Of a stretch of 64,000 nt of DNA, positions 1-64,000 are shown piece after piece. This stretch comes from Zychaea mexicana (Eukaryota; Mucoromycota; Mucoromycetes; Mucorales; Lichtheimiaceae), in NCBI RefSeq assembly GCF_025766255.1, contig NW_026516666.1:620001-684000 (forward strand), read 5' to 3'. The translations under genes and the position numbers were made by a program. The notes under the pieces were generated by a model, which was not told where the DNA came from, made no database searches, and was given only the letters and a program-made list of their open reading frames with translations. The first letter of the stretch is position 1. Each line of letters opens with the position of its first letter.

Positions 1-416
1 TTTTGTGTTTGTGTGTGTGTGTGTGTGTGCACCTTCCGGCATGCCTGCAAAAAAAAAAGCTTTGGTGCAACATTGACACACAGTATCGAGTGTTGAGCAC
101 ATAGCATTGACGAAGATAGAGAGAGAGAGAGAAAAAAGGAACCTTTATTTATCTTGTCTATGAACTGCACTACGTATGAGATCATGAATACCAGCCAGTC
201 GTCTCTGTCTTCTGTCTACCCGTATGTCCATGTCTATCTCTCTCCCTTTATACATAACATACTTTCTCTCTCTATGTATATTAGCTCTCCCAGACTCCTA
301 TTTTTTTTTGTCATGGTAGAAGCTATAGGCTGTCTTTTGAATTGTGTTGATAACGAGCTTCTTTTTTCCCTCTCTTCTTTTTAACTTTTATTATTACTTT
401 TGCTTCACACATACAC
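1..416. other. Upstream region with low-complexity tracts, no gene seen
   Basis: A (GT)n microsatellite lies at about positions 5-29, followed by GA-rich and CT-rich runs. The pyrimidine-rich stretch just before position 417 is typical of a fungal core promoter or leader for the RGS-domain gene. I see no convincing coding sequence. Confidence 0.5.
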
Positions 417-1654
417 ATGGGAACCCAACAACGACCCAGCACAGGACCTACGACATCAATGCTGAAACGCTGGCACAGCAAACGGATGGCCGGACTACAC
501 GAATTACCAACGCTAGAGCAAGTGCTGCGACGGCAAAGTCGGCCTCCGGTGTGTTTGTACAACTACTACATTGTTCTCCGCGACCGTCTCGAGCTCGAGA
601 CGCTGCTCGACTTTTGGCTGGATGTGCAGCAAGCGCGCGTATTGCATAGACGGTACTTGAAACAGCAACAGCAACAACTACAAAGCAAAAAGTCATTCAT
701 CACTCTATCGCCCACGCCATCGAACTTATCGCATGAACAGCAGTTGACCCACTCGCTATTGCTGGCATCATCGGCGCCATCCGTTGTCACCGAGACGCAC
801 ATGGCGCAGGTGGTCGAGCGTATCTATTTGCGTTACATTGTGCCGAGTGCGGAAAAGGAACTTTTTCATCTTCCGTTGTCGATGCGCGATGCTATTACTG
901 AAAAAGGTCTTGCAGATGACCCGGTCGTCTACAACCAGGCACAGAAGTATGTCTATCAATTGCTGCAGGCAACTTGGCCCCAATTTCTGCAATACAAGGT
1001 CTTTATGAACCTCACTCTGCATCAACAGCTCGGTCGCGTTGCCGTGGGTCTTGCAAGTCTGCTTATCGGCTTTTCCATCGAGTTCTCGTTGATCTTTTTG
1101 AATTTTCAACCTTGGCATTATCGACTATCGGTAAGCAGATAATTACGGAATGTTTTTTATGCTTTGTGCGAGGATGAGTCCGTCAAGAAATTGTTTAAGA
1201 GTCAAAGGTGGTGAGGGAATGCTAATAAAGAGAGAGAAGACCTGCACTCCTAACTATATAACACGGGGTAAAATAGGGCATCGTACCTATCTTGTTCGGA
1301 GTGTACTGCTTGATCTCGGGTTTGACAGGAGTAGATCCGATATGGGTGCTGGCGTTCAACGTCAGGTAATTAAGGAAGGATCTGATGATGTCTTACTGCT
1401 ATTTGCCCCTCTCCTTGGACGTTTTACTAATATCGTGTCTTCTTTTTCTCCTCACATCTTCTTCACACCCCTGATGTTGATTACTGATAACGTGAATATA
1501 TAGTGAGACAACCACATTTCATTTTAACCGGATACAACAGCCCAAGGTCAGAGAAATTCTGGTAGCTCGGTCTGTCATCGTGCTGAGTATATGTTTGCTT
1601 ATCACGATCATATTACTGGTGTTATTTTGTGCAGTGCCAGGGAAACGACTGTAA
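417..1654 (+). CDS. RAX1: RGS-domain multi-pass membrane protein, RAX1-like
   Basis: Three exons, 417-1130, 1277-1365 and 1504-1654, join in frame to a 317-residue protein. The N-terminal half (about residues 20-190) reads as an RGS-type helical domain, starting LPTLEQVLRRQ and containing ELETLLDFWLDVQQA. Hydrophobic segments follow at the end of exon 1 (VAVGLASLLIGFSIEFSLIF), in exon 2 (IVPILFGVYCLISGL) and in exon 3 (VIVLSICLLITIILLVLFC). An RGS domain followed by three membrane segments is the layout of fungal Rax1-type proteins, which act at the plasma membrane in polarity and bud-site selection. Its role in a filamentous or zygomycete-like fungus is inferred. All introns have GT..AG ends and the phases (0, 2) close without a stop. 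The ATG at 417 gives the RGS domain directly. It is shorter than yeast Rax1. Confidence 0.8.
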
Positions 1655-2331
1655 TAGCCTGACGTACCATAATACTTCACTGCATATATTCACAAACATC
1701 GTATACTCCTCGCAATGTTTTTTATTAACGTGCACATATACACCACACTATACACATCTCTTTTTAAACTTTCTATCTCTCTGCTAATATACTATTATCA
1801 CCACCGTTTTTGTTGTTTTTTAAAATCAAACAAAAAGAGTATGCAAGGATCATTATTCATTACCTTCGATCTGTTGATAGCGTTGTAATACCACCTTCTG
1901 AAAAGCGTTAAAGACAGAAGTATTTACACTGCAGTAATTAATAGTGCTCATGCAAATAAAGGCTCTCCTAGCATGTACATAGTCAGACATCCGGATTTAT
2001 TACTCGTTCGCATACGTGCCAATCTTCTCAGGAACAAAAAACACCGAGAAACACAACAATCCAAACGCATCGATAGCCAATAATACAAAGAAAAACGACA
2101 ACCGTACAAGAGGACGACAACATCGTCGCCAAGGACAGAAACGACAAAATAGACCATCAGTGACAGCTCTCCTTCTTAATTACTTTTATTAGGCTTGCCT
2201 TCTGCAGAAGTACAAAACAGTCTCTGAAGGAGTGATTCATGATGCGCGGAGAAAAGGTAACTTCTGTGTGGATAGTAAACTAGCGCAAATAGACGAGATT
2301 AGTAGGGTACATATTACAACAAATTTATTAA
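1655..2331. other. Intergenic region, no supported gene
   Basis: This stretch lies between the convergent RAX1-like and POL4-like genes, so it should hold two 3' UTRs and terminators. A minus-strand reading frame at 1948-2157 is hydrophobic but matches nothing I recognise and has no splice-compatible partners. Confidence 0.4.
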
Positions 2332-5029
2332 TTAACAGTTTCGCATGGATGGTTCGACCCAGGGTATGTCGATGATTTCAAACGCGTGTTCTTCTGTCTT
2401 GACAGGTATACGTTCTCGTGACGAATCCTTGTATATGCCTGAGCTCTTTACTGATAAGCCTTTTTCCTGTTGACAGAAAGAGCAACATCGTAACATATTA
2501 GAGCCAAAGAGAGATGAGAAGTGATGGATTTTAACACGAAGCAATCAAAGTACAGCAATGGTCGCCTTTTTACCTTTTTGGCATAATCTCTGAGAGATCG
2601 CTCAAACTGCTGAGAACCACTCCAACCCAAAACCGCACACGCATAATCATCAAGTGAAGTTACTATAAAGTCCACCTGTCTCAGAGTTTGTGTTGACGGC
2701 TGCAAGAATGCCGTAAAGCACTAGTTATCAGGCATAGTTAGTAGCGATTATAGGGTTGTTTGTATATCGCAGGAAAAAGAGAATGTAAATACACACCGTA
2801 TCCAGTCTATCCATATCTCCACCACTACTGCTATAGTGAGTTCCAGAAGAGCCCTTGCTGGCTTTGTCCGAAATAAGAAGGACATGTTTAACGTAGCCTG
2901 TAGCATACATTTGCAGTTTGCTTAGTCACTCTTACGATCGTAAAAGAGTACCTCGCCCTGCCAGTATAATGCAAACCTTGTTCGATCATACGATCGACTA
3001 TCTTCCGTATAAAGAGATCGGTACCGTGCTTCAAGTGATGACTAGCAATGACAATATCCAAATCGCCGTTTTCTTCTTTTCCTCGTCTAGTACGTTATTC
3101 AGCTCAGTACACCATATATCTGCTTCTCACTCAGTTTCAAATATAACAGAACAGAATGCTCAAATTCAAATTGCTTTTACCTGTAGCCACCCACAGGTGT
3201 AGCGAACGCTTTTGAATCGATTTCTTTGACTTCTTTCTCCACAATGTCGATAAGCTCTTTGACATCTTGTCGACTCATACTAGTATACATTGATACAGAT
3301 TTTTGAAGAAAATAAACGTCAAATGAATTATGGGCTTGAGAAGGCTATTGAGTGTGAAAACTTACGGTTGCTCCAAATCAGGTAATAATTCGATTCCTAG
3401 CTTCACTACCTTAACCAATTTGGCTTCATTCAGCACATCTTGAAGCGTACGATACCCTTTAGCGTACCATAGGTTAGCAGTCGATGGACCCACGCCTATC
3501 AAAGGATATGTGCAATTTGTTCCAAAGTTAGGCTTGCATCGTCACATAAAAACAGACATGCACAGACTACACAACAAGAACAAGTACCAAACACTTTGTT
3601 AAAAAGAGTCAATGTGCGAAACTTTGTATCGCTCAACAGGCTTTCGGCATCTGGAATCGTGCCAGTCTTCAAATATATACGAATCAAATCAGAGATCTTT
3701 TTGCCGATGCCTAGATCATTTCAATACTATTAGGCACTAATTTGAGGAAACTTTTATCTACTACTTTTTTTTTTATTTTATTTACCAGTAATTTGCTTTG
3801 CCTCGTCAGCAGACTGTATCTTTCGTGGATATGCCTGTTGTTAGAGACCGAGCCGAAATAAAAATGACAAAACCAAAGAAATGAGTAAGTACTATGTTAT
3901 AAGCCATTACTCACCCTTCAAAAGAGCCAGACATCCCTCCCTCCTGTTCACTGTTTAGAATGACAATTGTCATACCTTGATAGCCGCAATTGCATGCCTG
4001 TAGCTCAATGCATTCTTGTCTTGCATATCCATTAAGCGCTGACGTTCCAATAGTCGTAGTAAGAAAACAAGTTTTCCGTGATGTCGTGCATTAAGTGGTG
4101 TTTTTCGCAAACATTCGTATTTTGTATTTAAGAAACCTGAAGCAAGATCGCCGTCAACTTTGTAGTAATAATGTTTGTATGAATAATAGAAAATTTAATG
4201 GATTTGGAAGATAGAGAGAAAGAAATGTAGGTATTACCATGATTTTCTGAGGTTCTAAAGTATCAAAATGGTCAGTCAGTTCTAAAACGTAAAAACCATA
4301 AACACTAAGATAGACAGCTATAACTTACGCTTCGTCCTGTTCTTCTTCATTATCAAAGGATGGGAGCGGATCTGGAGGCATATGATCATATCGTCTGTTT
4401 AAAACTTCTTCTGACCGCGCAAGCCGAATTGATGGTTGCTCTTGTTGTTGCTGTTGTTGCTTGGAGGATTGAGTGTCATCCTTCTCATCCTTGGCTCCAG
4501 GGTGACCCATTTGGATCTGATATGTATTCATAGGTATGTACTCGTGTTTCTTCAGACTGCAGTGGAAGGTGGTTAGTAAGTCACAATGCAAAACCTTCTG
4601 TCAACCAAAGTATATAATCAAGTTACCATTCCTTTAGCCACTCGATTTTGACAACCGGTACCTGCGATGTAGTAGTAGCGTAGGTTAAAAGACGTTTATT
4701 GTGACCGATTGATCGTCGTAAGCTGTAAGGGAAAACTCTAAATCTATCCACTTACCGTATGGTTTTCCAGATGTCTTTTCACACGCGAAGCAGACGCTAG
4801 TGCTGTTAACATTACATTTGCGCTAGCTTGATCGATACACACTTCACCACCTGCATATGATGCAAAGATAACCCATGTATGAGGCCAGATCTTCTCTCGT
4901 CACACTAACCATGCTTTACGTACCAGATTTTTCTAGACCGTGCTTCAAGGATTCAATTTGGTATGGTTCTAGTTTCAACGGTAGAAAAAATGCTTTGATA
5001 GTAGCCAGCGAATCATTTTCACCACCCAT
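2332..5029 (-). CDS. POL4: Family X DNA polymerase (POL4 / Pol lambda-like), BRCT domain plus polymerase
   Basis: A multi-exon minus-strand gene. The start is taken as the ATG at 5029-5027 because the BRCT domain begins at once (AFFLPLKLEPYQIESLK, then SGGEVCIDQAS and VPVVKIEWLKEC), spread over exons 4924-5029, 4756-4850 and 4627-4661. A glutamine-rich linker follows (4329-4556). The lyase/helix-hairpin-helix region reads FLNTKYECLRKTPLN ... ALSYRHAIAAIK, and the second HhH reads FGVGPSTA. The catalytic palm has GNDIDIVIT (the DxD pair) and RQVDFIVTS (third aspartate), then LGWSGSQQFERSLRDYA. The C-terminus (EEHAFEIIDIPWVEPSMRNC) resembles Pol lambda/Pol4 tails. The family fills short gaps during non-homologous end joining and base excision repair in the nucleus. 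The exon at about 4238-4254 is only 17 nt and is the least certain. Catalytic residues look intact. Confidence 0.85.
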
Positions 5030-5578
5030 GACTCTAATCTGTTCGCTTTTCGTTAGACGGCAAAGAAAAAAGTGGGGAAGAAAAGAAAAAGAACGAAAAT
5101 TCTATTTCATGCAAATTCCGTGGATTCAAACCACTTGATTCTAAAGTCCGTACATGGATGTAGTTAACTGCATTCATCCCCCCCCTGACGAACCGGGCAA
5201 TCAAGTTACGACATAGAAGATTACTTTCAGTTTGGTCAATGTTGATGTCATTTTTGCTGCTGGTAGAGAGAAATTACGTTCTCGGGGCATCTAGCAGATT
5301 CGGCTATGCAGCATATCTACCTGAATTGCTATACGCTCCGAAGACATTGCTTTATTATCTATCCAACTACTGCAGTGACATCGAACAGCCCTAAGGAAGA
5401 GAGACTGTGTGGTCCTTTTATGCAACCTAAGATTTGATACTGTAGAGAGTAAAGTCGATTTGTTTAGAGTTTCGTGAAACGTTATCAAATAAATGGGAAA
5501 AGTATACCTCGAAAAAAAAATAAAGAGGACTGGCGTGCCAGGTCTTCTCTTTCTCTTTTACTGCTTCCTTTTTTTCCC
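5030..5578. other. Divergent promoter region between POL4-like and methyltransferase-fusion genes
   Basis: About 550 bp between two divergently transcribed genes, so it probably carries both promoters. I see a CT-rich leader just before 5579 and no clear coding sequence. Confidence 0.4.
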
Positions 5579-8500
5579 ATGACACCGTCTTCGTCGGCCA
5601 GCGCGAGCGACGGAAACGCATTTGCTTGGCAGTTACTTCAGCATAGCGCGTCAGGTAAGATAAGTTGGTATTGAAGTCACCTCGGGCAATTTTTTGACAG
5701 CCCCACTACTGTCACATTCTACAGGTGGTGGTGAACCAAGAAGGCAGCACACAAACGCATATCATTATCAACGACAGCATTACCACCATTATCAGCAGCA
5801 ACAAGGCACATCATACCATCAGATCCAACCGCAATACTCTAACGATCCGTCATATTATTCACCAAGCTACCATATTTATGGCGACTACTCGGTGAGAAAG
5901 ATGAGAAAATGATTGCCCCAGAAATTTCAAGAAGAAGAAAAAATTTTGACAACTCACACTTGTTTATTTTGTTTCTATAAAAGCGACCATGTGACCAACA
6001 ACAACAACAATACTGGTATCATTCTCACCCTGCAACTGGTACTGCTGGATATGCGACGTATGGATATGTACAGCACAATCAACTGCCACCAACAGAAGAG
6101 CCGCCGCCGCCTCCTCCTCCAAGTACTTTACCTAAAGATCCTGTGCCGCCTCCACCACCACCACCTCCTCCTCCTCCATTGTCTGAACCATCTTCGCCCG
6201 AATCCCGTTCCCCACAGTCCGCGGCTTGTGTTACTGGAAAAACCGGAACTCCTTCCCCGAAACCGGCGCCACAGCAGGAGCAGCCCTCGAAAAGGTTCGG
6301 CCGGTTCATGGGCAAATTGTTGCTCGTCAAAAGCAGTAGAAAAAAGCCAACAGCAGCCAGTGGGTCACCGGCATCTCAAAACAAGTCGCTCAATGGTTAC
6401 TTTCGCACGCAAAAAGAATCGTCTACTGCTACTACTGCTACTGCTACTACAAAGACCGTAACAACAGGAGACGACGCCCGGAAGCCGTTGTGCGTTTCAG
6501 ATTCAACTACCGATGGTGATCAGCATGAAAAACTTGTCTCACAGAACTGCATCAACGACGACGCCAATAGAACAGATGCGACTTTTTCGGTTGAAGCTAA
6601 CAACAATAGAGACAATGTTATTTCCAAAGCTCTGCCGCTAATATTATCGTCATCACCATCATCAGCGATAGTACTGCCATTGTCGTTACCGTCACACCAA
6701 CAACCACAACCGCATCAGTACACTAGCAACAGCCATGATAATGATGATCTGCTTTTACTCGAGGACGATGATCTCAGCTCGCTCAGCTCACTTCAAAGCG
6801 AAGATGACGTCTTGGGTCCGTGGAGTGAAGATATCACGCCCATGTGCACGGAATGTGAAGCGTCGAGGGACGAGACATCAGGACCTATTGAAACTGATTG
6901 GCTATGCTCCCATTGTAAGGACAAGTGGGTCGACCACACGAGCGCATGGCTTGGACGGATTGCCGAAAAGAAACGTTCCAGTAAAAGCGATACAGAAAAG
7001 AAGCAAAAGAAGCAGCAGCAGCAGCAGCGACTAGCGGCCATAGTGTCAGTCGTGCCTAAAACGGTACCTCGCCAACACAAAAAGCAGCGGCGTACAACAG
7101 CAACGAATGCTTCAGCTACTGGTCTTAAAAAAATTAAAAAAGTGAAAACGACGACAAAGACTGTTAAAAAGAAATTGGCACCTGCTCCACCACCGACCAA
7201 ATCGCAGACAGAAAAGTATGTAACCACTGGTGCCTTCATGACGCGCAACACAGCCAAACAGCTTGCAGATCCGGAAAATGGATTTCATCCGAATCCATAT
7301 GGATTTGCGCGGAATCAAAAAGTTGAGGTGCTCAATATCAACGGCCATTGGTATCGTGGCGTGCTTACAGTGATGAAGGCATCCAAAGTCAAAGTGTCCT
7401 ATATGGACTGGCAAGATCAGGAAGAGTGGATCAACATGGGTAGCCGCCGAATTCGCATATATAGCGCTGCTGCCGAAGTTGAAAATAACGATGACGACGA
7501 CGATGCGGAAGAAGAAACCGAGACCAATGTCGATCAAGAAAAAGCTAGAAAGAGTACAGGTACATTGTCTGGTGCTCAAGGTAATCTTATAAAGAGAAGC
7601 ATATATACTACTACTCTACAGATTATTGAATGGGAATTATTTGTGCGTATATACAATCTTACAGAAAAAGAAGTTGAAGATGTTTATGGTGATCCTCTCT
7701 TACCGCAAGCCTCGAGTGGCGTTCGTGCCGACGACTATGTCAGCGCAACATTGGATAGAGATCCCCAGCAAATATTTAATGACAACGAGGTCTTTTTGAC
7801 GCGTCGAATGGCGCGAGAACTGACAGACGAGCACGGATTTCGAGCCAATTCATTTGGTTATCGTTATAATCGTGCAGTTGCGGTGACATTCAAGGCTGCC
7901 CGGGGCCATAACAGGAAAATTGAGTATCTGGGATACTTGCGCGAAATGCGAGCGAGTCAAGTGCGTATATGGTATCCTACACTACGCCAATCGGATTGGC
8001 TGGTGGTCGGCAGTCGACGTCTACGTTTACTTAATAGTGAAGAAGAAGCGATGCTCAAGGAGCAGGCAATTTCATTACCTTCTCAGCCCGCTGAAGATTC
8101 CAGACCTGACGAGCATACAAAGCATATTATCTCCATCGAAGCAAGGCTTCATGAGAAATCCAAATTTATTGCTGCGCAAGGAGAAGCAATGCCAAGCAAA
8201 GACCCAGTCCCTAAAGTGCCAAAGATTGTACAAGTTGAAAAGTCAGGAGGAGCATCGAAGATTGTAGCAGAGCCACTACATAAAGTGCCATCACAGCCAG
8301 ACGAGCGAGCTGTTCCAGAACAGCAGTCACCACTGGTAGAGACAGATGCATCAGTAGCACCAACCCTACCGCCTCCAAAACGGAAACGTGGCCGGCCTCG
8401 AAAGTATCCACTTCCAGATTCACTCGCGCAACAAGAACAGCCAGCAGCTCTAAAACAACAGAAACTGAAAATTCAAGAAACACCAGCTGCTAAAGCTACA

Positions 8501-11500
8501 GTTACCGAGCCAGCACAACGAGCAGAATATGAGGAAGATGAAAGCAGTGCAGCATCAACGGAATACGTGTTCAAGACAACAGGCGCGTTTGCCACACGCC
8601 GGGCGATGCGTCAGCTCAAGGATGAACACGGCTTTGTTCCAAATCCTTATGGTTACTCGTACAACCAACCAATCGAGATACTAAATACGCGTACGGCTAA
8701 AAACAAGCGATTTTGGGAGCGTGGACACCTTACTGCTATGCGACCAGGTCAGGTCAAAGTACGTTATGATGGATGGAACGAAATCTACGACGAATGGTTT
8801 ATGGTCGGTAGTCGTCGAATTCGTCCTGTATCTCAAAGCGAATGTGTTAGTAGCAATACCAATACCAATACCGATACTGCTACTGAAGACTCGGCAACGG
8901 CATCAACAGCAGCGGAAGCATCGCCCACCGTAGCTGTACCAGCGACATCATCGGATCTTATGGCACCTGAGATGAACCCAGAACTCAAAGATCTGGCGAA
9001 AAAGAAACGCAGGCATCAAGTTCTCGGTCCAGAAGATTATATACAGCTGGGATATCTGATACCTACTGATGCACCAGTTCCACCACGACGTGGCCGACCG
9101 CCGAAACCGAAAGCTTTTGTTGCCACTACTGCAGATACTATCCTTAATTCAGAAAGAGCGTCTACCGAAAGTGCAACTTCGACTATGGCTGATATACAAG
9201 CAGCATCAGAATCATCAGAAAGTGAAGCTAGCGATTATGAACAAGATCAAACTGACGACGCCAATTTCGTACAGAAACAACAAAAGAGGAGAAAAAGACA
9301 GCAATTTACAACAGTTACCGCCAACCAAAAAAGGAGAAAGAAGAAACAACCGGCCAGCACCCTGAAAGTATTAGCCCAAAAACATGAAGAAGAGCTGCAG
9401 CAACAACAACAGCATAAACCTATATCACTGCGTCGTGGTGGTGGAGGTGGGCTGACAAGTGCGGACGATCATGGCTTTATTGCCAATGTTTATGGATACG
9501 ATTATATGCAACACGTCCAAGTGCTCAATCTCGACAAAAAATGGTACGAAGCAAGACTTGTTCGGATGAGTAAGAATCGGGTTCTGATTCATTATTGCGG
9601 GTGGATCGACAAGTATGACGAGTACATACCGCTGGGAAGTCGACGCCTGCAGGTCATCGAGAATGCTCATGAGGTCCTATGTGCCGAGCCCGAGTACAAA
9701 GAGCGGTATGAGACGCTAATACTTGAAGCCAAACAACGACAACAGCAACATGAAGAAGGAGACGACTTAATCCAAGAAGGGCAACATCAGCAAACATCGG
9801 CAGCAGCAAGACGTAATAGCCGTCGACGAACCTTATCGGAGGGACCATTTGATGGATCCCTTGAAGAGATTGAATATCACAAAGAAGATGAAAATGGGCC
9901 TGGATTCGAAGGTATAGAAATAAAAAGCGTCCTTGCTGATACTTGGTTTAAGTGCAGGCCTATAATTAATATTTAGCAATAGAAATCGATGCATGGAAAG
10001 TATATTGCAACCAATGTAATGTTGTGATCAAACAATTCCGCTACTATTGCACGTATTGCGAGACGCCATCCGAAGGGTATGACTATGAAAGCTTTGAGCT
10101 ATGTTTAAGGTATATACACTGCTTTTGTTCTCTTGCTATTTGTTTCGTAATGATAATAAGAATACCAGCTCTACTTACACTTTCCTTAATTTTGTTTAAC
10201 AATAAACAAGATGCTTTGATCAAAACTTTCCATTTTGGCACGATCATCCTCGCTCCAGCTTTGCAGTCCAAGCGGTCATTAATGCCGAAATCGGACCCAT
10301 GCCAATCAAGGGCGAGCTTGTTACTGTATGGGAAGAGGACGTGATAGACGTTGCTCCGACAAACGCCAACAGCAACAACGACAACCACGAGGATAACAGC
10401 GACAAGAATAGCGGCGATGGTGAAGGCAGCAACGGCACTGACAAACATCAGATTGTTGAAGAAGCTAGCAAGGTGTTTACAGGCGATGCATCCATAGAAA
10501 TCGCCGAGCAAGGCTACAAATACTTGAAACGATGGCAACGACGTAAGGTGTGTGCATTTTGCAATGACGACGACGATACATCTAGTGAGCTTGGAAGCTT
10601 TATCGGACCATTTGTTATTGCAACATACAATAAAAATGGGGTCGAACGTAAGCGACAGTTCTGGGCTCACGATGCATGTGCACGCTATTCGCCCGAGGTA
10701 TTCTGTACGCCCGAAGGCAAATGGTATAATGTAACTTTGGCACTACGTCGTGGTCGAGGCATGGTATGTAACGTATAAAAAAAAGAGAACTGATTAGCAA
10801 ATGAGTATGTGTGTGGGTGACAAGTGGAGTGCAAAAACTCATCAGTTGAGCAAATTTGATTTGTATAGCGCTGCTATAGCTGCAAAGAAAAGGGTGCAAC
10901 CATTGGCTGCTTTGATTCTCGATGCAACAAAAGTTTTCACTTGCCTTGTGCCCAAAAACCCGTTAGTTACTTCCGCAATGGTGTGATTTTCTGGTGCCCT
11001 ACCCATGAAGCGTATTATAACAAAAAAGGTAATAAGGGATAGAGAAAAAAAGTGCTAATCCGCATCGGAAAAATTCGTTAGAAGAAGAGGGGAAGATGAT
11101 GAAGAGCAGGTTCTCCGAGATTTCTGCGAATTCTCTGTTAATCCCTCGTTGCAAATGCGATCCTAAATTTGCCGAAAATTTGTTTCACTATGTCTTTAGA
11201 TACATACGTAAATATTTTTAAATGCGATGGATGTAACAGGCAAATGGAGGATGAATCATGGTTTACATGCTTGCCATGTGCATCCGGTTATTTTTCGTCG
11301 TTCGATTTGTGTGCTGAGGTATGTGAAAGAGACCTAGAACAAAAACCACTTCTCTAATCGACCGAAAGCCACAATCGACAACCATCACCTCACCGTATCG
11401 ATATTTATTTTTAACTATATTAGTGTTTTGGAAAGCTACCAGAGTATAACCATCCACATGATCAAGATGATTTCGAAGAAACATGTACGTTGTATATTGT

Positions 11501-14500
11501 CTTCGATACACATACCATGAATGCCGATCTAGGAGAATCAAGCCATGCTAATCTGTACTATTGTACATACGTGCATCCTATTTGCAATGTATACAAATAG
11601 CGTTTGCAATCATTAAGGAAATGGAGGCGGAAAAGGCACGAGAAGCAGCACGGACCAAAGAGCTATCAGCAGGTAAAGAACCCCCGAACCAAAATGTGGC
11701 GCACGTGCGGCTAGAGTATTCACCTTATTTTCGGTGTTACCAGCAAAACGGAAAAAGTCTCTGTTTCCACGGAGACGACGGAAACGAGCAGGTGATGCGC
11801 CTGTCACCACTTGTTGCTACTGTGGCACAGAAGATGCAGAAGAGTGGCGGAAAGGTTATGATGGAGGTGTGATCATGTGTCGCCCTTGTTTTGAAGTTGC
11901 ATTACTTGTCGACAACAACGATGGCAGTGGAAACAACAACAGTAACAACAGTAACAACAGCGATGACCCGACCACCTTTCCCGATGATGATTACGATGCG
12001 TGTGGTGATGGTGGCGACACATATGTCACATTGATTGAAAACTACACGCATAAACCGTATCTCACACGCGACGCACTTTCGTCTACCAAGTTTACTGCCA
12101 CGGCAGGAATTCGTTTAGCGACGTATGAGCCTCAACCTCATCAACTGTTCTCGCTTGTGTTTGATTCGACGTACTTTGACATTCCTGGTCGGGCACCAAG
12201 ATGGGCCTCGCATTCAGGAACAGACTATCATGGTTAGTCATTAAAGTAGCAAATTGGAAGAAGTCTACCGTGTTTTCTGTAGTACTGAACTCAAAGAGTT
12301 TTCTTAGGAACCTGGCTACCTCAAACCGTACGCAGGTAAATTTAACTTTTTGCTACTACTATGCTTTTACAGCAGACAAAGAAGGCTCTGTATATGGTTC
12401 TAATATGACATCTGATCTAGAGCTATCCTGAAACACACTGACAAGGACGAGCGTGTGCTATCCAACTTTCTGGGACGGGGTAGGGAGCTTAAATTTTTTA
12501 TTCATCCGATAGCGATATGATGATCACTTGAAAGTAGGAAGAATTAAGGGTTATATCACTACTAGGAACGGATGCGATCGAATGCTTTTTGCTACAGCGA
12601 CGGTGCTGTGGAGTCGATATTAACCCAGTGAGTTTTTTAACTTCTTTTCGCATAACTTAGCGCTGTGTTTTGTGTTTGTGTCATAATGCCGAAGCTTAAA
12701 GTTCCTATTTTTAAAATTGTACTATGTGGTGCAATCTATCTATAGGCTGCGGTTGCATTGTCACAGCGGAACTGTTGTTTCGAAATACCACCCGGATTGA
12801 CGTCTGCTGAATACCGACCGATCGTCGCACAAGCAGATTCGCGTCATCTCACGGGACCGCTGTTTGCTGATGAATCGTTCCATCATGTCTTGTCTCATCC
12901 GCCATACAAAGACTGTGTAGCCTATTCAACCCACTTGGATGGTGATCTGTCACGATTTACCAATATTGAAGAATTCAAGGAAGAATACATCAAAGTCGTT
13001 CATGAGAGTTGGAGGTAGGTATTCCCTCTCTTCTTAACGTGGATGGGTTTCGGAACCTTATAAAAATGTTGTCAATGATGATTTTTTCTTAGAGTATTGA
13101 AAATGGGACGGCGACTAACGCTTGGCATCGGTGATAATCGGGAGCATTGCTTCTACATTCCCGTCGGTTATCATTTATTACGACAATATATTGACAATGG
13201 CTTTGAATTGGAGGAGTTGGTAATTATTGATCTCGTCTGATTGATCCCGGAAAAAAAAGTGCTTCACAACAAATGTTCTAAAAAAAACTTGCTTTTGCTG
13301 TCACATACACAAAAGATCATTAAGCGTCAACGCTATTGCTCAGCATTTGGGCTGGGAACCTACTTGTGTGTCCAATTCGACTTTTTAGTGTTTACCCATG
13401 AATTCATCGCGACGTTTCGAAAAATTCCGCGGGAAAATGTGAATCGCATGATATCACTGAAAGGTAAACGAGGAAGAGAAAAAAGTTATTTTTAAGAAAG
13501 TTTATTTACAGATGATGGATATGTTTGTGTAGAAAATACTGTCGATCATGTGCGAGTAACAAGAACAATGCGAGGAGTACCATCATCTGCTATTGCTCGC
13601 AAAAGTGTCGTCATGGGAACGGTGTGGGTTTTCAAACCAACGGAGCATTATCGTTTCGATCGGCTTTGCATGTCTCGCATGGTGGAACGATTTGGCCGCG
13701 ATGATACCAATTGGATCCAAATTGAACTGAATTTCGTGTCGTCGTATGAGGTATTTTGCTATCCCGCGAACGATATGTACATGCATACATACTATACGTG
13801 ACATTATCGACTCATGGTTTCTCTTAATTTTCATAAGTTTTATCAGCCAACAGAAAATCACACTCAAGATGATGATACCACATTGTCAAAAGAGCGAGAC
13901 AAGAATGGAAAATCTGATGAGGAAGGAGCCCTGCTTTCTGAATACGAACAGCAGCGGTTAAAGCGGATCGAAGAGAATACTCGCACTCTCATTCAATTGG
14001 TATGTATGATCTCTTTAAATACTGCTGTTAAATTTATATACTTTAATGTATGCTGATAGTCACTGATTTCACTATTATTTACAGGGATTGATATCCGAAC
14101 TTAGCGAAGAGTCGACAGACATAATGCACTACGAAACTATGATGAGTAAGCCACCCCAGGTTGAAAGCGCTCCACTACGACTAATGGTCATTGCCCATCT
14201 ACCACGCTTGTTGTCGCATCACATTGGAATTTATCGCCAAACACTAATTAAGCTTGCTGCTGAAGCTGTTGAAAAACTGGCACCGAAGGGCATGCTTATT
14301 ATTGGAACACAGGATGTGCGATCACCCGACGGCAAGCTATGGCCAATGGGCATGCTCGTGATGGAAGATATCGAACGCTCCGTCGACCCTAGCACACTCA
14401 AGCTGAAGGAAATGATCATCGCTGTACCAGATGGATATTCTAAAAATCGACACCGAGAGCCAAAGCCAGAAGATCAGAATATTCATTCAACAACAGATGG

Positions 14501-14612
14501 TGGCAGCACTGCTGTTAGTGATATCAACGGAGAGGAAGAATCAGTCGTGGATGTGGTTGACGAGCACTTGCAAATTGTGCATGCCACGTATTTGGTGTTT
14601 CAGCGACTTTAA
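5579..14612 (+). CDS. Chromatin-reader / bacterial-type DNA amino-methyltransferase fusion (19 exons, about 2456 aa)
   Basis: Exons: 5579-5654, 5725-5891, 5984-9911, 9977-10109, 10211-10763, 10869-11028, 11200-11318, 11424-11484, 11601-11672, 11744-12232, 12308-12335, 12421-12479, 12566-12627, 12746-13014, 13093-13219, 13316-13463, 13512-13750, 13847-13999, 14085-14612. All phases close to 7371 nt. Domain order by approximate residue: polyproline 110-146; a CX2C..CX2C pair 369-392; four Tudor/chromo-barrel-like repeats near 495-574, 686-764, 944-1030 and 1236-1306, each ending in a GSRR(I/L) motif; AT-hooks near 880 (RKRGRPRK) and 1117 (RRGRPPKPK); ZZ finger from about 1399; ePHD from about 1546; second ZZ about 1673-1732; GATA-type finger (CYCGTEDAEEW..CRPC); then a DNA methyltransferase with HGTWLPQTVRRAIL, motif I NFLGRGTDAIE, GVDINPAAVALS, motif IV SHPPYKDCVAYS, and the GDNREHCFYIPVGYHLL and VFTHEFIATFRK blocks. 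The methyltransferase part resembles bacterial/archaeal N4-C/N6-A DNA methylases, so a nuclear DNA-modifying role is inferred. Splits into two genes remain possible, but no internal promoter or stop is forced. Confidence 0.75.
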
Positions 14613-14832
14613 GAAGCTGGTGTCTCGGAAAAGGAACAAGAGCAGGGGCCTGGTTATCGGTTTTTACAGATCTTCGTTGCACAAGTTCTTAATATAAACT
14701 GCTTAACTTTCTATTAATACTAAGAGTAAAGAAAAAAAAATAAAGTTTCTCTTCCTCACCCATCATTCTTCGTCCCACGCCTCGTACTATCCATCTACAC
14801 TCTTTCCCTACTCCTTCAGCTTTGGATTTCCC
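14613..14832. promoter_or_regulatory. Short intergenic region with CT-rich promoter
   Basis: Only about 220 bp separates the methyltransferase fusion from the first VTC gene. The last 80 bp are pyrimidine-rich (TTCTCTTCCTCACC.., ACTCTTTCCCTACTCC), as expected for a fungal core promoter. Confidence 0.35.
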
Positions 14833-16961
14833 ATGACATTTCAACCAAACAATGTTTACGAACCATGGCGTTTCGAATATGTATCGTATAAACTGATCAA
14901 GCATAATATTACCCAGCAAGTTCACAATCACGGTTGGCTCGACCGAGACGAATCCAGCTTTACGGCGTTGCTTTGGCACGAAGCCGAAAAAGTCGATCGA
15001 TTTATTACACAGAAACAGCGCGAAATTGAATCAACGCTTGCCCATTGCCGCCGTCGTATCGAGCAGCACCACAGCAACAACCATACCAGGGAGACGCTTC
15101 GCGACGTTTACTGCGAGCTCCAAGCATTATGCGATTTTGCACGGCACAACTCTTTGGCACTGGAGAGCTTGATCAACTATCACGACGAGATCACAGAGCG
15201 CAACCAGAGACCACTGCTCGTCGATATTATACGGAAAAGACCCTTGGGACGCCAACAATTCGACTTGACGTTGATAGAGGTTTCAAAGCTCATGGATACC
15301 GTTACCGAGCAACAAGAAGAGCAAGTATATCAACAGCAGCAGCCTACAGCAGTACATTTCTGGGTCCATCGAGATAATATCAATCAGGTTCTGGCCGTGT
15401 TACACTTCCATCTATCGTCCAGCATCAGCCGGCCGACGGTCACATATTTGGACAATTCACGATACGAGTTATATCAAGGTCGACTTGAGCGCGACGAAGG
15501 AGCAGAAGAGATTCGGCTAAAGCATTTTACTAGTGCTGCCAAGGATGTCTTTGTGGAACGTGAAACATACCACGCACCGTGGCTGAATAGCCAATCTGTC
15601 ACTGACGGCTTCCGACTAGACTCACCAGACAAGGCCGACCAATTCTTGTCGTCTCAATACACCGCCGACGAATGTGTCCGAGATTTATGTACCACTGATG
15701 CCGAGCGCCACACATTGGGATTCATTGCGTCAGGGATTCAACAGTCCATTAACGACAAAAATTTGCGACCGACGATGCGCATGACCAGTGAACGAGCCGT
15801 GTTTCAAAATCAAGTCTTATTTGACACAAATATCGTTTTTATCGGCGACCATACCTACGAGATGCCACACGCTGTTCTGCAGACCACTTTGACTGGCAAC
15901 AGTGAGCAGCAACACCAGCAGGAGCCGTGGCTTAAACAGCTACTTGACGATGGCTTGGTGTATGAAGTACCCTGTTTCTCATTGTTTTTGCATGGCATGG
16001 CATGTATGTGGCCTGAAAGCATTCCATGGCTACCGTGGTGGATGGACGAGCTTGATATTGATATTCGCGATTCCCGCCAGCCCAAGGGGTTCAAGTCTGC
16101 AAGCCAGTATGCTCATTCAAGGAGTCTTAGACCAAAGGAGGAGCCTCTTGGATATCTCAATCATGAGCTCGAGTATCCTCGGCTTCCGTTGCATGAACGA
16201 CCTGCCATGAAGCAAGAAACGTTCCCTGCTCGTCATGAAGCTATCAATATCGACAGGGACTATTTCAGCGATCCAGTATGGCAACAGCATCAAGATCAAT
16301 TTTCTTCATACGACAACAACGACAACAATGACTATGACGATGCTGAGCAATATCAGCGACCGCAACGGCAGATGGGATGGAGAAATCAACGACAGCAACA
16401 AGAAGACGATCAAGAAGGCCAGACATTGCTTGGTAGCGGCGACGAGAACAATCGCGAAGAACAATCGAGCAATAAAAAGAAAAAGAACAAAAAGCAAAAG
16501 AATCCCATGCTCGAACCGAAAGTGTTCTTTGCAAACGAACGAACATTCATCCATTGGCTACAGTTCTCTGCATTGATTCTCGTTTCAGCGCTGACGCTTC
16601 TTAACTTCGGCGACAGGATCAGTACCATTGCCGGCGGTGTCTTTTTTGGTATTTCAATGGCTATTGCTCTTTACGCCTTTGGGCGGTATCGATGGCGAGC
16701 GTATCAGATCAAAACTCGGCCGCAAATACGATACGATGACATTTATGGGCCAATTGGGCTGTGTACACTGCTTGTTGGCGCGGTGATTGTAAGTCGGCGT
16801 TAATGGGAATATCTAGGCGAGACTTCTTGTACTTCCATGTGTATTCATCATATTTCTTTTATTTTCAGTTAAACTTTATTCTACGGTACCAGCATCCAAG
16901 CCCAAGTGATTCGTGGCTAGGAATCAACAATGGTACCCGGCAACAGCATCTCCAGCAATAA
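14833..16961 (+). CDS. VTC-family polyphosphate complex subunit with degenerate polymerase domain (Vtc2/3-like)
   Basis: Exons 14833-16788 and 16869-16961 give 682 residues. The layout is SPX, VTC central tunnel domain, then a VTC1-type three-helix membrane domain starting at EPKVFFANERTFIHWLQF. The tunnel keeps GRLERDEGAEEIRL but differs at key places: AVLQTTL replaces the AVLETKV of the neighbouring VTC4, and EVPCFSLFLHG replaces EVPRFSKYLHG, so the conserved Glu and Lys are gone. The SPX lysine surface is also lost (ARHNSLALESLINYHDEIT against TRLNYTAFLKILKKHDKWT in the neighbour). This is therefore likely a non-catalytic accessory subunit at the vacuole or acidocalcisome membrane. It sits head-to-tail 0.9 kb upstream of VTC4 and the two probably arose by tandem duplication. 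A poly-Gln/Asn/Asp region precedes the membrane domain. Confidence 0.85.
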
Positions 16962-17872
16962 GAAGGACTGTAAATCATCATTTTTTAGTACTTTCATTAT
17001 TATATAATTATTATTAGATTCTTTATTGGCCGTTTCCATGTATGTTATGTTTTGTAAAGAAACATTCTGTAGTTGCTAGTTGTTCTACGTGTGTTACAAA
17101 CATGAAAAATGTTCCACACCACCCCAGTATATTTAGTGCAAAGTTCTAAAGTTAAAAGCGATCGTCGTTAAAATTAGAATAACCGGAGTTGGGAGAAAGA
17201 TAGGTCGTGTGTGATGAAATAGATCAGAGAGTGTGACAACAGGACAGTATGTATCTTTTCATGATCTGTAAATGAAATAATGCTTCGCACCGGGTAAAAA
17301 TACGCAGGGACATGCTGAGCAAACGTAGCAAAACATAATCATGGCAGTTAGAGTGAGATGATACTCATCGCGCGTGTCACCACGCGAACCCACATGTGGA
17401 ATAGCTTGCTTATAAGAAACGCAAGCAATAGATGTACCCCATGGCACAAGATATTAGGACTGTAATTATGAGGGTGTGTGTGTTGTGCAAATCAGCAATA
17501 AAGGGAGGATAATAGCGACAGGAATTTTTCTTGCGGATACCGGTTCATGCCGTCTGTGGACGTCTCACAGTGTCTGGCTCTATTTTTTTGCCTTGACGAC
17601 TTTTTTAGTACTGTGGCGAAGTTAAATAGTAAGAAATCATTTTCAAACCCGAACAAATAGTCTTCTATTTCTATCAGCACCCGTCATCATTAGCAGCAGC
17701 ACCATCACCACTGCTTCAGTTGTTACAAAGACATAAGATCCTAGTCCCGTGTTCTTTTTTCTGCTTCTTCGTTTTCTTTCCTCACTCTTTCTCTCTCACT
17801 TGCACATAGAAAGACACATCGTGCACTTTACTCTTTTCTTTCTCTCTCTTACACTCACAAAAACTTAAACAA
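16962..17872. other. Intergenic region between the two VTC genes
   Basis: It contains the 3' UTR of the first VTC gene and, at about 17750-17872, a strongly CT-rich leader ending in CACAAAAACTTAAACAA just before the VTC4 ATG. I see no other gene. Confidence 0.45.
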
Positions 17873-20190
17873 ATGAAATTTGGTGACTATTTAAACGAGC
17901 AAGTATTTGCGCCGTGGCGCCATTACTACGTTCAATACGACTACCTTAAATATGAGCTCAGAAAGCGCCAGCTCAGTGACATGGGATGGACTGATGAAGA
18001 CGAACAAGACTTTATCCGCATTCTTGAGACCGAACTGGACAAGGTGTATGACTTTGTTACTGCCAAACTGGTCGAAGTCGAAGCAAGAATTACATACTGT
18101 GAGCGAACATTACGGATATCAAGTACCTCGCTCAAGTCGCCGCCATCTCAACGTCAAATGGTTGATGATACCCTGACCGAAGCCCTGTTTGATATCAACG
18201 ATCTGGCCAAGTTCACTCGACTCAATTACACTGCTTTTCTAAAGATCCTCAAGAAGCATGACAAATGGACCCCTGGGTTTCCACGCCTACAGCAAGAATT
18301 TATCCCCAAGATGCGTGCAAAGCCGTTGGACAAGCAGCGATTCGACGTACCCATTATTTACATTTCAGCGCTCCATGATATTTGTCGCAACACAAGAACA
18401 CGTTCTCCCTATGCTCAAGGCAGTGATGACGAAGGCGAAGGGGGTGGTGCCGGTAATGGTGGTGGTGGCGATGTGTTTGAGCGGGCCACAGCCAAGTACT
18501 GGGTTCACCCAGACAATGTCACTGAAGTCAAGGCTATTCTGATGCTCAACTTGCCTGTGTACCTTTACGACAGTCCTGATGTCAAGCAATACAAGGAGAG
18601 CGATTCTTCCATCTCGAGTGTTTACATTGACAATTCACAGTTTGAGCTGTACACCGGCCGTTTGCAGCGAGATGAAGGTGCAGAAGCAATCCGCATTCGA
18701 TGGTATGGAGATATGCATGCTAACCCGGTATTCGTCGAGCGAAAAACACATCACGCGCCATGGACAGAAGACTTGCGATCTCTCAAGGAACGTTTTGCTC
18801 TGGACGTCGATAGAGTCTCTGGTTATCTTTCTGGCCACCCCTATGAAGGCAAAGAAAAACACATGTTTGTAGCCAACGGCGTACAAGAATCAATCAAGTC
18901 CAAAAACCTCAAGCCGACACTACGTGTGTTCTATCATCGAACTGCATTTCAAGTCCCCAAGGACCAGCGAGTGCGCGTCAGTCTCGATACAGACTTGACG
19001 TTTATCAAGGAAAATAGCCGCTCCCATTGGCGTCGCCCCGATGTAGGTATTGACCACCCGTTTCCGTACTTGGAAGATGACGAAATCCTTCGGTTCCCCT
19101 ACGCTGTCCTTGAAACAAAGGTACAGACGCATCTTGGTCAAGATATGCCGGATTGGCTCAGCCGACTTGTCGACTCTCATTTGGTGCATGAAGTTCCACG
19201 ATTCTCGAAATATTTGGTACTTGTTTATATCTTTTTTCTTCTTCTTTATTTCATTTTTTTGTATGACCACTCATTGCCCCTTTCACTCCCCCATTATAAT
19301 TCAGCATGGAGCGAGCACTCTGTTTAGAGACCAAATTCCACTACTACCTTGGTGGCATTCTGAACTGACGGTGGATATTCTGAAACCACGCGATACCAAC
19401 TTTGGGTTGTCCCGATCAGCATCGTTCAAGCCGCTGATGGATGGCCAGTATGTCTTCAAGCGTGCCATGGATACCGAACATCAACGTATACGGGTTGTCT
19501 CTATGGTTCCAGAGGAGTCCCAGAACTCATCGCCTACGAGCAAGCGCTCGCTGATCACAAGTTTGCTACCCCAGAAACAGCGATATCATCCAGTGTCTTT
19601 TGGGACACCTGTTGATGCTGATGACTATGATAGCAATGAGAAAAGACGACTAAACGACAACACCAAGCCTAAGAAAACCGGATTCATCGCAAAATGGCAG
19701 CAGCAATTCTCGCGGCGCAAACAGGCAATGGCTTCCGGAAGCAATAGTAGAGGAGCGGTGATTCCATTACGCAATGTCAAGGTTGAGCCCAAGGTATTCT
19801 TCGCAAACGAGCGTACGTTTATAAGCTGGCTCCAATTTTGTGGTCTACTTCTCATGGTGGCTCTGAATTTGCTCAACTTTGGTGACGAATCAGCCAAGAT
19901 TGCAGGCAGTGTCTTTATTTGTATTGCTGCACTTGTTGCTTTGTATGCATTATATCGATTTGAGAAGCGCGCATGGTAAGTAGATCCATCACTTTTTTCT
20001 CTCTGCTTTTTCTGGGGATAATAGTGTGCAAGATTATAGATTTATTCATCAAACCAAACACTGGATGTTTCTTAGGATGATCAATCGTCGTGTGGCTGGA
20101 CGTTACGACGATCTCTGGGGCCCTGTTGTGCTCTGCGTTCTTTTGGTTGGAGCTCTCATCGTTAACTTCTATCTCCAATTTGGTAATTGA
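17873..20190 (+). CDS. VTC4: VTC4-like polyphosphate polymerase (vacuolar transporter chaperone catalytic subunit)
   Basis: Exons 17873-19216, 19305-19975 and 20076-20190 give 709 residues, close to yeast Vtc4 (about 720). The SPX domain begins MKFGDYLNEQVFAPWRHYYV and has the inositol-pyrophosphate-binding lysine helix (LNYTAFLKILKKHDKWT). The polymerase tunnel has YTGRLQRDEGAEAIRIRWYG, VFVERKTHHAPW, the conserved glutamate in AVLETKV and the lysine in VPRFSKYLHG, so it looks catalytically competent. The C-terminal VTC1-like membrane domain starts EPKVFFANERTFISWLQF and ends in LVGALIVNFYLQFGN. The family makes polyphosphate from ATP while translocating it into the vacuole. Exon 1 ends exactly inside the FSKYL/HG motif, and the intron carries an in-frame read-through with a stop, so splicing is needed for a full protein. 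Confidence 0.93.
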
Positions 20191-20229
20191 TAGCAAGTAA
20201 TAGTAAAAAAACTTCACTTTGCCAAGCCT

Positions 20230-20810
20230 TATTTCATTTTTTATATATTAGCTTTAACCATGGCTCAGATCATGTATAGATGTATATGTTATTCTCTCGA
20301 TATATTATATGTAATTGCAAACTTTCGCAACTGTACAAAATTAAAAAAAAAACGGGATATATAGTCCAGTTTCTCGTAGTTTTTGTAGAAATGATTTAAA
20401 TTAATATCCGCTGGAGGAGATTCTGGTCTATTAGTAGGAATTTCTCTTTCTTCAGCATCTGAATTTAGATGATAGCCTAATATTGTACCACTTACTCCTA
20501 ATCCTACGATAAGCGTTAACATTCCAATAGATGGAAAACCTCCTTCTAAAAAACCAATAAAAGTAGCAGCAGCACCAAAAGTTCCAATACCATAATTAAA
20601 AGCTCGATCAATTCTATCTCGTCCATCTGTACAAGATTGGTTATTAATTATTATTGGTATTTGGATTATTTCTTGAAGAATCAGTCGACGAATAATTATT
20701 ATCTGATAAATTATTCTCAGATGAATTAGTATTTGTACTATTTCTTCTTTTCATGTATATGATAAATAAACTTAATAAACCTAGTCCCATTTCGAACATG
20801 CGTTGAGCTA
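20230..20810 (-). pseudogene. AT-rich foreign-looking segment with two short reading frames
   Basis: On the minus strand from about 20800 a frame reads MFEMGLGLLSLFIIYMKRR followed by an Asn/Ser-rich tail and two stops. After a frame change, another reads FNYGIGTFGAAAATFIGFLE ... IGMLTLIVGLGVSG ... NLNHFYKNYEKLDYISR. Codons are almost all A/T-ending (TTA, ATT, AAT, AGA), quite unlike the neighbouring nuclear genes, and there are no introns. The frames look membrane-associated. An organellar or linear-plasmid origin is possible, but I do not recognise the proteins. Confidence 0.4.
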
Positions 20811-21840
20811 AGAGTAGTAGAAACCGAACTTATGATCATCCTTGTAACGTGGGTCAATAACCCGGACTCATCGACCAAAAGGTCCAGTCATGCATCGCAA
20901 TGTCTATTACACATTTTGCCGAGTCCTTTGAAGAGATGTTTCCTAATCAAGAAGCTCATTTCAGTATGCTATATACTATTCCAATACAACAACGTACTAT
21001 TTTCTGTTAATAAGTAATGTTGTTTTTTAAATACTCAATCACATAGGTTTCGGCATCGGCTTTCGATAGATGGTCCTTTTGCTACTTATTGTGATGATAT
21101 GCAGTGTAAGGATACCCCTTTTTAGGTAGTATGGATGTTGCAACGAGCTGTCAACAATAATGACAATGGCGTTATAATCATTACATAACAACACACTCGA
21201 CAGTATTACATCAGCTCAAGAAAAAAGAAGCAGGGATTATGTCTGAGCTTCAGGTACACCGACCTTCTTGGTGACCCAAAGCTTTCCGGCTGTCCTCTGC
21301 TTCAAAATTCCACTGAGTCTTCCAATCCGCAAAAGCAATAAACTTAAAGAACTGTCGGCCTTCAACGATCTGAGAGCAATTGCGCCAGGGCCATCACGAG
21401 CATTGGGGAAGTCTCTGTCGCCAGTTTTTCACGAGCACCTGGAGAGCCTTAGCGTCAATCGGGCTAACTGTACAGCAATGCTGCGGGACACCATAGTGGT
21501 CACCCATAACGACGAATAAGTTCGTGATATTCACTGTACGTTCGCTACGACTGTGATTCATGAACTGTACCCTCAATGCTGAGATAGTACAGACTGTCTA
21601 GTGTGCTTAAGGAGCACTAAATTTGAAAGCAAGATTTAGCCTAGACACTTTTGCCATATATCTTTGCTGACTGGATTTGTAGAGCACTCTAGAGCATCTA
21701 CGAAACAAAAGAGTAGCTTTGTCCCCTGCGTTTTATTGCTCTATTCACATCTAGTTATTAAAAGAATAAGAGTTACGAGTTAGCTTTTGTAACTCAAAAA
21801 AAAGGAAACTCGGCCCTTTCCATATATTTCTACCCGCACA
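20811..21840. other. Intergenic region, no recognised gene
   Basis: Contains several short frames on both strands, such as 21268-21519 (+), with no motif I recognise and no splice-linked extensions. Possibly relics of repeats. Confidence 0.35.
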
Positions 21841-21859
21841 CGGAGAGTGAGAGAGAGAA

Positions 21860-23630
21860 AGCAAGTACTTACGCAAAGCATTCCCCAAATTCATGGGGGA
21901 CCTCGGCCGCACTTTTTACCCGTGGGCACGGGGAATTTTAGAATGAAGCAGGACTTACGCCCGGAGGCTGCCTGAGTAAAAAAAAACAGCGTGAGACGAT
22001 GCAACATCCGAAGATGGGTCGAGACAGAGGCTACTTGGAACTGTGGAAGAAAAGCAAAGGGGGAGGGGAGAGGAGAAGGATAAACTATATAAAGAACGCA
22101 ATAGACGCTTTTAACGACTTCCTGGGTCAGAGCAAGGGGAGGAGGGGAGGGGGGATAAAATATACAAAGAAGCAATAAAGATATAATATGTGTAGCAAAG
22201 AAGAAGATGAGGCTTTTAACGACTTCCTCAGGTTCAAGTCAAAGCAAAAAGCACACGCCACCGTCCAGATGGATGGATAGATCTTGACCACAGCCGATGG
22301 ACTACTTGACAGGTCGGCTTCTAGGAGCAGGATGGCAGTAGAGCATCAATCTTGACCAGCATGGAGGTTTCTGTGCACTATCGCCATTCCGAGAAACAAA
22401 AGAGACGAACAATTAATGGGAAACTGTTAAAGCACACACATACAAGATCCTATTGTGCTACGTACACTTACCCTACTTCTACGACGACCACAGGAAAGCC
22501 GAACACCCGAACAATGTAGAGCAGAGAATGACAGGCAAGACAAAAACACTTCTTCTAGCTGGAAATAAAGATCATTAGAGGGTTGCACACACTGTGCTAT
22601 CTTTACTTTTTGACACGGCATTACCATCCTCCTCCATACCACGCTAGATCTAGCTATACTTACATTTGTTTTGTCGTTTTACAGCAAAGTTATAGACAGA
22701 GAAAGATGGGGTCTAAGCCAATCCAAGTCTAAACAGATCACCGCAGAGCCATCCTCTATTAGAAAAAAGAAAACATCGATGAGCAGCTGCATACACTTTT
22801 TGACATGTCACGGCAGACATCTTTCTGGTTCTTCAAACACGCAAAGACAAACACAAGCACAAAACTCTTTCCGGCTATACTTACTATCATGACATCCTTG
22901 GCGTGGAGGAAGAGAGCCTTGAGTTAGAGAGAGGAGAAGCAAGAACGGCACGATTAAATCTGAAGAATAAGAGAAGAAAGGGGAGGAGAGATGAAAAATT
23001 TTTGAGAGACTGCCATACTGCACGCTGCTGCGCACACTGCACACTTTTGACACGTCATCTCCAGTACCCCCCCCCCCAACAGACACTCGACTTCTCTTCA
23101 GCTCATGCTGACATTTCATTCCCTACGGTACTTACAGTTGTTGCTTTTGCTTAAGGGTGGTATGCAAACACCAAGCCGAACCAACCGTATCAAAAAGTCA
23201 GAACTCCTACAGTACTGTAGTAGCAGAGAAGAAAGGAGGATAACATTAGCGGCTGTGTATGCTGTACACACACTTCTTTGGACACGTCAAAATTCAGATC
23301 TTCTTTCGTATATCACATCCACATGCAAAGTCTCAAAGTACACGTCACTCTTTCCATATTGTACTTACACTTGCATTTGTGCTTTGAGAGAGCCAACGTG
23401 AAAAGGGGAGAAGGACCAGGTTAAGACGAGAAGAAGATCTGTGGCAATAAAGAAAGAAAGTGAGACAAACGGATTTTGAGAAATTACCGTATATGATACT
23501 CACACCGGTTGCATACGCTCTTCTCACTCACCACCATAAACATATACTCTCCGATCCTCTAATTCGTTCCAATGATACTCACATTGAATAGCTTTGGTTT
23601 AGAAGTGTTGAAGAGGACGAAGAAGAGCGG
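21860..23630 (-). ncRNA. Putative multi-exon non-coding transcript with related introns (minus strand)
   Basis: Reading the minus strand, strong 5' splice sites (GTAAGTA, GTGAGTATC) recur near 23573, 23498, 23361, 23125, 22878, 22657, 22464 and 21866. Each is followed by a pyrimidine-rich tract and CAG/TAG about 60-190 nt later (for example CTCTTATTCTTCAG, TCTTTATTTCCAG). The implied exons are about 70-90 nt and have stops in all frames. Four introns share a core near TGACGTGTCAAAAAGTGTG (at about 23290, 23050, 22800 and 22610), so they look like copies of one another. A TATATAA box lies just upstream. This pattern fits a host gene for intron-encoded RNAs or a tandemly amplified exon/intron unit. 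No canonical box C/D was found, so the RNA class is open. Confidence 0.3.
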
Positions 23631-23652
23631 CATGATTGCTGCGGCCGCGCGG

Positions 23653-23659
23653 TTATATA
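23653..23659 (-). promoter_or_regulatory. TATA box (TATATAA) for the putative non-coding transcript
   Basis: On the minus strand TATATAA is followed by a GC-rich start region (CCGCGCGGCCGC). It stands about 80 nt before the first GTGAGTATC donor. Confidence 0.35.
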
Positions 23660-23989
23660 GTAGTAATGAACACACATGCTACGCGGCATTTGAGCTAGTT
23701 CATTCTATCCAATCAGATTACTCTCTCACGTTTATGACGCGCCGAGGTGTGTGGCTCCTCCAGATCAGAAAATTTATTCTACATGAATGTATGACTCTGT
23801 GAGTAGACGGGTATCGCATCGAGGAAAGACTCGAGGGGTAACCGTCCTTAACACGATATGAAGCTCACTTCAAATCCTTCATCATCTGAGAAGTGCCATC
23901 GCTTTAAACACGCTGAACACAAGTATCAATACAAGTATCAACGTATTCACTACACTATGTATACAGGAGTATCTAAAATCTCATGAGAC

Positions 23990-25106
23990 ATGACGATCCC
24001 GCGCTTGCCAATGTTCCATTTGGTGGGAAAATCATGGTCTTTGGTGTTGACTTTCGCCAGGTAGACAACATTGAATACTCTCTTCTACTTTGCATTCTTT
24101 TGTTATTAAGCGGTAGTACTCACAGTAAAGTATCTGATAATAGGTCGTTCCTGTGAAGCCAAATGCGTCGCGCTCGCAAATCGTACAGTAGTACTTAAAT
24201 CGCTCATCAATTTGGCCTAGTGTCACTGTCCACCGCCTTGAAACCAACATACGCGTCCAACAAGCTGTCAAAACCAATGACGCAAACGAGCTTGGCCAGT
24301 CTATGCAATATTTACTTTGCATTGGTGATTGTGCTGAGCTGTTGGTGCCAACCACTGATGACAAAGTCCGGCTTCCAGATCGAATGCTCATGCCATATTA
24401 CAACATGTACGAGCTCATAGAAACCATTCACGGTAACCCCAACGCACCACACGTGGATCGTCAATACCCCATCAGTCGCTCTATCTTTACTCCAAAGAAT
24501 GCCGACGTTACAGCAACCAACGATTTGATACTCGATCATTTCCCAGGCACTGTACACGAATTCCAGAGCGCTGATACAGTGGTTGGTCCCGAATATTAAA
24601 TCACATACCCACCAGAGCTTCTGAATCAATGAATCCATCCGATTTCCCACCACACTCGTAAAATCTCAAAGTCGGTTGCCCAGTCATGCTTTTGCGGAAC
24701 TTGCACACCATAGTGGTCTCTGCAATAGGACACGGCTGATTGTACGTTTTTTCCAACGATATGTACTTGAAGTTGAAATAGCCACTGGACCTCATGCTGG
24801 CAACATCTTCTTAATCCCTCGCATAACACTCACACCTTCACTAACACGCTCCCCCTTCTATTTAAACGCACGCAATTCCCTATTCGCCTGGCATTTGCAA
24901 TGACCATCAATAAGGCACAGGGTTTCAACACTGTTGGCCTCTACTTACGTGAACCTCCTTTCACTTACGGTCTACTTTATGTAGCCATGTCGCGCGTCCA
25001 CACCCCTTCTTCCATCAAAATCATGCTAGATCCTGAGAACTCAAGAATCTCGGGTCAGCAAGGCCAAAACACCCGAAATGTTGTGCTCCACGAAGTTCTT
25101 CTCTAA
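23990..25106 (+). pseudogene. Broken Pif1-type helicase (Helitron-like or stand-alone) fragment
   Basis: Pieces of a Pif1-family SF1 helicase occur in order but in different frames. The Walker-B/motif II region is PFGGKIMVFGVDFRQ (about 24020-24058). It is followed by SSIWPSVTVHRLETNIRVQQ, a middle block ending PKNADVTATNDLILDHFPG (about 24500-24550), a piece with LAHHSGLCNRTRLIV, and motif VI AMTINKAQGF ... LLYVAMSRV (24890-25000). The Walker A end is missing and there are stops (one in IVQ*YLNRSS). In Mucoromycota such fragments come from Helitron Rep-helicase elements or from amplified Pif1 genes. No Rep domain was seen, so Helitron membership is uncertain. Confidence 0.7.
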
Positions 25107-26340
25107 TTCGTTTTGTCGCTTATCCTCTTTTGCCTTCTTATAAATATCACTACATTATCTTTTTCTATACTTATTTTCGCGTTGCATTTAAGCTGGATAT
25201 AGTCAAGTATCCAACTTTGACGACTTTCTATAATAGACTACTTCTCACTGCACAATGATATTGCTTTTGTTTTTGTAAACAGACAATAAGCATCTAATAC
25301 CAAAACATTGATCCAACCTCGTTCCACAGGGGGGTTTGGGGGTCAAGGGGGGAACCCCCTTGCGACGCGTTTCCGTTGAATGACACGGAGCGAGGAAGGA
25401 CCGCTAATAAACAACAAAAAGCAACCGTTCTCCCACTCTCTTTAGCCTTTTATGTAATTCGAATCATGCTTAAAGTGTGGTTGGATGGACGTCTGGCTTG
25501 GCAAAAATCAGTAGCATCGAAGTAAACTTGCTCATGCCAATGCTAATATAGCTGTCAAAATTCTTGCTAAGCCAAGAAAAGATCGAAAATAATGCCCCTC
25601 ACCAGTAGGACCGATCGATTTATGGACAGCAGCTTACAAGACGACCATGCTCACAACGTCGTACTCGAAATGTCGTGAGCTCTCTCTGCTTCAGAAAAGT
25701 ACATTGCCTGTACTTACCTTCACCACTGACAATGTGTCTAGCACTTGTGCGGCCTCTGGAATAATAAGTAAGCCAATATTTCAATTTTTGGAATAGATAA
25801 GAGACCACTGAATTACTTTATCCTGCCATTTGATTACATAAAATATATCCTGCTAGCTACTTTTACGGCATCACACACAACGAAAAGGCACGGGTAATGG
25901 CATCCGGTGGCACTTTATAGCTATGGATAGTTCTGCTGAGCTAGTACAGATTTCAAGTCTAATAATGAGAAGCATCATCGCGTATTTCCCGAATTTTGAC
26001 AGGACATGCAAGATAATACATACATCACATCAGAAGACCGCACACTATAACCAGCAGTTTCACCTGTTGATATTCAGCGAATACAGCAGCACATGATAAA
26101 CACAAAGTAATTAATGCATATAGCAAACAATGACTACCATGATCTATCTGCCCTTGCGAAAAATGAATAATTAGGAGATGCATTCCCTACTCCAAGCATT
26201 TGAAGCTATTAATATCTCATGCAGGTTTCGAAACCAAGCACTGTGTGTAACTCTAATACTTTCGGTTACCACTAGTGCCACTACTACTATTCTACAACTT
26301 TTATTTCCTTGTCTTTTATATATTAGTGTGTGCATAAAGA
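25107..26340. other. Gene-poor stretch with a GC-rich palindromic patch
   Basis: Mostly featureless. At about 25328-25370 there is a run of G-tracts followed by C-tracts (GGGGGTCAAGGGGGG then AACCCCCTTGCGACG), able to form a hairpin. It lies 3' of the helicase relic and may mark the end of that element. The last 100 bp are the chitinase promoter region. Confidence 0.4.
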
Positions 26341-27957
26341 ATGGCCGATCGACGTTCAGTGCTTTGCACTGCCATCTTTACACCCATTGTTTTCATATTA
26401 CTTATTCTCGGTTGGCAACGAGGTGGGCTCAAGGACGACGAGAATCTTGCCCCTGCTGACCCACCACCAGTGTCTCATACAAATGAACCCATTATTGCCG
26501 GCTACTTTGTAAATTGGTAAGTAGTCAATCGTCCGCTTACAAACAGACTTTAAGCTTTTCATGTTTTTTTTTATTTACATTGCTTGTAAATCAGGGGCAT
26601 TTATGATCGAGAGTACAATGTTGTTGATTTACAAGCTGACAAGCTTTCTCACGTGCTTTATGCATTTGCAAATCTGCTTGACGATGGCACAATCGTTCTC
26701 GGGGTAAGCGGTGGTGTCTTTGTTTTACTTTACACTACTTTGACTTTCAAGGCAGGAAGCTTATGTCGTATATATGTGCCTCGCTTAGGATGCTTGGGCT
26801 GATACGGATAAGCACTTTCCCGCAGGTGAGTTATCAGAGTTGTAGTAGTAACAAGAAGAAATCATGCGACAAAAGCAGGTCCCACTAATAACACAAGCTG
26901 GGATGCAATTTCACTAGGTCAAACCATTAACAAAAAAGCAGACGACTGGAATGAGGGAGGAGACAATTTATACGGCAATTTCAAGCAGTTGTATCTTTTG
27001 AAGCAAAAGTATCGCCATTTGAAGGTCTCCCTGAGCGTGGGCGGATGGTCATGGTCAGGCAACTTTTCGACAGTTGCCAGCAATCCTGAAAAGCGCGCTC
27101 GGTTTACTGAAACAGCAGCATCTTACGTACAAGACTTGGGACTTGATGGCATTGGTAATTCCAAAAGGACATGTGTGGTGACATAGATCTCGAGTAAACT
27201 TGTTGTGCTAATATATATAAAAAAAGACATCGACTGGGAAATGCCAAAGAACGATGCCGAAGCAGTGTCTTATGTAGCACTTGTCCATGATTTACGAGCC
27301 GCACTAGGAACGGACTATCTCGTTTCCGTCGCTGTGCCTTGTGGACCTGAAGATTACAAGAAATTACACTTGCCAGAGATGGCATCAGAAGTAGATTTGT
27401 TCTATTTGATGGCATACGACTTTGCTGGCGCCTGGGATCCAGTGATTGGACATCAAGCGGCACTCTACGGCGGCGTACTGAACGACGACAGTGCCGTCGA
27501 GTACTATATCAAGTCTGGTGTTCCAGCAGAAAAGATCGTCCTTGGCATTCCAGCTTACGGTCGTGGTTTTTCCAACACGGAGAATAAGGTCGGATCGTCA
27601 TTCGATGGAGTGCCCTCGGGTACTTGGGAGGCTGGTAGCTACGACTACAAGGTTCTACCAAAACCGGGCGCTACCGAACACTACGACGCGGATCAGGTTG
27701 CATCTTACTCATACGATACAAAAACACACGAATTTGTCACCTACGACAATCCTGCTGCTGTCAAGGCAAAATGTGAATATGCGCTGAACAAGGGCCTTGC
27801 AGGTGTCATGTTTTGGGAACTAAGTGCCGACGCCGAGACACAGGATCGCAGCTTAGTGCATGCTGCATATACCGCCTTTGAAGGCCAAGTGGACGCTTCT
27901 TCCAACCATATCGAATACACTTTAAGCCGATATGATAATATCAGAAGCGGTATGTAA
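26341..27957 (+). CDS. GH18 chitinase with N-terminal signal anchor
   Basis: Exons 26341-26516, 26595-26703, 26789-26825, 26879-27154 and 27227-27957 give 442 residues. An N-terminal hydrophobic segment (AIFTPIVFILLILGW, residues about 11-25) right after a basic MADRR start suggests a signal anchor or signal peptide. The GH18 barrel begins IIAGYFVNWGIYDREYNV. Other conserved blocks are KVSLSVGGWSWSGNF, the catalytic DGIDIDWE motif split by an intron (LGLDGI/DIDWEMP), LMAYDFAGAWD and GVMFWELSAD. All catalytic residues are present. The enzyme would cleave chitin at the cell surface or outside the cell, for wall remodelling or nutrition. No chitin-binding module or GPI signal is visible. Confidence 0.92.
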
Positions 27958-28283
27958 AATTTACAAGAGAAACAAACTATAAGACAAAACTTGTAACTTT
28001 GTACTACAATACCGGACTTTCGCAACGGCTGTTGTAATTTAGAACTGTCACTCGAAAGTTCACGTCATATTATAATAAAGAAGGCACAAGCCGTGTAGGA
28101 CACAAATATTTCCTTTTCCTTGATCTCAAAAATGGACATAAACTACTTGCTCAAATAATTTCAACGAAGTCATTCAACAAGCAAATGTTCTCGATGGGGA
28201 AGTCGAGCAAATAGACCGGATCTCTTCGAGTTTGTCGAACAAACATAAACAGCGTTCTTGCGCTGTCGCTAAACGCAAAGGCA

Positions 28284-29516
28284 GTGGTAATTCTGTCCCT
28301 GGACGGTGCCCTGGACGGCGTGTCAAAATTCGACGCAGGGGCTCTTTTTCAGAAACTGCTTATGGAGGACTACTTTGATGAAAACTGCAAATATTTTTCA
28401 ACGTCGGTTTCGTATGCGACGCGAGCTATTTTTACGTATTGTCAATGTGCCCGAAACCAACCATACGTATTTCCAGCAAGACGCGACGCTGCAGGCAAGC
28501 TTGGATTTACAGCTATCCAAAAAGCAAGTGCAGCAATGCATATGTTGGCGTATGGAGGAGCAGCGGATGCAGTCGACAACTATTTTCGATTGGCTGAATC
28601 TACAACAAGAGAAACTTTGCGACATTCCTGCCGTGGTGTGATTACTTCGTTTGGTGAGGAGTATTTACGCTCTCCCAATGAGGACGACATCAAACGTTTG
28701 CTTGCCTTTGGTGAACAGCGTGGATTTCCCGGCATACTTGTTTCTGTGGATTGCATGCATCGGCGTTGCAAAATTGTCCAACTGCTTGGCATGGCCAATT
28801 CACAAGTGGCAAGGAAGGTGGCCCCACCGTTATCCTTGAAGCCGTCGGATCCCAAGACCTCTGGATATGGCATTCGCTCTTTGGAGTCCCTGGCTCCAAC
28901 AATGACATCAACGTGTTACATAAATTCCCGTTATTTGACGACGTTGTTTATGGACGTGCACCATCAGTGAAATACACTGTTAATGGTAATAAATACTCCA
29001 TGGGATACTATCTGGCCGATGGAATTAACCCTCCTTGGGCAACTCTTGTCAAGAGTATCACGAAACCTTTAGGAAACAAGCAGAAGGTACTACTATTGGG
29101 CCATTTCAATTGATTCTTCGCTATATGACTAATCTTACACAACATAATAGTACTTTAAAGAAAGACAAGAGTCTGTCCGTAAGGACATCGAACGTGTTTT
29201 TAGTGTTCTCCAGGCACGCTTTGCCATTGTCCGGGAACCTGCGCTCTCCTGGTCTTTAGCTGAGCTCAGCAATATTATGAAAACATGCATAATATTGCAT
29301 AATATGATCGTTGAAGATGAAAGAGACACATACGCTTACAACAAGAAGGAAACGTTTGATTACGAACAGGCATCCTTCATTGTCTCACCTTCTTATTCGC
29401 GCGATAGTAACGCTATCGACCATGTCAAAGACAGGGTAGATGGTTCCATTCACCGCAGACTGCAAGATGACCTCACCGAGCATATTCGGCAGTTGTATGG
29501 TGAAAGCAATGAATAA
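28284..29516 (+). pseudogene. Harbinger (DDE_4) transposase, frameshifted
   Basis: Conserved blocks appear in three frames: FQRRFRMRRELFLRIVN (about 28400-28445), then AAGKLGFTAIQKASAAMHML and FGEEYLRSPNEDD (about 28490-28690) with the first aspartate in ILVSVDCMH, then NCPTAWHGQF, GGPTVILEAVGSQDLWIWH, GSNNDINVL and YYLADGINPPWATLVKSI (about 28770-29080). A phase-0 intron (about 29087-29150) leads to YFKERQESVRKDIERVFSVL and IMKTCIILHNMIVEDER. Frame changes occur near 28480 and 28770; the second equals one missing A in a short A run. Either the copy is dead or the sequence has small errors. The enzyme would cut and paste the element with help from the Myb-like partner. Confidence 0.75.
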
Positions 29517-29555
29517 AAATTATCATTTACTTACCCTTAGTGCAGTACCTATGCT

Positions 29556-30101
29556 TCAACTTCGTTTATTCTTCGGAGGCATCCTCATCAGCGCTTTCCT
29601 CCTCCTCCTCCTCCTCCTCCTCCTCCTCCTCCTCTTATCTTCTTCACTACGCCCTTCTACTCTCCTATTGCGTCTGTTGGCAATAATCTCTTGCTGCAGT
29701 GATTCATAATTCTCACATTGAGCAGCAGACCACGTTGACATATCCACGCTCATAATTGCGTGTGTGCGCATCCACTCCACGTGGTCAGCTATCTTCTTAG
29801 CGCTACGAGCAAGCTTCGCGATGCTTCTCGCCCTTTTTTCGCTGAGGGCGCATTGAACACGAGCCGATTCAATTTGCACCTTCTCGAGCTCATCGTCATC
29901 CTCTTCAGTGCGGCGCCTTTTCTGGGCCTTGGCTTGCTTGCGACCAATTGGCCTCTGGTCCAAATCGCCATCTTTGTTGGGGACGTTCTGTTCATCGTCG
30001 CAGAACGCCTTCCACTTCTGCTGGTCCTTCAAGGCCTCCCAGCAATGCTTTAACTTGAAGGCCTTTTGATTTTTGGGAGCTTTACGCTCATACCCCTTCA
30101 A
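29556..30101 (-). CDS. Harbinger-associated Myb/SANT-like (NAM-associated) protein, N-terminally truncated
   Basis: The frame includes KAFKLKHCWEALKDQQKWKAF, typical of the 'HCWxxLKxxxKW' motif in Harbinger accessory and NAM-associated proteins. It then has an acidic/basic region (RRRTEEDDDELEKVQ) and a coiled-coil-like tail. Near the C-terminus an (AGG)n microsatellite encodes a run of about 12 arginines, followed by KALMRMPPKNKRS. The upstream SANT part (IYWWNRALKGYERKAP) runs into the element junction at about 30125, so the true start is lost. It would bind the transposon ends or carry the transposase into the nucleus. Confidence 0.6.
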   Translation of the reverse strand: MKGYERKAPKNQKAFKLKHCWEALKDQQKWKAFCDDEQNVPNKDGDLDQRPIGRKQAKAQKRRRTEEDDDELEKVQIESARVQCALSEKRARSIAKLARSAKKIADHVEWMRTHAIMSVDMSTWSAAQCENYESLQQEIIANRRNRRVEGRSEEDKRRRRRRRRRRRRKALMRMPPKNKRS

Positions 30102-30125
30102 GGCTCGGTTCCACCAATAGATATG

Positions 30126-30441
30126 CTAGATTTTTCCCTATCTCAGAAATACGGTAACGCTTATTATTTAAGCAGTTACCTTATCTTCTGATGTCTCACC
30201 ACTTTTTTTTGTCCGTTCGATTTCACTCCAGGCTCCCAAGAATCTCGAGACAACCATTGAGATAATATTGGATTTTACCCACAGTCCACCCAATGGGATT
30301 GCCACCTTTAACAAACTCATTGAAGATGCGCGTCCAGTATCTTTCTTCACTGTGATCGTTGCCCTACATCGCGATCGGTACTGACTTTCAACCAAGCACT
30401 GACCAGCTGGAGGTCTTCTTCTTTGTCCTAGTTTTTGGTAT
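30126..30441 (-). pseudogene. 5' fragment of Tc1/IS630-like element (transposase N-terminal side)
   Basis: This stretch repeats, with small differences, the sequence at about 41650-41916. It encodes on the minus strand the frame with SMSLLKVAIPLGGLWVKSN and SRFLGAWSEIERTKK. It is the right end of another copy of the tandem unit that starts at 30442, so at least one more unit once lay to the left. Confidence 0.6.
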
Positions 30442-30529
30442 GTGGTTGCTTTACCGAATCACTAGCGACAGAAGCGTTGTTGCTTGGAGCAGGGGAGGGA
30501 GAGGCAACAGGAAGTGGGGTGTCAGTACA

Positions 30530-31140
30530 CAATTTTCAATAATTGGAAGTAAATTTAAAAGATTCAATAATAGTAAAACAGTTACAAAAATAACAAAGGC
30601 AGACCATTATTATCTACAATTTAAAGTTGCTTGCTTACTAAAAAATATAAATCAATTTGTAGAATTATTCAATATACCTATCTTACCATATCATAAACTA
30701 TAGGCTAGTGATGATTTTGAATTTCCTATTGAAATAAAATTAATTGATATAGTAGTTAGTAATGAGATAGAAAATAAAAAAAAATTAAATGAAATGATAG
30801 AATTACAAGATAATATTCTTAATTTAGATATTGAAAATGATTGCCGATGATTATTCAGCAGATGAAGAAGAAACTAATAAAACTGATATAAATGTGATTT
30901 AAAAAAAATGATCAAGGAAAAAAACGGAAAATAGGAGCAAAAACTACTAAAACATATAATACATATAAAATAGAATCAACTCAAGGACATGAAATAAAGA
31001 ATAATATTATGAAATTTAATGTAAAATGGAAAGACTATCCTGAAAGTAATAATAGTTGGCTTACAATTAATAAATTCAATTAAAAAATTTTACTTTCTAA
31101 ATATTTACATGAAAATAATCTTGGTTCATTATAAATGACT
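30530..31140 (+). pseudogene. AT-rich decayed coding region with chromodomain-like motif (copy 1)
   Basis: Frames interrupted by stops include TKADHYYLQFKVACLLKN, then KLNEMIELQDNILNLDIEND, and finally NIMKFNVKWKDYPESNNSW (about 31010-31065), which matches the chromodomain core 'VKWKGYPESxNTW'. Codons are nearly all A/T-ending. Chromodomains of this kind sit at the ends of many retrotransposon integrases, but no integrase is visible here. A near-identical copy lies at 35928-36540. Confidence 0.5.
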
Positions 31141-32331
31141 ATATATTATAGCTATAATTATATATAAGTAGTTACTGTGCCATTTAATTATAAAAATGTA
31201 ATTTCTATAAAAATCAGGAGAAAATATAACAATAAGACCTTAACGATAAAAAGTTTTTTTTTTCTTTCTAGCAACAAAGAAAATTACTATTGAAGGAGTA
31301 AAATTAAAGATTCTATAAACAATTTACAATTGTAAATTAATTATAGATACCTTTAATTAAAAAAAACAATTTCTTTTCTTCATCTTAAAATTTGCTACTA
31401 GGTAATAAACTAAATAATATTATATTATCACTCTATTATTAATTATAATTAATATACAAAGTTATAATATTCTTTCTACTATATTGCTATTAGTATACCA
31501 TCAATAGAGTATTTGCTATTGTTGTATCCAATATGATCAATAACACATATTCTTTAATCGGTCATTAACGATTGCTGTTATTCCCCTCATAACCTCACTT
31601 GTGCAGACATTTCTTTATTCATACACATCTTAGTGAAACACTGATCAGCTATGCTCAGGAAGAAGTTGTCATTATTGGGATCACGTAATTCACATTAGCT
31701 ACTATCTGAGGCATTTACCCGGATGTACCTTTTACTCACGCATCATACATTACTTAATCCTATATGGTTGATTTATAACATCAATTCATTCGTTCAATGC
31801 ACACGCTGTAGTAGTTGCTAAGGATAAGCCATTTCTTATAAATAGTGAGAACTTTTTGTTATCATAATAAACCAGTTTCAATTCCTTTTAGGTCTCGTTG
31901 ACTTATTCTGTCTCTTTTGGTTTATTGGATATTACAGCTATCACTATCTAGAGTTTTTTTCTTATTTTTTGGTCTTACAAAGATTTATACTTCCACTTTT
32001 TTTGGTCTACACAAGGACTTACAGATTGTAAGGAAAATCTGAAATTGGTGTGGGGAGAAGTTTGGTCTACTGAAGGAGTGAAGATAGTAGAGGGGACATG
32101 TGTAACGGATGTTTAAACTCCTATATGTAAAAATTTGGTCACTCGAGCAGCTCTGAATAACAAATGTCTGTCACTGGACAATTGAAATTGATGTTATTGA
32201 CTAATCAAAATTAATTTTGTACTTTCTCGATTATATTTTAGTTACTTAGAAATAAGCAATTCGTGTGATCTCTTATTGTTTTCTCTTTTTTTCTTTCCTT
32301 TTTTTTCAGTTGTAATTCTCTTGCCCTGAAA

Positions 32332-33735
32332 ATGTTAACTTTAGGTCAAGCTTCCTGCCTTGTCCTTGGATACAAACCCAATGATCCAGAAGAGAGAAAA
32401 AAGGCAAAAGAACATCTAGAAAAAAGTGGCTTAATTGCAGTACACATACATAATCACGATCCTTTTCAACTGATGGCTATTGGTATCAATGTACACAAGC
32501 GAGATCCCTTCAAATTCATAAGTTATCCCGATTCTCCAACAATGCCACCTACAGATTTACCTGATAACATTGATGATCACGATGGCAATGACAACAACGG
32601 CAATAACGACGATAGCAACAACAGTGACAGCGACAATAGCAACAGCGGCAACGATAGCAACAACAATGGCAGCGACGATAGCAACAGCAGCATCTATAAA
32701 AATAATAATAGCAACAACAGTAACAAATACAGGTCTTAAAAACGGAAGCTTGATGACACGGTTATACCATTCTGCAAGGATCGTCTGCTGAATCTTATGA
32801 AAGAAATTGCCACTGATGAAAATCCTTTGAACGACAATTGTTATTCCAAACAATTCCTAACTGCAGAAGATCAATACCAATCAATGTGCTGTGTGTTCCC
32901 GCGTCTTTAAAAATCATTGTAGCGTAAATCAACTTCAATATTGAATTTGGACAGGCAAAGATCTGGGGAGAATCAGCACGCTCACGAAAAAATCAGCGAA
33001 AACCTGGACGAAACTTATGGGTGTTTGATGAACAGCTGAGGGGTAAAATCACTTCACTAAATTTTGGGTTTCCATATTTTAACAATCTATTCTGTAGCGT
33101 TCGCGAAGGATACTTCTGACTCAGTCAAGGCATACTGGAAATATTTACAACATGATACCAAATACATAACAATTGGATACGCACATAAATCGCCAACTGA
33201 CGAAACAAAAGAATCACGAATACGTTTATTACAGTTAGTGGTGAACAAACTATACTTCTGCAGAAAGTGCAAAGAAGTATTCATGAGCCCAATTTGCAAA
33301 GCAGACCAACCAATATTAGAAAGAGACTCGCCAAAGCAGGATGATTTACTGCTGCATTTAAAAGGATCCCATAGCGATATCTTAGGTACATCAAGGTTCA
33401 GTATAATAGTTATAATAACTGAAGATTTCCTATAGATTTAGTTGCACGCATTCATTTCAGCCAAAAACCTTTCTGCCTTGTCATCATTGACTACGCCGGG
33501 CTTTCAACGTTACTAAATGATATTAACATTTTTTTAGAGTAAGTCGAAAAGAATACTGATTGCAGCAAGTTTTTTCATGCTAATTAATTTGAATACTAGA
33601 CAATGCAGCAATATCAAGGAAGTTGTTGTAGACCATGGCTCTTCGTTTGAGATCTTATCACGTTTTGATCTTTTGAAAAATTTGGATCTGGAAAAATTTA
33701 AATGTCGACATGCCAACGTTAAACGATCAAAGTAA
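32332..33735 (+). pseudogene. YARKS-family serine-recombinase-like gene, copy A (nonsense-mutated)
   Basis: Same start as copies B and C (MLTLGQASCLVLGYKPNDPE). The frame stops after KYRS because CAA (GGTCTCAAAAACGG in B and C) is TAA here. It has a further one-base change in the GGGTTTCCATATTTT stretch. It uniquely keeps about 250 bp (about 32785-33033) coding for NLMKEIATDENPLND and, after a likely intron, IWGESARSRKNQRKPGRN and LWVFDEQLRGKITSLNFGF. The YARKS block (ITIGYAHKSPTDETKESRI) reads AHKS here, losing the arginine. Confidence 0.7.
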
Positions 33736-34071
33736 TTTTTTTCGTGCTAATGGTTTGTCTAATAAAAAATGAAAAAGAAGTTGTTTATTGCAAGTTTATT
33801 TTCCCTTTTTTTTAGAAAAAATAAAGTGCTTACGCCGCAGTAATCCAATTTGATATTGTAATGACAGATTGATCTTTGGGAAATCTGAAAAGAATACAAT
33901 TAGGCTGCTCTCATTGAAAATATGGCATATGTTATTTTGAATGAGAGCAACCATTTTTCGATGCAATGGCTACTTTTCATCCATGGTGTGTATGTATAAA
34001 AAAAACACAACTGTCCACGATGCTATGAACATGTACTGCCAGATTTCTCCCATCATTTGCGCGCAGTTGAA

Positions 34072-34170
34072 GTGTCCTACATCTTTTCTCAAGTGTCCTA
34101 CATCTCTCTCAAGTGTCCTACATCTTCTTTCTCAAATATCCTACATCTTTTCTGAGGTGTCCTACACTTG
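34072..34170 (+). repeat. Minisatellite of about 21 bp (unit 1)
   Basis: About five copies of a repeat close to AGTGTCCTACATCTTTTCTC, between the YARKS gene and the transposase. Copies in unit 2 and the palindromic element differ in number. Confidence 0.85.
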
Positions 34171-34315
34171 GTACTCTTAAAAATACTTGCCAATGTTGTA
34201 TGACCTATATAAGAAAATATATAATAAAGTTAAAATTGTTTGTTGCTGATCTGATTGTAGCTTACCAATTTCTTAATCGCTGTGTTATTGGCTTCTGGTG
34301 TGGCTGTCGATGCCA

Positions 34316-35003
34316 TTACATAGGCTCCTTGTTTCGACATTTATCCCAGCACTTGTAAGAATGCGAAACAAAGCCTCTGAAGTGACTTTTCTCCATACTT
34401 TTGTAGGCTTCTGTAATTCTTTTTGATAAAGTGTCTTCCTGCAAAAACCTATGGCGCTTAACCTTACTCTTTGCCACTGCCCAGAATTGTTCTATTGGGT
34501 TAAGCTCAGGAGAGTAAGTAGGAAGATACACACATTTGTATCCTCGATACTCAATATACTTCTTTATGTTTTCATGCGTGTGAATGGGTGCATTATCCCA
34601 TGACTATATAATGGCCTTTCATATGCAAATGCTTGTCCATTTCATCGAGAGTCGTTTTTAAGAAACTGATGTAGTAGTGGCCTATGACAGTTCCTGGGCT
34701 TATATATCCATCAGCTTTTCTCTTCTTAACAGGTCTTGGTTTTTTCACGTCAACTGCAATCAAACCTGAAGCGGAGATAGCGCCCAATATAGACGTTGTA
34801 TTTGCTCTAGTAGTGGGTCTGGTAACAATGGCACGAGAAGAACCTTTTTTGGACCAAGCGCGTGAGCGTTTCATATTAATATCAAACGCAGACTCGTGGC
34901 TGCGACATTGCTTGTTGGAAGCACTGTACCTTATCTTCTGATGTCTCACCACTTTTTTTTGTCTGTTCGATTTCACTCCATGCTCCCGAGAATCTCGAGA
35001 CAA
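34316..35003 (-). pseudogene. Tc1/mariner-IS630-like DDE transposase, copy A (frameshifted)
   Basis: On the minus strand: FDINMKRSRAWSKKG (first Asp region), GAISASGLIAVDVKKPRP, GHYYISFLKTTLDEMDKHL, KGHYIVM (second Asp region, broken by one extra C in TTATCCCATG near 34597), then HTHENIKKYIEYRGYKCVYL, PTYSPELNPIEQFWAVAK (catalytic Glu) and a basic tail ending CWDKCRNKEPM. The N-terminal DNA-binding part is only partly readable (SMSLLKVAIP..). It faces the YARKS gene. Confidence 0.75.
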
Positions 35004-35202
35004 CCATCGTTATGATGTTGAATCTGTATTGGATTTTGCCCACAGTCCACCCATTGGGATTGCCACCTTTAACAAACTCATTGAAGATGCGCGTCCAGTA
35101 CCTTTCTTCACTGTAATCGTTGCCCTACATCAGGATCGGTACAGACTTTCAACTAAGCACTAACCAAGTGGAGGTCGTCTTCTTTGTCCTAGTTTTTGGT
35201 AC

Positions 35203-35837
35203 AAGGGTTAACTATTAATATAGTGATTAAAAAAATTTAATAAATTTTTTATAATCTATAATTTCTTTTTATATATCAAAAAACAAAAACAAATTATTTT
35301 TTTTTTCTTTAAGTCCTTGAAAATATAAATCTTTGATTTATATTTAGCGACTAAAAGGAGCTATAAACCGGGGGTTTATCCCCCTTTAAGTCTTTTTATT
35401 AAATAAAAAAAGAATTTATTCTTTTTAGTGAAATGAAGTTTCACTCTTTTTAATAAATTAAAAAGTAAGAAGCAAGGCTTCGCCTCAAAAATTGTAAATT
35501 TTTGATTTAAAAAAAGACTTGAAGGGTCTAAAGACCCGAAAAGTATTAGCTTCGCTAAAATAAAATAAATTTTATTTTTTAGACTTAAAGAAAAAAAAAT
35601 AAAATAATTATTTTTGTTTTTGCTATTATTATTATTAGAATAATAAAAATCTAATCCTAGGATTATATTTTTTGATTTTTTAAAAAGTAATATGGAAATA
35701 TAAAAATATAAATTCTAGAATTTAATTTTTAATATTTCTCAAATGAGATAAGAAAACATAATAATTTTTTACAATCTAGTGAATGAAAAAATTTTATAGT
35801 TTTCAAAAATATTTATTAATAATGTTTATTCTTCTAC
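35203..35837. mobile_element. Mitochondrial-like DNA insertion (NUMT candidate)
   Basis: A 635 bp AT-rich stretch breaks the junction between tandem units, with TAC on both sides. It carries several small GC-rich palindromes: CCGGGGGTTTATCCCCC, GAAATGAAGTTTCAC, AGGCTTCGCCT, GGGTCTAAAGACCC and TTAGCTTCGCTAA. GC clusters in an AT background are typical of fungal mitochondrial intergenic DNA. Nothing in it codes for protein. Confidence 0.6.
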
Positions 35838-35927
35838 GTGGTTGCTTTACCGAATCACTAGCGACAGAAGCGTTGTTGCTTAGAGCAGGGGAGGGAGAGG
35901 CAACAGGAAGTGGGGTGTCAGTACACA

Positions 35928-36540
35928 ATTTTCAATAATTGGAAGTAAATTTAAAAGATTCAATAATAGTAAAATAGTTACAAAAATAACAAAGGCAGAC
36001 CATTATTATCTACAATTTAAAGTTGCTTGCTTACTAAAAAATATAAATCAATTTGTAGAATTATTCAATATACCTATCTTACCACATCATAAACTATAGG
36101 CTAGTGATGATTTTGAATTTCCTATTGAAATAAAATTAATTGATATAGTAGTTAGTAATGAGATAGAAAATAAAAAAAAATTAAATGAAATGATAGAATT
36201 ACAAGATAATATTCTTAATTTAGATATTGAAAATGATTGCCGATGATTATTCAGCAGATGAAGAAGAAACTAATAAAACTGATATAAATGTAATTTAAAA
36301 AAAATGATCAAGGAAAAAAACGGAAAATAGGAGCAAAAACTACTAAAACATATAATACATATAAAATAGAATCAACTCAAGGACATGAAATAAAGAATAA
36401 TATTATGAAATTTAATGTAAAATGGAAAGACTATCCTGAAAGTAATAATAGTTGGCTTACAATTAATAAATTCAATTAAAAAATTTTACTTTCTAAATAT
36501 TTACATGAAAATAATCTTGGTTCATTATAAATGACTATAT
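35928..36540 (+). pseudogene. AT-rich decayed coding region with chromodomain-like motif (copy 2)
   Basis: Near-identical to 30530-31140, including the FNVKWKDYPESNNSW motif. The high identity shows the duplication is recent relative to the decay of this coding sequence, since both copies share the same stops. Confidence 0.5.
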
Positions 36541-36545
36541 ATTAT

Positions 36546-38114
36546 CTTCTATTAAATAGAGCATGGTCCTTACGATTTCAATCCCAGCTAAAATCCAGAT
36601 TTGGAAATTTCACTTTGTAACAGCCATGCTTTTTTAACGTTACACATTCCTGAGAGACTTGGGTAAACTTCAACTTTGTGCCGTCTTCCTAGACTATTAC
36701 CACATTACATTTCTCAATATGAGTTCCGAAGAGGTGTGCTACTTGATTTCATCTGCCATCAATGACATTTGAGGTCTTTCTGTAAAAATCGTTGAGCATT
36801 TTCCACCATTAGCCGGGATTCTGACAGACTGTTCTAGATGAGCTACAAATTTACTAACTATTTTTTTCTGCATATTTCTCGACAAAGCAGTCGACCGATC
36901 ATGCCTATCACTGTAGCTCGGATCGCAATGAGCCATGTCCAGTGCATTCTCGCAGTGTTTCAGTAGAATAGGCAACGCATATTTTAACCATGTGTATTTA
37001 AATATTACTGCTGCAGCTGTTTGCTTACAAAGCTACAGATAGTTCGTTTTTGTAAGAACTTTTGCGCCTACGTTTTGTATCTGTGGCTCGAGCACCCATC
37101 GTAGGCAGTAGGCGTTATCATAGAGAATGCCCACTTAACCCTATCAACGTGGTACTGTGTACTTACTAAATTTTTGAAAAGATTACAAACAAACCTCCTC
37201 CAATACTCGCTATAGCTACTACCTTGCCACGATCACCTGTGCCTATGATCAACAGTTCGCCTCCACCAACTTCTCCTGCTGTCGCTGCCCCACCTTTTAG
37301 AGCTTCGGGTTTAGAGTGGGGCAGCGCCCTAACGGGAGGGTCAGCGGGAGGGAACGTCCTGCAAATATAATTATCAATGTCATATTAGCAAAAGCATCTA
37401 GATCGTAACAAATAATAGAATTTCGGGCCTTTGCTTTGGTAAGTAAGTAGGGCGAGCAAAGCGAGCTTTGTTTAGGGTGTACGGTCACATCTTTAGTAGG
37501 TAGAGCAAACAAAGCGTGCTTATTTTAGGGTGTAACAATCACATTTTTAGTAAGTATGATAGAGCGAACACAACGGCCTAGGTTTAGGGTGCAACAATCA
37601 CACCTTTTATGATGTCCTAGAATTTCTACCTCAACAATTGTCCAATACCCGTTTCAAGAGCAAGAGAATTCCACCTCTAAGATTCTGACCTGTAAATTTT
37701 ACGAAGAAACTGAACACGATCTGTTCAGTTGCGAGGATTGCCTGGGTATTGGACATGAATCGTCTGAGAGTTCGGAGTGCATTAACTCAAGTAACTGACA
37801 CAGTAATCAGCTACATAATCTTAATCTGAAAGAGGTATTGCCTTCAGGCATTTTTAGTGCAGTGACGACAATGAAAATTGTAAAAAACACCATTCTCACT
37901 CCTGTCAAGCAGAACAAATTTTCAGCATTGTTTGAAGGCAAAAGGGGGGTTGGTAGGGGGCATTGCCCCCCACCCAGGGTCTGGGGCAGAGCCCAGTAAA
38001 CTGGTCCCTGGAGGACAGATGCTGACACGCAGCGAAGCGGAGGGGCTCACATCGTCCGGAAGCGAAGTGGAGGGGCTCACATCGTCCGGAAGCGAAGCGG
38101 AGGGACCAGTTTAT
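36546..38114. mobile_element. 1.57 kb insertion in unit 2 with GC-rich repeated 3' end
   Basis: Comparison with unit 1 (uninterrupted at 31146) defines the insertion, with TTAT at both sides as a possible 4 bp target duplication or alignment ambiguity. Its right end is GC-rich with a hairpin-prone stretch (GGGGGCATTGCCCCCC) and repeats of about 31 bp containing GGGGCTCACATCGTCCGGAA (at about 38044-38103). Inside is a minus-strand frame (36739-36975) with no recognised function, so it is probably non-autonomous. Confidence 0.7.
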
Positions 38115-39297
38115 AGCTATAATTATATATAAGTAGTTACTGTGCCATTTAATTATAAAAATGTAATTTCTATAAAAATCAGGAGAAAATATAACAATAA
38201 GACCTTAACGATAAAAAGTTTTTTTTTTCTTTCTAGCAACAAAGAAAATTACTATTGAAGGAGTAAAATTAAAGATTCTATAAACAATTTACAATTGTAA
38301 ATTAATTATAGATACCTTTAATTAAAAAAAACAATTTCTTTTCTTCATCTTAAAATTTGCTACTAAGTAATAAACTAAATAATATTATATTATCACTCTA
38401 TTATTAATTATAATTAATATACAAAGTTATAATATTCTTTCTACTATATTGCTATTAGTATACCATCAATAGAGTATTTGCTATTGTTGTATCCAATATG
38501 ATCAATAACACATATTCTTTAATCGGTCATTAACGATTGCTGTTATTCCCCTCATAACCTCACTTGTGCAGACATTTCTTTATTCATACACATCTTAGTG
38601 AAACACTGATCAGCTATGCTCAGGAAGAAGTTGTCATTATTGGGATCACGTAATTCATATTAGCTACTATCTGAGGCATTTACCCGGATGTACCTTTTAC
38701 TCACGCATCATACATTACTTAATCCTATATGATTGATTTATAACATCAATTCATTCGTTCAATGCACACGCTGAAGTAGTTGCTAAGGATAAGCCATTTT
38801 TTATAAATAGTGAGAACTTTTTGTTATCATAATAAACCAGTTTCAATTCCTTTTAGGTCTCGTTGACTTATTCTGTCTCTTTTGGTTTATTGGATATTAC
38901 AGCTATCACTATCTAGAGTTTTTTTCTTATTTTTTGGTCTTACAAAGATTTATACTTCCACTTTTTTTTGGTCTACACAAGGACTTACAGATTGTAAGGA
39001 AAATCTGAAATTGGTGTGGGGAGAAGTTTGGTCTACTGAAGGAGTGAAGATAGTAGAGGGGACATGTGTAACGGATGTTTAAACTCCTATATGTAAAAAT
39101 TTGGTCACTCGAGCAGCTCTGAATAACAAATGTCTGTCACTAGACAATTGAAATTGATGTTATTGACTAATCAAAATTAATTTTGTACTTTCTCGATTAT
39201 ATTTTAGTTACTTAGAAATAAGCAATTCGTGTGATCTCTTATTGTTTTCTATTTTTTTCTTTCCTTTTTTTTCAGTTGTAATTCTCTTGCCCTGAAA

Positions 39298-40452
39298 ATG
39301 TTAACTTTAGGTCAAGCTTCCTGCCTTGTCCTTGGATACAAACCCAATGATCCAGAAGAGAGAAAAAAGGCAAAAGAACATCTAGAAAAAAGTGGCTTAA
39401 TTGCAGTACACATACATAATCACGATCCTTTTCAACCGATGGCTATTGGTATCAATGTACACAAGCGAGATCCCTTCAAATTCATAAGTTATCCCGATTC
39501 TCCAACAATGCCACCTACAGATTTACCTGATAACATTGATGATCACGATGGCAATGACAACAACGGCAATAACGACGATAGCAACAACAGTGACAGCGAC
39601 AATAGCAACAGCGGCAACGATAGCAACAACAATGGCAGCGACGATAGCAACAGCAGCATCTATAAAAATAATAATAGCAACAACAGTAACAAAGACAGGT
39701 CTCAAAAACGGAAGCTTGATGACACGGTTATACCATTCTGCAAGGATCGTCAGCTAAGGGGTAAAATCACTTCACTAAATTTTGGGTTCCACATTTTAAC
39801 AATTTATTCTGTAGCGTTCGCGACGGATACTTCCGACTCGGTCAAGGCATACTGGAAATATTTACAACATGATACCAAATACATAACAATTGGATACGCA
39901 CGTAAATCGCCAACTGACGAAACAAAAGAATCACGAATACATTCATTACAGTTAATGGTGAACAAACTATACTTCCGCGGAAAGTGCGAAGAAGTATTCG
40001 TGAGCCCAATTTGCAAAGCAGACCAACCAATATTAGAAAGAGACTCGCCAAAGCAGGATGATTTACTGCTGCATTTAAAAGGATCCCATAGCGATATCTT
40101 AGGTACATCAAGGTTCAGTATAATAGTTATAATAACTGAAGATTTCCTATAGATTTAGTTGCACGCATTCATTTCAGCCAAAAACCTTTCTGCCTTGTCA
40201 TCATTGACTACGCCGGGCTTTCAACGTTACTAAATGATATTAACATTTTTTTAGAGTAAGTCGAAAAGAATACTGATTGCAGCAAGTTTTTTCATGCTAA
40301 TTAATTTGAATACTAGACAATGCAGCAATATCAAGGAAGTTGTTGTAGACCATGGCTCTTCGTTTGAGATCTTATCACGTTTTGATCTTTTGAAAAATTT
40401 GGATCTGGAAAAATTTAAATGTCGACATGCCAACGTTAAACGATCAAAGTAA
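39298..40452 (+). CDS. YARKS-family serine-recombinase-like protein, copy B (intact, 342 aa)
   Basis: Exons 39298-40112, 40178-40255 and 40317-40452 join in frame (donors AG/GTTCAG and GA/GTAAGT). Residues 1-75 form a conserved N-terminal region (LVLGYKPNDPEERKKAKEHL). Residues about 85-130 are Asn/Asp/Ser-rich. The C-terminal half reads YWKYLQHDTKYITIGYARKS, then SRIHSLQLMVNKLYFRG, CEEVFVSPICKADQP and LVIIDYAGLSTLLNDINIFL. The order (GYARxS, then a helix with Q, then VxxDxxGLS) mimics the catalytic fold of serine recombinases (R8, S10), but the later 'DRLxR' arginines are replaced by DYAGLS. Activity is therefore doubtful and the family assignment is an inference. It lies opposite a Tc1-type transposase. 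Confidence 0.6.
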
Positions 40453-40787
40453 TTTTTTTCGTGCTAATGGTTTGTCTAATAAAAAATGAAAAAGAAGTTG
40501 TTTATTGCAAGTTTATTTTCCCTTTTTTTTAGAAAAAATAAAGTGCTTACGCCGCAGTAATCCAATTTGATATTGTAATGACAGATTGATCTTTGGGAAA
40601 TCTGAAAAGAATACAATTAGGCTGCTCTCATTGAAAATATGGCATATGTTATTTTGAATGAGAGCAACCATTTTTCGATGCAATGGCTACTTTTCATCCA
40701 TGGTGTGTATGTATAAAAAAAACACAACTGTCCACGATGCTATGAACATGTACTGCCAGATTTCTCCCATCATTTGCGCGCAGTTGA

Positions 40788-40887
40788 AGTGTCCTACATC
40801 TTTTCTCAAGTGTCCTACATCTCTCTCAAGTGTCCTACATCTTCTTTCTCAAATATCCTACATCTTTTCTGAGGTGTCCTACACTTG
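40788..40887 (+). repeat. Minisatellite of about 21 bp (unit 2)
   Basis: Same repeat and same copy number as at 34072-34170. Confidence 0.85.
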
Positions 40888-41032
40888 GTGCTCTTAAAAA
40901 TACTTGCCAATGTTGTATGACCTATATAAGAAAATATATAATAAAGTTAAAATTGTTTGTTGCTGATCTGATTGTAGCTTACCAATTTCTTAATCGCTGT
41001 GTTATTGGCTTCTGGTGTGGCTGTCGATGCCA

Positions 41033-41825
41033 TTACATAGGCTCCTTGTTTCGACATTTATCCCAGCACTTGTAAGAATGCGAAACAAAGCCTCTGAAGT
41101 GACTTTTCTCCATACTTTTGTAGGCTTCTGTAATTCTTTTTGATAAAGTGTCTTCCTGCAAAAACCTATGGCGCTTAACCTTACTCTTTGCCACTGCCCA
41201 GAATTGTTCTATTGGGTTAAGCTCAGGAGAGTAAGTAGGAAGATACACACATTTGTATCCTCGATACTCAATATACTTCTTTATGTTTTCATGCGTGTGA
41301 ATGGGTGCATTATCCCATGACTATATAATGGCCTTTCATATGCAAATGCTTGTCCATTTCATCGAGAGTCGTTTTTAAGAAACTGATGTAGTAGTGGCCT
41401 GTGACAGTTCCTGGGCTTATATATCCATCAGCTTTTCTCTTCTTAACAGGTCTTGGTTTTTTCACGTCAACTGCAATCAAACCTGAAGCGGAGATAGCGC
41501 CCAATATAGACGTTGTATTTGCTCTAGTAGTGGGTCTGGTAACAATGGCACGAGAACCTTTTTTGGACCAAGCGCGTGAGCGTTTCATATTAATATCAAA
41601 CGCAGACTCGTGGCTGCGACATTGCTTGTTGGAAGCACTGTACCTTATCTTCTGATGTCTCACCACTTTTTTTGTCCGTTCGATTTCACTCCATGCTCCC
41701 GAGAATCTCGAGACAACCATCGTAACGATGGTTGAATCTGTATTGGATTTTGCCCACAGTCCACCCATTGGGATTGCCACCTTTAACAAACTCATTGAAG
41801 ATGCGCGTCCAGTACCTTTCTTCAC
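41033..41825 (-). pseudogene. Tc1/IS630-like DDE transposase, copy B (frameshifted)
   Basis: Same protein as copy A, including the extra C that breaks the frame between HYIVM and the following HTHENIKKY block (near 41313). Shared damage shows it predates the tandem duplication. The N-terminal frame (SMSLLKVAIPMGGLWAKSN) is open and joined to the DDE part here because of small indels near 41725. Confidence 0.75.
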
Positions 41826-42000
41826 TGTGATCGTTGCCCTACATCGGGATCGGTACAGACTTTCAACTAAGCACTAACCAAGTGGAGGTCGTCTTCTTTG
41901 TCCTAGTTTTCGGTACGTGGTCGCTTTACCGAATCACCAGCGACAGAGGCGTTGTTGATCGGAGCAGGGGAGGGAGAGGCAACAGGAAGTGGGGTGTCAC

Positions 42001-42394
42001 TGGCCAAGGCCAAAGGGTTGATGATGGTGTTGGTGTTGGTGTTGTCAGTGGTCATTATTTAAGGAAAAAAATAGGGAAGGAGAAAGTTTAATTTACAAGC
42101 TTTCCTGTTAGCTTTACCATCTTCATTGTAAAGTTTACAAGTCCTCAATTCAACAACTGGATTTACAAGAAACGTTGTGAGAACAGACTAACTTGGTTGC
42201 TAGGTTACAGTGTGGTAAAATTAAAGTCAACAGACCATTTACAAGCACCGCTGCGAGTGCTCAACAATAAAGTTCTAGTTCTGCTGTCCCCGCATAAATG
42301 CACCAAAAATGGCAATTGTCGGTGGCTTTGTACTTGCTGTTTCCGCTCCTTTTTTTTGCCTACTTCTCACCTCACTAACTCCAAACCACCTACC
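42001..42394. other. Region between the tandem array and the permease gene
   Basis: Host sequence resumes after GGGGTGTCA at about 42000, with a short (GGTGTT)n-like run at 42021-42045. No gene is seen. The last 100 bp serve as the permease promoter and leader. Confidence 0.4.
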
Positions 42395-44885
42395 ATGGAG
42401 TCCAAAGACGGACACGACGATAATGCAATGTCAAGCTCATCGAGTCGGACGGAGTTTGAGGCTTATAAGCCTAAACCCGAGCCTGATCTGTGGACTCTGT
42501 TCAAAAGCCAAGTGACGACCAAAGAAGGCTGGTGGGGCGACTTTGAATGGTTTAACATGTGCATGCCTACAATGTTTGTCAAGAAAGAAAAGAGACATAC
42601 CCCTTTTTGGGGTTTAAACAGCCGATTGCCGTTGGGTTTGGCAGCTGTTATGGGATTTCAACATGCCCTTGCCATGGTTTCAGGTACTTACCATATATAA
42701 GAAAAAGAATTCGGATATGGGAAAGTAAGTTTTAAAGCGATAGTTTTAACCTTCTTGTATATCTGTTTATGCAAAACTTATATATAGGTGTTGTCACGCC
42801 GATCTTGATTATGACCGGTGAAGGCGCCACGTCGCTCAACCTGGAAGCGAGTGATCAGCAGTATTTGTTGTCTGCTGCATTGATTACCTCAGGCATTTTG
42901 TCGATTGTTCAGATTACTCGGTTCAGACTCTTCAAATCACGTATGTCGATGCACTAGGAGTTCTATGTTGATAGAGCTGCTTCAACTTGATACAGATGAG
43001 TGGATATTTGGATCTGGAAAGTTCTTACAAAGCCATGATCTTGTATAGAATATTACTTGGGCACTGGTTTGCTCACTGTTGTTGGTCCCAACTTTGCAGC
43101 TATTGCAGCTGTCAGGTAAGAAGAACACTGGACGGAAACGTTGACTTTAGTGTTTTCGAGTATGTGATCTGATCATCGCTGTCACTTGATTTACCGCAGT
43201 GCTGTGGTTTCCAACATGTACACCACTGGATATTGCGAAACGGCCACACTCGACGATGGGACAACTGTGTATCTCCCATGCAGACATGCTTGGGGTGCTA
43301 TCCTCGGTACCTGTAAGTGTTGTCTTTTCTGTCAGGAATAGAAAGTGCAGTTTGGATGGTCAAGTCGATAAGGAAAGGACTCATACACGTTACATGTTTT
43401 CTCCAGCCATGGTATGCTCTTTGTTCGAAATCTTCATCAGCTTCTTGCCCCCGCGTGTCATCAAGAAACTTTTCCCTCCCATGGTCAGCGGTGTCACCAT
43501 CTTTTTAATCGGCTGCTCTGTGATCAGCACTGCTCTCAAGGATTGGGCTGGCGGATCCGGTGCTTGCGTCAACATGCCAGAGTCTGGTCTCTATTCCATG
43601 TGTCCTGATATCAATGCACCTCATCCTTTGCCCTGGGGCAGTGCCGAATTCATTGGCCTGGGTTTCTCGGTGTTCGCTACAATTGTTTTGGTCGAGAACT
43701 TTGGTTCGCCCTTCATGAAGAGTGCTCAGATTGTCATTGGTCTTATCGTCGGCATGATCATCGCCGGTGCATGCGGTTATGTTGACGGTTCATCCATAGC
43801 CTCTGCTCCTGTCGGTACCTTCGTTTGGACAACAACGTTCCCTATTTCTATCTATGGTCCGGCGGTTATTCCTTTTCTTATCGTATATCTCGACAATATC
43901 CTCGAAAGCATTGGTGACATTACTGCATCGTCAGATGTTTCCGGTGTTGAGGTTGATGGTCCTATGTTCTCAAGTCGTATTCAAGGTGGTTTGCTCGCTG
44001 ATGGTGTCAACTCGCTGATCGCTGCTTGCATGACCATTTCTCCTGTGGTAAATTTTCAACGGCCGATGGTTTACACAAATTTACTTTTACGAGAGTGGTT
44101 CTAAAAATTGACATTCCTATCACTAGGTTACCTTTGCCCAAAACAACGGTATCATCGCTTTAGTAAGTTTTCAGTCAGCCAAATCTACGCCCCCAACATA
44201 TATAAATTTACGTAATGCTTACTAATTGAATTCGGATTCATCATTAGACACGTTGTGCTAATCGTATTGCTGGCTATTTTTGCTGTTTCTACATCATCTT
44301 GTTTGGTATTCTGGGCAAGGTATCGGCTGTCTTTTTGGCAATCCCTAAAACGGTAAGCAAACAAAGAAAGAAGAGTTGGAAGGGAGAGATCATACACTTA
44401 TTTGTATGTAAGCGCTACGACTAACGTCAAACCTGTTTCTTTATCGTACGACGCAATATAAGATTTTGGGCGGCATGAATGCGTTCCTATTTGCCAGTGT
44501 GACCGTCTCGGGTATCCGTATTCTCGCTTACTTGCCATGGACGCGTCGTGATCGATTCATCGCCACTACTTCATTGGCCTTGGGTCTTGGTGTGACGCTT
44601 TGCCCTGGTTGGTTCTCACATGTCTTTACCTATCAAGGTGACAATGAAAGCTTGCTCGGCTTCCTCAGTGCTGTTGAGACGATTGTCAATACCGGTTACT
44701 GTATCGGTTCGTTGATGGCCATTTTCTTGAACTTGGTTGTGCCTCAAGAATGGGGTCCCGAGACCATGCAAGAAACTGAGGAACAAAAGAAGAAGGAGTT
44801 GGAGGAGATACGCGAGGGCTTTGTGCGCAGCAATGTCTCGGATGAGCAGGTTATCAAGCCCGATCCCGTCAACATCATTCCTTAG
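42395..44885 (+). CDS. Xanthine/uric acid-type permease (NAT/NCS2 family)
   Basis: Exons 42395-42683, 42788-42940, 43049-43115, 43200-43312, 43407-44047, 44127-44162, 44248-44352 and 44463-44885 give 608 residues, in the range of fungal UapA/UapC. Landmarks: GFQHALAMVSGVVTPILI near TM1, YYLGTGLLTVVGPNFAAI, LESIGDITASSDVSGVEVDG (TM8 substrate region), and the NAT signature QNNGIIALTR shared between exons 6 and 7 (44127-44162 and 44248-44352). The acidic/charged C-tail (EEQKKKELEEIREGF) resembles tails used for regulated endocytosis. Family members import xanthine, uric acid or related purines with protons across the plasma membrane. The exact substrate cannot be told from sequence alone. Exon 6 is only 36 nt and holds most of the signature motif. 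Confidence 0.92.
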
Positions 44886-46297
44886 AAACTTTAACTATCT
44901 TTAGCATTTTTCTATTAATCTCTCACCTTTCCCGTTTCTCTTTAATTATTTTTGTAAATAGCTTATACTTTAGAAAATCATCTTTTTAAAATTTTCCTCA
45001 TATCTAATTGCCTAATAGAAGTGCGGCTTTTTTCGCCTGTAAACAAAACCTGTTTTGTCGCGTAGACACCTGTTTTCATGACTGCATATGTCGATACCCT
45101 TTTACCGCATCTTAAGAAGTATCTCTAAAACTAGCATACCGCTATAACCTCGAAAAATCTGTAAATGTGACAACGGTCAAGTGATTTGAGGTCGTACTGG
45201 GATGCCCTAACATTGTGATAAAGCGATGAGCGACTAAATTGAGCCAATACCTGAGTTCAGAATCTCATGCAGAGGCACCTGGCAAGTTTGGTGTATGCAG
45301 TCATTGACATATGCTGGATCAGTTGAAGAACCGTGTTGATGCATTTTGTTACTTTTCTATGTACTGACCAGTGACAGAAGATCGTATTTTCACTGTGCGT
45401 TTAGACGGAAAAAGTTACATTTACGTTAAACAGGTCATACCGGCTACCATAAAGCTTAAATTGATCTGCCCTTCGAGTTACACGCATTCAAAGAGCCAAG
45501 TGTTCTGCGATAAAGTCATCTGCTTCCTATTCTTTAAAGATATTGGTCTCCATTGTCAAAACTACCTTTCCATTTTTACGGACACTCAATGAATGTTAAT
45601 CAGAACCCGTCGACATCAAAGAAAATAGAGGCCACCAATTTGATAATTTATAAAAAAAAAAAGTAAGCAAAGGATAAATACATGTGATGAAGATAGGTCA
45701 ACGAAGCATTTCGTAAAGTAGAATAATCAGTATACTTTATACACCATTAGACGGCTCATGATCAAGGTCGGTACAAACGCTTCAAAAATGATAGCACCCT
45801 AAAGCATTCAACAAGGTCACAATGGGCCGCTTAATCAACGATTACAAGTATCTGGAGATATGAACAAGGATCGATGGCGACAGCATCGCATAGATATGAT
45901 GCAGCAATCGGTGTTTATACATCTTCAGCTGCTGATTTCGTTCCCTTTCGGTTCGATATCAGAACACCCATCCTCAATATTATTATGTTGAAAGAATTGC
46001 TCCAACAAGCTTCAAGAAAACGGACGACACATCATCAAAAACATAAACGGAGGCTTTGAAGCAAGCGATTGAATATCGATCCGGGATAGTTTACTGTCAA
46101 CAACATAAACGCATGCTGTTTTTGGCTCTCGTGTATTGGAGGTAAAATGTATTGGGCGCAATAATCAAGCTAAAAAACCAATACCTTAATTAGCGAGATC
46201 AAAATTAAAGTTCACCTTTACCGTAAGTAAAGCATCATCGAAAACATGATCATGCGTATAAGCTTTCGCTTCATCAAGCCCCTACGGGGACTCGACG
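44886..46297. other. Gene-poor stretch
   Basis: 3' flank of the permease gene and about 1.2 kb without a recognised gene. Short frames at 45371-45592 and 45874-46059 have no motif I know. Confidence 0.4.
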
Positions 46298-46612
46298 TTG
46301 TTCACGGTTGGCCAGCTCGCATACTTCTTTCATCATACAGTGCGAATCAATGACAAAGAAATCGCCGCCTGTAGCTTTGCCTTTGTCCGTTGGTTCAAGT
46401 CGAACACTTGCAACAATGATTTTACGTCGGCAGGCTTGCAAATCGAGCGATTCGACCCAAAAGCGAGAACTATACATGTACTGTCTTTGTACAAAGACCG
46501 CTTGCCCCTAGCTACTGCGAAAATAACAGGTATTCATATCTTTGTCTATACACTCACCAATAGAAAATATGTTTTGAGAGAAAGCCGTTTTTTCCGTAAG
46601 TGCTTCTTATAA
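46298..46612 (+). pseudogene. Fragment resembling the C-terminal part of a CACTA-type transposase
   Basis: The frame reads FTVGQLAYFFHHTVRIND, then CSFAFVRWFKSN, SAGLQIERFDPKARTIHVLS and LYKDRLPLATAKI. The 'VxYFFxH ... FAYVRWF' pattern followed by a short promoter-comparison-like segment is found in CACTA/EnSpm-type elements of zygomycete-like fungi. There is no upstream transposase core, so this is at best a relic. Confidence 0.35.
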
Positions 46613-48426
46613 AAGACTTCATGACATATAGCCCATGTCTCTACAAATGTCTTTTTCTTATACGATATTCTACTAGTGTTTTATATGATGGACTCTTGGT
46701 TTGTTTAAGGATCAGTAGTTCCACCAACAAGGCGTTTAGCATTAAAACAAGCAAAGCGAGGTACAGGATTTTGGATTTTATTTTTGACACATTCTGTTTA
46801 CCAAAGAGAACAACAGAGGGTGATAGTCATCAGCTTTGCGGGCAACATGACACAGCAGCGAGGACGACAGTAACAACGACGAGGAGGAGGAACAAGACAC
46901 AATGATTGTCATTGTCGTCGCACAATATCTGGTTACTTTAATAACTGTATACACTTCTTTTACTGAGGTTGCTAAGTATCATTGGGGTAATGCGCAGCAA
47001 CATGTTTATTGTACTTCCTCACGACTCAGCAACAACCTCCACCATTACACTCTTACTCATGACCACTATCATATTCACAGCACATCCGCAGCAATACCTG
47101 TGTATATTATTAGTTATGGAAATCAGTATAAATATGGACCATCTTTTATGGAAAAAAATATTATCTATCTACTCGTCTATCTTCGTAACTTTACCTTCGT
47201 GGTCTTACTTCTTCGTGGTTATTCTTTGTGGGTCGTCTTTATTCTTCGTGTGTCGCAGCATATTTCTCGGCCAGAAACATGAACCATGAGATTCACGAAC
47301 GAATAGCGTGTATCGTACGTGTTCCTCTTTTATCCTATGTGCTTACAAGAAGTTACCACACCAATCGCGATAATACTTCTTCATAACATACAAAGCACCA
47401 ATCCCTTTAACTCCTTCCACGATTATTCATCAACCTTGCATCCGATTTGTAATCATATTAGTAAATCGATATTGTATAAATGTTATTGTATATTAGTTGA
47501 TCAAAAGGTATAAATACCTTGGATCAACAATCATAGTAATAAAGGGTATCTATCAACTACCATATTCTCTTCTTTGTGGTTACTTGTCAGTATTACTTCT
47601 TCGGGGTCGTATTCCTCTTCGTGGTCATCTCTGTGTGGTCTACTCCTGTGATTTCTGTCTATAAAAAATACGGCAGTGACACTGTTAGGTGTGGACAGGA
47701 ACAGGACAAGACAAGAAGGAAGCCCAAAGGTAGGAGACCAGATGACGAGGAAAGAAACAAGGAACAAGATATACGAAGGAAATAAGATAACAGACTGATG
47801 TTTTATTATTCAAAGACTATGGTGTATATATATCTTTTACTAAGGAATTTAATGATGTGAATAAGTGGAAAGATTGGTATTAAGGTTGATAATTAGGATG
47901 ATGATGATGATGGATGATATTGTTACTTGAGGAATTATGTGATCATCGAGGTTGACGATGATCACTTAGTAATAAGGTCGACGAATGTTCGTAACAGACA
48001 CTGTATGTTGTTGTAGCTATAGTTTTCAAGTTTTCATGTAACACATACTTCCTGTTTGGATTCCATTCCCCTTTTGATACACTTCTTACCTGCTGCAGTC
48101 TGCCGCTGCTTTCTCTTCTGTCATGCAGCCAACTATTACATCATTGCTTGCTGCACAGCTGTGCTTCGCAGTAACTCTTGTCATCACTAATTATATATTC
48201 ATAATATCATATTATTATTATTTATCATTACCACTGTAGCTTAGATAAAATGTACAAATATCCCCTCTCGCCACACATAATTAACATTATCTCTCAAGTC
48301 GTCCTTTATTATTCCTTCGTTTGGCCACTGACTGATGCACCAAAAGTAGCACAACACAACAAAAAAAAAAAAAAAAAAAAATTCACGACCCCTGAAAAAA
48401 ATAGAATTTGAATTGTCTCAAATAAT
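46613..48426. other. Repeat-rich region with LTR-like modules
   Basis: At 46925-47280 and 47500-47650 there are stretches with a TATA-like box (CAGTATAAATATGG, GGTATAAATACC) followed about 50-100 nt later by repeated CTTCTTTGTGGTTA-type sequences. A related stretch lies at 50703-50995. The arrangement is like solo LTR promoters, but no flanking TG..CA ends or target duplications were confirmed. A run of about 20 A residues ends near 48381. Confidence 0.4.
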
Positions 48427-48497
48427 GGAGACACCGAGGATCGAACTCGGGATCTTCTGCATGCAAAGCAGACGCCATACCACTAGGCCATATCCCC
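48427..48497 (-). tRNA. tRNA-Ala (anticodon UGC)
   Basis: Minus-strand cloverleaf of 71 nt: acceptor GGGGATA pairs with TGTCTCC (including G-U pairs); D arm GCC TAGTGGTAT GGC; anticodon stem TCTGC/GCAGA with loop TTTGCAT, giving anticodon TGC; variable loop AGATC; T arm CCGAG TTCGATC CTCGG. No intron. The TTCGATC T-loop holds the internal B box. Confidence 0.93.
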
Positions 48498-50035
48498 CAA
48501 CTTGCTGTTATTGATTTTATAACAGACATACTCTACACTACACTTCCAGCTTTTCGTCGTAAATAGTAGTAGTAGTAAAGAATTGTTCTAGCCATAGTTT
48601 TGTTGTAGTAAAAATAACCAGCCTTTAATTATTCTGTTTTGGCGGCGCAACACTTTTGCCAGGCAGCAAACAACTACAACAGAATTCCACTATACTAAAA
48701 TACATTGATAATATATAAATATACAAGCTTATCCACCTACGACTATCTGTCGTCTCTACTCTCTACGAGCCGATACCATCACCTACAACACACCATATTG
48801 TGGCAACGTCTCCCTTCTTAAGAGGTGCCATTTGTCAAGAAAGAAGTCTTAGGAATTAATCCTCAACTATTAATAAAAAAAATAATTAATTATTTACAGA
48901 AAAATAATAGATCTAAATTATAATATAAAAAATAAAAGATATAATAATGATTTTAATATTTTTAGATATTTTTTTTAAATATTTTCTGAATTTAGGTTTC
49001 TTATAACTGTGGTTGATTTCTAAGATTAAGATTAATCCTTTAAAAGTCTGATATTATATGATAATTAGTAGCAGTGCAACAACAGTAGTGAGTAAATCCC
49101 TCCTTAATATGAGGACGAAGGACGAAATGTTACTTATTAATGATATTTAGAGATATAGGATGTGGACTATGGGTGGTTCACACTTACATGAGTGGATAAT
49201 TAAACCTAGCAAGTTTACTTGTTATGGTTTAATATCCCTTATCACATAGTATTGGAACCTATATACTGCTGATTTTGAAACTACTTGTATTGGCCTGCAT
49301 GCTAAATTACTCTTTGCTTGCCTTCCTACACTGGGTGTCGATCCAATTGTTTAGCTCCCGATGCAATACTATCATCAAAGTCGTCTCATACATTGGCATC
49401 TTGGCTGGATGCCGAATGGTTGTCTGGAGGCAATCTGCCACAATTGCTCAGATCACCATCACCTATCTTAGGACCATGTCATCATCTATCTGTAAGCATA
49501 TGTGTATCTACAAGTTCCTTTTGTAATCCTGGATCCTATCTCCTTCATACTTAACTCGTTACTAAGAACTTGCCCTCACAGCAGCATCACTAAACATTAT
49601 TGGCGCTCTTATTGGTGCCGACTAACCAGCTTACTCTGAGACAGCGATTGTTTATGCCACAAAGATGACTTATTCACCAAAGACACTGGCATTGCCACCA
49701 CTGCATGCGACGACTTTTTGCGGTGGCTTGATCAAACCAATGGGAGTTAATCCTTAACTGTAAATCCTTAAAAGGTTTTATTAATTAAATTTATATCCTT
49801 GTTTAAACATGTTTAGGAAAAATAAAAAATTATATTATAATTTTTTTATTTTTGAAATGTTTAAGATGTTTCTTTTTTATTTTTTTTAATTCCTTGAAAG
49901 GTTTAGGTTTTGTATAAACCTTTTTAAACCTTTTAAAAAATCCTTTTATAATAAATCTAATACAGGCTAGGAGGTACGACGACACCCAGTTCAATAAAAA
50001 ATCAATGAAGTTAGATTTTTCTTAGAACACTTAAC

Positions 50036-50103
50036 AGTATTAAGAATAATAAATAATTAGTGGTTTACCACATAATTTATTATTATGAAATAATACTTAA
50101 TGC
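50036..50103. repeat. AT-rich hairpin
   Basis: GTATTAAGAATAATAAATAA on the left pairs imperfectly with TTTATTATTATGAAATAATAC on the right, around a GTGGTTTACCAC centre that is itself a palindrome. Confidence 0.6.
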
Positions 50104-51009
50104 TGAATCACACCTATCTCTTTCCTATTCGCCCTCCCCTACACCTAACTACTTATACTAGTTCTTTACAAACAAAAAAAAAGAAAGAAAAGAAACATAT
50201 TAAAAAAAAAGATTCCCTATCCCTTGCCACTTTGTAGCTGCAAGCTCCCGCCCCACCTTTCATCTCTCTTAACCTTGTGCACTCTTGTAACCCTAGATAC
50301 TCCCCTTTTGTTTTCTCTCAAACTCTGTATCATTTTACTCTACATTTCCCCTTTCTGACTCTGGGGTTTTTGTTCACTAGTCACAGCGACCGGGCTTTAG
50401 TGAGTATGCGATTGGCGAAGCGCTTATATGGCCATTTAATAAAAATTTATAAAGTTTGAACCATACAAACGAACACACAAGCAACGAGTAGAATTCAGGA
50501 TCCAACAGCATTGCAATTGTAGCACATTATATGGTTGTATCATATGCCAAACGAGAAGACACTTTATTAGAAAAAGATTATAAGTAGCCACATTATCACA
50601 AGCAATAAAAAGTATCTTTTAACAACCCTCTATCCTCTCTGATTACCCTTTGTTCTTAACCTTTCTCATTGGCTACGGATCCACCTACTAAAAAGCGACT
50701 CGACAGTAGTACAACATCCGGTTATTTTAATAACCATAGATACTTCTTTTACTGTGGTTGCTAAGTCATCCTTGACGTAATGCGCAGCTACTTACTCTTG
50801 TACTTCCTTGATGCGCAACATCAATCATCAACATCATCACCTTTGTCATTACCACGATTATATATGCAGCATCATTTGTATATTTTTAGACTTAGAAAAC
50901 AGTATAAATATAGGTCATCTTTTTGAATAAAACATCATCTTTCAGTTCTTCTATTTCTTTGTGGTTACCTTTGTGGTCGTCTGATCCTATCTACTGGAAA
51001 AAACGGTGT

Positions 51010-51130
51010 GTATTAAACTAATATTCAACCATTTTTACACGTTTAATATCAGCATGTATTTAACTGATATTCAACTAATATTCAACTCTTTACGTATTCA
51101 ACTGATATTTGACTAGTATTCACCTAGTGT
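51010..51130. repeat. Cluster of degenerate 12 bp repeats
   Basis: Variants of ATTCAACTGATA / ATTCAACTAATA / TTTAACTGATA occur at least seven times in 120 bp, including ATTAAACTAATA and ATTTGACTAGTA. Confidence 0.6.
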
Positions 51131-51564
51131 AATTGTTGTTCAACCCGTTTAACAGCAATTCCGCTTACCCACCATCATGAATAAGTTCGCCAATTGAACT
51201 TCAACCATACTGCATATGAGGATGGTCGTGCTGTTTCTCAATATTCTGTGTTAGAGCAACTCAGTTTCGCCACCGTGCCTAAAGCAACGTTTTATTTATC
51301 CCTCCCTATAAAAAAAACTGAAGTCCACAATGTCAAATTCTAAAGATTGCTGTTGCCATTGCACAATCAGCTGTGAGAGCAAAAAAGAAGAGGTGCTTCA
51401 AGAGACAATAGAGAGGCTACGATTTGATAGGCGCCGTCTGTTATAACGCTATAACATCATTAACGTTTAGGCAGCATATACATTGTTCAAATGTTGTTCT
51501 TTCTATTATTATTTTTCTTCTCACAAGGCGACAAGAGGAAGAAGGCAGTAATACTTTTATTGAC

Positions 51565-54500
51565 GGGTATTACTAGAGACATTCCAAAAAAGTGATTCGA
51601 CACTCCATTTTTCCTCGAATAAACCAAATAGTTGCACAAAAATAAACAGTTGCTCTATAAATATATCGCTTGATGGACCTTCTGATGTTGGAGTGCAGGA
51701 TGTAGACCATAGAGAGTAGAGTGCAAAATGGAGTGCTAAGAGCGAAATAAAGCTTGAGTTGATATTTTATCGATTTTATCATGGACATGTATATTAAATG
51801 TTAATATTAATATAAAAGGAATAGGAGAAAATCGATAATGATATGTGAAAGCATCACACAGATGCATAAGAAAAAACTATTTATAAAAATTGTTTCTTTC
51901 TAAACATTTTCCTCAATGTTGACCTTTTTGATGTCCAAATATCTCCAAACGTTTTCGCGCAAAACATACATGTGACCCATCTTTTCACAAGCTGTTACAA
52001 CCGATCGTTCGATAAAAGGCCATTGTAGTTTCTTTGCAGTTTTCATTTCTAATGTCGCCCAATGACATCCTGAAACGAACTGCATGATAAGAGGTAACGG
52101 TCGAGCATTCGTTCCTGGTCCTTCAAATGGTACAAACAACAATGACGCCGTACAGTACGTTCCATTTTCGTTTTGTCATCTCTGTCTGGATACACAGCAA
52201 TAGGTCGTCTGTATGTATCAGCAGCAAGTTGGGCACAACTAGGAGTGTAGTAGAACCAATGCTTGCTGGGGCATCTTGGATATTTGCCTTCAGTGTTGCG
52301 GGTGTAGTCAAGGCCAAAAGCGATCGTCTCCTCGAGGCGAGCAAGGTCATACATGCTGATGAAATACTTCGAATATATGTCCTTGTTTTTGTGCAGGCAC
52401 TCTAACATTTCCTTTTTGACCGTCATGAATTGTTCTTGGTCTCCTTTAACGCAATGCACGATGGTGCGGAAGCCACACCAGCCGTCAGAAGCAATATTAA
52501 CTGTCCCATGAATGCAATCCCTCGGAATATCTGGGTAAGCTAAAAAGGAAAAAGACTCTGGTTTAGGTTCGGATATGTACAATCATATATACATTTATTA
52601 GTATAAAATGGGAATAGTACATATGACGAAGAATTGTTCTGAATACAAAAAGACAGACCTTTTACGAGCACGTTCCAAATACAAAGTTTCTTGATCCCTT
52701 TTCGATGTTGAAAGGACATAGTCGTCGTGTTGTACTTCGCTGGTTTGAAGGGCCTTTTTAGGCTTATCGTCACCAGCAGCATTAAGCAGCTCTTCTTTCT
52801 TTTCGGTCTCAAAAGACGATGGGATCCTTTTGTTCTTCGTATTCTTGGGCCTTCCTTTCGTAGCAACTGGCTCGGAAACGTGACTTCAGTGAGATCAACA
52901 GTCTCAACGTCTTCCTCAAGGATCTCCTCAAAACGGGATAGCAGTTTGACTTTCTCTTGTTCAATTTCCAAAGAAATAATTTTGTTCTTTACATTTGAAA
53001 CGAGCTTCTCCTCATGGTGATCAACTAATACCGCTGGGTCTTTAATTTCAAAGAGAGCTATATAATACATTTAGGAAGCACATTCATATGAAAAGGTATT
53101 GACAACATGCTATTGTTACTAGATGAAGCTGTATAATAGTACATATCTGAATCATACTGTAGAAGCCAACGTTTGAAAATCTCATTCAAGTCAACAGCAG
53201 GACTGTTAAGGTTGATCATATGCTGGCATGGTAAACCGAAATTGATTCTACTCGTGCAAATATGATCCAATGTGTCGCAATTGATTTGGTTGCCTACTTT
53301 TTTCCACGCATGGTCAAGCTCCTTTCGAATTCGGTTTAAAGCAAAGAAACTGACATGGCCGAAAAGGTTTCTTACAGCTGCACTCTGACGCTTTGTGAAA
53401 AGTGGAGTGTTGCGAAGCTCGTTTATGAAGTCCATCTTTTCTTTTTTAAACTTTTAAGCATCAAAGTTAGCTTATTTGCATATCGCTACATAAAAATTGA
53501 ATAGCAAACACTGGAGATGAGTGAGGATATAGAATTCTTACTGTCTTCTTTATGACTTCGTTAATAGCTTTAAACGTGCGATAGAGGCTGCCCGTCGTTT
53601 GCATAGTATCTTTGATGATCCAATGAGTCCCTTCTGTTCGTGATGTGGTTCGCACATTAAGGTTGAACTGCTTTCCAGCCTGCGGTGCAGCCCATTTATC
53701 CTTGTAGGTGAGCACACTAGATGTAAAATAACGCGAGGGTACAGTGAGTTAATTAAATCACCCTTATCACATACTTAATCTACATAATTTCAAGCAAACC
53801 GTTACAAAGTAAGAGATACATACCTTTCGAGATACTTGATGATTTTTGTCTTACGGGCAACTGCGATTTTGTTTCTTTTTTTCATTTCCCTGTCTTCCCT
53901 TTTTTTGTTTCGCAGTACCTCTTTTTTTGTCGGCTTCTTTTCTTGTTCTTCATCTTTTTCTTCTTTTTTGTTCAGCTTCTTTTCTTTTGCTTCAGCCTTT
54001 TTTGATGTCTTGTTTTTCTGCCTGTTCGATCATTGCTGCTGCTGCATCCTCCGCTAGTTGGCGATATTCCTTGATTGCTTCTTCGAATTTCTCTTCGTCT
54101 TTGTACTTGTAAATCAAGCAATTCACAACGCTCTTGACTTGCTTGTACTTCTCGCTTTTCTTCGGAAAGCAGCCACCGAACTGAGAGATCAAATGCTGCG
54201 CCATGTGCCAACCGCATAAAAGATGAATCGATTTCGGAAAGATAGTATCGATGGCAGTGATGAGCGCCTTCTCGTTGTCAGTAATGAAGATACCGACATC
54301 ACCTTCGGGCCAAATAGTATCACGCATGGTCCTCATAACCCATAGATAGGAATCGGTTTTCTCATTGACGACGACTGCTGATGCAATTAATATATTGTGT
54401 AGCGACGTCGTACCAAGGTTACTGATCCCAACAACGTTGATTAGCGGCACCTTGCTATCGTTCGTTCCATACGTCGCATCGAGACTGATGACTTCTTTAA

Positions 54501-55515
54501 ATCGCCTTGCTTTTTCCAAGCCAACTTGATGCGTAACGAACAATGCTTCCAATGTTTCCGTTTTACTATCTATCCAATATCTTACGATATATTGATTGCT
54601 GACCAAGAAGCTGAATAGTTTGCTGAATGCACCAGATTTGTCGTCCTTGAATATTTTTTGGCGGAAATTGTAAATATCCTTGATCGTCACGATTGTGCCT
54701 TCGTCGTTGTTTTGTAACTTTTGACAAATCTTGGCTGGTTTGATAGAGTTTTCTGTCATTGACAAGATGCGACTGGCAATATCAGCTGTTGGCTTTCGAT
54801 ATTGATGGTAAGTTGCTGCTGTGTTACTGTCACATGAATGATTGTGGCTGTCGGCGCTGCTGACACGTTTCATCACCCCTTTTTTGATTTCTGCATGTAT
54901 GAACCAAAGAGCTCCCAAGCACAACCGGTGCTCTGTGTGGATACCAGTCTTTCACGTTCATCATCGTCGATGTCATGACAGTTCCTGTAGACACCCCCAT
55001 GGACACAGTGGATGTAGATATTTCGACTGTTGCTGCGCTTGGTGGATGTTGCAAACTGATTCTTTGGGGCCATCTCTTGAACCTTTGGTCGGAGCTGATT
55101 TTTCGAATCATATTTGGTGCCAATAAGATCGACCATGGTATCTGTTCTTGTAGCGTTCATTTTGATAGAAAAGGGAGAGAGGAAGAAAAGGGGATTTATC
55201 CTTTTTCTTTTATAAACTTGTCAACTTATATAATAGACACTTCGTAGCTTTATCAGTTATGGTAGTAGTAAACAATTTCATAAGCTCAACGCCTACGACG
55301 CCATCATGGCAATTGCAACACTCCAAACACTCCAAACGCCTACAACGCCATCATCATGGCGATTGCAACACTCCAAATACTCCTCTTCCTTTAATAGTCC
55401 TTTGTTAGTATGGTCATAGAGCAACTATTTATTTTTGTGTAAGCTTAACTATTTGGTTTATTTGAGGAAAAATGGAGTGTCGAGTCACTTTTTTGGAGTG
55501 TCCCTAGTAATACCC
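51565..55515. mobile_element. MULE DNA transposon with terminal inverted repeats of about 100 bp
   Basis: The left end GGGTATTACTAGAGACATTC (51565 on) and the right end, read on the minus strand, GGGTATTACTAGGGACACTC (from 55515) match over about 100 bp, including CGACACTCCATTTTTCCTC and CAGTTGCTCTATA/TAGTTGCTCTATG. Between them lies a minus-strand MULE transposase region. The 9 bp flanks (TTTATTGAC and TAATTTTAA) do not match, so either the target duplication has decayed or the neighbouring palindromic element altered one side. Confidence 0.85.
51900..55160 (-). pseudogene. MULE transposase with FAR1-like finger, SWIM-like motif and OTU-like peptidase domain, several frameshifts
   Basis: Order on the minus strand: FAR1-like N-terminus (GGVYRNCHDIDDDE ... 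GCAWELFGSYMQKSK / GVMKRVSSADSHNHS), with a frame break at an A6G4 run near 54885. The MULE core follows (KEVISLDATYGTNDSKVPLI, FITDNEKALITAIDTIFP, IHLLCGWHMAQHL), then a lysine-rich coil after a second break at an A6 run near 54000, and exons with RTTSRTEGTHWIIKDTM and the SWIM-like CTSRINFGLPCQHMI. The C-terminal region has ASDGWCGFRTIVHCV (Asp and Cys of an OTU active site) and, in another frame, FVSGCHWATLEM (His). A transposase joined to an OTU-type deubiquitinase-like domain is known from some MULEs. With at least three breaks this copy is probably dead unless the breaks are sequence errors. Confidence 0.75.
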
Positions 55516-55896
55516 TAATTTTAAACATGTTAAATTCTTCATAGTAAAAATGAATTGTCGTGGCAGAAGGGAGTTTTGCGTCAGCTCGACGTCGAAACAA
55601 CGTTAAATGTAAAAATATAAAAGAGACAATGGTATTTTCACCGTAAGCCATATTTTAATGAAATTATCTAAATTATATCCTTGGTCTGACCAAACTGTAT
55701 TCTGCGATAAGATTTCAATAAAGGGTTGTTTCGTATTTGAACTTCAGTGATTGTTACGTCGGCTCGGATATATTTGACGTTTTTAATGATATGCTTGCCA
55801 TTGAGTTTGATATTCCTCAAAACATTTCGCCAAGCCAGGTAATACGGGTGATTTTGATGATGCTGCTCCAGGTATGGCGCTATCTCCGCTTCAGGT

Positions 55897-56340
55897 TTGA
55901 TTGCAGTTGGCGTGAAAAAACCAAGACCTGTTAAGAAGAGAAAAGCTGATGGATATATAAGCTCAGGAACCGTCACAGGCCACTACATCAGTTTCTTAAA
56001 CACGACTCTCGATGAAATGGACAAGCATTTGCATATGAAAGGCCATTATATAGTCATGGATAATACACCCATTCACACGCATGAAAACATAAAGAAGTAT
56101 ATTGAGTATCGAGGATACAAGTGTGTGTATCTTCCTACTTACTCTCCTGAGCCTAACCCAATAGAACAATTCTGGGCAGTGGCAAAGAGTAAGGTTAAGC
56201 GCCATAGGTTTTTGCAGGAAGACACTTTATCAAAAATAATTACAGAAGCCTGCAAAAGTATGGAGAAAAGTCACTTCAAAGGCTTTGTTTCGCATTCTTA
56301 CAAGTGCTGGGATAAATGTCGAAACAAGGAGCCTATGTAA
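55897..56340 (+). pseudogene. Tc1/IS630-like DDE transposase C-terminal part, left-arm copy
   Basis: Open for 147 residues: KKPRPVKKRKADGYISSG, GHYISFLNTTLDEMDKHLHM, HYIVMDNTPIHTHENIKKY (second catalytic Asp, frame intact here unlike copies A and B), YLPTYSPEPNPIEQFWAVAK (catalytic Glu) and CWDKCRNKEPM. The first catalytic Asp region and the DNA-binding domain are missing because the sequence upstream of GAISASGL is unrelated, so it cannot be active alone. Confidence 0.8.
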
Positions 56341-56494
56341 TGGCATCGACAGCCACACCAGAAGCCAATAACACAGCGATTAAGAAATTGGTAAGCTACA
56401 ATCAGATCAGCAACAAACAATTTTAACTTTATTATATATTTTCTTATGTAGGTCATACAACATTGGCAAGTATTTTTAAGAGCACCAAGTGTAG

Positions 56495-56570
56495 GACACC
56501 TCAGAAAAGATGTAGGACACTTCAGAAAGATGTAGGACACTTGAGAAAAGATGTAGGACGCTTCAACTGC
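56495..56570 (-). repeat. Minisatellite of about 21 bp (left arm, four copies)
   Basis: Inverse orientation of the AGTGTCCTACATCTTTTCTC repeat, here with about four copies against about ten in the right arm. Confidence 0.8.
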
Positions 56571-56855
56571 GCGCAAATGATGGGAGAAATCTGGCAGTTT
56601 ATGTTTATAGCATCGTGGACAGTTGTGTTTTTTTTTTACATACACGCCATGGATGATAAGTAGACATCGCTCTCATTCAAATAACAAATGTCAGTCGCTG
56701 GACAATTGAAATTGATGTTATTGACCAATCAAAATTAATTTTGTACTTTCTCGATTATTTTTTAGTTGCTTGGAAATAAGCAATTCGTGTGATCTCTTAT
56801 TGTTTTCTCTTTTTTTCTTTCCTTTTTTTTCAGTTGTAATTCTCTTGCCCTGAAA

Positions 56856-58010
56856 ATGTTAACTTTAGGTCAAGCTTCCTGCCTTGTCCTTGGATACAAA
56901 CCCAATGATCCAGAAGAGAGAAAAAAGGCAAAAGAACATCTAGAAAAAAGTGGCTTAATTGCAGTACACATACGTAATCACGATCCTTTTCAACCGATGG
57001 CTATTGGTATCAATGTACACGAGCGAGATCCCTTCAAATTCATAAGTTATCCCGATTCTCCAACAATGCCACCTACAGATTTACCTGATAACATTGATGA
57101 TCACGATGGCAATGACAACAACGGCAATAACGACGATAGCAACAACAGTAACAGCGACGATAGCAACAGCGGCAACGATAGCAACAACAATGGCAGCGAC
57201 GATAGCAACAGCAGCATCTATAAAAATAATAATAGCAACAACAGTAACAAAGACAGGTCTCAAAAACGGAAGCTTGATGACACGGTTATACCATTCTGCA
57301 AGGATCGTCAGCTAAGGGGTAAAATCACTTCACTAAATTTTGGGTTCCACATTTTAACAATTTATTCTGTAGCGTTCGCGACGGATACTTCCGACTCGGT
57401 CAAGGCATACTGGAAATATTTACAACATGATACCAAATACATAACAATTGGATACGCACGTAAATCGCCAACTGACGAAACAAAAGAATCACGAATACAT
57501 TCATTACAGTTAATGGTGAACAAACTATACTTCCGCGGAAAGTGCGAAGAAGTATTCGTGAGCCCAATTTGCAAAGCAGACCAACCAATATTAGAAAGAG
57601 ACTCGCCAAAGCAGGATGATTTACTGCTGCATTTAAAAGGATCCCATGGCGATATCTCAGGTACATCAAGGTTCAGTATAATAGTTATAATAACTGAAGA
57701 TTTCCTATAGATTTAGTTGCACGCGTCCATTTCAGCCAAAAACCTTTCCGCCTTGTCATCATTGACTATGCCGGGCTTTCAACGTCACCAAATGATATTA
57801 GGATTTTTTTGGAGTAAGTCGAAAAGAATACTGATTGCAGCAAGTTTTTTCATGCTAATTAATTTGAATACTAGACAATGCAGCAATATCAAGGAAGTTG
57901 TTGTAGACCATGGCTCTTCGTTTGAGATCTTATCACGTTTTGATCTTTTGAAAAATATGGATCTGGAAAAATTTAAATGTCGACATGCCAACGTTAAACG
58001 ATCAAAGTAA
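56856..58010 (+). CDS. YARKS-family serine-recombinase-like protein, copy C (intact, 342 aa)
   Basis: Exons 56856-57670, 57736-57813 and 57875-58010, identical in structure to copy B. It shares B's internal deletion and has a few substitutions (RNHDPF for HNHDPF, HGDISGT for HSDILGT, LSTSPNDIRIFL for LSTLLNDINIFL). Keeping an open 343-codon frame with clean splice sites in two copies, while the neighbouring transposases are broken, suggests either recent spread or selection. The catalytic-like GYARKS motif is intact. Function unknown; the serine-recombinase resemblance is my inference from motif order. Confidence 0.6.
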
Positions 58011-58344
58011 TTTTTTTTCGTGCTAATGGTTTGTCTAATAAAAACGAAAAAGAAGTTGTTTATTGCAAGTTTATTTTCCCTTTTTTTTTAAAAAAAATAA
58101 AGTGCTTACGCCGCAGTAATCCAATTTGATATTGTAATGACAGATTGATCTTTGGGAAATCTAAAAAGAATACAATTAGGCTACTCTCATTGAAAAGATG
58201 GCGTATGTTATTTTGAATGAGAGCGACCATTTTTCGATGCAATGGCTACTTTTCATCCATGGTGTGTATGTATAAAAATAACACAACTGTCCACGATGCT
58301 ATAAACATGAACTGCCAGATTTCTCCCATCATTTGCGCGCAGTT

Positions 58345-58525
58345 GAAGCGTCCTACATCTTTTCTCAAGTGTCCTACATCTTTCTGAAGTGTCCTACATC
58401 TTTTCTCAAGTGTCCTACATCTTTTCTCAAGTGTCCTACATCTTTCTCAAGTGTCCTACATCTTTCTGAAGTGTCCTACATCTTTTCTCAAGTGTCCTAC
58501 ATCTTTTCTCAAGTGTCCTACACTT
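58345..58525 (+). repeat. Minisatellite of about 21 bp (right arm, about ten copies)
   Basis: Tandem GTGTCCTACATCTTTTCTCAA and shorter variants (TTTCTGAA, TTTCTCAA), the longest array of this repeat in the window. Confidence 0.9.
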
Positions 58526-58675
58526 GGTGCTCTTAAAAATACTTGCCAATGTTGTATGCCCTACATAAAAAAATATATATATAATAAAGTTAAAATTGTT
58601 TGTTGCTGATCTGATTGTAGCTTACCCTTTTCTTAATCGCTGTGTTATTGGCTTCTGGTGTGGCTGTCGATGCCA

Positions 58676-59119
58676 TTACATAGGCTCCTTGTTTCGACAT
58701 TTATCCCAGCACTTGTAAGAATGCGAAACAAAGCCTTTGAAGTGACTTTTCTCCATACTTTTGCAGGCTTCTGTAATTATTTTTGATAAAGTGTCTTCCT
58801 GCAAAAACCTATGGCGCTTAACCTTACTCTTTGCCACTGCCCAGAATTGTTCTATTGGGTTAGGCTCAGGAGAGTAAGTAGGAAGATACACACACTTGTA
58901 TCCTCGATACTCAATATACTTCTTTATGTTTTCATGCGTGTGAATGGGTGTATTATCCATGACTATATAATGGCCTTTCATATGCAAATGCTTGTCCATT
59001 TCATCGAGAGTCGTGTTTAAGAAACTGATGTAGTGGCCTGTGACGGTTCCTGAGCTTATATATCCATCAGCTTTTCTCTTCTTAACAGGTCTTGGTTTTT
59101 TCACGCCAACTGCAATCAA
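58676..59119 (-). pseudogene. Tc1/IS630-like DDE transposase C-terminal part, right-arm copy
   Basis: Encodes the same 147 residues as the left-arm copy and is missing the same N-terminal half. Together the two copies place transposase 3' ends pointing inward at both sides of the YARKS gene. Confidence 0.8.
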
Positions 59120-59500
59120 ACCTGAAGCGGAGATAGCGCCATACCTGGAGCAGCATCATCAAAATCACCCGTATTACCTGGCTTGGCGAAATGTTTTGAG
59201 GAATATCAAACTCAATGGCAAGCATATCATTAAAAACGTCAAATATATCCGAGCCGACGTAACAATCACTGAAGTTCAAATACGAAACAACCCTTTATTG
59301 AAATCTTATCGCAGAATACAGTTTGGTCAGACCAAGGATATAATTTAGATAATTTCATTAAAATATGGCTTACGGTGAAAATACCATTGTCTCTTTTATA
59401 TTTTTACATTTAACGTTGTTTCGACGTCGAGCTGACGCAAAACTCCCTTCTGCCACGACAATTCATTTTTACTATGAAGGAATTAACATGTTTAAAAAAA

Positions 59501-62206
59501 CTAAAATTAATAATCTATTTCATTGCCATCTTCATTAAAAGTTTCTTGCCGAGACACTCTATACCATCTGACAGCTAGAATTCTTGCCTTTTTGATGCCG
59601 CACACTAGAAAATAAAGTTATCATGATAACGACAGGTATTGATTTTTCAGAGAGAAAGTCTTCCTCCGTATTTTAAAATTAATATTCACCAATTTTAACT
59701 CATTTGATATTCTGATGTATTCACCTTGATACCTTATGTCTAGTATCATAGACAGAGTTGTATGCTTTATTGTAGTGGAGATGATAATAGACAGAGTCAA
59801 TAAAAGTCCTTCCTTTTCATAGAACCTCTGTGCTCTGTCGGCTGTTTTTTCCCTGACAACAACGTTGAATTTCCCACCTCCTCTTTGCACCATCAGAATA
59901 CTATATAGTAAAAGTATTTACACAGCTTGAATCTCTGCAATGAGTAAGTATATTTCTATAACAATTTGCACTGCAGTTCTCAAGAAGTGCTGCCAATAGC
60001 ATGAAATACAAATCGCAGTGGTGATCTAAATGGTATACCATCATCATGGGCCGGTGGCAATCTATGTGTCTTGACTCTGGATTCCTTCCTGAGAAGAGAG
60101 CACAGGGGACAAGGGTGGATGAGACACCGGTTGGTCATCAATTCGAATAAAAGCACAGTTGAAACACGGCTGACGAAGATACAAGAGAAAACTTTGACGC
60201 GATTGTGTCTATTTGCGAGTCTGCCTGTCCATCACACCATACTGTCTCTGAGAGGTCCAACAAACATCTGATACTTGAATACATGTATATCTCAGCAAAT
60301 TGCCGAGAAATTGCTCACAGCTTTCCATGAACTCGATATATTCCTATTAACTCAAATCCATCGTCGCTGTTTTTTTGTTTGTAAGGGAAAAGCTAATAGA
60401 AGCATATATATGATATTATATAAAAACAATTTTTATTGTCGCTTAGAACGAGGTACTCCATTTTTCGTTTGATAAAAAGACCGTTGTCGTCAACGGTAAT
60501 TTATTAGACAAATATTGCATATAGTTCTCAATGACAACAGGGCTGATATAATCAACGCCTGCTTGACCAAGTTCTACCTCCTCTTTTCGTCAACAATACC
60601 GAAAACATGCATGTTCAGCAAAGCCCTGACTCAACGACGGTCACTCAACTGCAGCAATTTGCTGATTATCTTTAACGTGTTGATAATGAAGGACGCAAGC
60701 CAGGTACCATAGTACCTGAATCTGATACCGCGACAATAAGATTGTCATCCAAATTATAGTACATGGCTCTTCTTATCTAACAATATTCCCTTGTAACAAC
60801 TCTCTCCACATTACTCATCTCTAAAACCATATAATCAGATTATTTAAAGAAACGCAATCACAAATGGTAATCAGCTGACCCTATGTTTCTTATGTCGGTC
60901 ACCAATGTGCTGTCGATATGTATTCTTAGGGTGGATATCGACCGGCAGTTCTTAGGTCCTTACTTATCGACTGAATTCGACTTTGGGTCGATAAAGTTGA
61001 GACCGAGATGGTCAAGGTCGGGTTCAGCACCTTTACTTAATCCGCCAAATATATATGATTGGTATATAAATCACGTATTATTTTGTGTCTTTTCATATAA
61101 CAGCCGACCAATAAGACGAATCAGAGAAACCATATATTACGGTATGATATTAAGGTATATTAAGGTATATTCAAGTACATTTAGGTTTTTCAGGTTTAAA
61201 AAACCTTAATATACCTTAGTTTGCCCGTTTCAGTTTTTTTCAGGTTTTAGGTTTTTTCAGGTTTTTTCTTTCCTACAGCAGTGTATGATCTGGCCTCTAG
61301 TTTAAACGCTAAATGAGTTTTTCTGTATACGTGTGGTTTTCTCGATTCGTCAATTTCAAAATGCGTTATTATCAAAGGCAGAACGCATTCATAGAACCCG
61401 TGGACGCTCAGATCACATAGGATGGTTATGTATTTAGATGATCGATGTCAGGTTTGCAGAAGAAAAACATATACCTCTCTCCATGATCAAGAAACGTTGC
61501 AAGCCTGTGTACAGTATATCTACAAAAACGACAAAGGAAAGTGTTCAAAGTTACAGATTGCACAGGCCCTTACGTACTCATTCCCCGGTCTGACCAAATA
61601 AAGCGCACTTGTCTATAAGTAATGCCACATCAGAACGCTACTAGAGACGTAGGCCATGACGGCATCGCTTGATCTCTCGAAAAAACTACTGTACTAACAT
61701 TATCTGCCTGATTGTTCCTGTTGTGCTGATGTCATACGCTTTAGTTATACCACATTACTCTGAAATGACGGTGATATTGCACACGATTGAAGTTATCGCG
61801 GGGGATATTGGACTAACTCCAAGGTCACTTTTCAGATGCTGGTACGCCGTCAGACCAGATACGCGGTTGTAGCCAAGCGTTGCTTCTAGATGATCAATGT
61901 AATGCTGAACAAGATCAAGATCCGCAGTCTAAATAATCGATATGCTGCAGAAGGACAATATGAAGCAATCATTATTGGCTCGATCAACAAACATGAATTA
62001 TCGATAACGACGGTGGAGGTTCATGATCGTGATAACATAACGAAAATCATTACGAAATCCATCCAACGTCGATGCTTGTATACCTTCCTCCACATACCCC
62101 AAACAGCACAAGTACAATAATTTCAAAGATAAAAGATAATAAAGCTGCAAAAAGTAGAGCGTTTAACAAAAAGCTAGTCTATTGTGGAAGTATATATGGC
62201 TGATAT
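59501..62206. other. Gene-poor stretch of 2.7 kb
   Basis: No gene recognised on either strand. At about 61160-61275 there is a cluster of AGGTTT / AAACCT and AAGGTATATTAAGGTATATT repeats able to fold back, similar in style to 49880-49930. Short frames at 59621, 60071, 60515 and 61669 have no known motifs. Confidence 0.4.
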
Positions 62207-63161
62207 CTATTTCTTTCCGATTTCATTTTCAGGATGTGAGTATGCTTGGGCAACGAACTTGCTATGGCGGCCGGTCGCAACTATATATAGAGTCAGACAT
62301 TTCAATACAACCATTTTAAAAATCGTAGAAAACAGTATATTTGATGTCATTTACCTAAGCGACCATTGGATGACAAGTCTACGCTGGTAAATGCCAACGT
62401 TTTGCCGAGCTTGTCACAGCGACAATCCTACATTGTAATGTTTATTGTTAAGCGACCACCAATCACAAATGAACATGTGCCGAGAGGGAGAGAGAAAGAG
62501 AGGGAGAGAGAAGCTTACCACATTGACGACCTGGCCTTCCTTGACTCCAGAAATATAGCTGATGTTGATATCCGTGCTCACACCGGTGGCATACATTCCC
62601 TTGGAAGCCAAAGCCAAAGATCCACCGACATCGACCTGGTAAATGGAATTTTCAATTTTTATTAGGTATCGTCATAAGAAAATATTAAGTGCTGACTGAC
62701 TTACCACCGTGGCGAGAAGCCCGCCGTGCACCGACTTTAACCGGTTCTAGTCAAGGTACTGGATGTGTTGGTAACATGGTTATCTATTTCAAGTTGCATG
62801 ACAATTTCCATAATTTACCAAGTGTTGCTTTTCAACGGTAAACTCGGCACGCACTCGACCTTCTTCACTATCGAGAACTCTAAGCTGGTAAACATTAGTT
62901 AATGGTCGTTGGATACAGCCACGTGATTGGATGATCCGCGTGATTGGATGAACCGCTTACCCCTGGGAGAACTAGCATGTCATAACCACCCTCGGTTTGA
63001 AAGCTCTACAAACAAGTTTGGTGATTTGCAACAAGAAAAATAGAAAACAATTAACATCATGAAAACCAGCTGATTCGTCATTATGATAATATGCGACATG
63101 ATTTCACCTTGAGGACTTTTTGAACCATGCCCGGCGATCGTAGAACAGCAGTAGGAATCAT
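62207..63161 (-). CDS. Hotdog-fold acyl-CoA thioesterase (ACOT13/PaaI-like), one homopolymer frameshift
   Basis: Exons on minus: 63108-63161, 62961-63005, 62819-62884, 62705-62746, 62519-62635, 62355-62428 and 62207-62280, about 156 residues, the usual size for ACOT13-type proteins. Landmarks: SFQTEGGYDMLVLPG, RVRAEFTVEKQHLN, SVHGGLLATVVDVGGSLAL (the HGG-x-x-x-x-x-x-D active-site helix), ATGVSTDINISYISGVKEG, then KLGKTLAFTSVDL and VATGRHSKFVAQ. In exon 6 the family-matching frame needs one A fewer in the AAAAA run at about 62400-62404. Since this is a single-copy, otherwise perfect gene, a sequencing or assembly error is a likely explanation. It would hydrolyse acyl-CoA, probably in mitochondria or cytosol. 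Confidence 0.8.
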
Positions 63162-63929
63162 GTTTAGATAAAGTGACAGTTATGAGAAAACCAGGAAAAG
63201 GTCCCACTGAGGAAGCGACGACAACTCGGAAAAGTGTGGAGCGGTTAAAGTTTTTCCCCTCAGTTTCAGCTTTGTCGTTGTGAGAGGGGAAACACAACTA
63301 AAAACTTTATCTTATCTTTTAAAGTTGTTCAGTTCAATTTAAGTTCTTCTACGTATTTATACTGCTTAGGTATTGCTAAGTCGTAGGAGAAGTAGACCTT
63401 GGTATTTGGCGTATTTCGGTTAGGAAGTAATTTGTCATTGGCAGCAATTTTTAAAAGTGGATGTTCTTTTTAATTACTACCGTATGTAGCTAATCAAAAC
63501 TGCAGTGACAGGCTGCCTTATTATTACACAAGATAGAGTGTATCGCGTCCAGTATCATAATGGCGAGTAAAAGTAAGGCGATGTCCGCAGCTGGCAGCTC
63601 ATATAGCCGATACAGTAAAGGATGGTTAGCTGTAAATTTCCACATGCTGTCAACGAGATGATCGACAATGTCATAGTGTTGAGACTGATGGTGTCATCGT
63701 GATAGCTTATCATAAACCCGTTGATGAGCTGCACCGGTGTGATCATTGGATGATATGATGGCGATAGTCGACTTGGAACGCCTATTAGCTATGAAAGTTA
63801 GTGGCCACACAGCATCGTCTCCATCGGTATTCATGTATTCATCACCAATCTTTCCTCATCTGCCACAGATTTCTCCCAAATTTTGCTCTATTATACGACC
63901 GTGTAATCTCTCTTTCGTCGGTCATGCTT
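63162..63929. other. Upstream region of the thioesterase gene
   Basis: About 770 bp with no recognised gene. Contains the thioesterase promoter on the minus strand and the 3' flank of the gene that enters at the right edge. Confidence 0.35.
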
Positions 63930-64000
63930 TTATTTAAATTGATTTCTAATGACCGGCTTCTCCTTGTTGTGAATCTGCTCGAAACCTTCGGGGGTACCGG
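63930..64000 (-). CDS. 3' end of an unidentified minus-strand gene (partial)
   Basis: Reading in from the window edge on the minus strand, an open frame gives GTPEGFEQIHNKEKPVIRNQ, two more residues, then TAA at 63930-63932. Codon use matches the nuclear genes. Too short to assign; it could also be the last exon of a spliced gene. Confidence 0.4.
   Translation of the reverse strand, partial: GTPEGFEQIHNKEKPVIRNQFK

Follow-up and report, generated by a model that had tools for sequence, protein, structure and literature searches.

The window analysed here, a 64,000-nt stretch of the Zychaea mexicana genome, contains at 5579..14612 (+ strand, as are all features below) a gene that, when spliced by hand and by script, consists of 20 exons totalling 7,296 nt (including a single terminal stop) and encodes 2431 aa. 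All of its introns are of the GT..AG type and the reading phase is kept throughout. The first-pass annotation of this DNA had described one continuous, phase-consistent gene with 19 exons; the single gene stands and the exon count does not, because we also removed an intron of 84 nt (7581..7664), a length divisible by three. This in-phase intron, recognized by splicing and homologue comparison, may be retained; one homologue, P0003 (Sporodiniella), shows the spliced form (AQEK) at this site.

The protein carries a series of chromatin-reader modules ahead of a methylase. Four Tudor/MBT-like repeats were delimited with a repeat profile, i.e., repeat 1 (aa 496-581; 7226..7483), for which the Pfam scan also gave evidence, repeat 2 (aa 653-743; 7781..8053), repeat 3 (aa 919-1009; 8579..8851), which contains a Pfam MBT match above the cut-off (33.6 bits; cut-off 22), and repeat 4 (aa 1207-1286; 9443..9682). 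The Pfam scan covered aa 491-2431 of the window protein, in two pieces, and within this region the matches to Agenet, Tudor_4 and Chromo_MORC2 were all under their own cut-offs. As this profile was derived from the four repeats of the window protein itself, the scores of these repeats are circular; among 64 long proteins (the window's included), at least one repeat was found in 50 and four repeats in 8, and no matches were found when each of the 64 proteins was shuffled once. Regular expressions identified two AT-hook RGRP cores (aa 855 and 1089), located in KRKRGRPRKYP (8378..8410) and PRRGRPPKP (9083..9109), as well as two ZZ-like patterns.

Nine homologues cover ZZ-like finger 1 (aa 1373-1419; 10006..10247, spliced), with identities of 49-85%, and ZZ-like finger 2 (aa 1653-1696; 11223..11459, spliced) was recognized by the same kind of Cys/His pattern. 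The pattern alone fits in the window protein, where ZZ (PF00569) gave no match at E ≤ 1 in aa 491-2431; ZZ matches in two homologues, P0062 and P0013, were below the cut-off (19.5 and 16.7 bits, respectively; cut-off 21.4). Between the two fingers lies an ePHD or PHD-like zinc-binding domain (aa 1519-1644; 10545..11027, spliced) with a PF13771 match above the cut-off (39.5 bits; cut-off 29.1); this assignment rests on Pfam, because none of the 14 proteins shown, window protein included, fitted a regular expression written for the ePHD. A GATA-like C4 finger (aa 1752-1777; 11812..11889) fits a pattern, with PF00320 far below its cut-off (10.8 bits; cut-off 26.8) in the window protein and a precomputed PF00320 label on one homologue, P0018; the assignment is weak because the GATA-like expression also fits inside ZZ-like finger 1. 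Overall, from the module list proposed previously, the four repeats, both AT-hooks and the ePHD were recovered, and the ZZ and GATA fingers are patterns below Pfam cut-offs. A further C-x2-C ... C-x2-C cluster (aa 369-392; 6845..6916), absent from that list and N-terminal to the Pfam-scanned part, is a possible additional zinc-binding module judging by its sequence.

The catalytic lobe of the methylase (aa 1877-2120; 12187..13456, spliced) belongs to the N6_N4_Mtase superfamily (PF01555, 42.3 bits; cut-off 26.7) and aligns by hhalign to the N-lobe of prokaryotic proteins. It also matches the PADLOC model PDLC03376 (122.3 bits, E 7.2e-36, in a library shown without a curated cut-off) and, as it has an HPPY motif IV as well, can be placed in the HPPY Type II methylase family; the fungal domain and bacterial proteins share the same best model, a Type II methylase. 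Sequence and alignment located a motif X-like HGTWLPQTVRR (12229..12421, spliced), motif I NFLGRGTDAIE (12464..12582, spliced) and motif IV SHPPYKDC (12893..12916). At the position of the first of these, previously described as an HG(N/T)W.P..RR-type motif preceding motif I, prokaryotic relatives show RGN[WF].P..(P/A/T)R, in line with the initial guess. The motif order is linear, with motif I (aa 1916) before motif IV (aa 1991), and the permuted beta-class order (motif IV before motif I, as in N4CMT) does not occur in the window protein. In the alignment to PF01555, the N-terminal part of the methylase domain falls on the C-terminal portion of the profile.

Neither MT-A70 (PF05063) nor PF02384, the MetB family, was matched up to E 1 in aa 491-2431, no 5mC-DNMT match was found in the pieces scanned, and motif IV is HPPY rather than DPPW. 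These data agree with the initial reading of the domain as a prokaryotic-type amino-methyltransferase distinct from MT-A70 and DNMT enzymes, as well as with its proposed status as a separate writer, since the enzyme is distinct from the MT-A70, PF02384 and PF00145 genes of its own genome (the PF02384 match is a separate gene on contig C286).

Downstream of the catalytic lobe, a second, degenerate methyltransferase-like lobe (aa 2150-2431; 13592..14609, spliced), which had previously been missed, lacks motifs I and IV. The eukaryotic C-lobe aligned to the prokaryotic C-lobe with a probability of 99.5% (E 1.1e-22, 183 columns), and the prokaryotic C-lobe aligned to the N-lobe with a probability of 98.8% (E 4.9e-17; hhalign, E-values for single profile pairs). 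The structure model of homologue P0001 is confident over both lobes. Two loci were first read as encoding the two lobes apart, but the break in L101 falls inside the N-lobe and the two ORFs of L096 overlap at the linker; either may be a frame break of one gene, and the separate-lobes argument for a partnership is thus withdrawn or weakened.

A profile search, suggested with the initial description, revealed that the gene is not private to one genome: 76 proteins matched the methylase region at E ≤ 1e-3. All of those with an organism name are early-diverging fungi, a spread that had not been recognized before and that ranges from Mucorales to chytrids and Paramicrosporidium (groupings above the genus are those we assume for these organisms); the EukProt entry P0062 (prefix Clim_evm) is presumably from Corallochytrium limacisporum. 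Motif IV is complete in 64 of the 77 eukaryotic rows, and the HPPY noted initially in the window protein is found in 63 of these, the remaining one (P0058) having HLPY. Identity to ten homologues is 64-88% in the methylase domain; over the first 495 residues, parts of which (46-230 residues) are covered by seven homologues, it is 7-39%. In a tree with several long end branches, a bootstrap that had not settled and 3 of the 68 chosen rows dropped for length, 26 eukaryotic rows formed one clade (support 100/100) set apart on a long branch, and no prokaryotic group stood out as the donor.

Stand-alone prokaryotic relatives are 33-41% identical to the fungal enzyme over about 93% of the domain. 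HPPY was present in all 149 rows taken as prokaryotic, which were chosen by id range among the listed hits and include 3 rows with FLGRGT that may be eukaryotic. Another 42 rows (P0077-P0150 outside this set), kept out of the headline counts, comprise 20 with HPPY, 1 with HPLT and 21 without letters there. A scan of genome contigs with the fungal profile found no relative, whereas the prokaryotic profile did, and 80 of at least 581 loci from the latter were kept for analysis of neighbouring genes. Within 2.5 kb and on the same strand, a D12/Dam-like methylase was found in 72 of the 80 loci and a DpnII endonuclease match in 66, the latter beside single-lobed bacterial relatives. These separate counts replace an earlier 79 of 86 loci for one merged neighbour family, as Pfam shows that the 290-aa neighbours once taken for further Dam-like methylases are DpnII endonucleases. 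In the viral locus L084 an AlwI endonuclease gene lies immediately upstream; an apparent fusion of the methylase to a D12 enzyme in L058 was discarded for lack of Pfam support.

The two-lobed arrangement also occurs in prokaryotes. A search with a two-lobed query scored 7,999 candidates, and 113 of the 120 prokaryotic relatives among the matches listed (the best 120 of 4,495) covered at least 94% of the query. Two-lobed HPPY proteins are found in metagenome-assembled genomes of Anaerolineae, Armatimonadota, Actinomycetota and Promethearchaeota (P0195, P0203, P0187 and P0258). In loci L099 and L100 a gene of the two-lobed type begins 3 nt after an EVE-domain gene, the L100 gene being broken (256-aa ORF) and the L099 gene being cut by the end of the locus.

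We consider it probable that the window protein is a captured two-lobed prokaryotic DNA amino-methyltransferase to which chromatin readers were added, and that it writes 4mC or locus-restricted 6mA, two predicted products that appear about equally likely. An ancestor of fungi, or of fungi and some holozoans, would have acquired the ready-made two-lobed enzyme from prokaryotes, and the readers would have been joined to it. The N-lobe, with FLGRGTD in motif I, DINP and the HPPY of motif IV, is predicted to bind SAM and to methylate an exocyclic amino group; the C-lobe, as the degenerate copy, lacks motifs for SAM binding or catalysis and probably serves to grip DNA or to complete the active site, by analogy with the inactive partners in MTA1/MTA9 or METTL3/METTL14. 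We propose that the Tudor/MBT-like repeats, ZZ-like fingers and ePHD would bind histone tails and the AT-hooks AT-rich DNA, which would make the mark follow chromatin state; guidance by histone marks is suggested by the names of the domains. DNA appears to be the likeliest substrate because single-lobed bacterial relatives adjoin DpnII endonuclease genes in most loci.

The fold of the catalytic lobe allows a different reading, i.e., an RNA methyltransferase associated with chromatin and of Trm11/Trm14-like origin, which would modify an exocyclic amine of nascent or structural RNA; we regard this reading as unlikely. A structure search placing the domain among RNA or protein methyltransferases had been named at the outset as a result that would speak against a DNA enzyme, and its outcome is divided: the top rows were tRNA m2G10 methylases (Trm11, TrmN and Trm14), consistent with a Trm11-type catalytic fold, and these tied with a generic methylase. 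Archaeal Trm11, the closest solved fold together with that generic methylase, has a THUMP domain, a tRNA substrate and a motif IV other than HPPY. Moreover, an archaeal Trm11 (5e71) was the second-best PDB sequence match (E 6e-10), TIGR01177 matched P0108, P0090 and P0121, though far below its cut-off, and P0108 and P0195 carry the NCBI name "TRM11 family". However, the top PDB sequence match was 2zie, a putative DNA modification methylase (E 5.3e-14), the best family matches of P0108, P0090 and P0121 were PF01555 and Type II methylase models, and no THUMP domain was found in aa 491-2431 (up to E 1) or in these three proteins (up to E 0.01). The restriction-modification neighbours of the bacterial relatives likewise point to DNA, against the fold ranking. 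Trm11 may be favoured in the fold lists because a sequential structural comparison cannot, by our reasoning, match circularly permuted DNA methylases over their whole length. The absence of beta- or gamma-class DNA methylases from the best 50 structure rows excludes nothing.

Loss of catalysis, leaving a vestigial methylase in a protein acting as chromatin scaffold or reader, seems quite unlikely to us. The unusual motif IV and the HLPY and HPLT variants in one row each would fit such a loss, but motifs I and IV are near-invariant over far-apart rows while the N-terminus drifts, and the same HPPY is shared by every row taken as prokaryotic. PPY-type motifs IV and PF01555 are typical of amino-methylases acting on bases; this and the restriction operons around the single-lobed relatives make a histone or other protein methyltransferase very improbable, even though readers could find such a substrate and the class-I fold list includes protein methylases such as PrmA.

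The fusion of readers and methylase in one gene, as first described, is supported by the gene model and by homologues. Twelve of the 19 junctions are gapless at the junction itself in covering homologues (six shown), with single exceptions, and 5 lie in variable linkers or beside gaps; for the first two junctions (after aa 25 and aa 81) homologue support was not found. In P0003, from the annotation of another genome, all four repeats are collinear with the methylase, an argument against two genes. That a reader gene and an adjacent methylase gene were joined on paper is scarcely credible despite the first two junctions, as the junctions of the ePHD, ZZ-like finger 2 and methylase are among those gapless with single exceptions and the annotations of other genomes join the same modules (e.g., P0003, P0013, P0018 and P0028). 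The methylase part is single-copy in its own genome, where all 6 protein-search matches fall within this locus; a PF01555 HMM search of this genome gave no match, which is not evidence of absence because the domain is split over short exons, and the protein search did recover it. The two genes downstream are VTC-domain genes; a restriction partner is not expected beside a eukaryotic gene.

For a captured two-lobed DNA methylase with added readers, the nearest precedent is N4CMT of bdelloid rotifers, likewise a PF01555 amino-methylase captured from bacteria and joined to a eukaryotic chromatin reader, with a "histone-read-DNA-write" idea behind it; N4CMT differs in its permuted beta-type order, its SPPY and its single, C-terminal chromodomain, and it writes 4mC (PMC8885841). 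The fungal protein instead has a linear X-I-IV order, HPPY, a second degenerate lobe and many N-terminal readers, and its gene occurs across early-diverging fungi. HPPY Type II methylases of DpnII-like restriction operons (PDLC03376; e.g., P0108 and P0101) share the domain, HPPY and linear order but are stand-alone, single-lobed proteins of about 248 aa without readers, usually located, in the loci studied, beside a Dam-like methylase and a DpnII endonuclease. Two-lobed prokaryotic HPPY proteins have the catalytic N-lobe and degenerate C-lobe in the same order; in P0187, P0203 and P0258 the place of the fungal readers is taken by a Cys/His cluster at the N-terminus and by a stretch that, judged by eye, is helical and HTH-like. 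MTA1/MTA9 and METTL3/METTL14 are MT-A70 family enzymes with DPPW and two polypeptides, and no sequence relation to the fungal protein is claimed. They resemble it by analogy, in pairing active and inactive methyltransferase halves (cf. PMC9174199, PMC9852454). Mucor MetB is also a horizontally acquired bacterial-type DNA methylase of these fungi, but one of the PF02384 family with an MmeI-like target recognition domain (PMC11258239).

Which enzymes write amino-group DNA methylation in eukaryotes is a matter of dispute, and 6mA is firmly established in few lineages, early-diverging fungi among them. Two 6mA writers have been described in these fungi, Mta1 complexes and MetB. A further, unrecognized class of epigenetic DNA writer there, i.e., a single-chain active/inactive two-lobed HPPY amino-methylase whose readers copy histone state into 4mC or locus-restricted 6mA, is a tentative proposal with rather less than even prospects; it could represent the first 4mC or histone-guided amino-methylation system native to a fungal lineage. 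A conserved methylase that carries its own histone readers would allow one to ask directly whether DNA amino-methylation can be dictated by a chromatin mark in organisms other than rotifers. The two-lobed layout, for which prokaryotic relatives are known, also provides a single-chain model of methylase pairs with one active and one inactive member.

In the recent fungal DNA methylation literature searched, no title or opening of an abstract describes this family. A 2016 BioEssays survey of eukaryotic adenine methylases, which may include the fungal family, reportedly arrived at 13 or more acquisitions from prokaryotes. A term search found neither PF01555 nor 4mC in the main text of a 2026 review on DNA methylation in fungi (PMC13297926). 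Published Mucor mutants leave little bulk 6mA unexplained, which counts against the DNA reading. An orthologue of the gene (P0006) is present in Mucor lusitanicus, for which deletion mutants and PacBio mapping have been published (PMC11258239).

Splicing of the window sequence at 5579-14612 (+ strand), in a genome of 305 contigs and 50.3 Mb, joined 20 exons into a single 2431-aa protein; every intron starts with GT and ends with AG, phase is preserved and the only stop is the terminal one. Alignment to homologues found 12 of the 19 exon junctions ungapped at the junction relative to the covering homologues, with single exceptions. Identity to ten homologues was 64-88% for the methylase domain and 49-86% for the ePHD; for aa 1-495, seven homologues covering part of the stretch showed 7-39% identity. 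Two ORFs with VTC domains (vacuolar transporter chaperone type) are located downstream of the gene (14707-16803 and 17810-19327).

The catalytic domain (N-lobe, aa 1877-2120) scored 42.3 bits against PF01555 (Pfam). Its motifs run from an X-like HGTWLPQTVRR through motif I (NFLGRGTDAIE) and GVDINP to HPPY, a succession that therefore differs from the permuted beta-class layout. A sequence search with the methylase region, with a reach limited to relatives sharing exact five-residue words, matched 76 proteins. Named matches include Mucorales, Umbelopsis, Mortierella and kin, Glomeromycota, Basidiobolus, Neoconidiobolus, Coemansia, Kickxella, Linderina, Smittium, Dimargaris, Syncephalis, Piptocephalis, Thamnocephalis, several chytrids and Paramicrosporidium; a further match is a EukProt entry (prefix Clim_evm) that we take to be Corallochytrium limacisporum; no Dikarya name was spotted among these 76 word-sharing relatives. 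Motif IV was fully lettered in 64 of 77 eukaryotic rows, and the HPPY reported for this gene in the first-pass annotation recurred in 63 of them (HLPY in one).

Four repeats of approx. 80-90 residues (aa 496-581, 653-743, 919-1009 and 1207-1286) share the consensus HGF..N.YGY...V.V......W....L..M....V.V.Y..W....DEW...GSRR, which repeat 2 fits loosely. MBT passed its Pfam cut-off in repeat 3; the matches of Agenet, Tudor_4 and MORC2-chromo fell below theirs. Regular expressions picked out the RGRP core twice and a ZZ-like Cys/His pattern likewise twice. Among the zinc modules initially proposed, the ePHD passed its Pfam cut-off; as GATA and ZZ missed theirs, we call them "GATA-like" and "ZZ-like".

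The domain profile also matched stand-alone bacterial and archaeal proteins, most of approx. 248 aa, which show 33-41% identity across approx. 93% of the domain and likewise carry HPPY. For 80 genome loci, retained from a set of at least 581, we counted same-strand neighbours up to 2.5 kb away. Of the 80, 72 had a D12/Dam-like methylase match and 66 a DpnII endonuclease match; other nuclease matches were PDDEXK_11 (16), Mrr (5) and MutH-like (4), and five loci had none of the tested nuclease types in this range. Upstream sequence was shorter than 600 bases in seven of the eight loci lacking D12. Pneumococcal DpnA, encoded beside DpnM and DpnII, methylates single-stranded DNA according to PMC3573125; the HPPY methylases of single-lobed loci occupy its position in this gene neighbourhood. 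The methylase gene of a viral locus (L084) is preceded by a gene for an AlwI endonuclease. One Type II methylase profile was the top hit of the fungal domain as well as of three bacterial proteins. In a plasmid collection, one homologue (P0108) had relatives in 834 records (778 predicted conjugative), 833 of them below 60% identity; among the 20 records listed, several are annotated as DNA adenine modification methylase.

The segment aa 2150-2431 (C-lobe) looked like a tail at first sight; three proteins (P0120-P0122) have a C-terminus that resembles it. A profile built from these matched 4,495 of 7,999 scored candidates; among the 120 matches listed, 113 spanned 94% or more of the two-lobed query, including metagenome-assembled genomes of Anaerolineae, Armatimonadota, Actinomycetota, Promethearchaeota and Freyarchaeota. 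In profile comparisons the eukaryotic C-lobe matched the prokaryotic C-lobe (probability 99.5%, E 1.1e-22), which in turn matched the prokaryotic N-lobe (98.8%, E 4.9e-17); the eukaryotic C-lobe reached 90.7% against the prokaryotic N-lobe and only 63.5% against the eukaryotic one. The C-lobe retains W, D.R, P, LKE-like and H signatures and lacks motif I and HPPY. Its structure was confidently predicted in homologues P0001 and P0203. The archaeal two-lobed gene of locus L098 is complete; at L099 and L100 a gene of this type begins 3 nt past an EVE-domain gene, the L100 copy being broken. On a viral contig (L096) each lobe has its own ORF and the two ORFs overlap, which may reflect either two distinct genes or a single frame-broken gene; L096:5935-8144 holds the HPPY methylase ORF, the overlapping C-lobe-like ORF and an additional PF01555 methylase with SPPY. 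At two archaeal loci, HPPY methylase genes adjoin genes for 417-450 aa proteins, alike by eye (L098:1717-3066 and L103:3-1253), which had no Pfam match above cut-off and are possible partner genes.

A tree of 65 domain rows (26 eukaryotic, 23 two-lobed and 16 one-lobed prokaryotic) placed the eukaryotic rows in a single clade (support 100/100), separate from both prokaryotic sets; the nearest partner of the window row was Phycomyces (90% identity over 237 columns). The simplest reading is that a two-lobed enzyme was acquired once. Several two-lobed prokaryotic proteins carry a Cys/His cluster together with an HTH-like stretch where the fungal protein has its putative histone readers. The sequence comparisons show the modules, conserved motifs, two-lobed descent and restriction-modification setting of single-lobed relatives. 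The enzyme would probably transfer methyl groups from SAM to an exocyclic amino group in DNA, with the C-lobe as a putative DNA-holding or completing partner and the histone readers probably directing it.

Other contigs of the genome hold three MT-A70 matches, one PF02384 (MetB-type) match and three PF00145 matches, so the HPPY gene represents an additional type of putative writer. For M. lusitanicus, which has an HPPY orthologue (P0006), PMC11258239 reports that 70-75% of 6mA is lost on metB deletion; the loss includes the asymmetric portion, and symmetric 6mA is attributed to an Mta1 complex. P0006 is thus unlikely to be a bulk 6mA writer in that species. That paper names 4mC in one reference title alone. 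On these grounds, 4mC and restricted 6mA appear about equally probable as products.

The nearest precedent is N4CMT of bdelloid rotifers, which belongs to PF01555 and combines SPPY with a chromodomain (PMC8885841). Methylase subfamily, motif order, second lobe, reader set and spread all set the fungal protein apart from it. Searches of the available literature and term searches within two relevant papers found no description of the fungal family; one database entry already labels the Mucor ambiguus protein "DNA methylase N-4".

Elsewhere in the window are three dispersed, near-identical repeats (families D1-D6, 95-100%), at 32156-32455, 39122-39421, 56680-56979 and flanks. Two copies contain a 305-aa ORF (39235-40152 and 56793-57710), which had no Pfam match at 39235-40152 and which by eye we take to resemble a MerR-type HTH plus a serine-recombinase segment. 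A 935-nt inverted pair (55519-56453 and 58563-59497) lies near these repeats. Other matches were a MULE transposase domain (53992-54951, - strand, 69.3 bits), a weak, below cut-off DDE_3 transposase-like match (41313-41873, - strand) and a glycoside hydrolase family 18 (chitinase-like) segment (27187-27957, 185.8 bits).
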